Origin: Neglectibacter timonensis
Lineage (GTDB): Bacteria > Bacillota > Clostridia > Oscillospirales > Acutalibacteraceae
Assembly (NCBI RefSeq): GCF_900048895.1
Contig: NZ_LT160637.1
Span: 67,385-131,384, forward strand
Length of the DNA stretch: 64,000 nucleotides
Reading direction: 5' to 3'
Below, piece by piece: positions 1 through 64,000 of this stretch (positions are counted from its first letter, which is position 1; the number at the start of each line of letters is the position of its first letter). The position numbers and the translations under genes are program-made. A model generated the notes under the pieces. That model was not told the DNA's origin. It worked only from the letters and a program-made list of their open reading frames with translations, and made no database searches.

Positions 1-58
1 CGAGCATGAGTGCAAGGAGCGTCGCAAGTGATTTCTTCAGAAACTTGCTTTTCTTCAT
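1..58 (-). CDS. Secreted protein, 5' end only
   Basis: The first 19 codons of a minus-strand gene run off the left edge. ATG at 58 follows an AGAGGG ribosome-binding site. The start reads MKKSKFLKKSLATLLALML, a basic n-region followed by a hydrophobic stretch, i.e. the beginning of a Sec signal peptide. A promoter is visible upstream (126-154). The mature protein is outside the window, so no function can be assigned. Confidence 0.6.
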   Translation of the reverse strand, partial: MKKSKFLKKSLATLLALML

Positions 59-125
59 AATTTCAACCCTCTTAAATTTTAGATTCTCACGCGGCTTCTT
101 TTCCACGCGAGTTGAAGTTATCTAT

Positions 126-154
126 ATAATACCCTCAGCCCCAGGAAAAAGCAA
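126..154 (-). promoter_or_regulatory. Probable sigma-A promoter of the leftmost gene
   Basis: On the minus strand a TTGCTT -35 (149-154) and a TATTAT -10 (126-131) are separated by 17 bases, about 70 bp upstream of the ATG at 58. The rest of the 59-512 interval is AT-rich and holds no gene I can support. Confidence 0.45.
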
Positions 155-512
155 GTCTTTTTTTCAACTTTTTTACCGAATTTACATAATATTAAAATTA
201 TGGGAAACACTATTCAAAAATGGCTTAACACCGCCGTTTTGAGGCATTTATCAAAAACCGTTTAATTCTTTATCAGAATATTTTTCCATGTTTTTACTTT
301 ACATAATACGGCATTTTTGTCAGTATTGACCATCCAAAATGTATATTTTCGTAAGACTTACCCAACAGCTTGGACAGTGCGCCGTCTAAGTGCGGCCGAA
401 GGCTACGGTTTTCCGGCAAAATGCCGATTTATAGCCGTTTTCCCGGGCTTTCCTTTTTCAGAAGGACGTTGTATAATCTTTACTATTCTTAATAAATAGG
501 GAGGAACCGCAA

Positions 513-965
513 TTGCATTTCTTAAAAAGAGCCGCTCTGTTCAGCGTGTTTTTGATGCTAGTCCTCAGTCTTTCGGCCTGCAGTTCACGCACCGCTGTAA
601 CAGAAGATGCCTTTACAGCAGCCATGGACAAGCTTGGCTTTACAGACCAGACCCCTGAGGACGGCAGCGCCTCATCCGCCGGTGTGGTCACCATGCGGCT
701 GTATTCGTCCCCTACTGACGGCGGCGCGGTATACTATGTGTATGAGGATTCCGTCACAGCCCATCAGAGCTATGCCGACATTGTAAGCTCCATAAGTCAG
801 CAGGGCAAAAAAGTGAAGCAGGTAGATTCCGCTACTTATAACTTTGCCCAATTTGAGTCATCTTCCGGCGGAACCTACTGCGCCATCCGCACGGACTCCA
901 CATTGCTTTATCTCGCAGACAGCACTGAAACCGTCAAAGAACTTCTGACTGAACTTGGATACTGA
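513..965 (+). CDS. Small lipoprotein, function unknown
   Basis: A 150-aa protein exported and lipid-anchored on the outer face of the membrane. The N-terminus has a Lys/Arg n-region, a hydrophobic core and an LSAC lipobox, with Cys at about residue 23. The remainder is a small soluble domain rich in Ser, Thr, Ala and Tyr that resembles no family I know. The start is TTG at 513, chosen because a GGGAGG site lies 8 bases upstream and the signal peptide begins there. It is the only plus-strand gene in the first 10 kb and is closed by the terminator at 983-1026. Confidence 0.75.
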   Translation: MHFLKRAALFSVFLMLVLSLSACSSRTAVTEDAFTAAMDKLGFTDQTPEDGSASSAGVVTMRLYSSPTDGGAVYYVYEDSVTAHQSYADIVSSISQQGKKVKQVDSATYNFAQFESSSGGTYCAIRTDSTLLYLADSTETVKELLTELGY

Positions 966-982
966 GAACCATTTTTCTGAAA

Positions 983-1026
983 GCAGCCGCCGGCAGGGAG
1001 AACTCTCTGCCGGCGGCTGCTTTTTC
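983..1026. terminator. Strong terminator between convergent genes
   Basis: A 14-bp perfect GC-rich stem (983-996 with 1007-1020) is followed by TTTTTC on the plus strand, ending the lipoprotein gene. It starts only 7 bases past the stop of the convergent MecA-like gene and has an A-tract on that side, so it may work in both directions. Confidence 0.9.
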
Positions 1027-1350
1027 TTACTTGCCACCCCGATGCAGGGCAGCGCCCAGATCTTCTACAGCATTTCTGCTGATGCTTTGGCCATGTTCTT
1101 CGAAAAAGGAATACAGCACCCTGCCGGGACCGAGATACGCGCCATATTCACCGGCGGTACGGAACACCCGGCCTCTCATGGACAGGCCGGCATAAACCGC
1201 CAAAAAATACCGATCCCGGTACAGACACAGAGAGGCGTCCACATCGGGATAGATTTCATAAATTTTTGACACCGCACCGCAGAGCGGCGTAACTCCCGAA
1301 AAGGAAAACACAAGGGGCTGCGCGGGGTACTTCAATCTCAACGGCAGCAC
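1027..1350 (-). CDS. MecA-like adaptor, C-terminal domain only (probably truncated)
   Basis: A 107-aa protein resembling the C-terminal ClpC-binding domain of MecA/YpbH adaptors: an LVFSF strand, an SLCLYRDRYFLAVY segment, then an EYG...EEHGQ...A(V)xxLG ending. Full MecA is about 200 aa with an N-terminal substrate-binding domain. That half is absent: an in-frame TAG lies just upstream of the GTG start, and the next 450 bp are repeat sequence. SD support is weak (GAAGAAG close to GTG). It may be a free-standing domain or a decayed mecA whose 5' half was lost to the repeat block. Confidence 0.5.
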   Translation of the reverse strand: MLPLRLKYPAQPLVFSFSGVTPLCGAVSKIYEIYPDVDASLCLYRDRYFLAVYAGLSMRGRVFRTAGEYGAYLGPGRVLYSFFEEHGQSISRNAVEDLGAALHRGGK

Positions 1351-1410
1351 CTCTTCTTCGGTTTTACCCTATCTTATGTATCCCCTCCCAGGAATGTGCC
1401 CAAAAGATCT

Positions 1411-1720
1411 CCTCACATTCGTTCGGAGATCTTCTTGAAGAAGTTCTGAAGCGTGAAACGCTTCTCTTTTCCTTCAGAAAAGCACCGAACTTCTTCCGGC
1501 TGAGTGGATAAAAGACAGCCTCACATTCGTTCGGAGATCTTCTTGAAGAAGTTCTGAAGCGTGAAACGCTTCTCTTTTCCTTCGGAAAAGCACCGAACTT
1601 CTTCCGGCTGGGCGGATAAAAGACGGCCTCACATTCGTTCGGAAATCTTGTTGAAAAAGTTCTCCGACGCAAAGCGTTCGCTTTTTCTCCGAAACGTATC
1701 GGGCTTCTTCTGGGCTGTAT
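1411..1720. repeat. Three tandem copies of a 108-bp repeat
   Basis: The motif CCTCACATTCGTTCGGA starts at 1411, 1519 and 1627, an exact 108-bp period. The first two copies are nearly identical; the third diverges after about 40 bp. Each unit contains the imperfect palindrome GAAGCGTGAAACGCTTC and a pair GAAGAAGTTC/GAACTTCTTC. Long open frames crossing it only encode repeated Arg/Ser/Phe-rich peptide and look spurious. It lies between rpe and the MecA-like gene. Confidence 0.85.
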
Positions 1721-1756
1721 TCTGCCGCTGCGGGGGAAAGAGCAGGACTTTCCACC

Positions 1757-1804
1757 TCATCAGTCGCCTTTGGCGACAGCTTCCCCTCAAGGGGAAGCCT
1801 TGGG
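1757..1804. repeat. Double-hairpin intergenic repeat element (REP-like)
   Basis: Two adjacent hairpins: GTCGCC/GGCGAC (1763-1768 with 1772-1777) and GCTTCCCC/GGGGAAGC (1779-1786 with 1791-1798, loop TCAA). From memory, this kind of sequence is widely dispersed between genes in gut Clostridia. It abuts the 3' end of rpe. Confidence 0.55.
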
Positions 1805-1813
1805 CTGTCTCTT

Positions 1814-2461
1814 TCAGAAAGACGGGGAGCCCCGCAGAAAAGCGATCTCTTCCGACGGATTTTCCGCACGGAAAATAGCGGTTCCTGCAACCAGAACATC
1901 CACACCGGCATCCCTGCAGAGAGCCAGTGTTTCCCGGTTGACGCCGCCGTCCACCTCCACAAGCAGCCCTGGAGACTGCTCTTTTAACTTCTTTACCTTC
2001 TCCAGCGGGCCAGGCATAAGCTTCTGGCCGCCAAAGCCCGGCTCCACGGTCATAACGGTCACCATATACAGTTCCCCCAGATAGGGCAGAAGCCTCTCCA
2101 CCGGGGTTGCAGGCTTGACGGCAATACCCGCTTTGGCTCCGCTCTGTTTGATGGCGGCAATCAGCGCCCCGGGATCATCCGCACATTCCATATGGAAACT
2201 GATGACATCCGCCCCTGCATGCCGAAATACCTCCACATAGGGAAGAGGGTGCTCTAACATGAGGTGCACGTCGAACAGCAGCTCACTCCTGCCCCGCAGA
2301 GCACTGATTACCTGGGGCCCCATGCTGAGATTCGGAACAAAACGGCCGTCCATAATATCAATATGCAAAAAATCCGCTTGGGCGATCCTGTCGACCTCCC
2401 GGCCTAAATTTGAAAAATCCGCCGCCAGCAGCGAGGGCGCAACATACATCCGCTTCATCAT
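1814..2461 (-). CDS. rpe: Ribulose-phosphate 3-epimerase
   Basis: Cytosolic enzyme interconverting D-ribulose 5-phosphate and D-xylulose 5-phosphate in the pentose phosphate pathway. The 215-aa length is normal. Family hallmarks are APSLLAADFSNLG at the N-terminus, the metal-binding HIDIMDGRFVPN, the FDVHLM segment, MTVEPGFGGQ and the EVDGGVN phosphate-binding end of the TIM barrel. ATG at 2461 follows AAAGGAAG. Its last codons abut repeat DNA (1757-1804), but the barrel looks complete. Confidence 0.95.
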   Translation of the reverse strand: MMKRMYVAPSLLAADFSNLGREVDRIAQADFLHIDIMDGRFVPNLSMGPQVISALRGRSELLFDVHLMLEHPLPYVEVFRHAGADVISFHMECADDPGALIAAIKQSGAKAGIAVKPATPVERLLPYLGELYMVTVMTVEPGFGGQKLMPGPLEKVKKLKEQSPGLLVEVDGGVNRETLALCRDAGVDVLVAGTAIFRAENPSEEIAFLRGSPSF

Positions 2462-2601
2462 CTTCCTTTCACCGACCGATACGCCCTTCCCGCAAACGGC
2501 AGGGGACGACAGTCAAATACACTGAAAATTTCTTTCCGAGGAAATGGAGTTCAGACTTCCATCCAGCCGGCTCCCTTTCCGCCGCTATTTCCCTGTCGGC
2601 A

Positions 2602-3543
2602 TCACACGGCAAGCCCCAGCATGGCACAGGCCACCTGGGCCAATACCGTAAACACCGGTATAGTAAGTATGGAAAGCACGGTAGAGACCGCAACGGTTTT
2701 AGAAGCCAATTCCGAATCGCAGTGGTATTGGACGGCAAACAGCACCGTATTCGCCGCAACAGGACAGCTGGCCTGAATTGCGCTGCTGATAAACAGATCC
2801 GGCTCCGGCCGGATCAGCAGCAGAAACAGGAAAAACACGGCGGGCGCCGCCAGCAGCCGCAGCGCAGCCATTTTGTAGACGCTCACATCTGAAACAAACG
2901 ATCGGATATCCACCCTGGCGATATAGCTCCCTATCACAATCATCGCCAGCGGCGTGTTGAGGCCGGAAAAAAAGTTGATTGGCTCGGCCACCACAGCCGG
3001 CACCGGTATCTTCAGGAAGTAAATAGGAAGGCCGAAAATCAAGCCGATCATTCCGGGATTGAGCAGGGCCGTCTTCAAGCTGAGCTTTCCCTGCCCGCTC
3101 ATCATGCGGTACCCGTAGGTCCAGCAAATCAGGTTAAACACCGCGATAAAGAAGGAACCGTAGATAACGCCCTTGTCGCCCACAATCCCCTGCACCAGGG
3201 GAATTCCCATAAAGCCCACATTGCTGAAAATAACGGCAAAACGCAGCACCTTTTTCCGCCCCTCCGGTTCCTTTCGGAAGGTGAGAAGGCTCATGCCGAT
3301 ACTGATGACAATGGACAGAGTTGAAATAGCCACGGAAAGTAGCATTTCCATGGGCTTCAGATCGTCCCCCGCGCTGAGAAATGAGGAGACAATCAAACAG
3401 GGGGTGACAATTTTAATCAGCAGCGAAGTGACCTCGGAGGCGCCCCGTTCGGTGAACATTCCCCGCTTGGTAACCAAATACCCCACCGCGATCATGATAA
3501 GCATAACCGCCACCTTTGTGACGATCGTAAGCAAGGCTTGCAT
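2602..3543 (-). CDS. AEC-family (auxin efflux carrier-like) permease
   Basis: Integral membrane transporter of the AEC family (MdcF/malonate or YfdV type), usually moving small organic acids or similar solutes; the substrate here is unknown. About ten hydrophobic helices are visible, with the typical broken helix VTPCLIVSSFL near residue 45 and a second inverted half ending in ASCPVAANTVLFAVQ. ATG at 3543 is favoured over the GTG two codons upstream because a GGGAAG site lies about 9 bases before it. It lies downstream of the small membrane protein on the same strand. Confidence 0.85.
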   Translation of the reverse strand: MQALLTIVTKVAVMLIMIAVGYLVTKRGMFTERGASEVTSLLIKIVTPCLIVSSFLSAGDDLKPMEMLLSVAISTLSIVISIGMSLLTFRKEPEGRKKVLRFAVIFSNVGFMGIPLVQGIVGDKGVIYGSFFIAVFNLICWTYGYRMMSGQGKLSLKTALLNPGMIGLIFGLPIYFLKIPVPAVVAEPINFFSGLNTPLAMIVIGSYIARVDIRSFVSDVSVYKMAALRLLAAPAVFFLFLLLIRPEPDLFISSAIQASCPVAANTVLFAVQYHCDSELASKTVAVSTVLSILTIPVFTVLAQVACAMLGLAV

Positions 3544-3624
3544 CAGCACATTCTTCCCATTCTATCCGGCACAGCCGGTTTCTCTGTCTGCCCCACGGCG
3601 CTGTCTCCAGCCGCGGTGACCCGG

Positions 3625-3918
3625 CTATTCCTTTTTCTGCGAGGCCTCATCCTCTGCGGCCTGTTTTCTGCCCTTTTTATAGTTCTGCACAAAACAGACC
3701 GCCAACACCACCAGGGCGACACCGGTCACGCATTTGAGGGCGATCCCCCAGCCCCCTTCGAACAGCTTCACTGCAGGCAGCAGCGCGTCGGCCAGCCACC
3801 AGCCCCCCAACAGCAGAAAGAATCCGCCGGCAAAATAGAAAATCTTATTCTCTTTGGAAATTGAGAAGATGAGGATCAGCCCGATGGCAAACCACAGGAT
3901 GGCGTAAAAATACTGCAT
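3625..3918 (-). CDS. Small three-helix membrane protein, unknown
   Basis: A 97-aa protein with three hydrophobic segments (about residues 2-18, 27-47 and 57-75) and a charged, Lys/Glu-rich C-terminal tail likely to be cytoplasmic. I recognise no family. The gap to the AEC permease gene is about 75 bp on the same strand, so the two could be co-transcribed. Confidence 0.65.
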   Translation of the reverse strand: MQYFYAILWFAIGLILIFSISKENKIFYFAGGFFLLLGGWWLADALLPAVKLFEGGWGIALKCVTGVALVVLAVCFVQNYKKGRKQAAEDEASQKKE

Positions 3919-4034
3919 GGATATATCTCCAGTCCTTCCAGGGCGGATACGCCCATTTTTCCATTGTTCTTATTATATCCGCACTGTCCGAAAATTACAA
4001 TACCGCGATGAAACAAGGCGGGGGAAAGTGCAAA

Positions 4035-4060
4035 GAAGGGCCGGGAAACCCCGGCCCTTC
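4035..4060 (-). terminator. Terminator of the G5/3D-domain gene
   Basis: An 11-bp perfect stem (4035-4045 with 4050-4060, loop AAAC) lies about 20 bp past the stop of the minus-strand gene. Only a short T-stretch follows on the minus strand, so efficiency is uncertain. Confidence 0.7.
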
Positions 4061-4082
4061 TATATTCCAATATTTAATTTGA

Positions 4083-5495
4083 TCAGGAGAGAATGTACAC
4101 ATTCATCACGCGTCTGCCGATGATACTGCACTCTTCAATGGTATTATAGCAGAGGTCAGCGATAATGTCTCCCGCCATACAGGCTCCGCCGGTATCTCCC
4201 GCCACTCCGTAGCCGTATACGACGCTGCCGTCCGGCGAGGTGACATAGAGCCTGGTGCCGTAAGGGATGATATTGGGGTCCACGGCAATTACGCCGTAAA
4301 CGGCATCCCAACCCAATGAAGTGGTTCCGCCAGGCACGGAATAGGCTGTGCAGTCTCCAGTGAGCAGACCGGAATAGGAAACCACGTTTCCATTATAATC
4401 CACAAAGGTTCCAACTCCGCCGGAGCTGCTTCCGCCGCTGTAATCCGGCGCCGGCGTTTCCTGCACCAGAGTGCCCCTCAGGACAACTTCCTTAACAGGC
4501 TCCTTGATTACCTTTTCCTCCAAGACCTCTTTGCCGTCCAGCTTACCGTCCACATAGACGAGCTTGTATTTGACTTCCTTCTCTCCCTTTTCGCCTGCGG
4601 ACTTGACGCTGGTTTCGCCTTCATAAAGCGAATCCGTATCCTCATAAGCAGTTTCGTAGGGGATTTCTTCCTTCTCAACAGCCTCTTCCGTGGTGACACG
4701 CTGCACTACAATCTGCATGCCGTCCTTAATCTTGTCCTTGGGCTTACAGTTGAGCCTGTCTTCTTCTGAAAGCTCCACGCCGCATTTCTGCAACGCTTCC
4801 TGTACCGATTGTGCGGATACGCTGTACTGCTTTGTCTCGCCGTCCACGGTGATTTCAATTTTCATCGTCCGGACAACCCGGATATTCATCTTATCGAAGA
4901 GAGGCTCGTCCAGCTCGAAATTGACGGAATCCTCGCTTCCCAGCTTTACCCCGGCAGCCTGAATGGCATCGGCAACCGTCGCTCCGGTCAGGGAAAGCTT
5001 TTTTGACTTCCCGTCCGCCAAGACATTCACGCTGCAGGAACGCTTTATTTCTACCGACAGGGGAGATTCCACTTCCGTTTCCCTCGCCGGAACCACCTCA
5101 TCCGCCTCTTTGAGAAGGATGTTGTGATCCAGAAGGGTCTTTTCAACGGTGTCGCCCTTATAGGCCACCAGTTCCGTCTCCCTGCCGGCTTCGCTCACCG
5201 TCATGGGAATCCCGCGCCTTATGTACACTGTAGTGGTATTTTTTACTCGTTCCGCCGTATCCAACTCCCCGAGAGGGGCGAGTCCCTGCGCTTCTGCCTG
5301 GGCCAGGATGGCTTCGAGATCAGCACTGCTCATGCTGAAGGAATATGAGTTGTCTCCGTCAATCACATTGGCGGAAACGGTGTTTGCCATTACGGTCACA
5401 AATGAGGATACGCAAAGCGCGAGGACAAGTACAAGCACTGCCGCTCCCCGGATCAGGAAAAGCTTGGGCGCTTTTTTTTGATGTCTACCGTGCAT
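4083..5495 (-). CDS. DUF348/G5/3D-domain cell-wall protein (RpfB/YabE-like)
   Basis: Predicted surface protein for peptidoglycan remodelling. The 470-aa chain opens with a basic segment and one membrane anchor (about residues 15-37). Repeated ubiquitin-like DUF348 domains follow (about 100-265), then a G5 domain (about 270-345), a Gly/Ser linker and a C-terminal 3D domain (about 385-470) with the family's Asp residues in AVDPNIIPYGT, YGYGVAGDTGG and DIIADLCY. The 3D fold is the double-psi barrel of MltA/EXLX-type lytic enzymes, so a hydrolytic role is likely but not proven. It is preceded by about 1.1 kb of non-coding DNA. Confidence 0.88.
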   Translation of the reverse strand: MHGRHQKKAPKLFLIRGAAVLVLVLALCVSSFVTVMANTVSANVIDGDNSYSFSMSSADLEAILAQAEAQGLAPLGELDTAERVKNTTTVYIRRGIPMTVSEAGRETELVAYKGDTVEKTLLDHNILLKEADEVVPARETEVESPLSVEIKRSCSVNVLADGKSKKLSLTGATVADAIQAAGVKLGSEDSVNFELDEPLFDKMNIRVVRTMKIEITVDGETKQYSVSAQSVQEALQKCGVELSEEDRLNCKPKDKIKDGMQIVVQRVTTEEAVEKEEIPYETAYEDTDSLYEGETSVKSAGEKGEKEVKYKLVYVDGKLDGKEVLEEKVIKEPVKEVVLRGTLVQETPAPDYSGGSSSGGVGTFVDYNGNVVSYSGLLTGDCTAYSVPGGTTSLGWDAVYGVIAVDPNIIPYGTRLYVTSPDGSVVYGYGVAGDTGGACMAGDIIADLCYNTIEECSIIGRRVMNVYILS

Positions 5496-6573
5496 ACGAA
5501 TGCTCCTTCCATCACCCTGCTTGGGCGATTACAAGGGACAGTATAGTCAAAAATAAACGACGTGTCAAAATTAAATCCCGATTAACTTTGTGCAATTCTC
5601 ACAAATATGAATGTCTGATTCCTTAACATAATCCGGAAAACCCCCTTAATTTCTGCAGAATTTTCGTTTTCTTTCAAAATTATGGAAACCGCCGCCTGTG
5701 CAAATTGTATCAAAATGGGAAATTACAAAGTGGTTACAGGTCTTACAAATGAAATATTTTTGAATTTTTATGCATTTTTATTGGAAACCTACCGCCATTA
5801 TTCACACCAAAGCACTGTTACTATGTATAAATTTTAACATGTTATGCAAAACTAAGAAGCGAAAAACCCGCATGAATCCGGGGTGAAACTGCATTTCTGA
5901 CCTTGCGAGTGGGAGCTTCCTTCCCAGGGAATAGCCGGAGCAGAACATGCGTTCGCTCTTTTTGCATGTTCATGCACCCGCGTAGCAAAAGCGACAAATT
6001 ATTTTTTTGTTATGGATGGTGATTTATTCCCTATTCAGCATTTAAAACAGCGGCAATGTGGGGATTGACCTTTCATTTTCGGACAAATTACACCTAAATC
6101 TGCAGGGAACCTATTCCAGCGGCTCTTTGTACGCCTTCCTGCTTCCGGGTTGGCCGGCCATACTGGGAACCTCTCCAAGCCAGATTCCTATCCCTCATCT
6201 TGAGCCCAAAACGACGCCTTCCAGCCGCTTCATTTCCTATTCTTGATAAAAGTGCGGAACAGACCGTTTTTTCGTCCAGAAAAACTGTTGTCTCTCCCCG
6301 CTGAAAACGGATACTTCCACTTATGGGAAAGCAGGTCCGTCCGAATTCTTTCTTTCAAGTCTTTCCCATTGTCGGCAGCGGATCAAAAAACCGCTTTCTA
6401 ATATATATGGTAAAATCAGCCTGAACAAAACAGCGGGTCGAGTCCCCTAAATCGGATTCTCCAGCCCTGCTCTTTCCATTCGGTTCGCAACGCAATTGCC
6501 GCGTCCTGCTGGAACACCGTCCGCGCCGCGAAAGTGGATTCACTTTCCCGAAAGCAGGGCCAAGGGTGCGGGT
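5496..6573. other. 1.1-kb intergenic region upstream of the G5/3D gene
   Basis: No gene is supported here. The 5500-5860 part is AT-rich and probably holds the promoter and leader of the 3D-domain gene. A compact set of complementary segments lies at 5870-5975 and is listed separately. The 6000-6573 part, upstream on the same strand and downstream of the FemAB gene, shows only short spurious frames. Confidence 0.5.
5870..5975 (-). ncRNA. Candidate structured RNA in the leader of the G5/3D gene
   Basis: Nested complementary segments: GCATGAA/TTCATGC (5870-5876 with 5969-5975), TCCGG/CCGGA (5877-5881 with 5935-5939), GAACATGC/GCATGTTC (5943-5950 with 5964-5971) and smaller hairpins inside 5882-5934. 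On the minus strand the element ends in CGGGTTTTTCG. Minus orientation is inferred because only the 3D-domain gene lies downstream. Leaders of 3D/Rpf-type genes often carry ydaO (c-di-AMP) riboswitches, but I cannot match that consensus. Confidence 0.3.
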
Positions 6574-7641
6574 TTACATCAGCTTTTGATACCCAAGGCT
6601 GCCCAGCACCTTGTCGAACGCCGACTTATAGCGCTTAGAAAATACCATGCGGAACTCTCCCGCATAGACAGCAAGCCGTCCGTTAAACCCGGTCTTGAAA
6701 CGGTATACGCCGTAGTTGGGATTATCCCTGTCGTACCAGCAGGGCACGCCCTGAAAATCATAGATTTCACAGCCGGACTGAAGCGCCCAGCGGATCATTT
6801 CCCACTGCATCAGATAGTTGGGCATCACTTCCCGGTGCACGGCAGTAGAGGCTCCATACACATAACAGGTCCGGCCCCCATACTGGACGCAGACAGCCCC
6901 GGAAAGCGCCTGTCCCTGGTAATCGCAGAGATACAGGCGGCAGTGCTCCCCCAGACCGTCCAGCATACGCGCAAAATACTCCTGAGTCCGGACGTGGAAG
7001 CCGTCGCGCTTTCCGGTCTCCAGCATCAGGCGTTCAAATTCCGGCAGTCTTTCTTTTCCATAACTTCCGCAGGTTACGCCCTTTCGCTGGGCCAGCTTTA
7101 TATTGTAACGGCATTTGCTCTTAAAGGAGGCCATAAGCTCTTCTTCGTTCCTGCCGCGAAGCTCCAGAAGATAATTGTTCCTGCTCTGAATAACCTGCGC
7201 GTCCTCCTGGAAGGGCCTGTACGTGAATCCTGCGCTGCGCAGGGCGAATATCCTGTCGCTGTCCGTCTCCTCTATCAGTGGATCCGCCTTCAGGGCGTAG
7301 GCATGATAGTTCCGGGAAAGCTGCCATACGCCCCTCAGCAAATCCCACAGCACGTCCATGTTCCGATAATCCCATACCGGGCCGCGGGGCGAGTATAAAA
7401 ACGATTTCATGGGCGGCGGAAACCTCTTGATCAGCACCAGCATGGAACCTGCTATTTTCCCCGCGCTGTCCCGGGAGATCACAGCCTCATGCAGCCAATC
7501 CGGCTTCACTGCGCACCATAAAACCGACTGCATAAAACTGCCTTTGCTGTCCTGTATAAAACGTTCGTATTCCGCCACAGCCCCAGCGTCTGTAAAATCC
7601 AAAAACTCCATGGTATCCATTCCCTCCCGCCCGAATTCCAT
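6574..7641 (-). CDS. FemAB/FemX-type peptidoglycan bridge aminoacyltransferase
   Basis: Cytoplasmic enzyme of the FemABX family, which uses aminoacyl-tRNA to add an amino acid to the lipid II stem peptide (cross-bridge formation). The 355-aa protein has the two GNAT-like halves of the family, seen in YSPRGPVWDY, FKSKCRYNIKLAQRKG (about residues 170-185) and the C-terminal YDFQGVPCWYDRDNPNYGVYRFKTGFNG (about 295-322). ATG at 7641 is chosen for its AGGGAG site; internal ATGs lie 7 and 10 codons later. The amino acid added cannot be read from sequence. Confidence 0.88.
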   Translation of the reverse strand: MEFGREGMDTMEFLDFTDAGAVAEYERFIQDSKGSFMQSVLWCAVKPDWLHEAVISRDSAGKIAGSMLVLIKRFPPPMKSFLYSPRGPVWDYRNMDVLWDLLRGVWQLSRNYHAYALKADPLIEETDSDRIFALRSAGFTYRPFQEDAQVIQSRNNYLLELRGRNEEELMASFKSKCRYNIKLAQRKGVTCGSYGKERLPEFERLMLETGKRDGFHVRTQEYFARMLDGLGEHCRLYLCDYQGQALSGAVCVQYGGRTCYVYGASTAVHREVMPNYLMQWEMIRWALQSGCEIYDFQGVPCWYDRDNPNYGVYRFKTGFNGRLAVYAGEFRMVFSKRYKSAFDKVLGSLGYQKLM

Positions 7642-7874
7642 TACCGGGCTCCCTTTAGTCTATCTATTAGACTGCAAATCGGGAGAAAAGGTGACGGCCC
7701 GGAGAGAGACCGTCCAGAATGGTTTTTGAAATTTCCTTTTCTCACGGCGCTGGGGGCGCCCCCGGCTCGGGACAGGGGAGGGAGAAAGGCAAAAGAAAAA
7801 ACCGGAAAGCAGAACACTTGATTTCTTTTGAAAAAGAAACTTTTGCTTTCCCTGCAATTTATTTTATCTTTCTA

Positions 7875-10400
7875 TTATAAATATTTACCGGTAATGCTTT
7901 GGGGATTGGCGGCGACTTCAGCAGGCGTTCCGGCCGCGACAATACGGCCTCCGTCCATGCCTCCTCCAGGCCCCATATCAATGAGATAATCGGCGTTTGA
8001 AATGACATCTAAATCATGCTCAATCACAAGAACGGTGGCGCCGTACTCCACCAGCCGGTCAAAAACCGACAGCAGGGTGCGGACATCCAGCGGATGCAGG
8101 CCGATGGTCGGTTCATCAAACACAAAAACCGTCCCTGCCTGCTGCCTGCCCATTTCAGACGCCAGCTTCAGCCGCTGAGCCTCACCGCCGGACAGGCTGG
8201 GCGTTTCTTCTCCAAGGGTAAGATAGCCAAGGCCCAAATCCTGCAAAACCTGCAGCCGCTGGCGAACCGCTTTTAAATCCTCGCACGCTGTTAGTGCGTG
8301 CTTTACATCCATAGCCATGATTTCAGGCAGTGAATATTCTTTTTCAGCCTTGTTTTTGCGCTTAATCTGCTCCGCTTTCCTGGCATATCTTGATCCCCGG
8401 CATTCCGGGCAGGGGATTTCCACATCCGGCAGGAACTGAACATCCAAACTGATGCTTCCCGTTCCATCGCAGATTGGACAGCGCAGCGTTCCGGTATTGT
8501 AGGAAAAATCACCCGCCTTATATTGCAGGGCCTTGGCGTCCGGCGTTCTGGCGTAGACTTTCCGCAGTTCATCGTGCACGTTCGCATAGGTGGCCACTGT
8601 GGAACGCACATTGATGCCAATATGCGTTGCGTCGATCAACTTGACCTGCCGTATCTGCTCCGCTGAAATCTCCTTTACATGGCCGGGAAGTTTTTTCCCG
8701 GCTATTTCAGCTTCCAAACCGGGAATCAGGCTTTCCAGAATCAGTGTGGTTTTACCGGAGCCGGACACGCCGGTTATAACCGTCAGCCTGCCTTGCGGAA
8801 TATCGACCTCTAACGGCTTTACCGTATGAATTTCACCAGTTGACAAATGGATTTTTCCCAAGTCAAACAGTTCCTCCGATACAGCCTGTTTCCTTATCCG
8901 GCTTCTATATTCGCCGGAAAGAAACGGACCGATCTGGGAAACAGGATTTCTTTTCAGCGCAGGAATATCCCCCTGCGCAATCACCTGCCCTCCGTCCGCA
9001 CCCGCTTCCGGTCCCATTTCAACAATCCAGTCTGCTTCCGACAAAATCTGTGTATCATGATCTACCAGCACTACGGAATTTCCGTCTGCAATCAAATCGT
9101 GCATCACACCGGTGAGGCCAATGATATTCGATGGATGCAGGCCAATGGACGGTTCGTCCAAAACATATAAAACGCCGGTCGTGCGGTTCCGAACCGCCCG
9201 CGCCAGCTGCATCCGCTGCCGCTCTCCGGTGGAAAGCGTGGCGGCGGCGCGGTCCAGGCTCAGGTAGCCCAGCCCCAAATCCATCAGCCGTTTTGCTGCC
9301 GACTGAAACGATTCGCAGATTGCCTCTGCCATAGGCCGCATTTCAAAGGGCAGGGAACCCGGAACTTCGGCTACCCACGATACCAGCTGGCCGAGCGTCA
9401 TCTTACAGGCTTCGTCCAACGCAATTCCCCGCAGCTTCGGCAGCCTTGCAGCGGCAGAGAGCCGGGAGCCGCCGCAGTCCGGGCATATCCCCTGCTTTAA
9501 AAATTTCTCTACCCGCTTCATGCCCTTTTCGTCTTTTACCTTGGAAAGGGCATTCTCTACCGTGTAATTTGCATTGAAATAAGTAAAATCCAACTCCCCA
9601 GCCTGGTTGCTGCCATTCTTGGGCTTATAGAAAATATGTTTCTTTTCTGCCGGACCCTGAAAGACAATTTCGCGTTCCTTTGCAGTCAGTTGGGAAAACG
9701 GTACGTCGGTGCGTACTCCCATCGCACGGCACACATCCGTCATCAGCGACCACATCAGGGTATTCCAGGGCGCGACCGCACCCTCGTCAATGGTCAAGGA
9801 TTCGTCCGGTACCAGAGTATCCTGATCAACGGTGCGAACCACCCCGGTGCCCCCACAGGTGCGGCAGGCCCCCTGGCTGTTAAAGGCCAGTTCCTCCGCT
9901 GAAAGACCGAAAAACCGCTCCCCACATTCAGGACAAACCAGTTCATGACCCGCGGCCACTGCCAGAGACGGTTTCAAATAGTGCCCATTGGGACAACAAT
10001 GGCTGGAAAGACGGGAATACATCAAACGCAGGCTGTTCAGAAGCTCCGTACCCGTTCCAAAAGTACTGCGGATGCCGGGCACGCCGGGACGCTGATGCAG
10101 CGCCAGCGCCGCCGGAATATACAGCACCTCGTCCACCTGTGCCTTGGCCGCCTGTGTCATCCGGCGGCGGGTATAAGTGGAAAGCGCATCGAGATAACGC
10201 CTTGACCCCTCTGCGTACAAAACCCCCAACGCCAGCGATGATTTCCCGGAGCCCGAAACGCCGGCAATGCCGACGATTTGATGCAATGGGATATCCACAT
10301 CTATATTTTTCAGATTATGTACTCTTGCATTCCGCACCTGAATGCTGTCAGGCACTCTGTTTTTCTGTACTGTTAGATCGCTTTCCTTTTGTCTGTCCAT
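7875..10400 (-). CDS. UvrA-like ABC ATPase, short (class II type) paralogue
   Basis: DNA-binding ABC ATPase of the UvrA family, cytosolic. The 841-aa chain has two ABC modules: Walker A GVSGSGKSS near residue 50 and GVSGSGKTT near 540, signatures LSTGERQRMQLA and LSGGEAQRLKLA, and DEPSIGLHP/DEPTIGLHP Walker B segments. Cys pairs typical of its zinc modules (CPECG, CRTCGGTG, CPDCGGSR, CPICDGTG, CPECRGSR) are present. Canonical UvrA is about 940 aa, so this is probably the shorter paralogue class often tied to DNA-damaging drug tolerance rather than the housekeeping subunit. The SD is weak and very close to the ATG. Confidence 0.88.
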   Translation of the reverse strand: MDRQKESDLTVQKNRVPDSIQVRNARVHNLKNIDVDIPLHQIVGIAGVSGSGKSSLALGVLYAEGSRRYLDALSTYTRRRMTQAAKAQVDEVLYIPAALALHQRPGVPGIRSTFGTGTELLNSLRLMYSRLSSHCCPNGHYLKPSLAVAAGHELVCPECGERFFGLSAEELAFNSQGACRTCGGTGVVRTVDQDTLVPDESLTIDEGAVAPWNTLMWSLMTDVCRAMGVRTDVPFSQLTAKEREIVFQGPAEKKHIFYKPKNGSNQAGELDFTYFNANYTVENALSKVKDEKGMKRVEKFLKQGICPDCGGSRLSAAARLPKLRGIALDEACKMTLGQLVSWVAEVPGSLPFEMRPMAEAICESFQSAAKRLMDLGLGYLSLDRAAATLSTGERQRMQLARAVRNRTTGVLYVLDEPSIGLHPSNIIGLTGVMHDLIADGNSVVLVDHDTQILSEADWIVEMGPEAGADGGQVIAQGDIPALKRNPVSQIGPFLSGEYRSRIRKQAVSEELFDLGKIHLSTGEIHTVKPLEVDIPQGRLTVITGVSGSGKTTLILESLIPGLEAEIAGKKLPGHVKEISAEQIRQVKLIDATHIGINVRSTVATYANVHDELRKVYARTPDAKALQYKAGDFSYNTGTLRCPICDGTGSISLDVQFLPDVEIPCPECRGSRYARKAEQIKRKNKAEKEYSLPEIMAMDVKHALTACEDLKAVRQRLQVLQDLGLGYLTLGEETPSLSGGEAQRLKLASEMGRQQAGTVFVFDEPTIGLHPLDVRTLLSVFDRLVEYGATVLVIEHDLDVISNADYLIDMGPGGGMDGGRIVAAGTPAEVAANPQSITGKYL

Positions 10401-10436
10401 CTTCCGTTCACCAGCCCTGTCATTTTACGTTTTATC

Positions 10437-10606
10437 CTATTCTTCTATTATATCATCTTCTATCTCCCGAATCACCTTAGCTGGAACGCCTCCGGCAACA
10501 CAATTGTCCGGGATATCCTTTGTGACGACGGCGCCAGCGGCAATTACAACATTATTCCCGATGGTGACACCGGGCAGTATGGTAACAATCTCTCCAATTC
10601 ATCACT
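10437..10606 (-). pseudogene. Sugar O-acetyltransferase remnant (3' end)
   Basis: A minus-strand reading frame, too short to show up as a gene, encodes the C-terminal left-handed beta-helix of a maltose/galactoside O-acetyltransferase: [20 protein letters not shown], then [20 protein letters not shown] and [12 protein letters not shown] with TAG at 10437. About 56 codons remain; the other roughly 130 are missing. The cut coincides with the 3' end of the next gene, so it marks a junction where foreign DNA replaced the 5' part. Confidence 0.8.
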
Positions 10607-12091
10607 TTAGTGGTTCTCCATCAAAATTAGACTTGCTATTTCGGAAATCACCATGTCCTTTTCATCCACTGTTATTTTTGAAAGTATCTCCCGAACGGCA
10701 GCGGTGTCAAAATCCACTTCGGATATTGTGGGAATATATTTCCCAGGATAAGCAACCGATTCCTCGACAAGTCCTTTCGTCAGCAGTTTCTCAATCGTTT
10801 CAGGGCTTCCGCCGTGTGACTTTATATGTGCTTTATTAAGCGGTTTATCTATATCCCATAGAACCTTTAATGTTTTAAACTCGTTCAATGTTGGGAACAG
10901 TGGGTTTCTTTCTTCCGATCCAAAAGACTGTGCTTTTTGCCATACTTCCCTTCTCTTCTCACTGTCCCTGGGAAGATAAAAATTCACCCATGAAACAAAG
11001 AAATCCATATAATCAACGGTTGCCTCATAGCTCGTGTTTTGTATTCTACCGTTCTTATCAACAAAGGTCCGGGGCGTATCCACTCGACGCAGCATACCCT
11101 TACTCGTCAGTCTAGTAATAGCGCTATAGGGTTCCAAATATTTACTTGAAACAACATATTCTCCCATATCACTGGGACGAACTGGTTTCTTGTTATTTAA
11201 TACGGCTAGAAACACAGGCAAAGATTTACGGTGCACAGCAGGGCAAGCAAGGATATTTTGACGGTTATAGTCTGCCTTTTCTTTCTCCGACTTTGCCAAA
11301 GCTCCACGTTTATCGCATAACGCCAACAGGTAGTTGAGACGGTCGGACGCAGGATCGACTTTGGGGTTTAATTCACCGCTGCACCGTTCCAGGTACAAAA
11401 AATCCACATAATCATTCAGCTTTTTCAATGCAACAGGATCCTCTCCTGTTTTTCCGTTCCTCCACATCTCACACAAAGGTTCTATATAGGGTTTCATCAG
11501 CTCGTCGTCTCCCGCCTGCTTGGGAGGATAGGGAAAATACCCAGCACCGTTGTAAATATCAGTACTTCCGATCACTTTAGTCCACTCGGCAAACATCTTA
11601 GAGGACAGAATCCCAATATCCCATGGATCCGGATCGGCAATGGCGTATAGCCCTTCACCGATTACTGAGTTTGGCGGAACAAAGGCCATTGGAACATTCG
11701 ATTCCACGGAATGCGCAAAAATCAGATATTCTGTTCTGGCGGAGTAATGTTTCATATGATCGTATGAGAAATTAAAATACTCACCACCAAAATACATCTC
11801 ACCGATTTTACGTCTCATCTCAGCCTCTATTGATTTATCTGCTATATAAATGCACATTTTCCAAACCTTATCCTGAAAAAAAGAAGCGTCGAAATAAGGG
11901 CGAATGTGCTTCCTTACCCCCTTTGTAGCGGAGGCAACCTGTGCTGTTGAGAGGATCGCAAGCTCCAGGCGCCGCCAGCGTTCTTCCTCGTTGTATCCAC
12001 AGAAAATTGGGGAATGGTTTGTATCATAGATCCAAAGCTGCTCTGACTGAGCTTTCTCAATTCTGGCAATCAGTTCCTTATCCAAATCCAT
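10607..12091 (-). CDS. Orphan MmeI-type target-recognition-like protein with C-terminal winged-helix-like region
   Basis: A 494-aa protein. Residues of about 115-195 resemble the target-recognition domain of MmeI-type (type IIG) restriction-methylation enzymes: a VPMAFVPPNSVIG step, LYAIADPDPWDIGILSSKMFAEW and the closing GYFPYPP, matching the family's hydrophobic L/S-S-x-x...W...FPfP pattern. No methyltransferase motif (NPPY, FxGxG) or PD-ExK nuclease is visible in it or beside it. The C-terminal 170 residues look like one or two winged-helix units. ATG at 12091 follows AAAGGGA and lies downstream of a terminator, so the longer open frame is not used. It ends exactly at the acetyltransferase remnant. 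Confidence 0.55.
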   Translation of the reverse strand: MDLDKELIARIEKAQSEQLWIYDTNHSPIFCGYNEEERWRRLELAILSTAQVASATKGVRKHIRPYFDASFFQDKVWKMCIYIADKSIEAEMRRKIGEMYFGGEYFNFSYDHMKHYSARTEYLIFAHSVESNVPMAFVPPNSVIGEGLYAIADPDPWDIGILSSKMFAEWTKVIGSTDIYNGAGYFPYPPKQAGDDELMKPYIEPLCEMWRNGKTGEDPVALKKLNDYVDFLYLERCSGELNPKVDPASDRLNYLLALCDKRGALAKSEKEKADYNRQNILACPAVHRKSLPVFLAVLNNKKPVRPSDMGEYVVSSKYLEPYSAITRLTSKGMLRRVDTPRTFVDKNGRIQNTSYEATVDYMDFFVSWVNFYLPRDSEKRREVWQKAQSFGSEERNPLFPTLNEFKTLKVLWDIDKPLNKAHIKSHGGSPETIEKLLTKGLVEESVAYPGKYIPTISEVDFDTAAVREILSKITVDEKDMVISEIASLILMENH

Positions 12092-12120
12092 TGCTGTCGT
12101 CCCTTTCACAAATAAATTAA

Positions 12121-12154
12121 GGGCAGTGTAACAACAATTACACTGCCCTTTTTT
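12121..12154. terminator. Terminator between the two unknown genes
   Basis: An 11-bp perfect stem (12121-12131 with 12138-12148) is followed by TTTTTT on the plus strand and a T-rich run on the minus strand. It separates the 588-aa gene from the recognition-domain-like gene, so these are probably distinct transcription units. Confidence 0.8.
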
Positions 12155-12281
12155 GCATTTCGTGCTACGAATTTTCCTGGGCGAGCAGTGCACCAAGATT
12201 TATAAGAAAAGATGACGAGATTTGCGGACATGAGCGATGAACGCTTTTCAAACGCGGCTTGCTTTCACTTTATAATTCCAG

Positions 12282-14048
12282 TTATCCGTACTGTATACCA
12301 AGCTCCGATTCAGCCATGAGCTGCTCTGGCGTAGGGTAACTCCTCCAGCTCTCAAGGCACCGCTTGTCCCAAGGCTTCATTAAGCCGATTTCTGGCCTCG
12401 GCTTGTACTCTGCGATTTCTTTTATTGTTTTGTTTTCTTCGGCTTGATCTGCATCCCATATAGGTATCACAATATCCGCGAAGCGTCCTAAGGTTTCCTT
12501 ATTATTAGAGGCGACTAAATCGCAGTATGGGATAATCACAAGTGCGGGCAGCTCTTTATGTGAATACGCGGCCATGACTGCCATATCATGGCCGTAGAGC
12601 AAAGCTGTCATATAACCTTGCAGATAATAGCAGATGGCACGACCCGAACTGCTATCATCCAGCATCTTAGCGCAGTGGATGGAATCCTTTAAGTCCGAAT
12701 CATAGCAGCCAGGATGCAAAGTGGGATAAATGTAGGCAGGATAGGGAAATCCCATTTCAGGCTCTTCAAGGGCTTTATTTAAGATTGGGTAATTCGTTAC
12801 ATTCCAAAAAAATCCGGTTCCGTTGCTTGGATACAGCATGGTATCTACAAGAACATACTCCCCGTCCGGTAACAGCTCAAGTAACGGTGATATGGATTCT
12901 GCATAATCCCGAATATTCTGACCTTCCATATTATTGATATTCCGAACGGCCTGCCGGATTTCCTCGCTATCCTCCGCCATGCCAAAAGCCGGGGCGATGT
13001 GTGAGCGGTCATCCTCCCAAAAGTCGTAGACCTGCATTAAAGGTTCACCCTTGAAATCCAGCTTGTAAAAAGTATTCAAATCCCCTTTTTTCACAAGTCG
13101 GCTCTTACCATTCTCTACCTGGACTGCCAAAGCCCCCTTATAATGAAGCTTATCCTCTACGTTCTTAAAAACAAGCCTTGTGGTTTTTATGTCCTTAGAG
13201 GCACCTAAACTGGGTTCCTGCCTCTGCTTTATGAGCGGATATTGTTTCCAGAGACTTCGGTAGCTGAGTCGGCAGTGATTCTTTGAAGAATGCTTTCTTC
13301 TCCGCAAACTTGCAGGGCGAATATGATAGGCTTCCGGCTTAGTCGGAAACTCCTTGTCCGGTATGAATATATCCGCGAAGTATGCGCCATCGTCTGCAAG
13401 CTCCGTGCATGGGACGATAACCAGAGATGACAGAAACTTACCTTTTATTGCTGCATCCACTGCAAGATCGTGGCCAACCAATAACAAGGATAAATAGCCC
13501 TGGAGGTAATAAGAAATTGCCTTACCTATTTGTGCTGCTGAATACAAATGTGGAGGCTCCGGAGCCGAAGGATAGATATACATTGGAAAAGGCCGGTCTC
13601 CATCAGGTATGAGAAGGGAATCCATCTGCTCAGTACCGTATACCTCAAGAAAAAAATCTTGGTTGCCGGTGGCTGGATACAGGAGGGCGTCGAGAATCAC
13701 ATAATATCCGTCCTCCAAACAAGCTAAAAGCGGGTACGAATTTTCAAGGTATGCAAAAAAGTCATCAGACTGCCGTCTCTCAAAAGATTGCCTGATCTTT
13801 AGCAGTACGCCATCTTCCGGCTTTAACCACGGGGAAATGCTTGGATTTTTAAAATTTTGTACCTCGCACACAGGAAAGCCTTCCAGCGAAACCCGGTAGC
13901 GTCCTGCATCTCCCTTGCGACATAAATCTCCACGCCCCCCTGTAACTTGAATCAGGGCAGCATGTTTGTAACGCTGATACGCCATCACGTCGATTTCTTT
14001 CATGTATTCTATCCGGCTGCGCGGGTTCATTGGTCCATAGTTCTTCAT
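12282..14048 (-). CDS. Unknown protein with two tandem homologous halves
   Basis: A 588-aa soluble protein with an internal duplication. Half 1 (about residues 25-255) and half 2 (about 290-555) share, in order, an Ala-rich strand ending in a KKGD/RKGD-like turn, a PLMQVYDF/PVCEVQNF segment, a YPLL/SPLLELLPDGEYVLVD module, an ALLYP/TMLYPS turn, an MYIYPS/AYIYPT block, YYLQGY plus GHD(L/M)AV, and ALVIIPY/SLVIVPC with FADI(F/V)IP. ATG at 14048 follows AGAGGAT. I recognise no family, and no catalytic signature stands out beyond the conserved GHD. There is no signal peptide or membrane segment. Confidence 0.65.
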   Translation of the reverse strand: MKNYGPMNPRSRIEYMKEIDVMAYQRYKHAALIQVTGGRGDLCRKGDAGRYRVSLEGFPVCEVQNFKNPSISPWLKPEDGVLLKIRQSFERRQSDDFFAYLENSYPLLACLEDGYYVILDALLYPATGNQDFFLEVYGTEQMDSLLIPDGDRPFPMYIYPSAPEPPHLYSAAQIGKAISYYLQGYLSLLLVGHDLAVDAAIKGKFLSSLVIVPCTELADDGAYFADIFIPDKEFPTKPEAYHIRPASLRRRKHSSKNHCRLSYRSLWKQYPLIKQRQEPSLGASKDIKTTRLVFKNVEDKLHYKGALAVQVENGKSRLVKKGDLNTFYKLDFKGEPLMQVYDFWEDDRSHIAPAFGMAEDSEEIRQAVRNINNMEGQNIRDYAESISPLLELLPDGEYVLVDTMLYPSNGTGFFWNVTNYPILNKALEEPEMGFPYPAYIYPTLHPGCYDSDLKDSIHCAKMLDDSSSGRAICYYLQGYMTALLYGHDMAVMAAYSHKELPALVIIPYCDLVASNNKETLGRFADIVIPIWDADQAEENKTIKEIAEYKPRPEIGLMKPWDKRCLESWRSYPTPEQLMAESELGIQYG

Positions 14049-14100
14049 GCGATATCCTCTTTGTATTAAATTTTTTCGCCTCTTAACTGGGTGGTTTTAG

Positions 14101-14152
14101 AACAGGAGAATCCGGTATCAGTCCGATTCCTTTACGGAAGATCCTGTTTTTT
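14101..14152. terminator. Terminator downstream of the secreted-protein gene
   Basis: AACAGGA (14101-14107) pairs with TCCTGTT (14142-14148), followed by TTTTTT on the plus strand. Located between the minus-strand three-gene unit and the 588-aa gene, it may be bidirectional. Confidence 0.55.
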
Positions 14153-14229
14153 ATCAATTTACATATCGAACCTTCACAGTTGTTTCAGTAAATAACTTTC
14201 ACATCTATAGACAAAAAAACTAAGATGGC

Positions 14230-14562
14230 TTATGAAATTAAAATCCAATATGGGTCTACCCAATAGCCCCGTGTGGCGTTCCAGCGCCTTGCGTAGCGTT
14301 TGCCGGTCGCCGGATCGGTTGCAATGTAAATTTCAATCTCATCCGCATAAGTCGCAATTTCGGGATCGACTCGTGTTAAGGATACAGTAGTTGAGTCCAT
14401 GATCTCCTGAGGCGTCAGTGCATTGAATTCACTCGTTTCAATAAGGCTTTCTGAGGATACTTCCATCTGTGTGCTTTTCTCTGGGGATTCTGCCGCCAGT
14501 GCGAACGGCGTTATGGAAGCGCACAGCAAGATAGTCAGGAACAGCGCGATCAGTTTCTTCAT
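14230..14562 (-). CDS. Small secreted protein following an M56 peptidase
   Basis: A 110-aa protein with a clear Sec signal peptide (MKKLIALFLTILLC..., cleavage probably after PFALA near residue 23). The mature part is acidic and ends in an aromatic, basic segment (KRYARRWNATRGYWVDPYW). It starts 15 bp after the metallopeptidase gene with a GGAGGAA site, so the two are almost certainly co-transcribed. Family unknown. It could be an effector or ligand of the peptidase, which is inference. Confidence 0.65.
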   Translation of the reverse strand: MKKLIALFLTILLCASITPFALAAESPEKSTQMEVSSESLIETSEFNALTPQEIMDSTTVSLTRVDPEIATYADEIEIYIATDPATGKRYARRWNATRGYWVDPYWILIS

Positions 14563-14577
14563 TTCTAAATTCCTCCG

Positions 14578-15663
14578 TTAATCAAATAAATTCTGTAATT
14601 TTATTGCCTCTTTTTCAGAAAACGGGATATCCCCATCCTTTGTAGAAATTATATAGCTGCCAATTCCATCTTGTAGGAACTCTAGCGGAGCTGCGCATTT
14701 TCCATCCAGCGTTAAACTGCCAATATCAGCGGTATAATATGGTTGAGGCACCACGCAAAACGATAACGCCAGCATAACCATGGCAAACAGGAACAAAAGG
14801 ATTGTACATATTCTCTTTATCCTGTTTGGAAAGGGTTGGCCCACAATCCGTACCACGCGCCTTTCCAGTTTGGAGGAAGCAAAGCAGGACGCAGAGATAC
14901 GGTTCACGCCCGCAAACTTTATCAGAGTCATGCAGTAATACCGTGCGTCGCTCGGCTTCATACCTGCGGTAACGACTTCATCTGCTCTGAACTCTAGAAT
15001 TTCATTTTGGCAGCGTTTCAGCAGGTAACAGCATGGGTTCCACCAGAAAAAACCACAAAACAGCTCCGTCAATAGATACAGGAGCATGTCGTGGTGCCGG
15101 AAATGCGCATACTCGTGTTTCAATATCACCTCCAATTCTTTTAATTTCCAATCGCTGGTCGGTAAGCAGATCATTCCCCTGCGGATGCCGAAAACACAGG
15201 GTGAATCAATCGACTCCGAAACAACGGCACAAATCTTCCCAGCGTCCCGTTTCTCTACGACTTTGGCAAGGCAATGCTCCACTTCTAAACCTGCCGGGGA
15301 CATACCTCTGCGTTTTATCCAATCACGGCGGTAATTCGCCAAGGTGTAGGCAATTTTGGCCGCGCTGACAGTAAACCACAAGGTTACAAGCAGGGCTGTG
15401 ACGGATATTTTATAGGTACCTAACGGCAAAGTGGATTTAAGTAGATTTCCCACAAAATTCATCTGTGGAACACGGATTTCAACCGTTGCCTCAAATTCAA
15501 AACCTGCACATAATCGAAGGATGCAGCCGCCGTACAGAAACAGCAGAGCTTTCAGTCCAAAGGCACGGGCGAACCAAAAACGGCGCCGCAAGAAGTAGGC
15601 AAGCAAAATCACAGCGTCACTCCATAGTACAGCCATGAGTACCGAATACTCTGAAATGCTCAT
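14578..15663 (-). CDS. BlaR1-like M56 family membrane metallopeptidase
   Basis: A 361-aa membrane protein of peptidase family M56. Hydrophobic segments lie at about residues 8-25, 38-52, 88-108 and 285-305, with the zinc-binding HEYAH (HExxH) near residue 190 and the downstream EFRADE carrying the third ligand Glu. The DSPCVFGIRRGMICLP block is typical of BlaR1/MecR1 sensor-transducers. No extracellular penicillin-binding domain follows; the tail after the last helix is only about 55 residues. ATG overlaps the upstream stop (ATGA), showing translational coupling. The partner is an unusual HTH protein rather than BlaI. Confidence 0.85.
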   Translation of the reverse strand: MSISEYSVLMAVLWSDAVILLAYFLRRRFWFARAFGLKALLFLYGGCILRLCAGFEFEATVEIRVPQMNFVGNLLKSTLPLGTYKISVTALLVTLWFTVSAAKIAYTLANYRRDWIKRRGMSPAGLEVEHCLAKVVEKRDAGKICAVVSESIDSPCVFGIRRGMICLPTSDWKLKELEVILKHEYAHFRHHDMLLYLLTELFCGFFWWNPCCYLLKRCQNEILEFRADEVVTAGMKPSDARYYCMTLIKFAGVNRISASCFASSKLERRVVRIVGQPFPNRIKRICTILLFLFAMVMLALSFCVVPQPYYTADIGSLTLDGKCAAPLEFLQDGIGSYIISTKDGDIPFSEKEAIKLQNLFD

Positions 15664-16289
15664 TTTTTCTTGCCCATTCTTGAATCCTTTACCCTTTTCT
15701 CAGCACGCTCCATATCTTCAGAAGATTCCGGAGTTGTTAATTCCCGAGCTAAAGTAGTGGTCGTGGAAGAACGAAAGGTCTCAACACAGATTTTCCGAAC
15801 CTTGTTCTTGCACCTACATATCCAGTTTGTGCGAGTTTTGAACTGTTCTTCCATGTCCATAATTGGTTCGACAACACTCCTGCTTTCTGCACTATCAGGA
15901 TTGCTTATTAAATATCGTAGCCATGCGCTGATGCGCTCTATATCTTCAAAGGGAAAATCTTTACTCATACTTTTAGTCATACCGTAGATATCGTTTTTAT
16001 TTCTGTTTTCCCTCAGATTCTGGTATTCATCAGTTAGACTTTTTGTAAAACGCAAAAATACAGGGTCGTCTACAGGTGGCTTCCGCAGCATTTCATACGG
16101 TCTACTAATACAGTCACATAGAGACTCCATAGTCTTTCGTTTAACTGGTTCTCCCCGAATTGCTTTTTCCACTTCGACGATTGGTAGGCCAGTATCCTTT
16201 GCTATATCTTGTGAGGATTTTCCAGTGCTCTTAATGTATTTAACCAACCAATAAGACAATTCCACCTTTATTACCGCGTCAAAATCCAT
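15660..16289 (-). CDS. HTH protein coupled to the M56 peptidase
   Basis: A 209-aa soluble protein. Residues of about 15-50 resemble an XRE/Cro-type helix-turn-helix (SSQDIAKDTGLPIVEVEKAI then a second helical pair). The rest is charged and helical, ending in a Lys-rich tail. It occupies the place normally held by BlaI in BlaR1-type systems, and its stop overlaps the peptidase start, so it may be the regulator that the peptidase inactivates. Cleavage is inference. It starts at 16289 after GGAGGAAAGAGG and is divergent from an XRE regulator. Confidence 0.55.
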   Translation of the reverse strand: MDFDAVIKVELSYWLVKYIKSTGKSSQDIAKDTGLPIVEVEKAIRGEPVKRKTMESLCDCISRPYEMLRKPPVDDPVFLRFTKSLTDEYQNLRENRNKNDIYGMTKSMSKDFPFEDIERISAWLRYLISNPDSAESRSVVEPIMDMEEQFKTRTNWICRCKNKVRKICVETFRSSTTTTLARELTTPESSEDMERAEKRVKDSRMGKKK

Positions 16290-16349
16290 AAATATTTCCT
16301 CTTTCCTCCTGTATATCAGACACTAGTTATTTAAATACTGTATTCCGGG

Positions 16350-16378
16350 TTGCATGGGCAAAAAAATAAATGTAAAAT
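16350..16378 (+). promoter_or_regulatory. Promoter of the XRE regulator cluster
   Basis: TTGCAT (16350-16355) and TAAAAT (16373-16378) with a 17-base spacer, about 40 bp before the GTG at 16418. It lies in the 128-bp divergent space shared with the HTH/M56 unit. Confidence 0.5.
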
Positions 16379-16417
16379 TTATTCTACTAAATGATAAGAC
16401 GACGAAGGAGGAAGACG

Positions 16418-16756
16418 GTGAAAAATTTACACAAATTGCGTGTTGACAAACAGTTAAAACAAGAAGAACTAGCAGAGGAATTGGGCTTTTCAAAAACAAC
16501 AATACAGGAATATGAAGCCGAAACCAGAGGTAAAAATATTATTAGAGCCATAAAGAAAACCGCCAGCTATTTTGGTGTTTCATCCGACTATCTACTAGGT
16601 ATTACTTCAGTTCCAGATTCGATGTCGGAAGAGGAGAAACAGCTTGCTTACCGTATCAAGCATGCAAATAGTCCTGAATTAGTCCAGCACCTCTTGGGGA
16701 TTCTAGATGAGTTCGATAGGGTCATTGAAATTGAAAAAAAGCGGGTTGCAAAATAA
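16418..16756 (+). CDS. XRE-family transcriptional regulator
   Basis: A 112-aa repressor-type protein with a Cro/C1 HTH at about residues 3-60 (LRVDKQLKQEELAEELGFSK recognition region, then YFGVSSDYLLG, the standard end of this domain). A short helical tail follows. The start is GTG at 16418, preceded by GGAGGA; the nine upstream codons are Arg-rich leader without an SD. It is divergent from the HTH/M56 genes and could control that intergenic promoter region. Confidence 0.8.
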   Translation: MKNLHKLRVDKQLKQEELAEELGFSKTTIQEYEAETRGKNIIRAIKKTASYFGVSSDYLLGITSVPDSMSEEEKQLAYRIKHANSPELVQHLLGILDEFDRVIEIEKKRVAK

Positions 16757-16874
16757 TTTTATCTCTCTTTTTAAGGTATGTCAACCATATTATTTATACC
16801 TCTAAACGCGATTCTCTTTTTTATTCGTATAGTGTATACTTAAGTCCTCAAAAACACGCAGAGGAACGATTACT

Positions 16875-17426
16875 TTGAAAAATTTAAGAGCTTTACGAGA
16901 ATCCCGACATTTGAGTCAGGAAACGTTGGCAGAGCATCTGGATATAGCACCTCGTCGTATTTCAGCTTATGAAAGAGAAGTTTCAGAAGCCAATATATCA
17001 TTACAGATTAAAATTGCCGACTATTTTGGGGTTACTCTTGATTACCTAAATGGTAGAGAGATAGATACTTTTAATAGAGTGGATAATACGGATTTGTGTG
17101 TTAAAGAATTCGGCAATAGAATCCGGCAAATTAGAACGGATAAAAAGCTTAGCGCAAAAGAAGTTGCTGAAAAAGCCGGGGTCTCAGCAAATTATTTATT
17201 GCTAATTGAGTCAGGTGCTAAAATACCCAAACTTGAAACTGCTATCAATATTCTAAATACACTAAATGCTTCAGCTGACGCCGCTCTAATGGATTCGTTG
17301 CAAGCAGGATATTCCGTGCGGGCACATTTTCTGGATTTAAAAATTGCAGCTTTAGCACCTAAAGAGCAAAAACTAATTTTGGACTTAATAGAAGTCATGG
17401 TCGATAATATTAGGAAGAATCAGTAA
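16875..17426 (+). CDS. XRE regulator with two HTH domains (copy 1)
   Basis: A 183-aa protein with two complete Cro/C1-type HTH domains: about residues 1-60, ending YFGVTLDYLNGRE, and about 78-138 (FGNRIRQIRTDKKLSAKEVAEKAGV). The second is of the SinR-like type with ESG after the recognition helix. A helical C-terminus ends in LDLIEVMVDNI. Start TTG at 16875, SD GAGGAA. The following gene (17 bp gap) has the same architecture, so the two are a tandem duplication. Confidence 0.75.
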   Translation: MKNLRALRESRHLSQETLAEHLDIAPRRISAYEREVSEANISLQIKIADYFGVTLDYLNGREIDTFNRVDNTDLCVKEFGNRIRQIRTDKKLSAKEVAEKAGVSANYLLLIESGAKIPKLETAINILNTLNASADAALMDSLQAGYSVRAHFLDLKIAALAPKEQKLILDLIEVMVDNIRKNQ

Positions 17427-17442
17427 TTGAGGAATTGAAAAC

Positions 17443-18021
17443 ATGGCCATTAGCAGAGTACCCCGATTAAGAGAATTACGCGAAGCTTCCAATATGACTC
17501 AAGAAGAAGTTGGTAAGTTAATTGGAGGAAATGGTCGGACTATATATACGTATGAAAGCGGAATCGCTACTCCAAGTCTTGATAATCTCTCGATTTTGGC
17601 TGATTATTTCGGCGTCACCATTGACTACATGATGGGTCGGGAATCCGGTTCTATTGATTCAGTCAGGACTTATGAAGCTGAAAGTTTTGGCAGACGTATT
17701 GGCGAGCTCCGTGAGGAACGGCATCTTACTAAAAAAGAATTAGCGGAGAAAGCCTGTATTTCTCAAGCGTATTTATCTATGATTGAGAGTGGTAAAAAAA
17801 ATCCAACTATGCCAGTTGTTGTTCAACTGCTGAACGCTTTAAAGGTTTCGGCTGATGCTGCTTTCTCGGATTGCGTTATAGGTGCTTGCGAAACAAAATC
17901 TTTTTTAGTTCAGCAGAAATTATCATCGTTGACAAAAGAGGAACAGTTCGTTATTCTACGTCTAATTGACAGCTCGATTGAGTCTATAAGAAAAGCACCG
18001 TCAATATTTTCAGGTAAGTAA
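17443..18021 (+). CDS. XRE regulator with two HTH domains (copy 2)
   Basis: A 192-aa paralogue of the preceding gene: HTH 1 at about residues 8-68 (ending YFGVTIDYMMGRESG), HTH 2 at about 84-145 (FGRRIGELREERHLTKKELAEKA, then YLSMIESGKKNPTMP) and a similar C-terminal helix pair. Four HTH units in two adjacent genes suggest recognition of composite or repeated operators. ATG at 17443. The unit ends at the terminator at 18118. Confidence 0.78.
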   Translation: MAISRVPRLRELREASNMTQEEVGKLIGGNGRTIYTYESGIATPSLDNLSILADYFGVTIDYMMGRESGSIDSVRTYEAESFGRRIGELREERHLTKKELAEKACISQAYLSMIESGKKNPTMPVVVQLLNALKVSADAAFSDCVIGACETKSFLVQQKLSSLTKEEQFVILRLIDSSIESIRKAPSIFSGK

Positions 18022-18117
18022 TAGTTAGAAAAGCTCCCTGGAAGAAGACGCCAATTTGATTGAACGAGAATGGGCATAAAGGCCGATGCTAAAAAATTAC
18101 AAGTTTCGCTGAATATG

Positions 18118-18149
18118 ATACCCTTGGATATTTCTCCAGGGGTATTTTT
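18118..18149 (+). terminator. Terminator of the XRE gene pair
   Basis: ATACCC/GGGTAT stem (18118-18123 with 18140-18145) with an inner TGGA/TCCA pairing and a TTTTTA tail, about 100 bp after the stop of the second double-HTH gene. Confidence 0.75.
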
Positions 18150-18268
18150 ATCAACCTAGATAATTACCATATTTAGGAAATCTATTTCCTTCCCCGGAAC
18201 TTTAGTTCCCTCTATGCTGAAAGCGTGGGAAGGGGGGGATGTAAACGGCCTACGCTAGAGCGGAAACC

Positions 18269-18493
18269 ATGGTGCTGCTTAGCGCAGTGAAGGTCTGTTC
18301 CCGGATCTGCGTAAGTGGAAAAACCCAAAAAGAAGTCGCGGAATGGTGTTTGTGTTCAGACCGTCAGGTCCGTAACTGGTGCCATGAGGATACGAACATA
18401 TCTGTTTCCAATCTGTATTCTTTGGCGGACTGTCTGGAGTGCAAACCAGAGGATCTGCTGGTCTCCGTGCCAATGCCTGAAAGGAAGGAGTGA
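18269..18493 (+). CDS. Small XRE-like HTH protein
   Basis: A 74-aa protein that is almost entirely one Cro/C1-like HTH: a SGKTQKEVAEWCLCSDRQVRNW core, then LYSLADCLECKPEDLL. No strong SD precedes the ATG at 18269. Its stop is 5 bp before the ATG of the next gene, so the two form a pair, a layout common for small regulator-plus-partner units; the partner's role is unknown. Confidence 0.55.
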   Translation: MVLLSAVKVCSRICVSGKTQKEVAEWCLCSDRQVRNWCHEDTNISVSNLYSLADCLECKPEDLLVSVPMPERKE

Positions 18494-18498
18494 TTTCC

Positions 18499-18759
18499 AT
18501 GACAAAATCCGATGTCTTGCAGAGCTATGCTTCCTGGGTCGGGAGTCCTGTTCCGAGGGAAATACCAGGGATTCCCTTTGCGAATTTGGATGTTTGCGAA
18601 ACTGATACGCAACTTGTAAACCGCCTCTTCTATCTTGTGCCGGAAACGTCCTCCGGCGAACTGCGCTGTTTTTTCTATTATGAGGAAAACCTTTTCACAA
18701 AGGATTCCAAAGGTAATTTGAATTTGGTGGAGTCTTCTCTTCACCTGTTCAATCCGTAG
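18499..18759 (+). CDS. Small unknown protein paired with the HTH gene
   Basis: An 86-aa soluble protein, no recognised domain. ATG at 18499 is preferred over the GTG at 18490 because the GGAAGGAG site is 8 bases upstream of the ATG but touches the GTG. The middle (LFYLVPETSSGELRCFFYYE) looks like a beta-hairpin. It is followed at once by a strong terminator, so it ends the island's plus-strand unit. Confidence 0.5.
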   Translation: MTKSDVLQSYASWVGSPVPREIPGIPFANLDVCETDTQLVNRLFYLVPETSSGELRCFFYYEENLFTKDSKGNLNLVESSLHLFNP

Positions 18760-18773
18760 CCTACCTACTTACC

Positions 18774-18812
18774 AAAGCATGGGCCAGCCCATTTGGGTTG
18801 GCCCATGCTTTT
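18774..18812 (+). terminator. Strong terminator
   Basis: A 13-bp stem, AAAGCATGGGCCA (18774-18786) with TGGCCCATGCTTT (18799-18811), closes the small HTH pair. The next 220 bp up to 19031 show no gene. Confidence 0.88.
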
Positions 18813-19031
18813 CCACTGTTCTCCTGGAATTCACGCTTATACTTAATAAAATCTTTTTCTTTAGGTCAAAAATCGTCAGGCTGTATCAGAAAAGATTCAG
18901 CAGGCAATGGCATCTAAATGACACCTTCGGACCACTTCAAAAAAAGCAGAAAATCACCTTTGAATTAACCCATAAAAACGAGGTCAAAATGGGCCTCATT
19001 TTAAGAAATCCTTTCAAACCGTATCCAAAAG

Positions 19032-19066
19032 AAAAACCCCGGGAACCTTGATTTCCCGGGGTTTTT
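19032..19066 (-). terminator. Probable original rpsI terminator
   Basis: AAAAACCCCGGGAA (19032-19045) pairs with TTCCCGGGGTTTTT (19053-19066), giving T-runs on both strands. It lies about 20 bp past the stop codon of the rpsI 3' end, as expected of the native terminator of that gene. Confidence 0.85.
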
Positions 19067-19084
19067 GACATGTTTTGATAAAAT

Positions 19085-19138
19085 TTATCTCTTGGAGAAC
19101 TGGGGAGCACGACGTGCGGCTTTGAGGCCGTACTCAAA
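19085..19138 (-). other. rpsI: rpsI 3' end: left attachment site (attL) of the ICE
   Basis: Minus-strand codons read YGLKAARRAPQFSKR followed by TAA at 19085, the near-invariant C-terminus of ribosomal protein S9. Upstream the frame reads EF(G/R)... and departs from S9, whose usual preceding residues are RMKERKK. Only the last 15 or so codons are present, directly left of two integrase genes. This is the signature of site-specific insertion into the 3' end of rpsI, with the remainder of rpsI expected at the far right junction outside the window. The duplicated core probably lies within 19085-19132. Confidence 0.85.
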
Positions 19139-19192
19139 TCCTCTGAATGGCGATTTCCCTTGATTTTTCAAGGTTTTTCAGGGTATTCCACT

Positions 19193-19228
19193 AAAATTGC
19201 CCCACCCTTTAATCATAAAAATGGGGGC
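19193..19228 (-). terminator. Terminator of the distal integrase gene
   Basis: GCCCCA (19199-19204) pairs with TGGGGGC (19222-19228), and AATTTT follows on the minus strand (19193-19198). It begins 4 bp after the integrase stop. Confidence 0.5.
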
Positions 19229-19231
19229 ACT

Positions 19232-20443
19232 CTAAGCACCCACGGGCGCGGAAAATGCGGCATTTACAACGCTCAAAAGGTGTTCGGGCTTATTATACTT
19301 CACCTGCGCATAGATGTCCATAGTTGTCTTGCTGTTTTCATGCCCCGCAAGATACTGAACTGTCTTTGGATCAACGCCAGCATACAAAAGATTGGTAATG
19401 TAGGTATGCCGTAGCTGATGTGGTGTAACGTCAAAATCCAGACTATACACAAGTTTAGGATTGTTCTTCTGATGACCGCCAGGAATCGGCGTAACCTTGC
19501 ATTTAATGCTTTGCCCATTTACATATTTGTAATAGGTGCGCTCCTTTGTAGACCGAACAACTACATACTGCCATAGCCTCTTAAACTGCGAATCGGCCAG
19601 CGGTTGCCCTTTGCTGTCTGCAATCACATATTCGGATATGGATGTTGCTTTTACTTGCCTCAGACAATCTGCCAGACACTTTGGAATAGGAATGTCCCTC
19701 TGTGCCGCCTTCGTTTTCAATGTTGTCGAAATCACCGGCCTGTTGTGTTCCGTGCGCCATGCTCTCCTTACAGAAATATATGGCGTAGGTACATCCAGAA
19801 ACACGCAATCCCACTGCAACGCAAGAATTTCTTCCCGCCGCAGGCCAGAATAAAGACCGATCATAATAAATACATACGGTGGCAGCTCTCGGACGGTTTC
19901 CAGAAGCAGCTTCACCTGTTCATCTGTCAAAGCATTTTTCTTTTTCCCCGGTTTACCTCCCTTTGCCGATATTCCCACACAAGGGTTATAGTCAAGGAGT
20001 TGGTTACGCTCCGCCGAATAAAACACACACTTCAAAAGCATATTGACCGTGCTGTATAACCCTGCTGATTTTTGGGATAATGGTATGAGTGCCAACCGAA
20101 TATCGTCTGCTGTCACTTCTGACAAATACATATCTCCCAGAGGTTTCACAATATAGTTGTTCATATTCTGGGTATAGCCTTTCAAAGTGCTTGAAGATAC
20201 CTTGGCTGACTGCATGAGCAGCCACTTCTCACAATACTCAGCAACTGTCGGATGTTTTCTGCGGAAAACTGCCTCCTCTACTTGGCGTCGAGCTTCCAAC
20301 TCTTTTTCATAAAGCTCCTCGCTCGTTTCAGCGTATAAGTCTACTCTCTTACCGTCTGCGTCTGTAATCCGCGTCCTATAATACTGGATTCCTCTCCTCA
20401 TAACAGTTCCATACTGAGGAATACTCACTTTTTTCTTAGCCAT
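19232..20443 (-). CDS. Tyrosine integrase, element-end copy
   Basis: Site-specific recombinase for ICE integration and excision, 403 aa. It has an N-terminal arm-binding region (AT-type, about residues 1-60), a core-binding SAM-like domain (about 60-165) and a catalytic domain with Arg in GLRREEI, HQLRHTY, LAGHENS and the nucleophile Tyr in MDIYAQ near the C-terminus. ATG at 20443 follows AAAGGAA; the longer frame is not supported. It is paralogous to the adjacent gene, with long shared blocks (VAEYCEKWLLMQS, VTPHQLRHTYITNL). Being closest to attL it is a good candidate for the active enzyme, but both look intact. Confidence 0.93.
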   Translation of the reverse strand: MAKKKVSIPQYGTVMRRGIQYYRTRITDADGKRVDLYAETSEELYEKELEARRQVEEAVFRRKHPTVAEYCEKWLLMQSAKVSSSTLKGYTQNMNNYIVKPLGDMYLSEVTADDIRLALIPLSQKSAGLYSTVNMLLKCVFYSAERNQLLDYNPCVGISAKGGKPGKKKNALTDEQVKLLLETVRELPPYVFIMIGLYSGLRREEILALQWDCVFLDVPTPYISVRRAWRTEHNRPVISTTLKTKAAQRDIPIPKCLADCLRQVKATSISEYVIADSKGQPLADSQFKRLWQYVVVRSTKERTYYKYVNGQSIKCKVTPIPGGHQKNNPKLVYSLDFDVTPHQLRHTYITNLLYAGVDPKTVQYLAGHENSKTTMDIYAQVKYNKPEHLLSVVNAAFSAPVGA

Positions 20444-20584
20444 GCTTTCAGTTCCTTTCCTATTATTATGTAGTTCAGCGCTGATACTATCTTTATACTG
20501 AAAATCCATGGCTCTTTCAAAGGTGCGATTTATGTAATAGCAAAAGGCGAGGGTTCCCCCTCGCCTTCGCAATGTTTTCATTTT

Positions 20585-21817
20585 TTACTGTGCTGTTCCA
20601 TATTCGGCTTCGTCCCATTGAGCAAATGCGTCCGTTAAAACTCCTGCCAGTTCATCCGGCTTGTTATATTTAACTTTTGCATATATGTCCATGGTAATCT
20701 TGCTGCTCTCATGCCCTGCCAAATATTGAACTGTTTTAGGGTCTACTGATGAATGAATCAAATTGGTGATATAAGTGTGACGTAGTTGGTGCGGTGTAAC
20801 ATCAAAATCGAGGCTGTAAATCACTTTCCCGTTATGTGCTGCTTTTTCTCCGAGAACCGGATTGACGGTATGCTTCACACGTTTTCCGTTCTCATACCTA
20901 TAATATACTCGAGGCTTTGCTGTTCTGGTAACGATATACTGCCACAATCTCTTAAACTGCGTATAGGAAAGCGGCTCCCCATCCCGATTGGCGATCACAT
21001 ATTCTGATGTCGATTTTTTCTTTGCCTCTCTCAAACAATCCGCCAAACGATCTGGAAGGGGGATATTCCTTTCCGCAGCTTTTGTCTTTAACTCTGTGAG
21101 AATAATTGGCCGGTTATGCTCTGTATGCCACGCTCTCCGAACCGTCAAATAGGGAGCCTCTGTGTCTAAATATACCGAATCCCATTGCAGCGCAAGAATT
21201 TCTTCACGCCTCAAACCGGCATACAAACCAATCATAACAAACACATAGGGCGGTAATCCCTGAATAGCGTCTAAAAGCCGTTCTGCTTGTTCATCTGTCA
21301 ACGCCTGTTTGTCCTCTTGAGGAATCCCGCCGCCTTTGGCATTGAGATATATTGTTGGGTTCGTATCAATGACATGACTTTCCTGTGCTGCGCGAAAAAT
21401 GGACTTATACAGGATGATAACCGACTTATACACAGATACGGATTTCTTTGAAACCGGAACAAGCGCAACCTGGATGTCGTCCAATGTTACTTCTGCCATC
21501 CTCTTTTGGCCCAGCTCCTTAATAATATGTCGCCGTACCTTGGATGTGTAATCTGTCAATGTCGTATTACGAATATGGACAGACTGCATAAGCAACCACT
21601 TTTCACAATACTCTGCGACAGTAGGGGATTTTTGACGGAATGTGATGTTGTCAACCTTCTCCAATGCCGCCATTTCCTTATCGTATAGTTCTTCACGAGT
21701 TTTGCCGTAAAGGATTACACGCTTACCCTCTGCGTCCTCAACATCGGTTCTATAATACTTATGACCGTTCACTTGAACTGTACCATATCTGGGGATTCGC
21801 TTTTTTCTTAAAGCCAT
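20585..21817 (-). CDS. Tyrosine integrase, second tandem copy
   Basis: A 410-aa recombinase with the same layout as its neighbour and a complete active site: GLRREEI Arg, HQLRHTY, LAGHESS His and IYAKV Tyr. The spacing to the downstream copy is about 140 bp. Similarity is high in the core-binding and catalytic domains but lower in the C-terminal tail and N-terminus, so the two may bind different arm sites or have come from different elements. SD GGAGGTGG precedes the ATG. Confidence 0.93.
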   Translation of the reverse strand: MALRKKRIPRYGTVQVNGHKYYRTDVEDAEGKRVILYGKTREELYDKEMAALEKVDNITFRQKSPTVAEYCEKWLLMQSVHIRNTTLTDYTSKVRRHIIKELGQKRMAEVTLDDIQVALVPVSKKSVSVYKSVIILYKSIFRAAQESHVIDTNPTIYLNAKGGGIPQEDKQALTDEQAERLLDAIQGLPPYVFVMIGLYAGLRREEILALQWDSVYLDTEAPYLTVRRAWHTEHNRPIILTELKTKAAERNIPLPDRLADCLREAKKKSTSEYVIANRDGEPLSYTQFKRLWQYIVTRTAKPRVYYRYENGKRVKHTVNPVLGEKAAHNGKVIYSLDFDVTPHQLRHTYITNLIHSSVDPKTVQYLAGHESSKITMDIYAKVKYNKPDELAGVLTDAFAQWDEAEYGTAQ

Positions 21818-21896
21818 TCCACCACCTCCAAAAATAATTTTCAGCGCCGTACTCTTGTTTTATCAGAACGCGCCTATTTCATCAAAGGTGCGATTT

Positions 21897-22124
21897 TTAT
21901 CTTCGCACATTGCGATATGTTGCTCTTTTCTCTATTGGCTTCGCTCTGTGCGTACTTTTTGCGATATACTCCTGAAGGCTGGTATGGGTAAAATAGACGC
22001 AGCCATTAGGCACATACTGAATATAGGAAATCAAACCGCTATTTCTGGCTTCATCCAGAGTGGTCAAACTGATTCCTAATATTTTTGCCGCCTCTTTACG
22101 GGTAATCAGTTTTTCCATATTCAA
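21897..22124 (-). CDS. xis: Excisionase-like MerR-type HTH protein
   Basis: A 75-aa DNA-binding protein of the excisionase (HTH_17/MerR-like) type. LITRKEAAKILGISLTTLDEAR is the winged-helix recognition part and VYFTHTSLQEYI the wing and last helix. Usually such a protein bends DNA at attachment arms and drives excision with the integrase. Its position just upstream of the integrases on the same strand supports this. Confidence 0.8.
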   Translation of the reverse strand: MNMEKLITRKEAAKILGISLTTLDEARNSGLISYIQYVPNGCVYFTHTSLQEYIAKSTHRAKPIEKRATYRNVRR

Positions 22125-22127
22125 TAC

Positions 22128-22658
22128 TCACCTTCTCTCTGCTCTTTTGACAACTTCATAGTCAAAGCCGGGGCGCTGGCTGCAATAGGTGCAGATGTCC
22201 CGTTTCTGCTGCGCGGGGTTTACTCTCCTCAAATAATAAGAGCCTGTGCCATAAAAGTTATTGGCACAGGCCGGGCAAAGGCACATGATTAAGTTTTCGG
22301 GAACCTCCTCGATCAGCCCCACACTGACGGCCAGGGCATGGTCGATCCTGCGGATGTGTTTTTCCTCCAGCCTGCCGATGTACGTCTCCAGCCGCTTTTT
22401 ATCAATGGTGCGAAGCTGCTCTAAAAGAACAAGAGAGGGCAGCTCCAGGCCGCTTTCTGCTTTTAACAGGTAGTGGGTGGGGAGCTTGGCCTTTGCGTCC
22501 ACCTTGCTGGAGATAGCAGCTACAATGACGGTGGGGCTGTATTTATTCCCCGTGTTGTTTTGAATGATGACAACAGGGCGATAGCCTTCCTGTTCAGAAC
22601 CGATACCCCGGCCCAGATCGGCATAGTACATATCGCCGCGCAAGTATGTTTTGTTCAT
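22128..22658 (-). CDS. PemK/MazF-fold protein with C-terminal zinc-ribbon-like region
   Basis: A 176-aa protein. Residues 5-115 match the MazF/PemK fold (RGDMYYADL, GYRPVVIIQN, VIVAAISSK, LPSLVLLEQLRTID), the toxin endoribonuclease family. The C-terminal 55 residues add a CxxC pair (CPAC and CTYC), suggesting a zinc-binding extension absent from classical MazF. No antitoxin gene adjoins it: the next gene is xis (3 bp away) and upstream is non-coding DNA. In ICEs of this type such proteins may be regulators rather than toxins. Confidence 0.75.
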   Translation of the reverse strand: MNKTYLRGDMYYADLGRGIGSEQEGYRPVVIIQNNTGNKYSPTVIVAAISSKVDAKAKLPTHYLLKAESGLELPSLVLLEQLRTIDKKRLETYIGRLEEKHIRRIDHALAVSVGLIEEVPENLIMCLCPACANNFYGTGSYYLRRVNPAQQKRDICTYCSQRPGFDYEVVKRAERR

Positions 22659-22684
22659 GGTATTTGACCTCCCTTTTAAAAATT

Positions 22685-22702
22685 AGGCGGCAAAGGCCGC
22701 CT
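22685..22702 (-). other. Hairpin upstream of the PemK-like gene
   Basis: AGGCGGC (22685-22691) with GCCGCCT (22696-22702), followed on the minus strand by TAATTTTT, 27 bp before the PemK-like start. It could be a weak terminator or attenuator for RNA coming from the structured block upstream. Confidence 0.4.
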
Positions 22703-22802
22703 ATGTAGAGGCCGTGCAGCAAAACAGAATGAAGGCCGGGGAGAGATAAAACAATTCTCCTGTTTTCATTGGCCTGTCCTGCTGTACGGCCCATATTTCA
22801 AA

Positions 22803-23130
22803 GCAAACCAATTTGTCCTCGACACCCCGGTTTGCTGCGGGAAGTCATCAAACGGCTGGCGGCTTGCCAGCTCCACGGGGAATCTCACCCCTCGCGTGGT
22901 TCTCACGCAACCGCCCCCATTGCCTGCGACGGATCACGGCAAGAGCCGCTTCAACGCTCGGACGTTAGGCTGGACGGGAGTATCATTGTCCCCGCTGCTG
23001 GTCGTGGCCGTACCGGGAGCCATCCGGTACTGGCAGCCTGCTGTTTCTCGCTCCCTGCCAGGAAGTACAAACCAAAGACCTACTTCTCTTTTTCGGTGGA
23101 GTCTCGTTGTTTTCTTCCGGCAGATCACCG
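22803..23130 (-). ncRNA. Hairpin-rich non-coding block of the ICE
   Basis: A 600-bp gap between the PemK-like and sigma-like genes without a convincing gene. It holds consecutive hairpins: GTTTG/CAAAC (22830-22834 with 22849-22853), GCTGGC/GCCAGC (22855-22860 with 22866-22871), GGGG/CCCC (22877-22880 with 22888-22891), GCGTG/CACGC (22894-22898 with 22904-22908) and AAGTA/TACTT (23063-23067 with 23081-23085). It is GC-rich with no plausible SD. Strand is inferred from its neighbours; it could equally be a replication or recombination site. Confidence 0.35.
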
Positions 23131-23221
23131 CGCAGCCGCCGCCTGGGCTTTGGCTTTCGCCAAAGCAGCGGGAATGTGCTTGATGATTGGGTATTCGGTT
23201 TTCAAGGTTCCTGGAGAGGCC

Positions 23222-23263
23222 AAAAAAGAACCTCTCACTCTATTTGCCGCTGAGTGAGAGGTT
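23222..23263 (-). terminator. Terminator of the sigma-like gene
   Basis: A 12-bp perfect stem AACCTCTCACTC/GAGTGAGAGGTT (23229-23240 with 23252-23263) followed by a T-run on the minus strand (TTCTTTTTT reading), 12 bp past the stop. Confidence 0.88.
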
Positions 23264-23275
23264 TGACAACCCTGT

Positions 23276-23725
23276 TTACTCAAAAAATTTTTTTAATTTT
23301 TTGAGTATCCTGTTTTTCCGCTTCTGTATGGCCTGCCGGGAAACGCCCAGGTGCTTTGCCACTTCGCTTTCCGTTTTCCCGTCAAAGAACAGGGCATAGA
23401 TCAACGCCCGTTCCTCTTTAGGGAGTTGCAAAAGCGCGGTATGTAGCTTGTCCAACGTAAGTTTTCGGAACACCACATCCTCCACGCTTTCTGCATTAGC
23501 TGCAAACTGACGGGCGTTTTCTTCCATGAGCCTGTCCAGGGAATCTTCCCGGCTGGGAATAACCTGTTTGATTTCACCGTTGCTGCCATAAATAAGACGT
23601 TCACACTTCAAATCTTTCTCAAAGTAACGCATTTTCCGGTCGCCCTTCATATAGGCGGCATACACTTCATCCGTGACCTCGATAAGTTGGCCGCGAACCC
23701 ATATTCTTTTTTTGCCAGCGTCCAC
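23276..23725 (-). CDS. Sigma-70 region 4-like ICE regulator
   Basis: A 149-aa protein. The C-terminal 60 residues form a sigma region 4 / HTH: LDKLHTALLQLPKEERALIYALFF, then KTESEVAKHLGVSRQAIQKRKNRI. The N-terminal part (RIWVRGQLIEVTDEVYAAYMKGDRKMRYFEKDLK) is typical of the small sigma factors in Tn916/Tn1549-type elements. GTG at 23725 is chosen because GGAGG lies 9 bases upstream; the longer frame to 24040 crosses a terminator and is rejected. Role inferred: transcription of ICE genes. Confidence 0.82.
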   Translation of the reverse strand: MDAGKKRIWVRGQLIEVTDEVYAAYMKGDRKMRYFEKDLKCERLIYGSNGEIKQVIPSREDSLDRLMEENARQFAANAESVEDVVFRKLTLDKLHTALLQLPKEERALIYALFFDGKTESEVAKHLGVSRQAIQKRKNRILKKLKKFFE

Positions 23726-24268
23726 GCTGTGTACCTCCGTTTCGTCTGAATTTCGAGAAGAAGTCCAGACGGACGGCGGCCCTCTGCAACATGGAAGGCT
23801 TGTCCCACCGGGAAATACCAGAAAACCGCATTTACCGACAAAGTAAAAGCGCACACACCAAAAGGCGCGTGCGCTCGGCTGTTGGTTTTTGCCTGATGAT
23901 GGGTAAGACCCGGAGAAAAGAAAAAAGTCTGTCGAACAAAAAAATACCGCAATCCCCGTAAGGACTGCGGTATGTACGAAATATGGTTTTTGTTCGGTTG
24001 TGGGCGGGAAGCCGCCCGGCTTTTCTCTTTCTGGCTCCATGCTATCCCCTTATGGGGATAAGCTGACAAGCACCACCACCTTTCCCCAAATTGAAATGTT
24101 GATAGGGGTAGTATAATGTATAAAAAAGAGGAAACAGCGAGGCTTCAAAGAGGATTTGCATAGTTTCATCGCAAGTTTAGACACGTCCCGTGTGTGATTT
24201 GTCAAACACAAGCGACAAGATATGAGATTTGAAAAACCGTCCCGAATGACCTCGCTTTATGGAAAGGA
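23726..24268. other. Leader/regulatory gap between cargo and sigma-like gene
   Basis: No gene of normal size. On the minus strand an 11-bp stem (23944-23954 with 23961-23971) plus T-run forms a strong terminator about 220 bp ahead of the sigma-like gene, as in attenuated leaders. On the plus strand TTGAAA (24091-24096) and TATAAT (24112-24117), 15 bases apart, precede a 15-codon frame (ATG at 24117) beginning MYKKEETARLQ. This suggests a regulated leader, but its function is unknown. Confidence 0.45.
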
Positions 24269-24298
24269 AAAGCGCAGCCTCTATCAAGACTGCGCTTT
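24269..24298 (-). terminator. Terminator of the cargo operon
   Basis: AAAGCGCAG (24269-24277) pairs with CTGCGCTTT (24290-24298) just past the winged-helix gene. The T-run on the minus strand is interrupted (TTTTCCTTTCC). Confidence 0.65.
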
Positions 24299-24305
24299 GT
24301 GGATA

Positions 24306-24713
24306 TTATGAAGTTGTTTGAAAGCGATACCCGATTTCACGAATACTCTCGATGATAAAGGGATGGTGCGGATCGGCGGAATAGAGTTTTCTGCGTAGGT
24401 TTCGGACATGGTAGCCTACGGTGCCTCGTTCATTGACAGTTAGAGCTTCGCCCCACACCTTTTCATAGATTTGGGAATAGCTTAATACCCGCCCATTATT
24501 AACTGCCAGCAGACAAAGGAGATTATATTCTTTTGTTGTTAAGGCCACTTCTTTCTGATTACAGCGCACCAGCCTTTGGCTGGGATCAATCTCAAGATCG
24601 GAGAGAGATAGCACCGGTTCCGAGGTAAGCTCCCACTTTTTCAGCTCTGGATGAAGCTGCAAAAATGAAAGGAAATCTTCAAAAATCTTTTTTTCGTCCT
24701 CGTTCAGCTTCAT
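24306..24713 (-). CDS. OmpR/PhoB-type winged-helix regulator without receiver domain
   Basis: A 135-aa protein. Residues of about 40-135 are a complete OmpR-type DNA-binding domain (ALTTKEYNLLCLLAVNNGRVLS, IYEKVWGE, VGYHVRNLRRKL, IESIREIGYRF). Only 40 residues precede it, so there is no phosphoacceptor domain and it cannot be an ordinary response regulator. ATG at 24713 has only a GGAG 11 bases away. A much stronger AGGAGGTGATACC lies 23 bp upstream, so a non-AUG start a few codons earlier is possible. It is the last gene of the cargo. Confidence 0.78.
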   Translation of the reverse strand: MKLNEDEKKIFEDFLSFLQLHPELKKWELTSEPVLSLSDLEIDPSQRLVRCNQKEVALTTKEYNLLCLLAVNNGRVLSYSQIYEKVWGEALTVNERGTVGYHVRNLRRKLYSADPHHPFIIESIREIGYRFQTTS

Positions 24714-24768
24714 AATGATTATTTCTCCGATGGTATCACCTCCTGGGCATTTGTCCAGGCAGCTTCTT

Positions 24769-25101
24769 TTAACTTGTTTCACTAATAACGTGTTCCAGCC
24801 TGCAAGCGTCCTGTGCTGCAATATCATGGGGAACACCGGCCTCAATAAGCTGTCTGGTAAAAAACTGGTGCTTTTCATAGATTTGCTGGGCGATCTGCCA
24901 GCCTTGCTCTGTGAGGGAGAGTGTGCCATCGTCCTTTTTTAGTAGGCATTTCTTTTTAGACAGTTCCTTGACCGCTCGGCTCACGGAAGGCTTTTTTACA
25001 TTCAAAAACTCCGCTACATCTACACAGCGGGCATAGCCCTTTTGCTGCTGAAGCACCAGCACAGCCTCCAAATAGTCCTCCATAGAAGATGTTAAGGGCA
25101 T
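24769..25101 (-). CDS. DtxR/MntR-family metal-dependent regulator
   Basis: A 110-aa protein. SSMEDYLEAVLVL opens the winged helix of DtxR-type regulators; VDVAEFLNVKKPSVSRAVKEL is the recognition helix and LSLTEQGWQIAQQIYEKHQFF begins the dimerisation part. Metal-site residues are plausible: Cys in DACRLEHVIS, with Glu and His beside it. It is shorter than typical MntR (about 140 aa) and lacks an SH3 domain. ATG at 25101 follows AGGAGGTG. A DtxR-type protein in a transporter operon suggests a metal or metal-chelate substrate. Confidence 0.82.
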   Translation of the reverse strand: MPLTSSMEDYLEAVLVLQQQKGYARCVDVAEFLNVKKPSVSRAVKELSKKKCLLKKDDGTLSLTEQGWQIAQQIYEKHQFFTRQLIEAGVPHDIAAQDACRLEHVISETS

Positions 25102-25138
25102 ATAGCACACCTCCTTTTTTCTGAACAAATAAAGTTAT

Positions 25139-25726
25139 TTACACCATGCCAGCTTTCTGGAAATGTTTTTTGAGTAATTTCTTAGCAATAATCGCACCGA
25201 TAAAAGCGCAAAGGCCAACAACAATAAGCATTATAATAGCCGTTATAGGCGATACCAACGTCTGCAAAATCCCCAAATAGCTTTCGCCAAACATTCCTGC
25301 GTACTGTTCAAGCGTTTGTTTTGAGAAAAACAGGAAAGGAATATATGTTCCACTGAATGCTGCTAAAACCATGTAAATAATATAACTGATTGTAAGTGTC
25401 TTTCCATTCGTACAACCTGTTTTCCAGGCAATCAGCGCAGAAATAATCCCGGCAATAATACAGCAAATTATCATAGGTGGATAAAAACCATAAATCCCTG
25501 TTACTGCACAAAAAATGAATAATGCCCACGGTTTTTTCGTCTTAGCTGCCACAAGGAAGTATGTAATAGCTGCCAGTAATGCCCACAATGGGCTTACTAC
25601 TAACATAGTATAGGGAGAAAAGGACAAAAACGCACAAAGAATATAAATGACAAGCGCACATACAGATAAAAGAGCTGTGACGATCAAGTCTCTTACTTGA
25701 AAGCCTTTTTTGTTTTCATTTTGCAT
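25139..25726 (-). CDS. ECF-transporter S component-like membrane protein (MptD/Trep_Strep type)
   Basis: A 195-aa membrane protein with five or six hydrophobic helices and a Lys-rich C-terminus (IIAKKLLKKHFQK). The fold and position, upstream of DtxR and right after EcfT, fit a substrate-binding S component of an energy-coupling factor importer, family MptD/Trep_Strep. ATG at 25726 follows GGAGG. The substrate is unknown; the DtxR neighbour and siderophore-type ABC genes point to a metal chelate. Confidence 0.68.
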   Translation of the reverse strand: MQNENKKGFQVRDLIVTALLSVCALVIYILCAFLSFSPYTMLVVSPLWALLAAITYFLVAAKTKKPWALFIFCAVTGIYGFYPPMIICCIIAGIISALIAWKTGCTNGKTLTISYIIYMVLAAFSGTYIPFLFFSKQTLEQYAGMFGESYLGILQTLVSPITAIIMLIVVGLCAFIGAIIAKKLLKKHFQKAGMV

Positions 25727-25740
25727 GGAATAAATCCTCC

Positions 25741-26442
25741 TTAAAATAATGATATTGGCTGGAACGATGTCCATATGACAACCGCAAAAAGAGCAAGCAT
25801 ACCTATCAATAAAAGGCCGTCTCTCAAGCGGAAATCAACTAATATATAGTGAGTTTTTTTACAGGGATAGCTGATCCCTCGCGTTTCTGCCGATGCAGAT
25901 AATTCAGTTGCTGTCATCAAAAGTCGCATAAGTATAGGAATTAAAAAGCCTTCGTATGTCTGCGCTGGATGACTTAACACTCGCCAGAAAGATAATCCCA
26001 CACCCCTCGTTTTCATTCCCTGCTTTATATAAATCGCATCCTGTTTTAGAGATGGGAGAAACCGCAAAATAATAGCTATTGGAATCACAATGGCCTGGGG
26101 GATATGGCTCACTTGAAGCGAGGCTATCAATTCCGCTATTTCCGTAGTCTGAAATAAGATGTTCAAAGCGAGTGCAATGGTTAAAATCCTTAATAAGAAG
26201 AAAGTTATCACAGAAGATAAATGGATTGGAAGGATTTGTGCCAGCATAAGTAAGGCTATATAAGCCGTTAAAAATTTAATACTTGTTTTCCAAAGCCCAC
26301 TCAGGAAGGAAAATAGGCAAACAACACCAAAAAGCAATAGTCCTGTCAGACCACCACCTAAAGCAAATGCCAGCGCCGACGTCAACAAAATCAAAAGTAG
26401 TTTTATACGCGAATCGTAATATAAGCCATGATGTGTTCTCAT
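25741..26442 (-). CDS. EcfT/CbiQ-type transmembrane component
   Basis: A 233-aa membrane protein of the energy-coupling factor T family: early DSRIKLLLILL, several helices, and the cytoplasmic coupling motifs RFLPSLKQDAIYIKQGMKTRG (about residues 125-145) and a second Ala-Arg-Gly-type motif in ATELSASAETRG (about 180-192) that grip the ATPases. Its start abuts the stop of the ATPase gene (26442/26443), so the two are tightly coupled. Confidence 0.85.
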   Translation of the reverse strand: MRTHHGLYYDSRIKLLLILLTSALAFALGGGLTGLLLFGVVCLFSFLSGLWKTSIKFLTAYIALLMLAQILPIHLSSVITFFLLRILTIALALNILFQTTEIAELIASLQVSHIPQAIVIPIAIILRFLPSLKQDAIYIKQGMKTRGVGLSFWRVLSHPAQTYEGFLIPILMRLLMTATELSASAETRGISYPCKKTHYILVDFRLRDGLLLIGMLALFAVVIWTSFQPISLF

Positions 26443-27939
26443 TTATTCACCACCTTTCATCATGAAATCCTTTACAATTTTGAATGTACTTTTCCCTGTC
26501 ATTTGTAAATCATCTTTGATAATCCCTTCCTTCAAAAGCAAAGTGCGCGAGGCGGTCAGACTGATAAACTCCAGATCATGTGTAATAATAAAAACCACTT
26601 TCCCAGACTTGCGCAGAAAGTTAACAGCATTGGCAACGGCATACATATTGTTCCAATCTAATCCACTTGTAGGCTCATCCAAAACGATGATTGGTTTTTC
26701 TGAAAGCATTGCGGCCCCTATTGTCAACCTCTGCTTTTGACCACCTGACAGAGCATACGGATGACAGTCTTTGAAATTTTCCAAATGAAGCATTTTCAAA
26801 ATTCGAGACACTTTTTCATCTATGCCCGGAATCTTTTTGTTTCCTAACCTCAACTCCTCTGTCACACTGTCTGTATAAAGCTGGTGATCTGCTTCCTGCA
26901 TAACAAAGTACACATAATCGGACAATTTTCGCTGCTTCACATTCTTTCCATCAATAAAGAACCCCCCTTGTCGACAACGAATCAAGCCGGACAGGATTTT
27001 TCCAAATGTTGTTTTTCCGCAGCCGTTTTCTCCAACCAGAGCAATCGTTTCTCCCTTATGAGCTTCTATTGAAATGCTGTGAAGAAGCTCCGGCATAGCC
27101 TTATGTGAAAAACTCATGTTTTTAATTTGGAGAAATACTTCTGAATGCCCAATCGGCTCTATCTTTTCTATTTGTATCGTATTGAGATTTAACGGACGAA
27201 GCCTCCTGCTGCGCATTTGAGAAGCAGATAGCTTTGCCATCTCCTCACCTGTTAATTCTTCGCAGATTCGTCCCTCTTTCATAATTAAAAATCGATCTGC
27301 AAGCCCGTATAGATAGAATAGCCTGTGTTCGGAGACAATGATTGTGTGTCCTGCGGCTTTCAAGGCAGAAAGGATTTTCCTCATCTGTAAAATTGCATGA
27401 ATGTCTAAATTAGCCGATGGTTCGTCCAGTACATAAATTTGAGGATTAAGCGTAGTCGCTGCAAGAAATGCGATTTTTTGCCTTTCTCCACTGGACAGAG
27501 TAAAAATATCTCTGTCTTTTAGATTTTCCATATCCAATGATTGAAAGGCTCTGTCAACACGTTTGACGATTTCTTCATGAGGGATTCCATAATTTTCACA
27601 GGCGAACGCAACCTCGCTGGAGCTGTTAGTAGTAAAAAACTGACTGCGTGGGTCTTGAAAGATTGAGGCAATCTCCTTTCCAGCCTCACCAGCGTCTGAT
27701 TCCTTAATGGATCGCCCTGACACAATAACTTCACCGGATAATACACCTTCAAAAAAGCGTGGAATCAAATTATTGATACACCTGGTTAACGTGGTCTTTC
27801 CACATCCACTTTGCCCGGTAATAACAAGAAATTCTCCCGATTTTATAGTAAGGTTTACATCCCTTAGATTTTCCTGTATCTGTCCTTCATATTGAAAAGA
27901 GGTATGCTCAAAGGATATAATTGGAATTTGTTTTTTCAT
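26443..27939 (-). CDS. Double ABC ATPase of an ECF importer
   Basis: A 498-aa cytoplasmic protein with two fused ABC ATPase domains, equivalent to EcfA plus EcfA'. Domain 1: Walker A GQSGCGKTT (about residue 40), signature LSSGERQKI, Walker B VLDEPSANLD. Domain 2: Walker A GENGCGKTT (about 310), signature LSGGQKQRL, Walker B VLDEPTSGLD. It would power the adjacent EcfT and S component. ATG at 27939 (MKKQIPIISFE) has GAGGTG at the right distance; the longer frame is unlikely. It overlaps no neighbour but begins 12 bp inside the trailing edge of the ABC gene before it. Confidence 0.9.
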   Translation of the reverse strand: MKKQIPIISFEHTSFQYEGQIQENLRDVNLTIKSGEFLVITGQSGCGKTTLTRCINNLIPRFFEGVLSGEVIVSGRSIKESDAGEAGKEIASIFQDPRSQFFTTNSSSEVAFACENYGIPHEEIVKRVDRAFQSLDMENLKDRDIFTLSSGERQKIAFLAATTLNPQIYVLDEPSANLDIHAILQMRKILSALKAAGHTIIVSEHRLFYLYGLADRFLIMKEGRICEELTGEEMAKLSASQMRSRRLRPLNLNTIQIEKIEPIGHSEVFLQIKNMSFSHKAMPELLHSISIEAHKGETIALVGENGCGKTTFGKILSGLIRCRQGGFFIDGKNVKQRKLSDYVYFVMQEADHQLYTDSVTEELRLGNKKIPGIDEKVSRILKMLHLENFKDCHPYALSGGQKQRLTIGAAMLSEKPIIVLDEPTSGLDWNNMYAVANAVNFLRKSGKVVFIITHDLEFISLTASRTLLLKEGIIKDDLQMTGKSTFKIVKDFMMKGGE

Positions 27940-27950
27940 GGCGGCACACC

Positions 27951-29675
27951 TCATAACTTCCAACTGATGGATTTTTCCCGGCATTCCAGAAAAGTACGAT
28001 AAACCCCTTCTTTTTTTGCCAATTCCTCATGAGTTCCGTGCTGAACAATATGCCCCTGGTCAATGACAACAATTTGATCTGCTGTCCGAACGGTGGATAG
28101 CCTGTGAGCAATGGAAATCAATGTTTTGTTTTTGGTTAGTTCAAAAATTGCGTCCAAAAGGGCTTTCTCATTTTCCGGGTCTACGCTGGATGTCGCTTCA
28201 TCCAAAATAATGATGGGTGCGTCTTTCAATATTGCCCTTGCTATTGAGATTCTCTGTTTTTCACCTCCGGACAGGGTTGAACCTGCTTCTCCTATCATCG
28301 TTTCGTATCCTTGAGGGAGTGCCTCAATAAAATCATGGCAACAAGCTCTTTTGGCTGCCGCCACTACTTCTGCATGAGACGCATTAGGTTTGCCAAATTT
28401 GATGTTGTTTTCAATCGTATCATTGAACAGGTACACTTTTTGAAATACCATGCTTACATATGACAAAAGACTGTCGCAGGTAAATTCTCTTACGTCATGC
28501 CCTCCAATTTTAACACTGCCGGACTTTACATCCCAAAACCTTGCAATGATATTACACAAAGTTGTTTTTCCAGAACCTGACGGCCCAACGATAGCACAGG
28601 TAGAGTTTTGGGGAATTTTTAAGTTAATTCCATCCAAAATGGAACGGCTGTCATAAGCAAAAGTAACATCTTTTAGTTCAATCTCATATGATTTCAGAGC
28701 AATGTCCTTTCCGCCAACATCTAAAACTGGTATATCTGAGATAAGATCCAGCCGATCTAACTGCGTAGCAAGCATTTTACTCAAAAAAGCTCCATCATTC
28801 ATCAGTTCCAGTTCCATAAACATTAAAAATGCACAGATGATAAACAAAAGGCAATAGGGTAAGGTAATAACTCCCCATAAATAGAGTAGGGCTGAAAACA
28901 AAAATAATAGACAGCTTGTAATCTTAAATACGGCTTCATATATCTTCATAATTCCAGCAGTAGAGACTGTAACCGCTATATCGCTGCGACACTTGTTTTC
29001 AAAGGCTTGATCCACCTTTCCTTTCCCTTCTTTGCCTTTCCCAAATATGCGCAGAACAGAAATACCTTTTATATATTCTAACGCGCTCCCCACCAGCAAT
29101 TCCTGGGCATTTTGCATATCTTCTGTATGTGCTCCGGCTCGTTTTTTTATCTGGCCCAACACAAGAATTCCTGCTAAAATTCCCGTTAAGGCTAAAAGGC
29201 CAATCTGCCAGCAAAATATACCCAACATTAACGTCATGGCAAGTGCCTGAACAAAGCCCCCCACCAAAAAAGTCAATGCAAGCATACAATTTCCTTCCAG
29301 ATCGGAAATTGTTGTTGTCAATACCGTTTGTACGGTGCCGAGATTGTTTTCTGTAAAATACCCCATCGGTGCCCGTTTTAGCTGATTTCCAATCTCAAGA
29401 CGCTTTTCCCGAAAAATCTCATATCCAGACGCACTCATAAACACATCGCTTAGATACTGAAATAAAAAACGGCCTAAAACACTAAGTACAATAATTCCAA
29501 ATGCCTGTAAAATGACAGTTCCTGTCAAGTGTTCGATATTCAACATTACCAATAGCACCGCAAAAAATACAAAGGCAGCGCAGCAGGATTTTAGAGCATT
29601 GAAGATCAACCCGACAATTACACGGGAACGATATTTTCCGGATAACCGTAAAATCCTTTTTATAATTGAAAACAT
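27951..29675 (-). CDS. ABC transporter half (permease-ATPase fusion), IrtB/YbtQ-like
   Basis: A 574-aa exporter-fold half-transporter: six helices in residues 15-310, then an ATPase with GPSGSGKTT (about 370), Q-loop MVFQKVYLF, signature LSGGEKQRI and IILDEATSSVD. With the upstream 584-aa gene it would form a heterodimer. Although exporter-shaped, such pairs (IrtAB, YbtPQ) import iron-siderophore complexes. Import is inferred from the ECF module and DtxR regulator. ATG at 29675; the next gene's stop is 2 bp away. Confidence 0.85.
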   Translation of the reverse strand: MFSIIKRILRLSGKYRSRVIVGLIFNALKSCCAAFVFFAVLLVMLNIEHLTGTVILQAFGIIVLSVLGRFLFQYLSDVFMSASGYEIFREKRLEIGNQLKRAPMGYFTENNLGTVQTVLTTTISDLEGNCMLALTFLVGGFVQALAMTLMLGIFCWQIGLLALTGILAGILVLGQIKKRAGAHTEDMQNAQELLVGSALEYIKGISVLRIFGKGKEGKGKVDQAFENKCRSDIAVTVSTAGIMKIYEAVFKITSCLLFLFSALLYLWGVITLPYCLLFIICAFLMFMELELMNDGAFLSKMLATQLDRLDLISDIPVLDVGGKDIALKSYEIELKDVTFAYDSRSILDGINLKIPQNSTCAIVGPSGSGKTTLCNIIARFWDVKSGSVKIGGHDVREFTCDSLLSYVSMVFQKVYLFNDTIENNIKFGKPNASHAEVVAAAKRACCHDFIEALPQGYETMIGEAGSTLSGGEKQRISIARAILKDAPIIILDEATSSVDPENEKALLDAIFELTKNKTLISIAHRLSTVRTADQIVVIDQGHIVQHGTHEELAKKEGVYRTFLECREKSISWKL

Positions 29676-29676
29676 A

Positions 29677-31431
29677 TTAAAATCCTCCTTCCACTTGATC
29701 TGCTGAACTCACATAATCTCTCCATAACCTTTGATAAAGCGGGCATTTTGACAGAAGCTCTTTCTGTCTGCCGCAGCCGACAATCTTTCCATTTTCCACC
29801 ACGAGGATTTGATCTGCATTCTGGATCGTTGCAAGACGATGAGCCACTACAATAAGCGTTTTTCCTTTTACAAGCTTGCTGATAGCACTTTGAATGAGAT
29901 ATTCATTCTCTGGGTCAGCATAGGCTGTAGCTTCATCAAGAATAATCACTCTTGCATTTTTAAGAATCGCTCTTGCAATAGTAATTCTCTGACGCTCTCC
30001 GCCAGAAAGTTTTTCTCCAGCGTCTCCGGCATTTGTATCATATCCGTTTTCCAGATTTACGATAAAGTCATGACAGCAGGCAGCTTTCGCAGCAGCTACC
30101 ACCTCATCGTCTGTCGCATCTGGCTTTCCGAGACGAATGTTTTCACGGATACTTTCATCAAACAAAAAATTGTCCTGAGCCACATAACTGACCTCACCCA
30201 TCAACTGGGCAAAAGGAATCTCTTTGATATTTTTTCCACCGAAAATGACCTCTCCCTTTGTAGCATCCCAAAAACCAGCCATGAGTTTTGCAATCGTTGA
30301 TTTGCCGGAACCAGAAGGGCCGACAATCGCTGAAACCGTGCAGGGTTTGATTTCAAAGGACACATTTTTCAGAACTTCTGTTTCATTATAAGCAAAAGAA
30401 ACATTTTCAAAGCGATAGGCTGTTTCATCCAGTACAGCATTTTTTTCTGGACGGCTCAATTCCGGTTTCTCAATAAACTCTCGTATTTGGTCGAGGCAAG
30501 CTTTCACCATATTAAATTGTTCAGAATACTTCCCAACTCGCATAAGCGGAGCAATAAATCCAATGGGAAGGATAATGCAAGTGATAAAATCTGACAGAGG
30601 TAATGTTCCAGTCATATAAAGCCATGCTCCAATCGGCAGCGTTCCCAGCAATGTTGTAGGCATTACAGCTTGAATCACGGCTGACCAAAGCCAACTTTGC
30701 TTCCACCAGGCCAGAGTGCTGTCGTGAAAGAAGTTGATTGCACCTGTAAATTTACTATAAGAGGCGCTTCCTTGATTAAAAGCCTTAATAACCTCTATCC
30801 CGTTTACATACTCAACCAGCGTACTGTTCATCGCGTTTTGCGATTTCATGTAAGTAGTACTTTTGTTCACATAGTCTTTCATCATTCCAATGTATCCCAA
30901 AAGTCCGAGAGGAATTGTTATCAATGCCGCTAATCCCATGCGCCAGTCAAGAATAAATACCAGTAGTATACAGCACAGGGGAGCCACTATATTAGAGGTT
31001 ATCTCAGGCATGAAATGAGCCATCGAATCCTCTAACTTTGAAACCGTATCCGCCATCAAATTTTTGAAATTGCCGGTCGGTGTATCCAGCATAACGCCCA
31101 TGGGCACCCGAAGCATCTTATCTGCAATCATACTACGGATATTTTTCAATATTTTATATGTCGCCTTATGCGACATGAAAGAGGACTGGTATGTAAGCCA
31201 TAGCTTTAATATCTGTCCACCCAAAGCAACCGCAAACAAGATACATACATTTTGAATGGTCGCTGTTTTGTTAAATAATTCTGCAACTAATAATGACACT
31301 GCAATAAAGGGAGCCATCCCAAACAATTCTCCCAGCGTTGCAAGAAAGGTTGAAAGATATAGTTGCTTTTTATTATTTCCGGCATAATCCAGCAGTTGAT
31401 GAATTGCTCCGGATTTCTTTTTCTTCTCCAT
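29677..31431 (-). CDS. ABC transporter half (permease-ATPase fusion), IrtA/YbtP-like
   Basis: A 584-aa partner of the next gene: six transmembrane helices, GPSGSGKST (about residue 385), signature LSGGERQRI, IILDEATAYADPEN and an AHRLATI H-loop. ATG at 31431 is selected for a perfect AAGGAGG site; the longer open frame upstream overlaps the tetR end and is not needed. First structural gene after the TetR regulator. Confidence 0.85.
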   Translation of the reverse strand: MEKKKKSGAIHQLLDYAGNNKKQLYLSTFLATLGELFGMAPFIAVSLLVAELFNKTATIQNVCILFAVALGGQILKLWLTYQSSFMSHKATYKILKNIRSMIADKMLRVPMGVMLDTPTGNFKNLMADTVSKLEDSMAHFMPEITSNIVAPLCCILLVFILDWRMGLAALITIPLGLLGYIGMMKDYVNKSTTYMKSQNAMNSTLVEYVNGIEVIKAFNQGSASYSKFTGAINFFHDSTLAWWKQSWLWSAVIQAVMPTTLLGTLPIGAWLYMTGTLPLSDFITCIILPIGFIAPLMRVGKYSEQFNMVKACLDQIREFIEKPELSRPEKNAVLDETAYRFENVSFAYNETEVLKNVSFEIKPCTVSAIVGPSGSGKSTIAKLMAGFWDATKGEVIFGGKNIKEIPFAQLMGEVSYVAQDNFLFDESIRENIRLGKPDATDDEVVAAAKAACCHDFIVNLENGYDTNAGDAGEKLSGGERQRITIARAILKNARVIILDEATAYADPENEYLIQSAISKLVKGKTLIVVAHRLATIQNADQILVVENGKIVGCGRQKELLSKCPLYQRLWRDYVSSADQVEGGF

Positions 31432-31499
31432 GAAAGAATCCTCCTTAAATAAGTTAGCAAAAACTAACCATTTGGTAAAAAATAAATGGCCAAAGCCAC

Positions 31500-32126
31500 T
31501 TATTTGAACGGAAGTCCTAATACACCATACCATCCATAATGCTGGAATTTTATGATGTTTTTTACGTAATCCTCCGCTTTTTCATAAGGAACATCGTGCA
31601 AAATACACTCGCATAGTGCAGTAATATAGCCATGTGTCAAAATATGTATTTCTATATCGCTTGGCAGGTATTTTGTATATCCCGCTTCATATGCCGCTTT
31701 TACAAATTCGGAATTCTGCTTCGCATATTGGTTTGTAATTTCTTCTATAAAATTTTCGACGCGAGAGCCTTTGCTGCATTTCAACAAGAGCTGAAATTCC
31801 TCTAAATGATCGTACATATAGTTAATGTATGTCATGGCCTGCATATATGACGCTTCAACAGAATCCCTCTCAATGGCTTCTCTAATTCCAACTTTATCGT
31901 AAGGCTCTGCATTATCCATAAAATCTAATGTATAATGGTAGACATCTTCAATCAAAGCCAAAAATAGCGCTTCTTTATCCTTGAAATGACGATATACTGC
32001 ACCTGTTGTAACCTTTGCAGCGGTAACAATATCTTTAAGTTGCGCTGCCTGAAAGCCTTTTTTAAGGAATTCTGCTTTCGCACATTCCATAATCCGCTCT
32101 TTTGTCAAGTCGGAGCAATAACTCAA
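31500..32126 (-). CDS. TetR-family transcriptional regulator
   Basis: A 208-aa repressor: N-terminal HTH (RIMECAKAEFLKKGFQAAQLKDIV, then VTTGAVYRHFKDKEALF), followed by an all-helical ligand-binding domain ending KIIKFQHYGWYGVLGLPF-like. Start TTG at 32126 with AAGGAGG 8 bases upstream. It heads the cargo operon and very likely represses it through the palindrome at 32164-32178. Confidence 0.9.
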   Translation of the reverse strand: MSYCSDLTKERIMECAKAEFLKKGFQAAQLKDIVTAAKVTTGAVYRHFKDKEALFLALIEDVYHYTLDFMDNAEPYDKVGIREAIERDSVEASYMQAMTYINYMYDHLEEFQLLLKCSKGSRVENFIEEITNQYAKQNSEFVKAAYEAGYTKYLPSDIEIHILTHGYITALCECILHDVPYEKAEDYVKNIIKFQHYGWYGVLGLPFK

Positions 32127-32163
32127 AATATTTCCTCCTTTCTTAGATAAACATTTTATTTAA

Positions 32164-32218
32164 GATAATCGGATTATCAAACAAAAGTTAGAATAGCATA
32201 TTTTTGTTTTACTGTCAA
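32164..32218 (-). promoter_or_regulatory. Cargo-operon promoter with TetR-type operator
   Basis: On the minus strand TTGACA (32213-32218), 17 bases, then TATTCT (32190-32195). Immediately downstream, near the expected start of transcription, is the perfect palindrome GATAATC-N-GATTATC (32164-32178), the right size and place for TetR binding, about 40 bp ahead of the TTG start. Confidence 0.8.
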
Positions 32219-32304
32219 GTGGAGCCTACTCTTATTTTGTTATTTCGCCTGATTTCTATGTACCCAGCCGCGCAGGCGGCTGGGCTTCTTCTTTTTTGAG
32301 GCTG

Positions 32305-34089
32305 TTAATAAGCAGGGGTGCCGTACCCATAAATCTCATAGTATCCCACGGGGTAGCTGTTCTGGCGCACGGAATCACCGGAGTTGCCCTCCACGGTGTA
32401 GACGCGGCCATTCTCCACCTTCTCCACAATCCCTACATGGTCGGATGAGCCGTCCTGGCCTCCATCATCCCAATCGAAAAAGATGATGTCACCGGGGCGC
32501 GGCTCGTAGCTGTTGTCCTGCCACAGCCCGCGCTCCTTAAACCAGGGTACACCCTGGGACGCACAGGCCGCAAACTTCGGAATAACACCAGCGTCGATAT
32601 AGCCGCACTCATTGGCACACCAGCTCACAAAGCAGGCGCACCATTCCACACGGCTGTCAAAGCCGTACCAGCTCCAATAGGGCGCACCGCCCGTATTCCC
32701 CACCTGGGAGAGCGCCACGGTGACGATCTCGCCGTCGCCTCCGGTAATGCCATAAAGCACCTGGCTCCAGAGGGAACTGTTCTCATCGGCCAGAAGCTCT
32801 GCCATCTGTTCCCGTTGATCTTCGTGAAAACTGAACTGATTGGCCATTTCCTCCGCCGTCTTGTGGCTGACCGTGATATACAGATAGGTGCGGGTGACGG
32901 TGACTTCTGTTTCCACGATATTCCCATGCCCGTCATCGGATGTTTCAATGATGGTTTCCGTCTTGGTAGAGGTGCTGGATGAGATCTCATTCATCTGCCA
33001 GAAAATATCCTTTAAGAGCTGCTTTTTGGAGTCATCCATGGTGGCGACTTCCTGGGCAGCGTCCGGGTCGGTGGTGGTTTTCACCGCATAAACCGCAAGC
33101 ACCTCTTTCCAAACCGCCCGGCTGCCGGACATCTCCAACACATCGTAGGTGTGGGAAGTTTTGATTTCCTCCAGCTTTTCCTCGTACTCGGCGTTGATCT
33201 CCTGCACAGCGGTCTGCATGGTCTGCCCGGTGCCGGAGTCCTCCCCGGAGAAGAAAATCCCAAAGCAGGAGCCGATAATCATGCCAATGAGGCAGATCAC
33301 AATAATCACCAGCACCGCAACCCAGCCGCCCGCAGCGATGGCAGCAATCAGCGCCTTTGTTGCTGCTATGATGGCTTTCACCGCTGCGATGGTGGCCTTG
33401 ACCGCCACCTTTGCCGCAGTCACAGCCGCTTTCGCCGCAACGCGGGCAGCATGGGCGGCAGCTCTGGCGGCCCTGGCTGTGGCCTGGGCTGTTTTTTGAG
33501 CCGTTTTTGCTGCTTGCTGGGTAGTCTTGATACTGGCTTTGGCTGTCTTTTCCGCCGTCTTGATGGATTTGCTGGCGGTTTTCACCGTCCCTTTGGCAGT
33601 AGAGGACGCCTGCTTGATGGTCTTGCGGCTCCTGTCCACTGTTTTAATGCTTTTCTGGCCCCGATCCAGTGTCTTGACAGCCCCGCGCTCCTGCCGGATG
33701 GTTTTCACCGGCTCCGAAAGACGGTCTGCGGCCTGTCTGGTCTGTCTTGCCGCCTGCTTCTCCGCTTGTTTTTTAGGCTGTTCGGCTGCGGCCTTGTGCT
33801 TCTGGATTTTTTCTTTGACCTTGGAAATGTTCTCTTTGGTGGTCTTAACCCCTTTGCGGCCCTGCTTGTCAAATTGGTGGACAGCTTCACGGGCCGTGTT
33901 TTCAACCCCGGAAGAAATGCGGTCGGACGCATACTCGCCGGGAGAGCCTTCCTCTGCATACAGGCCATGCTCGCCCTTGTCTTTGGTGCGGATATATGCT
34001 TCTTTCATCCGTTCTGAAGCAACCGCCGCTTTATCAATCGCCTTGATCGTCTTATCCGCAACACTCCTTGTCTTAATACCCTTGCCCAT
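32305..34089 (-). CDS. CHAP-domain wall hydrolase of the conjugation apparatus (CD1108 family)
   Basis: A 594-aa protein. The N-terminal 220 residues are Lys/Ala-rich and coiled-coil-like, ending in repeated [16 protein letters not shown] helices. One transmembrane segment follows (about 253-278, [17 protein letters not shown]), then an extracellular region and a C-terminal CHAP amidase/peptidase domain with Cys in EWCACFVSW (about 484) and His in SSDHVGIV (about 549). It would open peptidoglycan locally for the transfer channel. ATG at 34089 follows GGAGGTG; the GTG at 34098 overlaps that site. Confidence 0.88.
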
Positions 34090-34122
34090 AGGCTTCACCT
34101 CCTTCCCAGGGCGGGCGCGTCC

Positions 34123-34905
34123 TTATGCGTCAAGCAGCTTTGCCACCACAACCATCCTGCCGTTTGTCCGGGAATATTCACAGGTGGAGAGGGTAATGAG
34201 CTTGTCGCCATATTCCGCAGTCACGCCCGTATCATAAAGGGCCAGCGCCTTGCACTCTGCAATATACTCGTCAAAAGCCTCGGCGCTCTCCGCATTGACA
34301 AAGTGGTAATACTTGAAACCCTCCCCGGAATAGGCCACCGTCTTAAAGGCGGCGATCACCTCATACTCGCCAAAGCTGTCCAGGGTATCAAAACAGATGG
34401 TCTTATGCTCCCGGTAAAAATCCTCGCTTGCATACTTGCACAGGTCTGAGAACATTGTGCCGTTGTTCATGTGGTGGCCGTACAACACCAGATTGTCGGA
34501 AATGCCAACGTCGCAGTTTTCGGCCAGATAAGGCACGCCGTAACTGCTGTACGATTTGTCAAAGGCGTGTTTGAGGTAAAAATCCGGGCTGTCTTTGGTC
34601 TGCATGACAGGGTAATCAATCCGGGTGCCGGGGATGGAAACCCAGCCCACCAGGTCGCTGTTTTTGGCGTACACATCAGCGTATTTCTCAAACGCAGTTA
34701 CTTCTTCCGTGGCCGGGGCGTTTTCCAGCTCCAGCGCGGGCAGCTCCACATCCTCCTTTATCAGCTCCGCCACTTCTTCAAAGGCTTCGGCGCTCTGCTT
34801 CTGGTCGAGATATTCACGGGCCAGCATAGCCCCGGAGAAAAGGAAAAGGGCGGCACAAAAGGCCGCCCCTGCGATCATCCGTCTGGTTTTCACTTTATCA
34901 CTCAT
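34123..34905 (-). CDS. srtB: Class B sortase
   Basis: A 260-aa membrane-anchored transpeptidase. One N-terminal helix (about residues 10-28), then the sortase barrel with the catalytic His in LYGHHMNNG (about 141), the catalytic Cys in LSTCEYS (about 241) and the Arg in SRTNGR. The long SDLCKYASEDFYREHKTI helix before the active-site strands is typical of class B. The adhesin at the right edge, with a TPKTG anchor, is a likely substrate. Confidence 0.9.
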   Translation of the reverse strand: MSDKVKTRRMIAGAAFCAALFLFSGAMLAREYLDQKQSAEAFEEVAELIKEDVELPALELENAPATEEVTAFEKYADVYAKNSDLVGWVSIPGTRIDYPVMQTKDSPDFYLKHAFDKSYSSYGVPYLAENCDVGISDNLVLYGHHMNNGTMFSDLCKYASEDFYREHKTICFDTLDSFGEYEVIAAFKTVAYSGEGFKYYHFVNAESAEAFDEYIAECKALALYDTGVTAEYGDKLITLSTCEYSRTNGRMVVVAKLLDA

Positions 34906-34925
34906 TTTCTTTACCCTCCTTGTCC

Positions 34926-35678
34926 TTATCGCGCTTGCTCTTTGCTGGCTGCCTGCCGGTGCGGTGCGTCCGGGGCCGCTTTCAGTTCCCGCAGCTCCAA
35001 TTTTACGGATGATTTCTCACTGCCTGCTTTTTCAGCCAGCCGGGCCGCGCCGCGCTCCATCCCGGAAAAGGTCTTGCCGCAGGACAGAAACAGGCCCCGC
35101 AGCTTGGCAAGCACGCCTTTGTCGGCCTCCAGCTCCTGGGCCTGCTGTACTTCTTTGCCTGCAAGGGCGCGCCCGGCGCTTTTCATGTGGATTCCCGCCT
35201 GATGCAGCTCCTCCCGGAATACATCCAGCTTCCCGGCGCATTGCTCCATCGCCTTGCCGGCATGAGAGAAGCCGTGTTCCATGCGCGAGAGAACGGCGGG
35301 AATACGCAAAGCCTGCACCGCATGACGCAGGGCGGAGCGCCCCTTTTCCTGAAAGGTCTGCACCATGCGCCCGGCAGAGGAAATGAGGTTTGCCTTGGCG
35401 GTGGAAACCATCGCTTTTACCTGCTGGATTTTGCCTTCCGCCGCTGTCACAAGCTGCGCGCATTTGGCCCGGATTCCCTTGTCGTGGAGCTTGCCAACCT
35501 CCAAACGGATTTCTTTCATCTCCTCCATCATCTGGGCCAGCTTATCCTCCATGCCGTCGATATACCCCACCAGGGCCTGCACTTCTTCCTTCTGCCTTTG
35601 AAGGTTGTTTTTCTCCAGCACAGAGAGAAGCTCGATGATCTGGGGATGTTCCCCCAGCGTATAGGTCAATTCAGCCAT
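34926..35678 (-). CDS. Helical ICE protein (DUF6674-like)
   Basis: A 250-aa mostly helical, coiled-coil-rich soluble protein conserved in this ICE type; it resembles the DUF6674 family. Its length, Glu/Lys/Gln content and amphipathic periodicity fit a structural or scaffold role, but no activity can be inferred. ATG at 35678 with AGGAGG. Followed 20 bp later by the sortase gene. Confidence 0.6.
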   Translation of the reverse strand: MAELTYTLGEHPQIIELLSVLEKNNLQRQKEEVQALVGYIDGMEDKLAQMMEEMKEIRLEVGKLHDKGIRAKCAQLVTAAEGKIQQVKAMVSTAKANLISSAGRMVQTFQEKGRSALRHAVQALRIPAVLSRMEHGFSHAGKAMEQCAGKLDVFREELHQAGIHMKSAGRALAGKEVQQAQELEADKGVLAKLRGLFLSCGKTFSGMERGAARLAEKAGSEKSSVKLELRELKAAPDAPHRQAASKEQAR

Positions 35679-35702
35679 CTTATTTTCCTCCTATCAAAGC
35701 CA

Positions 35703-36113
35703 TTATCGGGCTGGTTCCGCCTGCTTTCTGGCAGGCGGCAGCTCCCGGCAGTATTCCGGGTAACGGATTTTCATGCCCTCCATGAAATAGGGGGCAAACT
35801 CGCAGCAGAACAGATCTTCCGGGGAATAGGCGTTGCTGTGTTCCGGCTCGGTATAGCCGTTCCAAAGGTTAAAGGCCAAACGGCACACCCGGACGGTGCC
35901 GCTGGTCTGCCAACCGCCGTGCATACCCTCCGGTTTGATACAGTCCTGCTTGAAATCAAACATCTGGCGGATGTTGGCCCGTGTTTCCGGGGCAATCCCC
36001 ATGACATAAAAGAAAGACTGATGATAGCAGTCATTTTTCCGGGCCTCACTCATCATCCGCAAAAAGAAATCGCGGTGTTCTGCGGACGCAAACCGGATAT
36101 TGAGCCTGTTCAT
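35703..36113 (-). CDS. Small ICE protein (DUF6075-like)
   Basis: A 136-aa soluble protein with conserved aromatic blocks (FFLRMMSEARKNDCYHQSFFYVMG and VCRLAFNLWNGY) matching, as far as I can tell, the DUF6075 family common in Tn1549-type elements. Its ATG overlaps the VirB4 stop (ATGA), so it is translated with it. Function unknown. Confidence 0.65.
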   Translation of the reverse strand: MNRLNIRFASAEHRDFFLRMMSEARKNDCYHQSFFYVMGIAPETRANIRQMFDFKQDCIKPEGMHGGWQTSGTVRVCRLAFNLWNGYTEPEHSNAYSPEDLFCCEFAPYFMEGMKIRYPEYCRELPPARKQAEPAR

Positions 36114-38467
36114 ACCAAAACCTCCTCGCCGCCGAACACGCCCTCACCGGGCTTGGTGGTCATCAGGGCATACAGCTTTGTATTGCGCGGGAAACGGTTG
36201 ACAAAAGGCACCAGTGCGCTGCCGTAGCGGATGAGGCCGCAGCCCGCGTCCGCGTTGGTGACATAGCTCATCTGCTCCTTAGAGATATTGAGGAGCTTGG
36301 AGAGCTTTTCCCGGTCGGAAGCCGCCTGGTTGAGCATGACGATAAATTCCGAGTTACTGAGCATGGTGCTGGCCTGGACGGAATCCAAAAGGTACTCCAC
36401 GTTCTGGGTAATGGCCGTAGGATAAGCGCCGCGCTTTCTGAACTGCCGCCATGCGCTGTTAAAGAAAATACCGCTTTGCTCATTTTCAAACATCACATGG
36501 AACTCGTCGATAAAGACGTGGGTGCGCTTGCCTCGTTTCCAGTTGAGAGTCACGCGGTTCAAGATGGTGTCGGTGATGACGAGGGAACCGGCTGGCTTTA
36601 GCTGCTCGCCCAGGCCGTGGATGTCGAACACCACATAGGGCTTATTCAAATCCACCGTGCTGTCGCGGCCAAAGATGTCCAGGGAGCCGGTGGTGTAAAG
36701 CTCCAGGGAAAGGGCGATCTCCTTTGCCTTTTCCTCCGGCTGCTCCAGCAGCTTGTTCCGCAGGTCGCAGAGAGTGGCGGCCCGGCCCTCTTTTTCCGCC
36801 TCCGGGTAAACAAGGGCGGTGCAGCGGTCGATGATGGATTTATGCTGCGGCCCCACGCCGCGCTTGTCGATCTGCTCGATGAGGGACATAACAAACTGCG
36901 ACTTCTCCACAATGGGATTCTGCTCGCCGTAACCCTCCACCATATACATGGAATTGAGCTTGTCTTTTCCGCCTGCCACCAGGTGGGCCACCGTAGCCTT
37001 TTCGCGGCCCAGGGCTTTCACCAGTGCGCCAAACTCGCCCTCCGGGTCACAAATGAGGATTTCATCATTGGCGTAATTGGGATGGAGCATAAGGAAGGCG
37101 ATCAGCTCTTTCACCGCAAAAGATTTTCCCGCGCCGGGAACGCCCAGGTAAAAAGCCGACTGGTTTAACAGGTTCGCCTTGTTGCACATGATGAGGTTGT
37201 GGGAAATAGCGTTCTCCCCAAAGTAAATGCCGCCCTTGTCCTGGATCTCCTGCACCTTAAAGGGGATGAACACCGCCAAACTCTCGGTGGTGAGGGTACG
37301 GAAGGCGTTGATTTTGCGCACCCCAATGGGCAGGGCCGTGTTCAGCCCGTCAAGCTGCTGGAACTTGAGAACCGCAAGCTGGCACATATGCTTTCTTGCC
37401 ACGGAAAGCACCGCCTCGGTGTCACTGTCAAGCTGCTCCTTGGTGTCGGCGGTGATCGCCAGGGTAATCACCGCAAACATCATGCGCTGGTCACGGGTGG
37501 TGAGATCGTCCAGGAACTCCTTGCTCTCTTTGCGCTGAAGCTCCATGTCATAGGGCACCACGGCGGAAAAGTTGTTATTGGCATTTTGGCGTCTTTGCCA
37601 GTTGGTGATGTTCGTTTCCACGCCCAATAAGCGGTTTTCTACCTCCCGCACAGCCTCATCCGTAGGCACCGGAACCACGTCAATGGAGAACATCAGATTG
37701 CGGTTGAAATCCGTAAGCTCCGTCACCATGTTGTCCTTGATATAGCTGGCAAAATCCTTGAGGAACAACACCCGGCAAAACTTGTCACCCAGCTTCACAT
37801 AGTCGCTGTTCTTCTCCATGCTGTCGGGGCAGATATAGTCCTTGAAATCGTGGCCGCGCTTTGCCATAGCCGCCAAATCAAAGGAGAACTCTGCCTCCTC
37901 GCCCTGGCGGTAGAAATCGTGCAGGATACGTAGCCTTTCGGAAGCGTCCAGCTCCACGCACTTGGAACCCAGGGCGGCAAAGTGAGAAATGAGGTCGGCC
38001 CCCACGCGGGAAAAGTAGGCGCGGGCCTCCTCAATATCTTTCTTCACCACAGAGATGGTGATATATTTCTCCTGGGTGATTCCATTGGCCCCGGTGGCCT
38101 TATCGAGCAGCATTTGATTGTATTCCCTGCGGTACTCGTCCCGGAAGTCCTCCTGCATAGGCATGAGGATGGAGTTTTCAAAGTTTGCCTTATTCGTCCT
38201 CCGGTTGTTGATGGTGATTTTCGTCACCGCTCCAGAATCCAGGGAGTTGAGAAGCTCCGAGTAGATGAGGAACATACTCTCTTTATCCTCGCGGCTTGCC
38301 ACCAGATAATTGATGTCGCTGAACTGATAGGTTTTGGAGAACTTGTTTCCGGTCAAAAAAATGCCGTCCTGCCAGATACGGCGGACGGGGATCACATCCT
38401 GCACCTTCCGGGGTACGGTATATCGCTCCTTGTCCTGCTTGGACATGGTTTTCAACGTTTTAATCAT
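36110..38467 (-). CDS. virB4: VirB4-type conjugation ATPase
   Basis: A 785-aa cytoplasmic ATPase that powers the type IV secretion channel. N-terminal CagE/TrbE/VirB4 region (residues 1-400), Walker A GVPGAGKSF near 442, Walker B HVFIDEFHVMFEN near 652 and the downstream AITQNVEYLL motif. ATG overlaps the 3' end of the prgI gene by 8 bp, the standard order in Gram-positive T4SS clusters. Confidence 0.95.
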   Translation of the reverse strand: MIKTLKTMSKQDKERYTVPRKVQDVIPVRRIWQDGIFLTGNKFSKTYQFSDINYLVASREDKESMFLIYSELLNSLDSGAVTKITINNRRTNKANFENSILMPMQEDFRDEYRREYNQMLLDKATGANGITQEKYITISVVKKDIEEARAYFSRVGADLISHFAALGSKCVELDASERLRILHDFYRQGEEAEFSFDLAAMAKRGHDFKDYICPDSMEKNSDYVKLGDKFCRVLFLKDFASYIKDNMVTELTDFNRNLMFSIDVVPVPTDEAVREVENRLLGVETNITNWQRRQNANNNFSAVVPYDMELQRKESKEFLDDLTTRDQRMMFAVITLAITADTKEQLDSDTEAVLSVARKHMCQLAVLKFQQLDGLNTALPIGVRKINAFRTLTTESLAVFIPFKVQEIQDKGGIYFGENAISHNLIMCNKANLLNQSAFYLGVPGAGKSFAVKELIAFLMLHPNYANDEILICDPEGEFGALVKALGREKATVAHLVAGGKDKLNSMYMVEGYGEQNPIVEKSQFVMSLIEQIDKRGVGPQHKSIIDRCTALVYPEAEKEGRAATLCDLRNKLLEQPEEKAKEIALSLELYTTGSLDIFGRDSTVDLNKPYVVFDIHGLGEQLKPAGSLVITDTILNRVTLNWKRGKRTHVFIDEFHVMFENEQSGIFFNSAWRQFRKRGAYPTAITQNVEYLLDSVQASTMLSNSEFIVMLNQAASDREKLSKLLNISKEQMSYVTNADAGCGLIRYGSALVPFVNRFPRNTKLYALMTTKPGEGVFGGEEVLV

Positions 38468-38873
38468 GGGTTGCCTCCTTCCGCTTGTAAAACTGTTTCG
38501 GCTCTTTGGGCTGCTTTCTGACGGGCCGCCCGGTCTGCCGCCCCTCGATCACATCTTTCAAAGCAGCATAGTAATAGTTGCCGTCCTCAAACTTTATCTC
38601 CTTTGGCTCCAGCATTTCCGAGCGCAGCCACGCCCAGATGAATTGTTCCGCCGTCATGCCGTGGTAGGTGATAAACCCCAGCATGGCAAAGGGGGACGCG
38701 CCCAAAATGCAAACCCAGGAAAGGGTTTCCACGCCAAAGTAGGGGCGCAGGAGAAAGTAAAGGCCCACGGCCACGCCGCAGGCCAGAATGGAAAAAATGA
38801 ATTGCCGCATACTCAAACCGAAAAACATGGATTCGGTGTAGTTGCGGATTTCGCGGTTGATCTTGACTTCCAA
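38460..38873 (-). CDS. prgI: PrgI-family membrane protein
   Basis: A 137-aa protein with an N-terminal EVKINREIRNYTESMFFGLS segment, then two transmembrane helices (about residues 27-45 and 52-72) and a charged C-terminal tail. PrgI homologues sit beside VirB4 in Gram-positive conjugation systems and are thought to be VirB3-like. The start is TTG at 38873, preceded by GGGAGGTG. Confidence 0.85.
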   Translation of the reverse strand: MEVKINREIRNYTESMFFGLSMRQFIFSILACGVAVGLYFLLRPYFGVETLSWVCILGASPFAMLGFITYHGMTAEQFIWAWLRSEMLEPKEIKFEDGNYYYAALKDVIEGRQTGRPVRKQPKEPKQFYKRKEATHD

Positions 38874-38887
38874 AATGCCACCTCCCG

Positions 38888-39421
38888 TTATCGCTCAAAC
38901 TCTTTTTTCTGCTTGCCCTGCGCCCCTCTGACAGCCTGCCGGTCATAGAGCTTCATCACATCCATGCCGTCATAGTCCGCCAGACGGGCCAGTTGCACCC
39001 TGGTAACGCCGTGCTGCTTGCAGTAGTGCAAATAGCTCTGCATACCTGCCTGGTGTTCGATCCCGCCCTGTAAATCTTCGATTTCATACCAGGCGCAGGC
39101 ATGGGCCTCCGGCGACATACAAGCCAGGGAATATCCTTGCTCCAAAGGCTCAAACAGGTCGGAATCGTAAGTGAAGCACTCGCCGTAATGCGCAAAAGGC
39201 TGGTCGTTTTCCCGCAGCGGATGGAACCGCACCATATCGTCCTCAAAGGACGCATAGGCTATCACGTCCTCCGGGGAAGCCTTGCTGCCCTTGACCAGCA
39301 GATAGTCGATTTTGTAGTTTTCCTCATCCGGCACATCCAGCCCCCGGTTCCATTGATAGGATTCGGTACGCTTTAGGGCGCGCCCGGCAAGCCTCATCAG
39401 CTTTTCTTTGCTCATGTTCAA
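38888..39421 (-). CDS. Conserved ICE protein, unknown
   Basis: A 177-aa soluble protein (FEDDMVRFHPLRENDQPFAHYGE, then EAHACAWYEIEDLQGGIEHQ) that lies between VirB6- and PrgI-type genes. I recognise no domain. TTG at 39421 has GGAGGG 7 bases upstream, whereas the in-frame ATG two codons later is 14 bases away, so TTG is favoured. Confidence 0.55.
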   Translation of the reverse strand: MNMSKEKLMRLAGRALKRTESYQWNRGLDVPDEENYKIDYLLVKGSKASPEDVIAYASFEDDMVRFHPLRENDQPFAHYGECFTYDSDLFEPLEQGYSLACMSPEAHACAWYEIEDLQGGIEHQAGMQSYLHYCKQHGVTRVQLARLADYDGMDVMKLYDRQAVRGAQGKQKKEFER

Positions 39422-39472
39422 AACATATCCCTCCGTTTCTTAACGCTCCCGGCCCTTTTGCCGGGAAGATTT

Positions 39473-39817
39473 CTAAAACAGCCGAGAGGCAGCTTCTTTC
39501 TGTTCCTCCAGCCGCGCCATTTTCCATTCCTCCCTCAACGTCTTTGTGCTTTCGGGCTGTTTTTCGCCGGGGAGAAGATAGGTTTTCCCGTTCCGCTCGG
39601 CAGCGTGGGTGGGATAGCCCATGACTTTCAGCGCCTTCTGCACCTCCAGGACGTGTTCCGGCTTGGGCTGGCAAACGCCCAGATTGCGGTAGATCTGAAA
39701 CTCGCCGTACCACGGCTCATTCTGAAAGTTGTCGGCGCGGAAGAACACATCCTCCCGGATGTCCTCAAGAGGCGTTTCCAGCACCTTGCGGCAAACCTCG
39801 TTTCTTGTATCGTCCAT
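39473..39817 (-). CDS. Small ICE protein, unknown
   Basis: A 114-aa soluble protein, ATG at 39817 with AAAGGAGG. Blocks VFFRADNFQNEPWYGEFQIYR and LEVQKALKVMGYPTH suggest a compact alpha/beta domain. No family recognised. It starts 15 bp after the VirB6-like gene. Confidence 0.55.
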   Translation of the reverse strand: MDDTRNEVCRKVLETPLEDIREDVFFRADNFQNEPWYGEFQIYRNLGVCQPKPEHVLEVQKALKVMGYPTHAAERNGKTYLLPGEKQPESTKTLREEWKMARLEEQKEAASRLF

Positions 39818-39831
39818 TGACTTTTCCTCCT

Positions 39832-40668
39832 TTACAGGCCCATCATCTCGCGCACCACGCGGTCGGCCATCTTCACAGCGCCTACAAGCACCAGCATATT
39901 GAACAGCAGCTCGCCCACATAGCTCCACACCTGGGTAACTGCCGCCGCGTTGGGGTCAACCGCAGGGGGTGAAGCCGCGAACAGGGAGAAGATAATGCAG
40001 GCCAGCACGATGATTGCCCCCTCCAGGCACACGGCGGCATAGCTTTTGATGAAGCTCTTGCCCACGTTCTGGCTGGGTTCCCCGCCAAAGGTGGACAGAG
40101 GCACCGGCGCGATGGCCGTGTATAAATAGAGCTTAAAAAACCGCCCGTAGACGGTCATAATCATAATGAAGCTGAGAACGGTGATGAACAGCCCGCCGAT
40201 GAGCGTCACCGCCCACAAAGGGATACTCTCAAAGAAGCCGCAGCTTTCCACCGCGTCAATGATCTCCTGTGGGAGAACGGTCTGCTGTGCGGTTCCAAAG
40301 CCCGCCGCGTTCATAATGGTGGAAACAAGGCCCTGGACAATGTTAAAGAGGGCCATCATCAGCTCCAGCCCATAGGTCACGACACCCTTGGCAATGGCAA
40401 ACCGGATGAACAGCTTTAAGGCGTGTTCCGGCTTTTTCACCTCGGCAAAGCTGCCGCAGGTTTTCACAATCCCGATGACAAAGAACAGCACCAGAAGCGC
40501 AAGGCCGATAGCCCGCACCGCGTCGTGGATGTTGACGATCACACTCCAGATGGAGCCGCCCTTAAACTGCTCCGGGCTTTGGGTGATAAGCTGCCAGATT
40601 TCAGACAGATACTTGTTCCAGGTGTCAAGGGCATTTTGCAGGTTTTGCACAACCCAGTTATCGGACAT
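39832..40668 (-). CDS. VirB6/TrbL-like conjugation channel protein
   Basis: A 278-aa polytopic membrane protein with six or seven hydrophobic segments and a periplasm-side loop between helices 2 and 3 rich in QQTVLPQEIIDAVESCGFF. Family CD1112/TrbL, the inner channel component of Gram-positive T4SS. It follows Maff2 and precedes PrgI and VirB4, the usual order. ATG at 40668. Confidence 0.82.
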   Translation of the reverse strand: MSDNWVVQNLQNALDTWNKYLSEIWQLITQSPEQFKGGSIWSVIVNIHDAVRAIGLALLVLFFVIGIVKTCGSFAEVKKPEHALKLFIRFAIAKGVVTYGLELMMALFNIVQGLVSTIMNAAGFGTAQQTVLPQEIIDAVESCGFFESIPLWAVTLIGGLFITVLSFIMIMTVYGRFFKLYLYTAIAPVPLSTFGGEPSQNVGKSFIKSYAAVCLEGAIIVLACIIFSLFAASPPAVDPNAAAVTQVWSYVGELLFNMLVLVGAVKMADRVVREMMGL

Positions 40669-40694
40669 TCAAAGACCTCCTTTCCGGCAGAAAC

Positions 40695-40721
40695 AGGGGC
40701 GGGCCGCTGTGGCCCGCCCCT
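40695..40721. other. Intra-operon GC-rich hairpin
   Basis: An 11-bp perfect stem (40695-40705 with 40711-40721) in the 69-bp gap between Maff2 and the VirB6-like gene. There is no T-run on either side, so it is more likely an mRNA processing or stability element than a terminator. Confidence 0.55.
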
Positions 40722-40737
40722 ATGCCGCCGTTTTTCA

Positions 40738-41091
40738 TCAGCCGGTAATCAGGGTTAAGATTTCTTTAGCAAAGGTAATCACAACGCCGCCTGCCAAAGT
40801 GAGGAAGCCGTTGGCTCTCTGGCTGGGGTCATGGGATTTGAGAGAGAGGCCGATCTGCACCACGCCGAAGCCCAGCAGGATCATACCAATAGCCCGGATG
40901 AGGCCGAAAATGAAGTCGCTGAGGTTGTTGATAACCGTCAAGGGGTCGCTGGCAGCAAAGGCCGTGGTGGTGCAGCAGCACAGCATAAGCACCAGGGCCG
41001 AGTAGACGGTAAGGGCGCTTTTGCCCTTTTTGCTCATAGGCAGGCTGCGGGTTTCCTTGTTCTTCTTGCTTTCCTTGTTAAACAGTTTCAT
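40738..41091 (-). CDS. Maff2-family small membrane protein
   Basis: A 117-aa protein with two hydrophobic segments: residues of about 25-45 (VYSALVLMLCCCTTTAFA, possibly a cleaved signal) and two later helices (FIFGLIRAIGMILLGFGVV and GFLTLAGGVVITFA). Matches the Maff2 family found between VirD4 and VirB6 in Tn1549-type ICEs; probably VirB2/pilin-like in position, which is inference. ATG at 41091 lies inside the VirD4 3' end. Confidence 0.78.
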   Translation of the reverse strand: MKLFNKESKKNKETRSLPMSKKGKSALTVYSALVLMLCCCTTTAFAASDPLTVINNLSDFIFGLIRAIGMILLGFGVVQIGLSLKSHDPSQRANGFLTLAGGVVITFAKEILTLITG

Positions 41092-42898
41092 TTTGCTTTT
41101 CCTCCTTGAATTGAAAGATTTTCTCCATGTCCTCGTCGGACAGAAGCTCACAGGTCACATCCGGCTCCTTGAGATTTGCAAGGTCGCCGGGGGTAAGGCG
41201 GCTGATGGTCAAGCCCGCCACAGCGTTTTCCGTGCCGCCGTGGGCATAGGCTGGCGCGCCGCCATCGGTGGTGTATTTCACATTGGGGTGCTTTAGCAAT
41301 TCGTACTTTTCATCCATCAGCGGCGGCTCGCCCCGGATAAAGAGCAGGGCCAGGCGGTTGTCCAGCATACGCACCTCGTCCGGGGTCATCAGCTCCCGGC
41401 CCGTGATCTGGTTGTTGGTAGAGTAGCTGCCCGAATGGCCGGTACTCTTGCCGTAGGTGTCCAGCCAGAGGGTGCTTTTGCCCAGATAGCTTTCCGAGAT
41501 GAGCTTGTGGGTGGACGATTCGTTGCCGCCCAGGTAGAGAAATTCATCGCAGTTGCCCATGATGGATTCCCATTGTTTCTCGTACAGCGCCTTGAGCTGG
41601 GCGATGTTCTGGATGATGATGGACACAGAAATATTCCGTGAGCGCATGGTAGCCAGCAGCTTGTCGAAATCATCGGGCAGGCTGACATTGGCAAACTCGT
41701 CCATCAAAAAATGCACCGGCACAGGCAGGCTCCCGCCGTGTACCCGGTCGGCGCTGTAAAACAATTCCTGAAAGGTGCTGGCATACAAAAGGCTCACTAA
41801 AAAATTGAAGCTGGCGTCGTTGTCCGGGATGAGGGCAAAGAGCGCCACTTTCTTTTCCCCCAGGCTGGCAAGCTCCAGCTCGTCGGTGGCCGTGAGGGCC
41901 GCCACGGATGAAAGGTTGAACTTCTCCAGACGTGAAGCAAGCGTGATCTGGATGGATTTTAAGGTCTTGGCGCTGCCGGAGCGGTAGTCCTTGTAATACT
42001 TCACCGCGATGTGGTCGGGGGAGCGCATTTCCAGCCGTTCAAACAGCTCATCCAGCGGGGATTGATAGCTGTCGTCGTCCTCCCGCACCTCACCGGCCCG
42101 CAGCATTTCCATGACCATGGGGAAGTTTTTCTCGTCCTCCGGGGCCTCGTAGTGGAGATAGAACACCAGCGCCATAAGAAGCATACTGGCCGCCGTATCC
42201 CAGAAGGGGTCGTTTGACTGGCTCCCTTTGGGGGTGGTGGCTTTGAACAGGTTCGTCACCATCTTCTGCACATCGTTGTCGTTTTTCAGATAGGCAAAGG
42301 GGTTATAACAGTGGCTTTTGTTCATGTTCAAAAGGTCAACCACCTTAATCTCATAGCCCTGCCGTTCCAGCAGGCCGCCGCAGTCCCGCAGCAGCTCTCC
42401 TTTGCAGTCCAGGATGAAAAAAGAGGTGTTGGCCTGGCAGATATTGACCTTTGCATAAAAGCGGCTTTTTCCCGCGCCGCTGCCGCCGCAGACCAGGGTG
42501 TTTAACGTCCTGCGGTGCTTTTTCCCGTCCAGCCCCATGCGGACGTGCTGGGTAAAAATGCGGTTTTGAAACGGGTTTTTATCCCGGTATTTCCGGTTCA
42601 CGGCCCGCGGATCGCCCCATTTGGCGGAGCCGTGTTCCTCGCCCCTGCGGTAGTTGCGCCTGGATGAGAGGTAAATGCCAATGCCCAGCCCGTAGGCGGC
42701 AATAAAAATGAGGACAGTTTTTACACTGTCCTCACACCATGCAATCTGAAAGGGATGGTTCATTGCCGCAGGCAGGGCCTCCAGGATTTCGGAAAGCCCC
42801 CCGGAAAGAGAGGGCGCAATGAGCAGGGCAAGCCAGACTGCCGGGATCAGCCCCAGGGCATAGAGCCAGGGGCCTCCCGTTTTGTTATCGGGCTTCAT
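41078..42898 (-). CDS. virD4: VirD4/TraG-type coupling ATPase
   Basis: A 606-aa type IV coupling protein that passes the relaxase-DNA complex to the channel. Two N-terminal membrane helices (about residues 10-30 and 58-78), Walker A GGSGAGKSR near 137, Walker B FLMDEFANV near 398, and the QN-containing SIIIQNIAQLKALYE motif. ATG at 42898 is chosen over upstream frames because it overlaps the preceding small gene by 14 bp with a usable SD inside it. Confidence 0.93.
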   Translation of the reverse strand: MKPDNKTGGPWLYALGLIPAVWLALLIAPSLSGGLSEILEALPAAMNHPFQIAWCEDSVKTVLIFIAAYGLGIGIYLSSRRNYRRGEEHGSAKWGDPRAVNRKYRDKNPFQNRIFTQHVRMGLDGKKHRRTLNTLVCGGSGAGKSRFYAKVNICQANTSFFILDCKGELLRDCGGLLERQGYEIKVVDLLNMNKSHCYNPFAYLKNDNDVQKMVTNLFKATTPKGSQSNDPFWDTAASMLLMALVFYLHYEAPEDEKNFPMVMEMLRAGEVREDDDSYQSPLDELFERLEMRSPDHIAVKYYKDYRSGSAKTLKSIQITLASRLEKFNLSSVAALTATDELELASLGEKKVALFALIPDNDASFNFLVSLLYASTFQELFYSADRVHGGSLPVPVHFLMDEFANVSLPDDFDKLLATMRSRNISVSIIIQNIAQLKALYEKQWESIMGNCDEFLYLGGNESSTHKLISESYLGKSTLWLDTYGKSTGHSGSYSTNNQITGRELMTPDEVRMLDNRLALLFIRGEPPLMDEKYELLKHPNVKYTTDGGAPAYAHGGTENAVAGLTISRLTPGDLANLKEPDVTCELLSDEDMEKIFQFKEEKQNETV

Positions 42899-43082
42899 CA
42901 CGCCGCTTCGCTTTCCTGTCTTTTTGGGATGGGGCGTCAATGGTTTTGAGAAGCACGTCCTCCACCGGGCCGGGGTCGCGCTGTTCCTCCAGCAGATCGT
43001 TTCGCAGTTCGTTGAGGGCGCGGATCATAATGCCATGCTCGTATCTGTCCAGCGTGAGGACAACCTTTTCCTGTCGTTCCAT
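42885..43082 (-). CDS. Small charged ICE protein, unknown
   Basis: A 65-aa highly charged protein (VVLTLDRYEHGIMIRALNELRNDLLEEQRD then a Lys/Arg tail), overlapping the VirD4 start by 14 bp, in the position of the small genes that precede VirD4 in related elements. It looks helical; function unknown. Confidence 0.6.
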   Translation of the reverse strand: MERQEKVVLTLDRYEHGIMIRALNELRNDLLEEQRDPGPVEDVLLKTIDAPSQKDRKAKRRDEAR

Positions 43083-43096
43083 TCATTCAGCCTCCT

Positions 43097-44020
43097 TTAC
43101 CGTTCCTGTTCTTTCTGCCTGCCCGCGCGTGAGAGGCCCATGGCCCTTGCCATGCGCCCGTTGATCTCCTTAAACGTGTCGCGCATATCGGTGAGGGCTG
43201 CCGGGATTTCCTCCTTGGGGTCTTGCCCCTGAAGCACGCCGTCCAGCCGGGAGATGTTGTAGCCTCCCGCTTCCACGCCGTACCTCTGGCAGAGCATATA
43301 GCTGACGGCATAGGCTTTGTAGCCTTCGGTTTCGCGGGAATACTCTGCGTTGCTGCGGGCAAGCTGGGCATTGGCAAGCTCCAGAGAGACGCAGCGGAAG
43401 ATGTCCGGCGCGTCCATGCCCTTTTTCACCAGGATGGCGTTCTGTTCCGGGTCGAACATGGCCCCGCGCCCCTGGCCGGGCAGCTCCTCCACCGCGCGGA
43501 TGGGCACGGGGGAATTGCTGATGAGGGCCTTTAAGAGCAGGCGGTCGTCGTAGCTCACCTGGGGCTGGGCCTCGTCCCGCGCCGTGGTCTGGGAAATGTC
43601 AAAGACCTCCTTGGCATAGAAGTTCTGGCCCACGCTGCCGTCCTCGCGGCGGTATGCCTTGCCCGGCTCTAAAATGATGATGGGCAGGCGCTTTTCCTCT
43701 TCCAGAATCTCAACGCCCTGGGAAGCCCACTCCTTGTAGCCGCCCACACGTTTAGCGTTGGGGCATTGCTCCCCGATGAGGATGGCGTTGCGGGCGGAGT
43801 GGAAGGGGAAGCGGCTCTGGGTGTCCAGATATGCCTTCATGTCGCCGTGCCCTTCGGAAAACGCGCCGAACACCCTGTCCAGGGTGGCGTAGGCTTCCTT
43901 GCGCTGCTTTTCCTCGCGGATCTGCCACCACTGTTTTTTCGGCTTCTCCTTTTGCGGCTCCGGCTTCTCGGTGGCCTCCGGCTGGGGCTGCTGTTCAAAC
44001 AGATCGTCAAAGTTATTCAT
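43097..44020 (-). CDS. ArdC/LtrC-like protein with degenerate zincin motif
   Basis: A 307-aa protein. Residues of about 40-120 (AFSEGHGDMKAYLDTQSRF, SARNAILIGEQCP, GYKEWASQGV) match the ssDNA-binding N-domain of ArdC-type anti-restriction proteins. The C-terminal half has the layout of their metallopeptidase-like domain, but where an HExxH would be expected the sequence reads VSLELANAQLARSNAEY, with no metal-binding His. So it probably binds DNA without peptidase activity. Located upstream of VirD4. Confidence 0.7.
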   Translation of the reverse strand: MNNFDDLFEQQPQPEATEKPEPQKEKPKKQWWQIREEKQRKEAYATLDRVFGAFSEGHGDMKAYLDTQSRFPFHSARNAILIGEQCPNAKRVGGYKEWASQGVEILEEEKRLPIIILEPGKAYRREDGSVGQNFYAKEVFDISQTTARDEAQPQVSYDDRLLLKALISNSPVPIRAVEELPGQGRGAMFDPEQNAILVKKGMDAPDIFRCVSLELANAQLARSNAEYSRETEGYKAYAVSYMLCQRYGVEAGGYNISRLDGVLQGQDPKEEIPAALTDMRDTFKEINGRMARAMGLSRAGRQKEQER

Positions 44021-44026
44021 GGCCGA

Positions 44027-44839
44027 TTACCTCTCTTTCGATTTTGGTTTCTTTTTGGGCTTGGGCGGCTGGTGCCGCGTGGTTTTCTGGGCCGCCCTCT
44101 TTTGGGGTGCAGCCGGTTCCTCCCTCTTTGCAGCCTCCGCCTCTTTCTTCCGCTGGGCCTGGATGTCACGAAGCTCCTGACGGACAGACGGCTTCTGCGG
44201 CTCATCAGAAGTACCCCTTGCGGACTTGCTGCTGTTCTCTGAGATAGGCGCGGACGGATGGGATTTTTCCTCCGCTGGGGTAAAAGGGACGCTTTTCTCC
44301 GCAGAGGGGTTTTCCGGCTGGCTTTTCTCTTTTTGGGCTGGTTTTTCCATCAGCTCGTCTAAGAGCCTGTCGTCCTCGCTCTTTTCCGGGGCGGCTTTTT
44401 CCGGGGCCTGCGGCTCGCCGCCGCGCTCCTCGCGGGATTTTTCGATGTCCTCCTTGATGGACGCCGTATCCACCACCGTGAGGTTGAACTTATCCACGAT
44501 CCGGTTGGCCCTCGCCGCGTCGTCCTCGAACACCAGGATGTCGATGGTATCGTCCCCCTTCCTCACCGGGATGGGGGCATACAAAATGCCGTAGCCCTTG
44601 GCCTGCCTGGCAAACTCCGGGCAGTCCTCTTTTTTGAGGGTGTAAACCTTTAAGGGCCGCTTTTCCCGCAGCATGGCCTCAATGCGGGCCTTGCCTTTTG
44701 TTTTCTTCTGGTCTTTCAAAATGGTATAAAGGGCTGCGGCCAGATTTTTAGCGGCAACGCCGGTGATCTTAAGGGCAACCTCCGCGCCCTCAAGGCTCAT
44801 GCGCACCACCTGCTCCGCCGCGTCGCCTGCGTGATTCAT
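44027..44839 (-). CDS. pcfB: PcfB-family conjugation protein
   Basis: A 270-aa protein. Residues 1-140 match the PcfB/DUF3801 family (VALKITGVAAKNLAAALYTIL, MLREKRPLKVYTLKKEDCPEFARQAK), which in pCF10 helps load the relaxosome onto the coupling protein. The remaining 130 residues are a disordered Lys/Glu/Pro tail. The gene sits 6 bp after the relaxase gene, in keeping with that role. Confidence 0.85.
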   Translation of the reverse strand: MNHAGDAAEQVVRMSLEGAEVALKITGVAAKNLAAALYTILKDQKKTKGKARIEAMLREKRPLKVYTLKKEDCPEFARQAKGYGILYAPIPVRKGDDTIDILVFEDDAARANRIVDKFNLTVVDTASIKEDIEKSREERGGEPQAPEKAAPEKSEDDRLLDELMEKPAQKEKSQPENPSAEKSVPFTPAEEKSHPSAPISENSSKSARGTSDEPQKPSVRQELRDIQAQRKKEAEAAKREEPAAPQKRAAQKTTRHQPPKPKKKPKSKER

Positions 44840-44845
44840 AACCGA

Positions 44846-46282
44846 TCATCTCCTTTCCAGCCGTTTCCTCCGGCCTTGTTCCTCGCGGGTTTTCTCTGTT
44901 TTTCCAGCCTGCTGTTCCTCGCGGGCAGCCCGTATCTTTTCTTTGAGGGAGAGGGAGCGCGCCGCAATGTCCTCACACAGCTTCACCTCCCGGCGCAGGG
45001 CTTTGATCTGCGCAGAAAGGGCGGAAACCTCCGCCCGGATTTGTTCCTGCCGGGCAGGGTCGGCAAGCGCCTCCTTGGTGCGCAGCTTCCGGTACAGGTT
45101 TTTCCGCTGTTCGGTCAGGCTGACAAGCCGGGCTTCCACATCCGATTGGTAGGCGCTGAGTTGCTCCAGGGTGTCAACGCGCTGGCGGGAAAGCAGCCTT
45201 GCCTCGTCCGTCAATTCCTCTGCCCGGATCAAGTCATTCCGCAGCGCGTGGGGCACATGGCCCCGCTGCCGGTTCTGCTTTTGGGGGAATACCCCTAAAA
45301 GGTAGCAGTAGTGGAAGTAGAGGGCGCGAAAGCCCGTGACCTTCCTGGCCTGCTTCAAGTCCCCCAAAAGCCTGCACCGCCTCGGCTCCGGCGTTTCCAC
45401 CCTCTGAGGGCGGCGCTGGGCCAGAATCCGTTTGCGGATGTTCTCCAGAGAGTAGTCCTCGCCTAAATTGCGCACCAATTTCCTGCCATGGGGCCGGTCG
45501 TAAGGGCGCACCGTGATGTCTTTCCCCACCTTGATGTCGTAGCCCATCTGCCGCAGGCGGTAAAAAAACTGCCTCTCCGTCATCGACTGGCGGATGGCAG
45601 CGTCTACATCGGCTTTGATGAGGGAGAGATAAGTGGGGCGGCCCTCCTGCTCGGCCCGCCATTCCCCGTAGTGTTTGGATTTTCCACGCTTTGGATTTTC
45701 AATGACAGAAAGCCCATACTCCCGGCACAGCCGGTCAGATTCCCTCTGCATGTCGAAGTAATCCTTTTCCGTGCGGTGGTATTTGATCCCGTCGAGAAAC
45801 GAAACCGTGTTCACCACAAAATGGTTGTGCAGGTGGTGGGCCTTGTCTAAATGGGTGGCAACCAGCACCTGGTATTTCTCGCCCCACAATGCCTTTGCCA
45901 GCTTCAGCCCGATCTCGTGGGCCATTTCCGGGGTGGCCTCGCCGGGGGCAAAGCTCTGGTAGCCGTGGTAGGCTACGGTGCCTTCCTCCTTGCCGAACCG
46001 CTTTTTGACGGCGATCATCTCATCGCGGGCGGTGGTGGGGCTGCAATTCACCCCGGACACAAACCGCTGCATGACGGGCACATCCTCATCGTCCACCGCA
46101 ATCTTTCCCGTTTTCTTCTGCTGGACGGCGTACTCAATCACATCGGAGAGGCCCTGGGCCTCCTTGCCGTCCATGCCCTGTTTCTCGTAGGCGGCAGGGT
46201 TTTCGGTCTTATCCGGGTTTTCGATATAGATGAGAACCTTGCCCAGCCAGCCGTTCACCCGCCAGATAGACGTGGTAGCCAT
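44846..46282 (-). CDS. Relaxase (MobA/VirD2-like nuclease)
   Basis: A 478-aa nicking enzyme for conjugative transfer. The N-terminal 300 residues hold the relaxase fold with the metal-binding His cluster HLDKAHHLHNHFV near residue 150 and an early Tyr-rich region (LIYIENPDKT, VIEYAV) containing candidate nucleophiles. The C-terminal 120 residues form a coiled coil (SAQIKALRREVKLCED). It resembles the relaxases of Tn1549-type ICEs. It is translated right after MobC (4 bp gap) and next to the candidate oriT. Confidence 0.92.
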   Translation of the reverse strand: MATTSIWRVNGWLGKVLIYIENPDKTENPAAYEKQGMDGKEAQGLSDVIEYAVQQKKTGKIAVDDEDVPVMQRFVSGVNCSPTTARDEMIAVKKRFGKEEGTVAYHGYQSFAPGEATPEMAHEIGLKLAKALWGEKYQVLVATHLDKAHHLHNHFVVNTVSFLDGIKYHRTEKDYFDMQRESDRLCREYGLSVIENPKRGKSKHYGEWRAEQEGRPTYLSLIKADVDAAIRQSMTERQFFYRLRQMGYDIKVGKDITVRPYDRPHGRKLVRNLGEDYSLENIRKRILAQRRPQRVETPEPRRCRLLGDLKQARKVTGFRALYFHYCYLLGVFPQKQNRQRGHVPHALRNDLIRAEELTDEARLLSRQRVDTLEQLSAYQSDVEARLVSLTEQRKNLYRKLRTKEALADPARQEQIRAEVSALSAQIKALRREVKLCEDIAARSLSLKEKIRAAREEQQAGKTEKTREEQGRRKRLERR

Positions 46283-46286
46283 TGCT

Positions 46287-46616
46287 TTACTCCATAGGCT
46301 TTGGCAAAATCACCGCCCTGGTGATGTCCCGGATGAGCTGGTCAAACTTCCGTGTTTCTTCCTCGTAGCGGCGCTCGTCTATGACGCCCAGCACATGGGC
46401 TTTCTGGGCGATCTGGTTTAAGTTGTTTCCAATGCCGTGCAACTCCCGTATAAAGTCAAAGTATGCCGGGGGCGGCGCGTCCTGGGGAACCAGGCCGTTT
46501 ATCAGGTGGCGCAGGTACACCTCGCGGGAAAGCCCGCTGCGCTTCACCTTTTTGTTGAAGGCTTCCGCCTCTTTTTTGTCCAGCCAAAACTGGACGTGTA
46601 CGTTGCGTTTTCTCAT
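46287..46616 (-). CDS. mobC: MobC-like relaxosome accessory protein
   Basis: A 109-aa protein with an N-terminal ribbon-helix-helix region (RNVHVQFWLDKKEAEAFNKKVKRSG) and the conserved MobC helix ELHGIGNNLNQIAQKAHVLG. It helps melt oriT and position the relaxase. ATG at 46616 has GGAGGA and overlaps the upstream small gene's stop. Confidence 0.87.
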   Translation of the reverse strand: MRKRNVHVQFWLDKKEAEAFNKKVKRSGLSREVYLRHLINGLVPQDAPPPAYFDFIRELHGIGNNLNQIAQKAHVLGVIDERRYEEETRKFDQLIRDITRAVILPKPME

Positions 46617-46726
46617 TCCTCCGAATCCTCCTTCCTGCCTAAGCGGTTGATTTGAAGCAGGCACATAATCAGCACGCCGAACACGCCGCCCAGCAGAAAC
46701 CCAATGGCAAAAAACAATCCTTCCAT
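46613..46726 (-). CDS. 37-aa single-helix membrane protein (DUF3789-like)
   Basis: Short gene starting MEGLFFAIGFLLGGVFGVLI with a charged tail ending RKEDSEE; TGA overlaps the mobC ATG. One transmembrane helix. Matches the small DUF3789-type proteins that precede mobC in this ICE family. SD GGAGGTTT is upstream. It is too short for most gene callers, but its coupling to mobC is clear. Confidence 0.72.
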   Translation of the reverse strand: MEGLFFAIGFLLGGVFGVLIMCLLQINRLGRKEDSEE

Positions 46727-46750
46727 AGAAAACCTCCGTTCTGATAAAGG

Positions 46751-46845
46751 GGTATTAGGGGGCGTTCCCCCTAACAAGCTGCCTTTGTGGTATCACAAAG
46801 GCGATGCTTGCTGGTACATATACATTCCATTCCCCGCAGGGGAAT
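46751..46845. other. oriT: Candidate origin of transfer (oriT)
   Basis: Three hairpins in 95 bp just upstream of the mobC-relaxase unit: TTAGGGGG/CCCCCTAA (46755-46762 with 46767-46774), GCCTTTGTG/CACAAAGGC (46781-46789 with 46794-46802, extended by AAGC/GCTT) and ATTCCCC/GGGGAAT (46829-46835 with 46839-46845). The position before the relaxase genes and the lack of T-runs favour oriT over terminators. The nic site is not identified. Confidence 0.65.
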
Positions 46846-46867
46846 ACCGAACGCCCGAAAAAACAAT

Positions 46868-47059
46868 TCATCGTTCGCCCCGGTCGCGGCTGCGGCCTCT
46901 GGGGTAGAACTCCACATCCCTGAAGCTGTCTGCGTCCAGGATATATTCGCCGTTTTTCCATCGCTCTTCCACCATCCGGCGGTCCTCCTCGCGGCTCGCT
47001 GCCTCCACCGTGACCGTCATTTCCATCGTCTCTCGAATTGCAATGTCATACTCGTTCAT
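46868..47059 (-). CDS. DpnD/PcfM-family small protein
   Basis: A 63-aa protein (MNEYDIAIRETMEMTVTVEA then VEERWKNGEYILDADSF) matching the DpnD/PcfM family found near oriT in conjugative elements. ATG at 47059 follows AAAGGAG. It lies between the terminator of the HipA-like gene and the candidate oriT. Confidence 0.78.
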   Translation of the reverse strand: MNEYDIAIRETMEMTVTVEAASREEDRRMVEERWKNGEYILDADSFRDVEFYPRGRSRDRGER

Positions 47060-47096
47060 TGGCCTGCACTCCTTTCTGATTCTAAACTTGGGCAAC

Positions 47097-47126
47097 AAAA
47101 AAGAGCGCCCTTTTTCAGAACGCTCT
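47097..47126 (-). terminator. Terminator of the XRE-HipA-like gene
   Basis: AGAGCG/CGCTCT stem (47102-47107 with 47121-47126) followed by TTTTT on the minus strand. It isolates the HipA-like gene from the DpnD gene downstream. Confidence 0.75.
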
Positions 47127-47145
47127 CCAATCGGATGTTTTAATT

Positions 47146-48543
47146 TCATCTTGCCTTTTCCTGTTTTTGACGGCGGCGGGTGGGGATGGCAAGGAGCTTC
47201 CGCACTCGGCCCTCCAGGTGCTTCTCAATGGCCTGCAAGTGTTCCTCCGGCAGATTGAGGCTTTCATGCCGTTTGAACCGGAAGCCGATCATCCGCCGAA
47301 GCTGCTCTTTCTGTCTGGCCCCCATGACCTCCGCGCACACCTCCTCATAGGAGATGTTGTAGGGGTTGGAACGGGTTTTCGCATACTCGTCCAGATGGGC
47401 ATAGTCCTCTTTTCCCGCATAGCAGAACAAGGAAAGCCCGTTGTCAAAGACAGGGGCCGGGGCGATAATCTTCCCACTGTGGTTGTCACGCAGAACGCCG
47501 AAGTTGCCAAAGTGCCGATCCTCGTTGTAGATCAGCGCGTCGAACACCAGCATACTGCAAAGCTGCTCGGAAAACTCCGTCCCCAGCTTCTCGTACCAGG
47601 CAAGGCAGGCAGCTATTCCTCCGGTGCGCACAATCCGCCCAATGGGGATATATGCCGTGTCGATGTTCGTAAACAGCTCACACTTCGAGGCCGTAATGCC
47701 TTTCCAGTTCTCCAGATCGTAGTGGACGGCGTTTAACCCCATGGTTTCCGCAACCTGCGACGCATAGTATTCGCAGTAGGGTTCCCGGCCTGCGTTGGAC
47801 GCGCCGGTGGTGCCGCCTTTATAAAGATAAATCCCGTCCTGCTCCACATAGCGCCACGCTTTGGGCAGCATACCGCCTGTGGTAAGCTCCGGGGAAGTGG
47901 TAAATGCCTGACGGCTTCCGCCCGCGCCGGTGTAGGCCACCAGGGCCAGAATCTCGGAAAAGCGGTTTTCATAAAGGTTGTATTGGGAAAACTTCCCCTC
48001 AAACCCCTCCGGCACCACCCAATAGCTGTCGTTCAAAGACAGCCCCTTGCAAACGTCAATGATCCCCTTGGTATCGTTATGGCTGAGGCCCAGGGTTTTC
48101 AGAATCTCATCCACAAAGGCGCGGTTTTTGGGAATCACCCGCCGCTCCAGCCAGTGAATAACGCCCTCGCCGGTGCGCTCCATATCCAGGGGCAGTAAGT
48201 GGGTCTGTTCCTCATTGGTATAAAGGATTTCGGCCACCAGGCCGGACAATCCCTGCTTCTCCATTGAAAAGCGCATAAGCTCCGTGTCGTAGATACGCAG
48301 ACTGTAAATGTTGCTCATAGGTTCCTCCTTGTCGTCCAAAAGAAGGGAAACGTCTTTCCCCAGCGCGGACGCAATCTTCAAAATCATATCCAGCGTGGGA
48401 TTCTGCACACCGCTTTCCAGGCGGCAGATATTGGAGCGCTGGGTTCCCACACGCCTTGCAAGCTCCGCCTGAGAAACGCCCTGTTCCAGCCGGGCCTCTA
48501 CAAGCTGGGCAATAATTTTTTGCCGTCCATGCAGTTCATCCAT
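47146..48543 (-). CDS. XRE-HipA-like single-chain fusion
   Basis: A 465-aa protein. Residues 10-70 are a Cro/C1 HTH (VSQAELARRVGTQRSNICRLESG), the domain of the antitoxin HipB. The rest resembles the HipA kinase: a YLYKGGTTGASNAGREPYCEYYASQVAETMG nucleotide-binding part, the catalytic FDALIYNEDRHFGNFGVL (Asp, Asn and DRH) and the metal-binding APVFDNGLS. In HipBA these are two proteins. Here toxin-like and antitoxin-like parts are one chain, behind an 11-bp inverted-repeat operator (48559-48586). It may be a self-regulated kinase or a repressor built on a kinase scaffold. Confidence 0.8.
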   Translation of the reverse strand: MDELHGRQKIIAQLVEARLEQGVSQAELARRVGTQRSNICRLESGVQNPTLDMILKIASALGKDVSLLLDDKEEPMSNIYSLRIYDTELMRFSMEKQGLSGLVAEILYTNEEQTHLLPLDMERTGEGVIHWLERRVIPKNRAFVDEILKTLGLSHNDTKGIIDVCKGLSLNDSYWVVPEGFEGKFSQYNLYENRFSEILALVAYTGAGGSRQAFTTSPELTTGGMLPKAWRYVEQDGIYLYKGGTTGASNAGREPYCEYYASQVAETMGLNAVHYDLENWKGITASKCELFTNIDTAYIPIGRIVRTGGIAACLAWYEKLGTEFSEQLCSMLVFDALIYNEDRHFGNFGVLRDNHSGKIIAPAPVFDNGLSLFCYAGKEDYAHLDEYAKTRSNPYNISYEEVCAEVMGARQKEQLRRMIGFRFKRHESLNLPEEHLQAIEKHLEGRVRKLLAIPTRRRQKQEKAR

Positions 48544-48558
48544 GTTCTCACCTCGTCT

Positions 48559-48586
48559 ATAATGTTATCATAAAAGATAACATTAT
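48559..48586. promoter_or_regulatory. Operator palindrome of the XRE-HipA-like gene
   Basis: ATAATGTTATC (48559-48569) and GATAACATTAT (48576-48586), a perfect 11-bp inverted repeat with a 6-base spacer, overlaps a TTGTCA-N17-TATCTT promoter on the minus strand and ends 16 bp before the ATG. This is the expected layout for autorepression by the N-terminal HTH. Confidence 0.75.
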
Positions 48587-48615
48587 GCAAGGCGAATGAC
48601 AATATCACCTTTCGC

Positions 48616-49587
48616 TCATCGTTCTTGCTCCTTTCCTTTCGCGCCCCGGATAGGAATACCCAGCCTTCGGCACAGGTAGTCGTTCACATCCTTTCCCCTG
48701 GGCGGCGGGCAGTTTTTGACCTCGTATTCTTTGGAGATCACTGTCTGGATGGCTTCGGCGGCCATCCTGCCGGGGCCGTCGTTGTCCAGATGGAGATAGA
48801 CGGTTTTCACATGAGGATAATCCTCTAAAAAACGGGTGAGGGCCACAGGCAGCTTGCTCTCCGCAATCTTTTTCTTCGGCTGATATACCCCGGCCAAAGA
48901 CAGCAGGTTGTGCTGTTTCCAGTCGATTCCGTCCAGCCTGCAAAGGCTGGCATAGGACATGACATCAATGGCACACTCACACAGATGGACAGCCGGATTT
49001 TTCCCGCAGGCGGGCAGGGCAAAGGAATAGTGCTTGTCGCTGCCGCTTAAATCCCCGTGGAACCGGCCCTCGCTGATCCCTCGCAGGCAGCCAAACCGCG
49101 CTTTTCCGGTTTTGTCAAAGCCGACGAACACCACATTTCCATGGCCCTTATTCCGGCTCTCATAAATGCGCCCGGTCTGGACGCAGAAGTCCAGCACCTC
49201 CATGGAAATCCCACGGCCTTTGAGGTAGTCCAGCATAGCCTGGTTGTTTGGGGCGGGCGGCGGCAAAAGCAGGTGCTTCGGTTTTTCTTCCCTTGGAACG
49301 GACGTAAAGGACGGCGGCGGGGCGGCAGCCCTGCCGGCAACGGCCTCCATTGCCTCCATGAAAGAACAGCCCTTGACTTTGATGAGGTAGTCCAGCGCGC
49401 TGTAACCGCCGATCCCACGGGAAAACCAGCACCATTTGCCATTGGAAATACGCAGGCTGTCGTGTTCCCTGGTGCAGTAGACATTGCCGGAAACATGGAC
49501 AAGCTCCTGCGGCTCACAGGCTTGTAGATAGGTGAACAAGTCCACCTCCCGCGCTTTTTCGATCTCCTCCTGGTTGTAAAAAGGCAT
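48616..49587 (-). CDS. DUF3991/Toprim primase-like protein
   Basis: A 323-aa protein with an N-terminal zinc-finger-like part resembling DUF3991 (VYCTREHDSLRISNGKWCWFSRGIGG) and a C-terminal Toprim domain: HLCECAIDVMSYASL carries the acidic nucleotidyl-transfer Glu and VYLHLDNDGPG the DxD-type metal site. Such proteins in ICEs are thought to prime or process single-stranded DNA after transfer. ATG at 49587 is chosen as the conserved start (MPFYNQEEIEKA); the upstream start lies in a long hairpin. Confidence 0.8.
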   Translation of the reverse strand: MPFYNQEEIEKAREVDLFTYLQACEPQELVHVSGNVYCTREHDSLRISNGKWCWFSRGIGGYSALDYLIKVKGCSFMEAMEAVAGRAAAPPPSFTSVPREEKPKHLLLPPPAPNNQAMLDYLKGRGISMEVLDFCVQTGRIYESRNKGHGNVVFVGFDKTGKARFGCLRGISEGRFHGDLSGSDKHYSFALPACGKNPAVHLCECAIDVMSYASLCRLDGIDWKQHNLLSLAGVYQPKKKIAESKLPVALTRFLEDYPHVKTVYLHLDNDGPGRMAAEAIQTVISKEYEVKNCPPPRGKDVNDYLCRRLGIPIRGAKGKEQER

Positions 49588-49594
49588 AAAAAAA

Positions 49595-49666
49595 TACAGC
49601 CCCCTTCCCATAGCCACAAATTAGCTGCCCGCATGGGGCAACCGGCTATGTAAAGGGGGCTGTATT
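49595..49666. repeat. Long inverted repeat upstream of the primase-like gene
   Basis: ATACAGCCCCCTT(CCC)ATAGCC near 49595-49617 pairs with GGCTATGTAAAGGGGGCTGTAT near 49644-49666, about 22 bp with three mismatches, loop about 25 bases. It covers the ribosome-binding region of the primase-like gene, so it could fold over the start and limit translation. Confidence 0.65.
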
Positions 49667-49673
49667 CTTCGGA

Positions 49674-49707
49674 TATGTAAAAGGCCGACTGGACTATTCC
49701 AATCGGC
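49674..49707. repeat. 34-bp hairpin direct repeat, copy A
   Basis: Begins TATGTAAAAGGCCGACTGGA and closes with TCCAATCGGC, forming a GCCGACTGGA/TCCAATCGGC-type stem with TTTTAC on the minus strand. It matches copy B at 50431-50464 in about 31 of 34 positions. Located 22 bp past the methyltransferase stop, where it also serves as its terminator. Confidence 0.78.
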
Positions 49708-49728
49708 CCCGTGAAAGCGTACAATTAT

Positions 49729-50352
49729 TTATTTCATCGCCATGATACAAAGCCGATGCTTTGTTTCGTCATGGTCAACGATAATCTTTGAAAAGCCAGC
49801 GTCTTTCAAAAAATTAGAAAGCTGTGCTTTATCAAAAATCTGCAAGCCCTCTATGACATCCAGCCACTTTTCATCACTTCTATTTGTACCGTCAGATTCA
49901 TTTACAATCAAAAACAAGCCATTCGGTTTTAATACTCGACAGACTTCCCGGAAACTTTCTGTAGGCCCCGGCCAAAAATAGACGGTTTCAAAGGCTGTGG
50001 CCAGATCAAAACTATTTTCTGAAAAAGGCAGTGTAGCGACATCTCCCTGCAATACCTGGCACCTCTTATGTTGGATTTCCCGCCGATTGACCTGTTTTGT
50101 TTTTTCTACGGACACCTCAGAATAATCCAACGCGGTCAACGTCGCCTTTGGAAAATTATTAAGAAGCTGGGCCGCATTGCGTCCGCCACCGCAGCCTAAT
50201 TCTATGATCGTCTGGGGCTGGATAGAAGATAAATGCCTTATGCCCCAGTCGGACACCCCCGCATGAGCTTTATTCATTCCGCTTACCATCATCTTTCCTA
50301 ATATCCCGTCCGGCTTCCGGGTATTACTAAAATATTTTTTTATCAGTCCCAT
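49729..50352 (-). CDS. Class I SAM-dependent methyltransferase (cargo)
   Basis: A 207-aa soluble methyltransferase of the Methyltransf_11/UbiE type. Motif I IELGCGGGRNA (about residues 50-60), acidic end of motif II ALDYSEVSVEKTK, QGDVATLPF and the CRVLKPNGLFLIV post-motif. The substrate is unknown. Base composition is more AT-rich than the flanking ICE genes and the gene lies between two copies of a 34-bp repeat, so it looks like an inserted cargo gene. Confidence 0.85.
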   Translation of the reverse strand: MGLIKKYFSNTRKPDGILGKMMVSGMNKAHAGVSDWGIRHLSSIQPQTIIELGCGGGRNAAQLLNNFPKATLTALDYSEVSVEKTKQVNRREIQHKRCQVLQGDVATLPFSENSFDLATAFETVYFWPGPTESFREVCRVLKPNGLFLIVNESDGTNRSDEKWLDVIEGLQIFDKAQLSNFLKDAGFSKIIVDHDETKHRLCIMAMK

Positions 50353-50430
50353 TTTCCTTACCTCTGAAATGAATTAGTTGTAGCTAACCGCTTTTATTAT
50401 ACAGCACTTTTTTGAAAAAGTCCATCTTGG

Positions 50431-50464
50431 TATGTAAAAGGCCGACTGGATTGCTCCAATCGGC
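50431..50464. repeat. 34-bp hairpin direct repeat, copy B
   Basis: Second copy of the repeat at 49674-49707 (same orientation, about 3 differences). It is placed 10 bp after the stop of the giant helicase gene, on whose strand it makes a stem followed by TTTTACATACC, i.e. its terminator. Confidence 0.78.
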
Positions 50465-50473
50465 ACAGGGGAA

Positions 50474-53400
50474 TCAACGCTCCAATCCCACAACCTTCCG
50501 TTCCGGGACTTCTTCGCCCTCATCGGGAACGCTGTCAATGAGCGTCTTGTCTTTCTCATCCACTTTCAGCAGGACGTTCAGTTCATTCAATCGGGCGGTT
50601 TTTTCCGCCAGCTCCTCCTCGCGGGCAAAGGGCGCGCCCAATTCAGCGCGGGCATTTTCAAGCTGCCCTTTTGTTTCCTCCAGGCTGCTTTGCTCTGCCT
50701 GCAAGCTCCCCGCAAGGTTTTCAAGGGCATTGTCCAGACGGGCGATATTGCCGAACACATCCGCGCCCAGCGTCACCGTATGGGAGAGGGTGCCTTTCAG
50801 GGTAATGCGGTACTCGTTGCTGATACCATCATAGGCCAGCACCATGGAAAAGCCCCTGTATTCTCCCAGCAAAACCGCGTCGGAGCCAGTCATTTTGCTG
50901 CAAACGTCGATGATAGCTTTGCCAGCGTCCTCTTTTTCGGCATACTGTTTGCCCTCGATCACCATGCCGCAGAAGCCCTCTTGACCTTTCGGATGGGCGG
51001 CTGCCAGCGCCACATCCTTCTCATAGCCCGCAATCCGTTCTGTAATCCGAGCGATGTCTGCCGGGTATTCGCGCAGCACCAGCTCCTCCAGGGAATACCG
51101 CTGATTGAGATAGCTGGCCTTGAGCATATTGAGCTTTGCCACCTCCATATCCAAATTGCATTTTTCAATGATGAGAGGGTTGCCGGTGGCCAGCGCCTTG
51201 ATCTCGGAATAGCTGAGGGCCGTTTCGTCCACATCCTCTGCCACTCGGACAGGGGCCTTGCTGGTCATGATCTGAGCAATGAATTTCTGCTTGTTTTCCA
51301 CAAGCTGGTAAAGGTAAGCGTCAAACGTACCCTCGGTTACATAGCGGAAGATTTCCACCTCCTCGTTTTCATTCCCCTGACGGACAATACGGCCCAGCCG
51401 CTGCTGAAGGTCGGAAGGCCGCCAGGGGCAATCCAGATCGTGCAGGGCGATCAGCCTGTCCTGTACGTTAGTGCCAGCGCCCATCTTCTGAGTGCTTCCC
51501 ATCAGCACTCGTATCTGCCCGGCACGGACTTTCGCAAACAGCGCCTTCTTTTTTACCTCACTGTCGGCGTCATGGATGAACGCGATCTCATCCTCCGGGA
51601 TACCCTGCTCCATGAGCTTCTTTTTCAGATCGTCATATACGTTGAAAGAGCCGTCTTTGGTGGGCGTGGACAGATCGCAGAATACAAGCTGGGTCGAACG
51701 CTGTTCTTTGGTCTGTTCCCAGATTTTGTAGACGTTCCGGGCGCAGACAGCCACCTTGCCGTTTGGGTCGTCGGCAGCCAGCGGGTTGATAAGACGCATA
51801 TCCAGGGCCAGCTTGCGCCCGTCATTGGTAATGCGCAGCATATTGTCCACATGGGGGTCAACGCCTCCATCCCGGATTTTTTCCGCCCGTTCCGCCAGCC
51901 CTTTCACCATCTCCTGCTGAAGCTCGGACGGCTTGATAACCTCTGTGTGAAAGTTGGCCTTTGGCACGGGAAGATGGAGCATATCTGCCGTCTGGATGTC
52001 GGCCACCTGTTTGAAAGCGGCCATCAGCTCCGGCAGATTGAAAAACTTGGCAAACCGGGTCTTGGCCCGATAACCGGTGCCTTCCGGGGACAGCTCGATG
52101 GCGGTGATGGTTTCTCCAAAGTCGCTGGCCCAATCGTCAAAATGGATGAGGCCCATTTCCTGCAACAGCCCGTACTGCAAATACCGCTGGATGGTGTAAA
52201 GCTCCACCATACTGTTCGAGATGGGGGTGCCTGTGGCAAAAATTGTGCCGCGCCCTCCGGTGAGTTCATCCAGATAGCGACATTTCATAAAGAGGTCGGA
52301 ACTTTTCTGCGCTTCGGTCTGGGCGATCCCGCCTACGTTGCGCATTTTCGTCATTAAAAAGAGGTTCTTAAAATAATGGCTCTCATCCACAAACAGGCGG
52401 TCAACGCCGAGCTGCTCAAACGTCACCACATCGTCCTTGCGGCTCTGGTCGTTCAGTTTTTCCAGCTTTGCCTCTAAGGATTTCCGGGTGCGCTCCATCT
52501 GCTTGACGGTGTAGCGTTCCGCCTTCTGTGCTTTGGCCTGTTCAATGCCAAACAGGATTTCATCAATCTGCTGCTGTAAAATGGCCTGCTGGCGCTCGGC
52601 GCTCATGGGGATTTTCTCAAACTGGCTGTGGCCGATGATAACCGCGTCATAGTCGCCGGTGGCAATACGGCTGCAAAACTTCTTGCGGTTTTGTGTTTCA
52701 AAGTCTTTTTTCGTAGCAACCAGAATATTGGCGCTGGGATAGAGCTGGAGCCATTCCGCCGCCCATTGTTCCGTGAGATGGTTTGGCACCACCACAAGCG
52801 ACTTGGTGCAAAGCCCCAGCCGTTTCATCTCCATGGCGGCGGCCACCATTTCAAAGGTTTTGCCCGCGCCTACCTCGTGAGCCAGCAGGGTATTCCCGCC
52901 GTACATAACATGGGCGATGGCATTGATCTGGTGGGGCCGCAGCGTAATTGCCGGGTTCATGCCCTCGAAACGGATATGCTGGCCGTCGTATTCACGGGGA
53001 CGGCTGGAATTGAAGGTTTCGTTGTAGATGGCGCACAGCCGTTCCCTGCGGTCGATGTCTTTCCAAACCCACTCGGAAAACCTCTGCTTGATAAGCTCCT
53101 GCCTGTCCTGGGCGATAGCGGTTTCTTTTTTGTTGAGAACCGGCTTTTTATTGCCATGTTCGTCCTCGATATAATCAAAAACCCGCACATCCTTCTGGTT
53201 CAGGGTTTGCTCCAGGATGTGGTAGGCGCTCATGCGCTTGGTGCCGTAGGTGGTGTTAGCCTTGACATTGGCCCGGTCAAAGTTTTTCTCGGTGATATTC
53301 CACTGGCCGGTGGACTCGGAGCGCAGGATTTTGATACGATTCTGGGCCTGCCCATAGGGAGTGAGCAGCTCCACCATAAACTGCTGATATACGTCGATAG

Positions 53401-56400
53401 GAACCCAATTCGCGCCAATACGCACACCGATCTCCCCAGCGCCCAGGTCGTGAGGCTGGACAGCCTCCAAAGCCTCCACCTGTTTACGGGCGGCTGCCTT
53501 TTGGCTGTCCGGGGCCGCCTCCAGAAAGGCTTTTGCCATCCGCAGCTTGCGGCGTACATTCCCCGAAAGGTATTCGTCCGCCGTCACGGGGGAAAAGGCT
53601 TGCAGGCTGAGGGAAGCTCCCCGCAGCCTGTCCGGGTTTTCCGGGCCTTCGATGTTGCGGAAAATCACGCCGGAAAGCTCGGCCTCCAGTTCCTCCGGGG
53701 ATTTGCCGGAAAGCTGGGCCATATACTCCATGTCTACACGGGCTTTCTCTGCAATCGAAACAGCCAGGGCCTCGCTGGCGGTGTCCACGCTGGTCACAGC
53801 CACATGGGGCCGGATGGTGCGTTTGGTGAACATATCCGTTTTTCTTTTTAGGCTGCCATCTTCGTCCAGCACCTCCAGAGAACACAAAAGGCAATAGCTG
53901 GAGTCCTCCGAAAAGGCCAGTTTATTGCCCCGGCTGCTGATAAGGCCGTATTTTTTTGTGAAGCTGTCATACAGGGTATTGAGCTTTGCCTGCTCCTCTT
54001 TGACGTCTGCGTCCGGATAGCCTTCGGTCTGGTAGTCGATGAGCCGGCGCACACATTCCCGCAGCTCGATCATGCCCCGGATTCGGTTTTCCGCCGTCAC
54101 GGATACCTCCAAAGGGTGCATACGGCTGTTTTCCCGATAGTACACCTGTCCATCCACAACGGTATAACTAAAGTTCCTGACATTCGGGTCGGCGGGGATG
54201 GAGCGGTCTTCCTCCTCGTCCAGTTCCTCCAGCTCGTAGGGCTTGATCTCCGCCTGCAAAAACTGGACGGCTTCGGCAAGCAGCTCTGACAGGTCGGCCC
54301 CCTCGCGGGCTTTGCAGGCGCTGTCCGGGCCAAACCGCGTGGATTCCATCACCATGTCGCCTAAAACCATCTCCGGGTGCTGCACAAAATAGCTGTTCAT
54401 GCGGATGCCGTTTTCATCCGTATCCAAATGCAGCCAATCCGGCTCCAAATCCGTGATATGGTCGCGCTTTTGCAGAAAGAGGATGTCGCTGGTGACTTTT
54501 GTTCCGGCATTTTGCTTGAAGGTGTTGTCCGGCAGGCGGATAGCGCCAATCAAATCGGCGCGCTGGGCCAGATATTTGCGGACGGCAGAGTTTTCCTTGT
54601 CCATGGTTCCCTTGCTGGTAACAAAAGCAATAACCCCTCCGGGCCGCACCTTGTCCAGCGCCTTCCCAAAGAAATAGTCGTGGATGAGCCAGTGGTGCTT
54701 GTCGTACCGCTTATCTATCACCTTGAAATCCCCAAAGGGGACGTTGCCCACCGCTACATCAAAGAAGCTGTCGGGCATTTGCACCTTTTCAAAGCCGTTC
54801 ACGGAAATGCTGGCATTCTGGTAAAGCTGCTGGGCGATTCTGCCGCTGATACTGTCCAGCTCCACACCGTAGGTTTTGCTGCCTGCCATATCTGCCGGGA
54901 GAAGCCCCAAAAAGTTGCCGGTGCCGCAGGATGGCTCTAAGATATTGCCCTGCTGGAAGCCCATCTGGGAGAGAGCCTTGTAGATTCCCCGGATGACAAC
55001 GGGCGGGGTATAAAAGGCGGTGAGGGAGCTGGCCCTTGCCGCCGCGTACTCGTCCTCGTCCAAAAGGCTTTTCAGTTCCTGGTAATGGGGGCTGGTTTCT
55101 TCAAAGCAGTCCGCAAGGCCACCCCAGCCCACATAGCGGGATAGCGCCTCCTGTTCTTCCGGGGTAGCCAGCCGTTCCTCGGCCTCGATCTGCTTCAAGG
55201 TACGGATGGCGGCTGCGTTAGCTGCATATTTTTCGCTGGGTGTGCCATGCCCCAGGGCGTCATCAGTGATATGAAAATCATGGCGCTGTTCCCTGGGGAT
55301 TTCCGGGTGTAGAGGGGCAAAGGTCACGCGCTCACGGCGGGGGCGCTTGGGCAACTGCGGGAGCATTCTTTCTTTTAGAGGTTGTAATTCTGCCTGTTCC
55401 TCTGGGGAGAGAGCCTGTGCAGCTTGCTCGATTGCATATTGATTGGGGAAGTTCCTGAAAACGCACAGCCATCTGTTTTCATGAATGTCATAGACGGCAG
55501 CGCCCTCGTAGGCAAAGTCGCTTTCCCCCTCCATAACGCCGTCCACATACTTCTGTGCAGCCTGTTCCGCTTCTGCAAGCGTTTGATACCTCTGCTTGTC
55601 TACAAACCCTTTCTCCTCGTTAGGATACACGACTACTTGATAAGGCGGGGCCATCAGGCGGTCATAGCGCCCTATATCCTCCGGGGCAAGCCATTCCGGT
55701 TTTTCAGGGAGAGCAGCATATAATTCCCGCATTTTATCAAGATGCGTTCTTACATATCCAGACCAAAGGTGCTTTTCCGCCCGTTTGCCAGCCCCCAGAA
55801 AGTAATCGCAGTCGGCTTTTAGGCGGCTCAACAGCCGGTAATTCTCCTGAGAAGCCGGATCACCGTTAAAAATGTGGATGGATTCCAGTTCTTCCTCTGA
55901 AGCAGAGATAAGGTTATCAAAGACCAGTTCCTCCAGCTCGTTTTGGATGAGTTCCTCCAGGCTCTTGTACTGCCTGCGCTCCAGGAATTCGCCGTTCAGA
56001 TACCTCTCTATGCGGAAGTTGACCAGATCAGCGTTGACCTGGATGGGGATTTTCTCATCTGTAATAGTGGTGTAGGCAAGACCCACATTCCCCAGGTCGC
56101 TGAAATCAGCAGGCTCGTTGTATTCATCCTCACAAAACTCGTTAATCAGATCCTTTGCCTTTTCCAGAAGTTCTGTATCCGGTTCCTCTGTCAAAAACTC
56201 ACGCTCAATAAAGCCTGCAATTTCCCGGTTGCTTCCTTCGCCTCCGTGGGCTTGGTATTCGGCAATGCCGTCTGCGATCAATTCTTCGGAAGCCACAAAC
56301 CCAGCTTCTTCCAGATACCCCGCAATTTCTTCCCGCTGGGCCTGTTCCGGGGTGAGTGCCGGGGGCAGCTCCTCCATTTCTTCTATACAAAGGGTGATGT

Positions 56401-59400
56401 CTGCCGCGATTTCTTCCTCCGGGTCGGCATGGTCGAGGAAAGATTGCAGAAGCCTTCGGATTTCCTCACGCCGGGCCGGGTCATGGAGCTGTTCTGCAAT
56501 GGTTTCTACTGCCTGCGCGTCGGTATCCCCATAGCCCATCCGGGAGCCGTCAAACTCGCCAATAAAATACAGCACTTGGGCCGCCAGCTTGGAATAGGGG
56601 TCTGCGGCTTCTTCTTTTTGGGGTGGTTCCTGCACTTTGGGCGGCGTGTGAAACACGGGCGCGTCCTGAGTGGCGGAAACCGTCATTTCTGAGGTGTCGG
56701 CAATATGCTGAATCTGATCCCGCACCGTCTGGGGCATTTCCTCATCATAAAATTGCACGGTGCGGTCGGGGGCGATATGGGCCACCGTTTTGTAATCCCC
56801 GTGTTCTTCCTCCAGCCTGTTCCAGACAGTGAGGCCGTTCCCCAGATGTCCATAGCCCAGGTCATAGGCTTTTTCCGGGGGCATGGCGGGGGCCGCAGGC
56901 TCCTTGTGTTCCGCAAAGAGGGTAAAAGTACCCTGCCGGAACGCAGAAAGGTTTTCAAAGGCTGTTTGCCGCCACTTATACATCCGGTCGTCCTGCGGGG
57001 TGGCTTCCCACACCGGCACCATCATCTGGTAGATTTCCTCCACGCGGGCCGGGTCGTCAAGCTGCGGCTCGATGAGCTTCACCGCGTCCCAATAGTCAAA
57101 GCCAAACGGATAGGGGTGCGGCTGCTCCTGGGGTACGTTCTCAAAGAAAGTGTGGATGTTCCGGGCAAGCTGGTGTTTTTCATACTGCGGCATAGCGGCC
57201 CGGTCATCCTCGGATAAAAACCGCCCCTGGGCGATCATGGCGCTGACGCGCTTTTCCACCGCGTTCCATTTCAGCTCCACCTTGGCGTAAGGCTCTGTGA
57301 TACTGCCATGGCTGAAATGGACGCCCTTGCCGGGCTGATAGGTCACGTTGTCATTTCCGCCATGATACCCGCTGTATTCCCCATGGTAATTCTTTAAGAA
57401 ATCCTCGCGCTCCCTGCGGTCTGTGTGGTTGCGGTAAAAGGAATACACTGCCAGCCGGTAGTCGGTGCTGCGTTTTCCTCCGCGCAAAAGTCTGTCAATC
57501 TCATCCATGGAGATATACAAACGCCGCTGAGGGTCATAACTTTCAGCGGCGGTAAAGTGCAGAGGTTCCCGCTGTAAATCTGTAAGCTGTGCTTGCAGCA
57601 CAAGAGGCCGATAAAAACGGAAACGCAGAATGTCCGGGTTATCCTGATAGGCTGCGGCAAACGCTTCATATTCGGAGAGGATGGCCTGTAAGCTATCTTC
57701 CCGGCCTAACAGCCCTGCGATTTCCTCCACTGCCTCCGGGAATCCACCTGGTTTATCATAGATGGCTCGCAATGAGGGGAAAAACCGCTTTTCTTCATCC
57801 TCAATGTCACGGAACATCAGCAGCAGCCGGTCGGCCAGGTCATGGATTTCATAGTGATCTACTTGGTCAAGCTCGCTCTGGGGCATATACCGCCCCAGCT
57901 CCAGCAGTTCCCGGATACGGGCTGCCGCCTGTTCCCAGGAGATAAGCGTGGCGCTGGAACCCTGGGCGCTCTCGCCCCCGGCTATGCGGATTCCTTCGGC
58001 ATTGTACCAGACAGCATACTTGCGCCCATCCAGACAGAAGCCCGCGCCGTTTTCCCCATAGTGTTCTGCAAGGAAACGGGCGTTGTCTGGCTTATCCTTT
58101 TTGAAATAGGCGCAGATGGTGAGGCGGCTGTTCTCATGGTTGGAGCCGATACAAAGTGCCTCATCGATCACCTGCTGGGGCAGCGCATGAGAAAAGAGGG
58201 AAATCTGGTTTCCGCCTTCCGACTGCGGCTGGCTGAAAACTCCAAAATCAAAGAGGGACATCTGCTGGCCCTCCTGTGTGGGGAGCTTGCGGATGTCCGT
58301 CTGGATAAAGTATTCTTTTTTGTCGATGAGCTGGGCTGTCCATTCCGCCACCAAACCCCAGGAAAACACGGCTTCTTTGGTGCGAGATGGGTAAGAGCCT
58401 TCCCACATGAGCAGCCCGTCCTCCTGCGGCTTATACCCCAGGCGCTGCCCATCTGCAATGATTTCGGTGTACCTGTCCTGGTAAGCCGTTTTCAGATAAT
58501 CGGCCCGTTCCTGCGTATCCTGGTGGACGGAGAAGAAAAGCTCGATCTGCTGTTTCTTATACTTGAGGTCATCGTCCTTATTGGCGATAACGGCCATGAT
58601 CTGCTTTTCATCCAAAAAAGCGGGCAGCTCTGGGCTGTCCGCTTCCTCTGCATTTAGGGTGCTGGGCTGTTCCGGTTCGGAAATTAGTTGTAAATCAGCT
58701 CTTTCAGTATGATCTCCTCCGCTGCGTTCTGAAGGTTGTTCATCAGCCCTACCCACTTCATCGGGTCGCGCTCCTTCAGCTCCTCCGTCACGCCGTTCTC
58801 TTTGGCCATCTGTGTCACCATCTGCTCCATCTGGCGCTGGGCCGTCTGCTCGATCTCCGCCAGATGGCTGGAGAGCTGCCCGCTGGTCAACAGGTTCGTG
58901 TAGGTGATCCTGCGGTGTTCTTTCAGAAACTTCTTCCGAAGCAATGCGTATTTCCCAGAGGGAGCCTCCGGCTCCTGCGGGGGCAGAAGGTTCGGCAGGT
59001 TGTAGTCGCCCTGTCTCGTGTATGTGATCCCGTTCATTCTCAAAACTCCTTTCTGACGGCTGGTTTCTCTGTTCAGTTACAGCATACTGGATTTGCGGCT
59101 GGCCTGCAAATGTGCGATTCTCTTTTTGGGGCTGTCTTTGCAGGGCGAGGACGGTGCGGGAAATCTCGGAAAGGCACATCTGGGAGATGTCGCCGGTGGC
59201 CACGCCCAGGGCGTTGAGGGTTTCCGGCGTGTTAAAATTCAGCACATCCCGGAAATCCTCATCCTCAAAGGTTCCGGCAGGGTCAAGGCCGCAGCGCACC
59301 ATGAGCATATATCCAATGCTGTTTTCCAGGGCCTTGCGGTACAGGACTTCCACGTTGTATTCGTCCAATTCCTCTAAAAAGCTGCCTTCCGTAACGGTTT

Positions 59401-59884
59401 TCAGTTCGGAGAGGTAGTCCTGGATGTTATCCTCCACTGCGTTTTTCGCCGCAGAGAGCAGGGCCGCGCCCAAATCCTCCTTATGCTCCAGCTCGCCAAA
59501 GCTGTTCTCCAGCGTTTCGATGATTTCCGGTTCATATTCCGGCCTCACAGCCCAAAGAGGGATGGACTGGGGGAAGTTCCCCTCATGGGTGTCGGAAATG
59601 TCAAAGTAATATTTCAGCCGGGGCCTGCCCGTATGCTCGCCGTCAAAAACAGCAATGCCATTCGCGCCCCGGTTTACCCAGCGCCCAAACCGTTTATTCC
59701 ATCGCTCGATCTCCAGGACGGCGGTGGCGTCCGGGCGCTGGGCATAGACAAGCAACTGCTCATCAAAGGAAAGACGGTAGTTGCGGCAGGCTGAGGCAAG
59801 AAATGCCTGCCACTGTGCCGGAGCTGTCACACTTCGCTGGGTTTCATGGTACAGCTCCGTCAATGCTTTGTATCGTATCGCCAT
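50474..59884 (-). CDS. Giant SNF2-type helicase / N6-DNA methylase-like ICE protein
   Basis: A 3136-aa protein, the largest in the window. N-terminal region related to LtrC-type ICE proteins (FDEQLLVYAQRPDAT), a hydrophilic low-complexity linker (about residues 280-410), several domains of unknown function, then an N6-methylase-like Rossmann region with an NVPFG motif (near 1713, an NPPY relative) and a superfamily 2 helicase with Walker A HEVGAGKT (near 2339), DESHYFKN (near 2500) and the QQRLGRIVRQG arginine finger (near 2826). A coiled-coil tail ends it. Widespread in Tn1549-type ICEs; perhaps protects or processes incoming DNA. ATG at 59884 follows AGGAGGTG. tnpV lies inside the linker in another frame. 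Confidence 0.9.
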   Translation of the reverse strand: MAIRYKALTELYHETQRSVTAPAQWQAFLASACRNYRLSFDEQLLVYAQRPDATAVLEIERWNKRFGRWVNRGANGIAVFDGEHTGRPRLKYYFDISDTHEGNFPQSIPLWAVRPEYEPEIIETLENSFGELEHKEDLGAALLSAAKNAVEDNIQDYLSELKTVTEGSFLEELDEYNVEVLYRKALENSIGYMLMVRCGLDPAGTFEDEDFRDVLNFNTPETLNALGVATGDISQMCLSEISRTVLALQRQPQKENRTFAGQPQIQYAVTEQRNQPSERSFENERDHIHETGRLQPAEPSAPAGAGGSLWEIRIASEEVSERTPQDHLHEPVDQRAALQPSGGDRADGPAPDGADGDTDGQRERRDGGAEGARPDEVGRADEQPSERSGGDHTERADLQLISEPEQPSTLNAEEADSPELPAFLDEKQIMAVIANKDDDLKYKKQQIELFFSVHQDTQERADYLKTAYQDRYTEIIADGQRLGYKPQEDGLLMWEGSYPSRTKEAVFSWGLVAEWTAQLIDKKEYFIQTDIRKLPTQEGQQMSLFDFGVFSQPQSEGGNQISLFSHALPQQVIDEALCIGSNHENSRLTICAYFKKDKPDNARFLAEHYGENGAGFCLDGRKYAVWYNAEGIRIAGGESAQGSSATLISWEQAAARIRELLELGRYMPQSELDQVDHYEIHDLADRLLLMFRDIEDEEKRFFPSLRAIYDKPGGFPEAVEEIAGLLGREDSLQAILSEYEAFAAAYQDNPDILRFRFYRPLVLQAQLTDLQREPLHFTAAESYDPQRRLYISMDEIDRLLRGGKRSTDYRLAVYSFYRNHTDRREREDFLKNYHGEYSGYHGGNDNVTYQPGKGVHFSHGSITEPYAKVELKWNAVEKRVSAMIAQGRFLSEDDRAAMPQYEKHQLARNIHTFFENVPQEQPHPYPFGFDYWDAVKLIEPQLDDPARVEEIYQMMVPVWEATPQDDRMYKWRQTAFENLSAFRQGTFTLFAEHKEPAAPAMPPEKAYDLGYGHLGNGLTVWNRLEEEHGDYKTVAHIAPDRTVQFYDEEMPQTVRDQIQHIADTSEMTVSATQDAPVFHTPPKVQEPPQKEEAADPYSKLAAQVLYFIGEFDGSRMGYGDTDAQAVETIAEQLHDPARREEIRRLLQSFLDHADPEEEIAADITLCIEEMEELPPALTPEQAQREEIAGYLEEAGFVASEELIADGIAEYQAHGGEGSNREIAGFIEREFLTEEPDTELLEKAKDLINEFCEDEYNEPADFSDLGNVGLAYTTITDEKIPIQVNADLVNFRIERYLNGEFLERRQYKSLEELIQNELEELVFDNLISASEEELESIHIFNGDPASQENYRLLSRLKADCDYFLGAGKRAEKHLWSGYVRTHLDKMRELYAALPEKPEWLAPEDIGRYDRLMAPPYQVVVYPNEEKGFVDKQRYQTLAEAEQAAQKYVDGVMEGESDFAYEGAAVYDIHENRWLCVFRNFPNQYAIEQAAQALSPEEQAELQPLKERMLPQLPKRPRRERVTFAPLHPEIPREQRHDFHITDDALGHGTPSEKYAANAAAIRTLKQIEAEERLATPEEQEALSRYVGWGGLADCFEETSPHYQELKSLLDEDEYAAARASSLTAFYTPPVVIRGIYKALSQMGFQQGNILEPSCGTGNFLGLLPADMAGSKTYGVELDSISGRIAQQLYQNASISVNGFEKVQMPDSFFDVAVGNVPFGDFKVIDKRYDKHHWLIHDYFFGKALDKVRPGGVIAFVTSKGTMDKENSAVRKYLAQRADLIGAIRLPDNTFKQNAGTKVTSDILFLQKRDHITDLEPDWLHLDTDENGIRMNSYFVQHPEMVLGDMVMESTRFGPDSACKAREGADLSELLAEAVQFLQAEIKPYELEELDEEEDRSIPADPNVRNFSYTVVDGQVYYRENSRMHPLEVSVTAENRIRGMIELRECVRRLIDYQTEGYPDADVKEEQAKLNTLYDSFTKKYGLISSRGNKLAFSEDSSYCLLCSLEVLDEDGSLKRKTDMFTKRTIRPHVAVTSVDTASEALAVSIAEKARVDMEYMAQLSGKSPEELEAELSGVIFRNIEGPENPDRLRGASLSLQAFSPVTADEYLSGNVRRKLRMAKAFLEAAPDSQKAAARKQVEALEAVQPHDLGAGEIGVRIGANWVPIDVYQQFMVELLTPYGQAQNRIKILRSESTGQWNITEKNFDRANVKANTTYGTKRMSAYHILEQTLNQKDVRVFDYIEDEHGNKKPVLNKKETAIAQDRQELIKQRFSEWVWKDIDRRERLCAIYNETFNSSRPREYDGQHIRFEGMNPAITLRPHQINAIAHVMYGGNTLLAHEVGAGKTFEMVAAAMEMKRLGLCTKSLVVVPNHLTEQWAAEWLQLYPSANILVATKKDFETQNRKKFCSRIATGDYDAVIIGHSQFEKIPMSAERQQAILQQQIDEILFGIEQAKAQKAERYTVKQMERTRKSLEAKLEKLNDQSRKDDVVTFEQLGVDRLFVDESHYFKNLFLMTKMRNVGGIAQTEAQKSSDLFMKCRYLDELTGGRGTIFATGTPISNSMVELYTIQRYLQYGLLQEMGLIHFDDWASDFGETITAIELSPEGTGYRAKTRFAKFFNLPELMAAFKQVADIQTADMLHLPVPKANFHTEVIKPSELQQEMVKGLAERAEKIRDGGVDPHVDNMLRITNDGRKLALDMRLINPLAADDPNGKVAVCARNVYKIWEQTKEQRSTQLVFCDLSTPTKDGSFNVYDDLKKKLMEQGIPEDEIAFIHDADSEVKKKALFAKVRAGQIRVLMGSTQKMGAGTNVQDRLIALHDLDCPWRPSDLQQRLGRIVRQGNENEEVEIFRYVTEGTFDAYLYQLVENKQKFIAQIMTSKAPVRVAEDVDETALSYSEIKALATGNPLIIEKCNLDMEVAKLNMLKASYLNQRYSLEELVLREYPADIARITERIAGYEKDVALAAAHPKGQEGFCGMVIEGKQYAEKEDAGKAIIDVCSKMTGSDAVLLGEYRGFSMVLAYDGISNEYRITLKGTLSHTVTLGADVFGNIARLDNALENLAGSLQAEQSSLEETKGQLENARAELGAPFAREEELAEKTARLNELNVLLKVDEKDKTLIDSVPDEGEEVPERKVVGLER
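58684..59037 (-). CDS. tnpV: TnpV-family protein encoded inside the helicase gene
   Basis: A 117-aa protein in a different frame of the same strand, entirely inside the helicase coding region. It matches the TnpV family of clostridial transposons: MNGITYTRQGDYNLPNLLPP, KYALLRKKFLKEHRRITYTNLLTSG, LAEIEQTAQRQMEQMVTQMA and DPMKWVGLMNNLQNAAEEII. ATG at 59037 has its own AAGGAG 8 bases upstream. In the helicase frame the overlap (about codons 282-400) is low-complexity Glu/Arg/Gly/Asp-rich linker, which tolerates double coding. Function of TnpV is unknown. Confidence 0.8.
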   Translation of the reverse strand: MNGITYTRQGDYNLPNLLPPQEPEAPSGKYALLRKKFLKEHRRITYTNLLTSGQLSSHLAEIEQTAQRQMEQMVTQMAKENGVTEELKERDPMKWVGLMNNLQNAAEEIILKELIYN

Positions 59885-59904
59885 CGGTTGCACCTCCTTT
59901 TTTG

Positions 59905-60213
59905 TTATTCTTTTTCTGTGTTTTTCAGCTCCGCGCTGTAATCTCGATCCGGGTCATACTGCCTGCAAAGGGTAAGCAGAAGCAGCCAGATGGTTTCTCC
60001 GGCTTCGCTGGGGTACAGCCGCAGATCCACGCAGGACGCTCCATATCCATCTGTAAAAGGCGTTCCGTAGGCCATACATTTGGAGAACAGCCGTTGTGCC
60101 ATCTGGCGGTATTCCTCATACGGATTGTTTTGGGCGTGTTCACGCAGAAGCGTAAGCAGAAGATTAAACCATGTGGTGTGTGTTTCCAGTTTTACGGGCG
60201 GCAGATTTGCCAT
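59905..60213 (-). CDS. Small ICE protein, unknown
   Basis: A 102-aa protein rich in Leu, Tyr and Arg (THTTWFNLLLTLLREHAQNN, then YGASCVDLRLYPSEAGETIWLL). ATG at 60213, SD AGGTGAG. The next gene downstream is the helicase, 20 bp away. No family recognised. Confidence 0.6.
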   Translation of the reverse strand: MANLPPVKLETHTTWFNLLLTLLREHAQNNPYEEYRQMAQRLFSKCMAYGTPFTDGYGASCVDLRLYPSEAGETIWLLLLTLCRQYDPDRDYSAELKNTEKE

Positions 60214-60222
60214 TTTTCTCAC

Positions 60223-61182
60223 CTACCTTTCCAATGACGCAGCTTTGCGCTGTCGGGATTTGACTGGTTGACCCTGCTCATCGTAGTTTTTGGGGTCTGC
60301 GGCAGGGGTCTGCCATCCGAACATGGAGCCGGCCAGCATGGCGGCCTCCTGCGCTTTGGTGACACCGTTTTTCACATTGCAGTCATCCGCGAACTCCCGA
60401 TTCTGTCTGGCGTCGGGGGTTGAAAAATCATAGCAGGGGCTGTATCCATTTTCACCCCTGGTTAGGAGAATCAGTTCCCCGGATGAAGGAAGTACGCTGA
60501 AGCATTGTGCAGGCAGAGAGGAGCGTAGGGGAATGACGGTGCTGCCGTTTCGTTCCATCATCTCAGCGAATTGATAGACATGACAGAGGTTATCCCATCC
60601 ACCGCCAATCTCCATATGGCACTCGTCAATATACCGGCAGCTTCGGTCAACATGACTGCCATCGGAACGCTGAATACGGATGTGGTCGCCGTCTGGAATA
60701 CGGAACAGCTCCCTGCCGCTGGAAGCCATAAATCGAATGCCTTCTTGGGCCTTCTCTATGTGGTGTTCTAAAAACCGGGCAACGTAGGCGTAGAGGTAAA
60801 AGTTATAATCTCCATAGTTGAGATTACACCGCAGCATATAGGTGTGCTGGGACGTTTGCACCTTAAAACCATACTCGGTGCAGTAGTTCCCCTCAAATTC
60901 AGCCTCTGGATGTTGACAGCAGAACCTGTTCATGCTGGCCCGGCTACAAAGCAGCCCATCCTTTTCCCGCAAGGCGTTGACCACTTCGTCAAACTCCGCC
61001 TTGAACTCACCGTCCTTATATTCCTTTCGGCGGTCGAACCAGGAAGTATAAAACTCTTGCCCAGCGCCAAAATCCCCGCGCAGATAGCCGATACAGCCCG
61101 TTTGACCCTCGATCTGACTGCTCTGGCTGTATGCGTACAGCCGTTCCTCCGGGGTCATGCTGGTAATTTGAAACTTCATCAT
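60223..61182 (-). CDS. ICE protein, unknown (possible DUF4316-like C-terminus)
   Basis: A 319-aa soluble protein beginning MMKFQITSMTPEERLYAYSQ, with an N-terminal part (IGYLRGDFGAGQEFYTSWFD) and a middle Tyr/His/Cys-rich region. It could belong to the large-polyvalent-protein set of domains found with such helicases; I cannot assign a family firmly. It starts by overlapping the upstream gene's stop (TGA/ATG at 61179-61182). Confidence 0.55.
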   Translation of the reverse strand: MMKFQITSMTPEERLYAYSQSSQIEGQTGCIGYLRGDFGAGQEFYTSWFDRRKEYKDGEFKAEFDEVVNALREKDGLLCSRASMNRFCCQHPEAEFEGNYCTEYGFKVQTSQHTYMLRCNLNYGDYNFYLYAYVARFLEHHIEKAQEGIRFMASSGRELFRIPDGDHIRIQRSDGSHVDRSCRYIDECHMEIGGGWDNLCHVYQFAEMMERNGSTVIPLRSSLPAQCFSVLPSSGELILLTRGENGYSPCYDFSTPDARQNREFADDCNVKNGVTKAQEAAMLAGSMFGWQTPAADPKNYDEQGQPVKSRQRKAASLER

Positions 61183-61835
61183 CGTTCACGCTCCTTGTGT
61201 TTTGCAGTTTTTGAGTGGGGAGTCCGCGCCTTTTCCGCCCTCATCTTTTCCCGTGCCTGCCAGTATTCCGGGTGGAAGGTTTGCAGGCTGTCGTTAATCA
61301 CAGCCTCGTATTCCCCAGGGGCAAAATACTCGTTGACAGGCGCTTGATACAGCCCTCTGTCCATCAGCTCCCGCAAAGCCACCGGCGCGGCGCAGTCCTC
61401 CTCAAAGCAAAGGTAGCCGCGCTCCATAAAGCCGCAGGTCTTGGCCTCCTTGCAAAGCACCTTGTCCGCAAGCTCCCGGCTGACCATAACCCCGCCATGG
61501 CCTGCGGTGCTGACGGAATAAGCGCCGGGGCAAAGGGTGTGGCAGGTCTGGATTTCTCCCCAGGGGGAATCGGCGGGTTCCAGCTCCATCTTGTTGGGAT
61601 CAATGCCGCGCTGCTCCAGATATTGAACCTCCTCATGCGCCCGCGCTACCAAATCCTTTTGCGCGTCAAACAGGCTGCTGAAATAGTGGCCCCAGTAGTA
61701 ATCCGTCCGGTCTTTGCATTTCCAGGTAACGAATTGCTGAGGCGCTGTCAAATGGACGCCCAATACAAACTCGCTTTCGCCCACATGGCAGGAATCCGTT
61801 ATGACATATCCTGCATTTTCTCTGTAATCCATCAT
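61179..61835 (-). CDS. ICE protein with DUF7007-like domain
   Basis: A 218-aa soluble protein. The segment SPWGEIQTCHTLCPGAYSVSTAGHGGVMVSRELADKVL (about residues 90-127) resembles DUF7007, a domain of ICE and phage accessory proteins of unknown function. The rest has no recognised motif. Its stop overlaps the next start and its start overlaps the previous stop, a chain of four-base overlaps through 61182, 61835, 62455 and 62694. Confidence 0.6.
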   Translation of the reverse strand: MMDYRENAGYVITDSCHVGESEFVLGVHLTAPQQFVTWKCKDRTDYYWGHYFSSLFDAQKDLVARAHEEVQYLEQRGIDPNKMELEPADSPWGEIQTCHTLCPGAYSVSTAGHGGVMVSRELADKVLCKEAKTCGFMERGYLCFEEDCAAPVALRELMDRGLYQAPVNEYFAPGEYEAVINDSLQTFHPEYWQAREKMRAEKARTPHSKTAKHKERER

Positions 61836-62455
61836 CGTTCACGCTCCTTATTGGTTTTCTTTTGAGCCTGTTCCTGCTGGATGGCAGTAAGCCCATGCCT
61901 GGCCCAGCCGGGAAGGTTTTCCGGCTCCATCGTTCCCATCACATCCATGCGCTCATACCGGCTCTCTTTGCCGGTATAGAGATCAATGCAAAAACAGGCG
62001 GTGCCCCGGCTGTGGGGAGAAGCGCCAAAGCCGCCCGTGCAGAGCTTGAGTTGATGGGTTGCCCTGCGGTATTCCCGGCGCAGCACATCCGGCTTTACCA
62101 CCACGATTTTTCCATGCAGATCATCCTCACCGGAAAGAGGGGTGCAGCTCTCCGCTGTGATAAGGCGGTCGTTTATGCCCTGTATGCGGGGCTTGTTCAG
62201 TTCTATGCGGGTTTTCTGCGCTTGCTCGGCAACCCGCCGGCCGAACAGCTCTGCAATCTCTGGGAAATCATCACTTGCCATCACTTCGCTGTATTCTGCA
62301 AACAAAGCATTTTGACGGCAAAAGGCGCACATATACTTCATGCCGGTTTCATCCCGTGGATTTTCCCCCAGAACAATCTCCCGGTCGCCTATATGCAGCC
62401 CTTGGATGATCTCATAATCACCGGCCATGCGTTTTTCCTGTAAATCATCGTTCAT
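61832..62455 (-). CDS. ICE protein, unknown
   Basis: A 207-aa soluble protein: EIIQGLHIGDREIVLGENPRDE and a Cys pair in YMCAFCRQNALFAEYSEVM that may bind zinc. It forms a translationally coupled chain with its neighbours. No family assigned; the C-terminal tail is Gln/Lys-rich. Confidence 0.58.
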   Translation of the reverse strand: MNDDLQEKRMAGDYEIIQGLHIGDREIVLGENPRDETGMKYMCAFCRQNALFAEYSEVMASDDFPEIAELFGRRVAEQAQKTRIELNKPRIQGINDRLITAESCTPLSGEDDLHGKIVVVKPDVLRREYRRATHQLKLCTGGFGASPHSRGTACFCIDLYTGKESRYERMDVMGTMEPENLPGWARHGLTAIQQEQAQKKTNKERER

Positions 62456-62694
62456 CTCTTTGCCTCCGTTTCGCTCAAAATAAACGCCTTGATTTCCTTT
62501 ACACTGGCGAAATCCCGTTCATCCCCTGTGAGGTAGCGCACCGCCTCCTGCCATTGAGAGAACGGATAGGCATTTTCCTCCATCCGGCGTAGGTCGGACA
62601 GCGCCATCCGGCGCAGGAACGGTGCAAGATTGAGGTCGGAAATGTAGCAGCCGCGCCGGGCCGCCAGGACGTCCAATATATGCAGCTCGCTCAT
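62452..62694 (-). CDS. Small ICE protein, unknown
   Basis: An 80-aa protein (ATG at 62694, GGAGGTG 6 bases upstream) with LHILDVLAARRGCYISDLNLAPFLRRMALSDLRRME, possibly a small helical DNA-binding or scaffold protein. It overlaps both neighbours by four bases. Family unknown. Confidence 0.6.
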   Translation of the reverse strand: MSELHILDVLAARRGCYISDLNLAPFLRRMALSDLRRMEENAYPFSQWQEAVRYLTGDERDFASVKEIKAFILSETEAKR

Positions 62695-62930
62695 GGGCGC
62701 ACCTCCATCCCTCCCGCCTCTTTCAGAAGCTCCTCCACCAGCCTGCCGCTGCGGATTTTGTTGCGGTCGGCCAGCACCTTGTTCTGGACGCACAGCACCG
62801 CCCGGATGTTGGGGACGGTAATGCCGGGGATCTCCACCATCTCCTCCGGGGTGACGGTGAGAAGCTGCACCGGGGAATAGCCCGCCTGGGCGAAAATGCG
62901 GAACAGCCGCTGTTCAAATGGTTCTTTCAT
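62691..62930 (-). CDS. Small ICE protein with a helix-hairpin-helix-like segment
   Basis: A 79-aa protein. Residues of about 25-45 (LTVTPEEMVEIPGITVPNIRAVL) look like the helix-hairpin-helix motif of DNA-binding proteins, PEEMVEIPGI being the hairpin. ATG at 62930 after AAAGGAGC. It heads the coupled gene chain that runs down to the helicase. Confidence 0.6.
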   Translation of the reverse strand: MKEPFEQRLFRIFAQAGYSPVQLLTVTPEEMVEIPGITVPNIRAVLCVQNKVLADRNKIRSGRLVEELLKEAGGMEVRP

Positions 62931-62972
62931 CTGCCATCAAGCTCCTTTCCAGTTCTTTTTTGGGTATGTAAG

Positions 62973-62998
62973 AGGGGCGGCCCCGTATGGCCGCCCCT
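62973..62998. other. GC-rich hairpin between adhesin and small-gene chain
   Basis: AGGGGCGGCC/GGCCGCCCCT (62973-62982 with 62989-62998), preceded on the plus strand by TATGTAAG, the same flank that precedes the hairpins at 49674 and 50431. There is no T-run on either side, so its role may be RNA stability rather than termination. Confidence 0.55.
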
Positions 62999-63008
62999 GT
63001 GGCTTCTG

Positions 63009-63098
63009 CTATTTCTTCCGGCTTCTGATTTTAAGGAAGATCAGCCCGCCGATGATGAAAAGAACAAGCCCGATGGCAATGATTGCTTTTAATTCCAT
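63009..63098 (-). CDS. 29-aa single-pass membrane peptide
   Basis: A short gene too small for most callers: MELKAIIAIGLVLFIIGGLI then a basic tail ending RSRKK. ATG at 63098 has a perfect AGGAGG site 8 bases upstream and TAG at 63009. One helix and a positive-inside tail. It lies 34 bp after the adhesin gene on the same strand and is probably co-translated with it; function unknown. Confidence 0.6.
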   Translation of the reverse strand: MELKAIIAIGLVLFIIGGLIFLKIRSRKK

Positions 63099-63131
63099 GA
63101 TGATTTCCTCCTGACACAAATTCAAACCGCC

Positions 63132-64000
63132 TTATTCAGCGGATTTGTTACCCTTTTTTCTCTTGTTCACATATCCCAGAATACCCAGCGTGGCAGCGCC
63201 CGCAGCGGACACGCCCATGAGGGCCATCCAAAGCCACGGCTTGCTGTCATCGCCGGTTTTCGGTGTGTCGCGCAGTTCATTGTGCATTTGCGCCACAGTG
63301 GTCTTATCCGCCAGGATTGTCACCGTCTTATCCGCAGGCAGCACATAGCTGGCGCTGGCCCCGTCCGACACCTCGGACACGGTGTAATCGCCTACGCGCA
63401 GGCCCTCGATGTGGATTTCACCGTTTTTATCGGTTTTGAAGGTCTGGTCGTAACCGTTCGCGCCCGTCACGCGGAAGGAGAAGCCCTCCACCTTGCCGTC
63501 GCTGGATGTCTTTTCAATCCGCAGGGAGCCGGTCTGGGCCGCGTTGACAAAGCCTTTTCCGGCCTCGTTCTCTACCTCGTAGATTTTGCCGTGTTCGGCG
63601 ATCTCCACATAGTAGGCGTTTTCATCCAGCAGGAAGCCCTCCGGCGCTTTGGTTTCCTTTACGAACACGCCGCCGTAGAGGATATGGGCCATCTCATAAA
63701 TGCCGGTGCTGGTTTCCTCCATCTTGCCCAGCAGTTCGTCGCCCTCGTCCAGCTCCTTATTTCCATTGGTATCGCGGTACACCTCGAACTCGGCCCCGGT
63801 GAGCTTGTTGTCCGGGTAGTCCTTATCCACTTTCGTGAGCCGCAGGTTGCCGTAAATGCGCTCGTTGGCAAGGGAGATTTCCACTACCTGCCCATCTTCC
63901 TCCACAGTGACGGGGATGACCTCATCAGAGAGAATGAAGCCTGCCGGGCTTTCCAGCTCTTTTAATACCCAATCCCCAAAAGGCACATCCGCGAAAGAGA
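63132..64000 (-). CDS. SpaA-type collagen-binding-like surface adhesin, C-terminal part
   Basis: The 3' part of a surface protein whose 5' end lies beyond the window (frame open through 64000). It shows repeated SpaA/prealbumin-like beta-sandwich modules (NLRLTKVDKDYPDNKLTGAEF, GSLRIEKTSSDGKVEG) with the Lys and Glu residues that form isopeptide bonds in this family. The anchor follows: RDTPKTGDD sorting motif, a hydrophobic helix (LWMALMGVSAAGAATLGILGY) and a KRKK tail. TPKTG matches the (S/P)PxTG class of motifs used by class B sortases in C. difficile rather than LPxTG. Likely displayed on the surface and able to aid attachment during transfer. Confidence 0.85.
   Translation of the reverse strand, partial: SFADVPFGDWVLKELESPAGFILSDEVIPVTVEEDGQVVEISLANERIYGNLRLTKVDKDYPDNKLTGAEFEVYRDTNGNKELDEGDELLGKMEETSTGIYEMAHILYGGVFVKETKAPEGFLLDENAYYVEIAEHGKIYEVENEAGKGFVNAAQTGSLRIEKTSSDGKVEGFSFRVTGANGYDQTFKTDKNGEIHIEGLRVGDYTVSEVSDGASASYVLPADKTVTILADKTTVAQMHNELRDTPKTGDDSKPWLWMALMGVSAAGAATLGILGYVNKRKKGNKSAE

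Follow-up and report, generated by a model that had tools for sequence, protein, structure and literature searches.

A genuine tnpV gene is, with high probability, nested in the +1 frame within the gene of a conjugative DarB-like helicase, in an old arrangement in which both frames would be read and the two proteins co-produced. This is our best explanation for two overlapping open reading frames (ORFs) in a 64,000-nucleotide stretch of Neglectibacter timonensis contig NZ_LT160637.1 (positions 67,385 to 131,384 of the forward strand), referred to here as the window; coordinates are those of the window unless a locus is named. Two independently recognisable protein families share this DNA across deeply diverged elements, and relatives exist in which tnpV lies outside the helicase gene or is missing. 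Because of this sharing and of the un-nested relatives, the origin, cost, and release of the overlap are directly testable.

A tnpV gene within a DarB-like helicase gene

The tnpV coding sequence occupies 58684..59037 on the minus strand and specifies 117 amino acids and a stop. It matches the Pfam TnpV profile (PF14198) over its full length (profile positions 1-111 of 111) with 147.8 bits and an E-value of 1.4e-43, the cut-off being 27; the scan was run from a TTG at 59043, and the 117-aa product is counted from the ATG. The ribosome-binding site AAAGGAG (59046..59052, minus strand), itself within the helicase gene, precedes the ATG by 8 nt, and the same site is present in the near-identical locus L003. 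Relative to the helicase, tnpV is read in the +1 frame, its ATG beginning at the middle base of a helicase codon. Alignment of nested and standalone TnpVs revealed an MKWVGxMNN-type core, in which M93, K94, W95, V96, M99, N100, and N101 are invariant in 53/53 sequences; this core is missing from the diverged upstream copy in locus L253. The profile match, the AAAGGAG site, and the uninterrupted ORF bear out the initial annotation, which had described a 117-aa TnpV protein with its own SD sequence and ATG inside a 3136-aa helicase.

The host gene (50474..59884, minus strand) encodes, from its ORF and Pfam matches, a 3136-aa DarB-like adenine methylase/SNF2 helicase. Its ORF is stop-free over 50474-59893 (minus strand), giving 3139 aa from an alternative GTG at 59893 and 3136 aa from the ATG at 59884. 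Upstream of the overlap lies a conserved N-terminal domain (59066..59857) for which a Pfam search gave no match; defined by alignment, it scores 405.5 bits over residues 13-276 against our own profile, of which the window sequence is one of 16 rows. Downstream, on the same minus strand, Pfam identified an LPD11 domain (55652..55849, E 5.9e-28), an N6 adenine methylase domain (N6_Mtase; 54461..55051, E 6.1e-10), an SNF2-related helicase domain (SNF2-rel_dom; 52364..52897, E 5.6e-11), and a helicase C-terminal domain (Helicase_C; 51374..51688, E 3e-06). A MobA/VirD2-like relaxase (44846..46282, E 8.1e-37), a VirD4-type coupling protein (41078..42940, T4SS-DNA_transf, E 1.1e-57), and a VirB4/TraG-type ATPase (36110..38467, P-loop_TraG, E 6.2e-07), all Pfam matches on the minus strand, share the window with the helicase, indicating a conjugative element. 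The gene thus has the organization of DarB-like proteins, an adenine methylase fused to an SF2/SNF2 helicase on a conjugative element. Elsewhere on the minus strand, near the mobile-element genes, 47146-48543 encodes a 465-aa protein with a Cro/C1-type helix-turn-helix and a weak, below-cut-off HipA-like C-terminal match, and 63132-63986, upstream of the helicase region, encodes a SpaA-type prealbumin-fold protein that runs off the window end.

The two products of the overlap differ sharply in their predicted structures. AlphaFold2, given 53 TnpVs, modeled a beta hairpin and five helices with a pLDDT of 88.3. For the first 560 helicase residues, the model has ordered domains on either side of residues 262-424 (58622..59110, minus strand), which are predicted to be disordered (pLDDT <50, near 30); helicase residues 286-403 (numbering from 59893) overlap tnpV. 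The stretch had been read earlier as low-complexity linker in the helicase frame, and the models agree with that reading: the same DNA apparently encodes a folded TnpV and a disordered helicase linker. Searches of TnpV against the PDB, by sequence and by fold, and against a viral fold library gave no significant match, which does not by itself imply a new fold; no Xis was among the PDB sequence and fold matches, an absence that excludes nothing. The TnpV model weakly matched part of the large phage protein Q8W6J4 in the viral library (TMq 0.49, rmsd 3.0, E 0.18).

Distribution of the nested arrangement

A TnpV scan of a genome collection yielded 212 relatives, the best 80 of which were analyzed. 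For 67 of the 80, the frame offset by two bases from that of TnpV contains no stop and forms part of a longer ORF, mostly of 1000-3200 aa and in some cases ended by a contig edge, while the remaining frame contains 7 to 25 stops. The other 13 are standalone genes with 2-8 stops in the frame that corresponds to the helicase's. TnpV matches were found in 20/299 phylum genomes and 140/391 class genomes, with weak matches followed up in 40 genomes and each genome search covering at most the best 30 loci, strongest matches first.

Since a definition of nesting by an open frame is partly circular, the frame was fixed by the helicase N-terminal domain instead. Its profile, built from 16 sequences, was searched against 291 class and 299 phylum genomes and the loci already collected, and matched in 77/291 and 22/299 genomes, respectively, again with no more than the 30 best loci taken from each search. 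Among the 163 loci retained (domain ≥60 bits and spanning at least 100 positions), TnpV lies ≤700 bases downstream of the domain in 161 and in the +1 frame in 160; the remaining one, L067, shows a break upstream and carries TnpV in the +2 frame. An open helicase frame runs from the N-terminal domain through the whole of TnpV in 159/161 loci, or 130/132 distinct TnpV DNA sequences, the exceptions being L067 and L184, which has one stop inside the overlap. These loci contain repeated sites, and thinning to <80% N-terminal identity leaves 77, with a +1 TnpV in 74. From the comparisons among TnpV copies, L002 (the window site itself), matches spanning <85 profile positions, and identical proteins were dropped beforehand. 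Together with the 11 stops in the third frame of the same strand in the window copy, the same-frame placement in 160/163 loci argues that the overlap is not due to chance. Stop codons in the tnpV frame of relatives, the sign that would have spoken against a real gene, were also looked for, and the frame is kept open.

The nested arrangement extends to very diverged TnpVs, which score 24-58 bits and are in the same +1 frame. In a quick tree of the helicase N-terminal domain, nested TnpVs occur on both sides of the midpoint split, and TnpV distances co-vary with those of the domain (Mantel Spearman 0.744, 74 rows, 0/999 shuffles as high). Sequence comparison thus suggests that the arrangement is old and was passed on, and co-diverged, with the helicase. 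The earlier proposal of gene capture in the linker holds in one respect, as the evidence strongly supports dual coding in a tolerant linker; a local capture does not fit nesting on both sides of the split. Two relatives (L024 and L056) come from metagenome bins labeled Alphaproteobacteria and Bacteroidales, possibly as mis-binned contigs. In Streptococcus phage phi-SsuZKB4_rum (L174:3006-3346), a tnpV in two pieces lies between an SNF2 gene and tet(O).

Helicases that lack the nested gene provide a natural comparison for the overlap. L253 (4907-13467) has an intact 2683-aa helicase ORF without a nested TnpV and carries a diverged tnpV 92 bases upstream, and L254 has a 3143-aa helicase ORF and no significant TnpV match on its 18.8-kb contig. 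Both have a much shorter linker than the nested helicases: the gap between the N-terminal and downstream profiles is 53 residues in L253 and 33 in L254, versus, by arithmetic to the same profile point, ~106 in the smallest nested case. This mildly favors gain or loss of a whole unit, and more than TnpV differs in these two helicases, because the first part of the downstream region is also missing.

Non-nested TnpVs of ≥60 bits, fragments included, generally stand apart from any helicase: 65/67 have no helicase remnant in the DNA tested, the exceptions being L184 and L141 (the L253 site). The window's own genome has a second, standalone tnpV (L001:1492-1902), whose 3.3-kb locus contains no helicase remnant. 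A tree of 107 TnpVs, rooted only at the midpoint and with few columns and long branches, requires 12 nested/standalone changes, at least 5 of which are forced by well-supported forks. tnpV can therefore sit inside or outside the helicase gene, and the helicase can lack it inside; where the N-terminal domain occurs, the nested state dominates.

Selection on both frames and origin of the overlap

In the overlap, TnpV codon position 3 coincides with helicase codon position 1, and TnpV position 2 with the helicase wobble base. At fourfold sites of the helicase frame within the overlap, 48/1542 positions changed versus 399.9 expected from the flanks, and all 38 disjoint pairs were lower. TnpV-frame fourfold sites changed at 279/1368 positions versus 385.9 expected, with 31/38 disjoint pairs lower (sign p 1.2e-4); the same within-gene comparison was also made in pooled bins. 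The far lower variation of helicase wobble sites in the overlap than in the flanks indicates purifying selection on the TnpV frame. A scan of the whole helicase in 17 pairs showed a single deep trough at TnpV, with values of 0.022-0.035 in the four windows inside it; in the 144 windows outside, the minimum was 0.168 and the median 0.32. The constraint matches the TnpV codon pattern, with changes falling at TnpV third positions. By the fourfold counts and the scan, the TnpV frame dominates and the constraint on the helicase frame is mild, so that the proposed test of codon-position constraint came out positive for both frames, strongly for TnpV and mildly for the helicase.

Synonymous shuffles of 25 nested copies (<55% identical) predicted 69 helicase-frame stops, and none was seen. 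This zero is built in, as the copies had been picked as open, and the 163-locus count is the unbiased figure; the predicted 69 should moreover read ~59, because 90 neighboring control ORFs fall to 0.86 of the shuffle expectation. Two further tests were set aside. At equal protein identity, nested copies had fewer fourfold changes than standalone ones at 0.55-0.92, with the order reversed in the two closest bins (22 and 21 nested pairs, only 3 and 2 standalone pairs). Because of this reversal and of a difference in third-position GC (0.71 nested versus 0.49 standalone), the identity-matched comparison was dropped in favor of the within-gene control. Codon usage was too weak as a frame test, favoring the TnpV frame in 62/100 cases.

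Start signals were compared with those of the surrounding DNA, using open copies with a match that starts at profile position 3 or earlier. The start codon (111 ATG, 1 TTG) stands behind a ribosome-binding match of ≥4 nt in 112/112 distinct nested copies, and the SD sequence reaches ≥5 nt in 105/112, commonly as AAAGGAG at 8 nt. In flanking helicase DNA, a match of ≥4 nt precedes 22.6% of 2662 same-frame ATGs, and one of ≥5 nt precedes 5.4%; the comparison slightly flatters the nested copies, for which the best of several nearby starts was taken, each control ATG being scored alone.

How the overlap arose admits two accounts. The somewhat likelier one, at a little less than an even chance, is that tnpV landed by insertion in a short helicase linker and subsequently lost its helicase-frame stops, which would make the present linker the newer, overprinted peptide. 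In its favor, the gaps of L253 and L254 are narrow, most of the constraint is carried by the TnpV frame, codon usage leans weakly the same way, and the helicase linker is predicted to be disordered. However, 54 standalone copies average 5.5 stops in the frame that the helicase needs, so a fresh insertion would break the helicase. Moreover, on the helicase tree the un-nested L207/L254 falls on a long branch among nested helicases, which looks like loss, although this placement is unsure, and L253 and L254 differ by more than TnpV, the start of the downstream region being missing as well.

Alternatively, TnpV may have arisen by overprinting in the +1 frame of the linker and become a standalone gene through several later escapes, a course that we consider plausible but less probable than insertion. 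Consistent with it, the most diverged TnpVs placed are among the nested ones, which occur on either side of the helicase midpoint split, the TnpV tree forces repeated changes of state, and TnpV resembles no solved structure significantly in sequence or fold. Against it, the TnpV tree is rooted at the midpoint only, linkers without TnpV are much shorter, and standalone genes bear no excess of openness in the helicase-type frame. The last point comes from a 'fossil' test of escape, in which 40 thinned standalone copies (of 57) had 0.83 of the shuffle expectation of stops versus 0.86 for the 90 neighboring ORFs (p = 0.50), a result that speaks neither for nor against escape. Somewhat more tentatively still, overprinting in a DarB-like helicase's disordered linker may have given rise to the TnpV family as a whole, which would then have left the linker on several occasions. 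If true, the helicase linker would be a nursery of a folded, exportable gene family.

Proposed expression of the overlap and comparison with known systems

Whatever its origin, we propose that the nested pair most likely works as follows. Ribosomes from the helicase start would read the overlap as a predicted disordered linker of ~163 residues, while others, initiating at the internal AAAGGAG/ATG, would make the folded 117-aa TnpV off the same mRNA. We infer this internal translation from the conserved start signals and the selection on the frame. The TnpV frame would be dominant, with the helicase frame mainly kept open and its residues mildly constrained, and nested and separate states would have interchanged several times. 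The likely advantage is a fixed co-production of TnpV with the helicase in a transfer operon, where TnpV may act as an accessory factor of element mobility.

A different reading is that the helicase is not read through, the N-terminal part and the rest being separate products with an incidentally open frame between them. The gene table of NZ_OY725736 (L170:3022-6348) gives it some color, as it lists TnpV and begins the helicase only ~1.9 kb downstream, although no stop interrupts the frame there from the N-terminal domain onward. The S. suis plasmid pID32563 (L171) is annotated the other way round, with one 7.3-kb helicase gene across the overlap and no TnpV; since the helicase frame is both open in nearly all loci and constrained, we regard separate products as very improbable. 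Least probable of all is a tnpV frame that is never translated, a remnant kept by chance or as an RNA or DNA element: long mechanical ORFs do arise in the helicase gene, as its antisense ORFs of up to 555 aa demonstrate, but the constraint tracks the TnpV codon pattern, the protein aligns with standalone TnpVs, and its start signals are conserved. Two such antisense ORFs, of 555 and 407 aa, lie on the plus strand at 50690-52357 and 52628-53851; they are probably by-products of base composition, because there is no deep synonymous trough outside TnpV.

Under the preferred reading of a nested gene with both frames translated, the two tables illustrate an annotation trap, in which one of two overlapping genes is lost or shortened. 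Both come from PLSDB, whose tables are incomplete by its own account; other records of this DarB-like helicase family may be shortened likewise.

The host gene has close counterparts in the DarB-like polyvalent proteins (PMC5512222), which share the adenine methylase-SF2/SNF2 helicase fusion, an LPD domain, and the setting on a conjugative element. The word TnpV does not occur in the main text of that paper, and the parts of it covered here describe no nested gene. TnpV itself is known from the mobile elements Tn4451 and Tn6104, where, in the sections consulted (PMC3158075), it is a separate ORF beside a recombinase, whereas here it lies inside a helicase gene; an excision (Xis-like) role has been postulated for the Tn4451 protein. 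According to the portions of PMC9815147 available to us, elements that have inserted into snf2 genes in S. suis bring their own tnpV, a hint that its role is linked to the helicase or to mobility generally. The TnpV literature covered in part here, including work that pairs TnpV with Tn4451, helicases, or overlap, contains no description of the nesting of TnpV in a helicase; nested genes as such are already known, and within this literature the TnpV/helicase pair is not described. One known case, as far as the source's covered text goes, is nog1 in citC of E. coli (PMC4683798), also a non-trivial bacterial overlap; nog1, however, is a recent orphan in the -2 frame, whereas tnpV is widespread and on the same strand as its host. 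The closest working parallel that we found, in the covered parts of PMC12915044, is comS in srfAB of Bacillus subtilis, likewise a small protein encoded in a different frame of a very large gene and in the same operon, where mutations silent in srfAB told the functions of the two genes apart. That account concerns ComS in one system; TnpV, in contrast, belongs to a family that also lives alone, and its nesting recurs across diverged loci and is absent in some.
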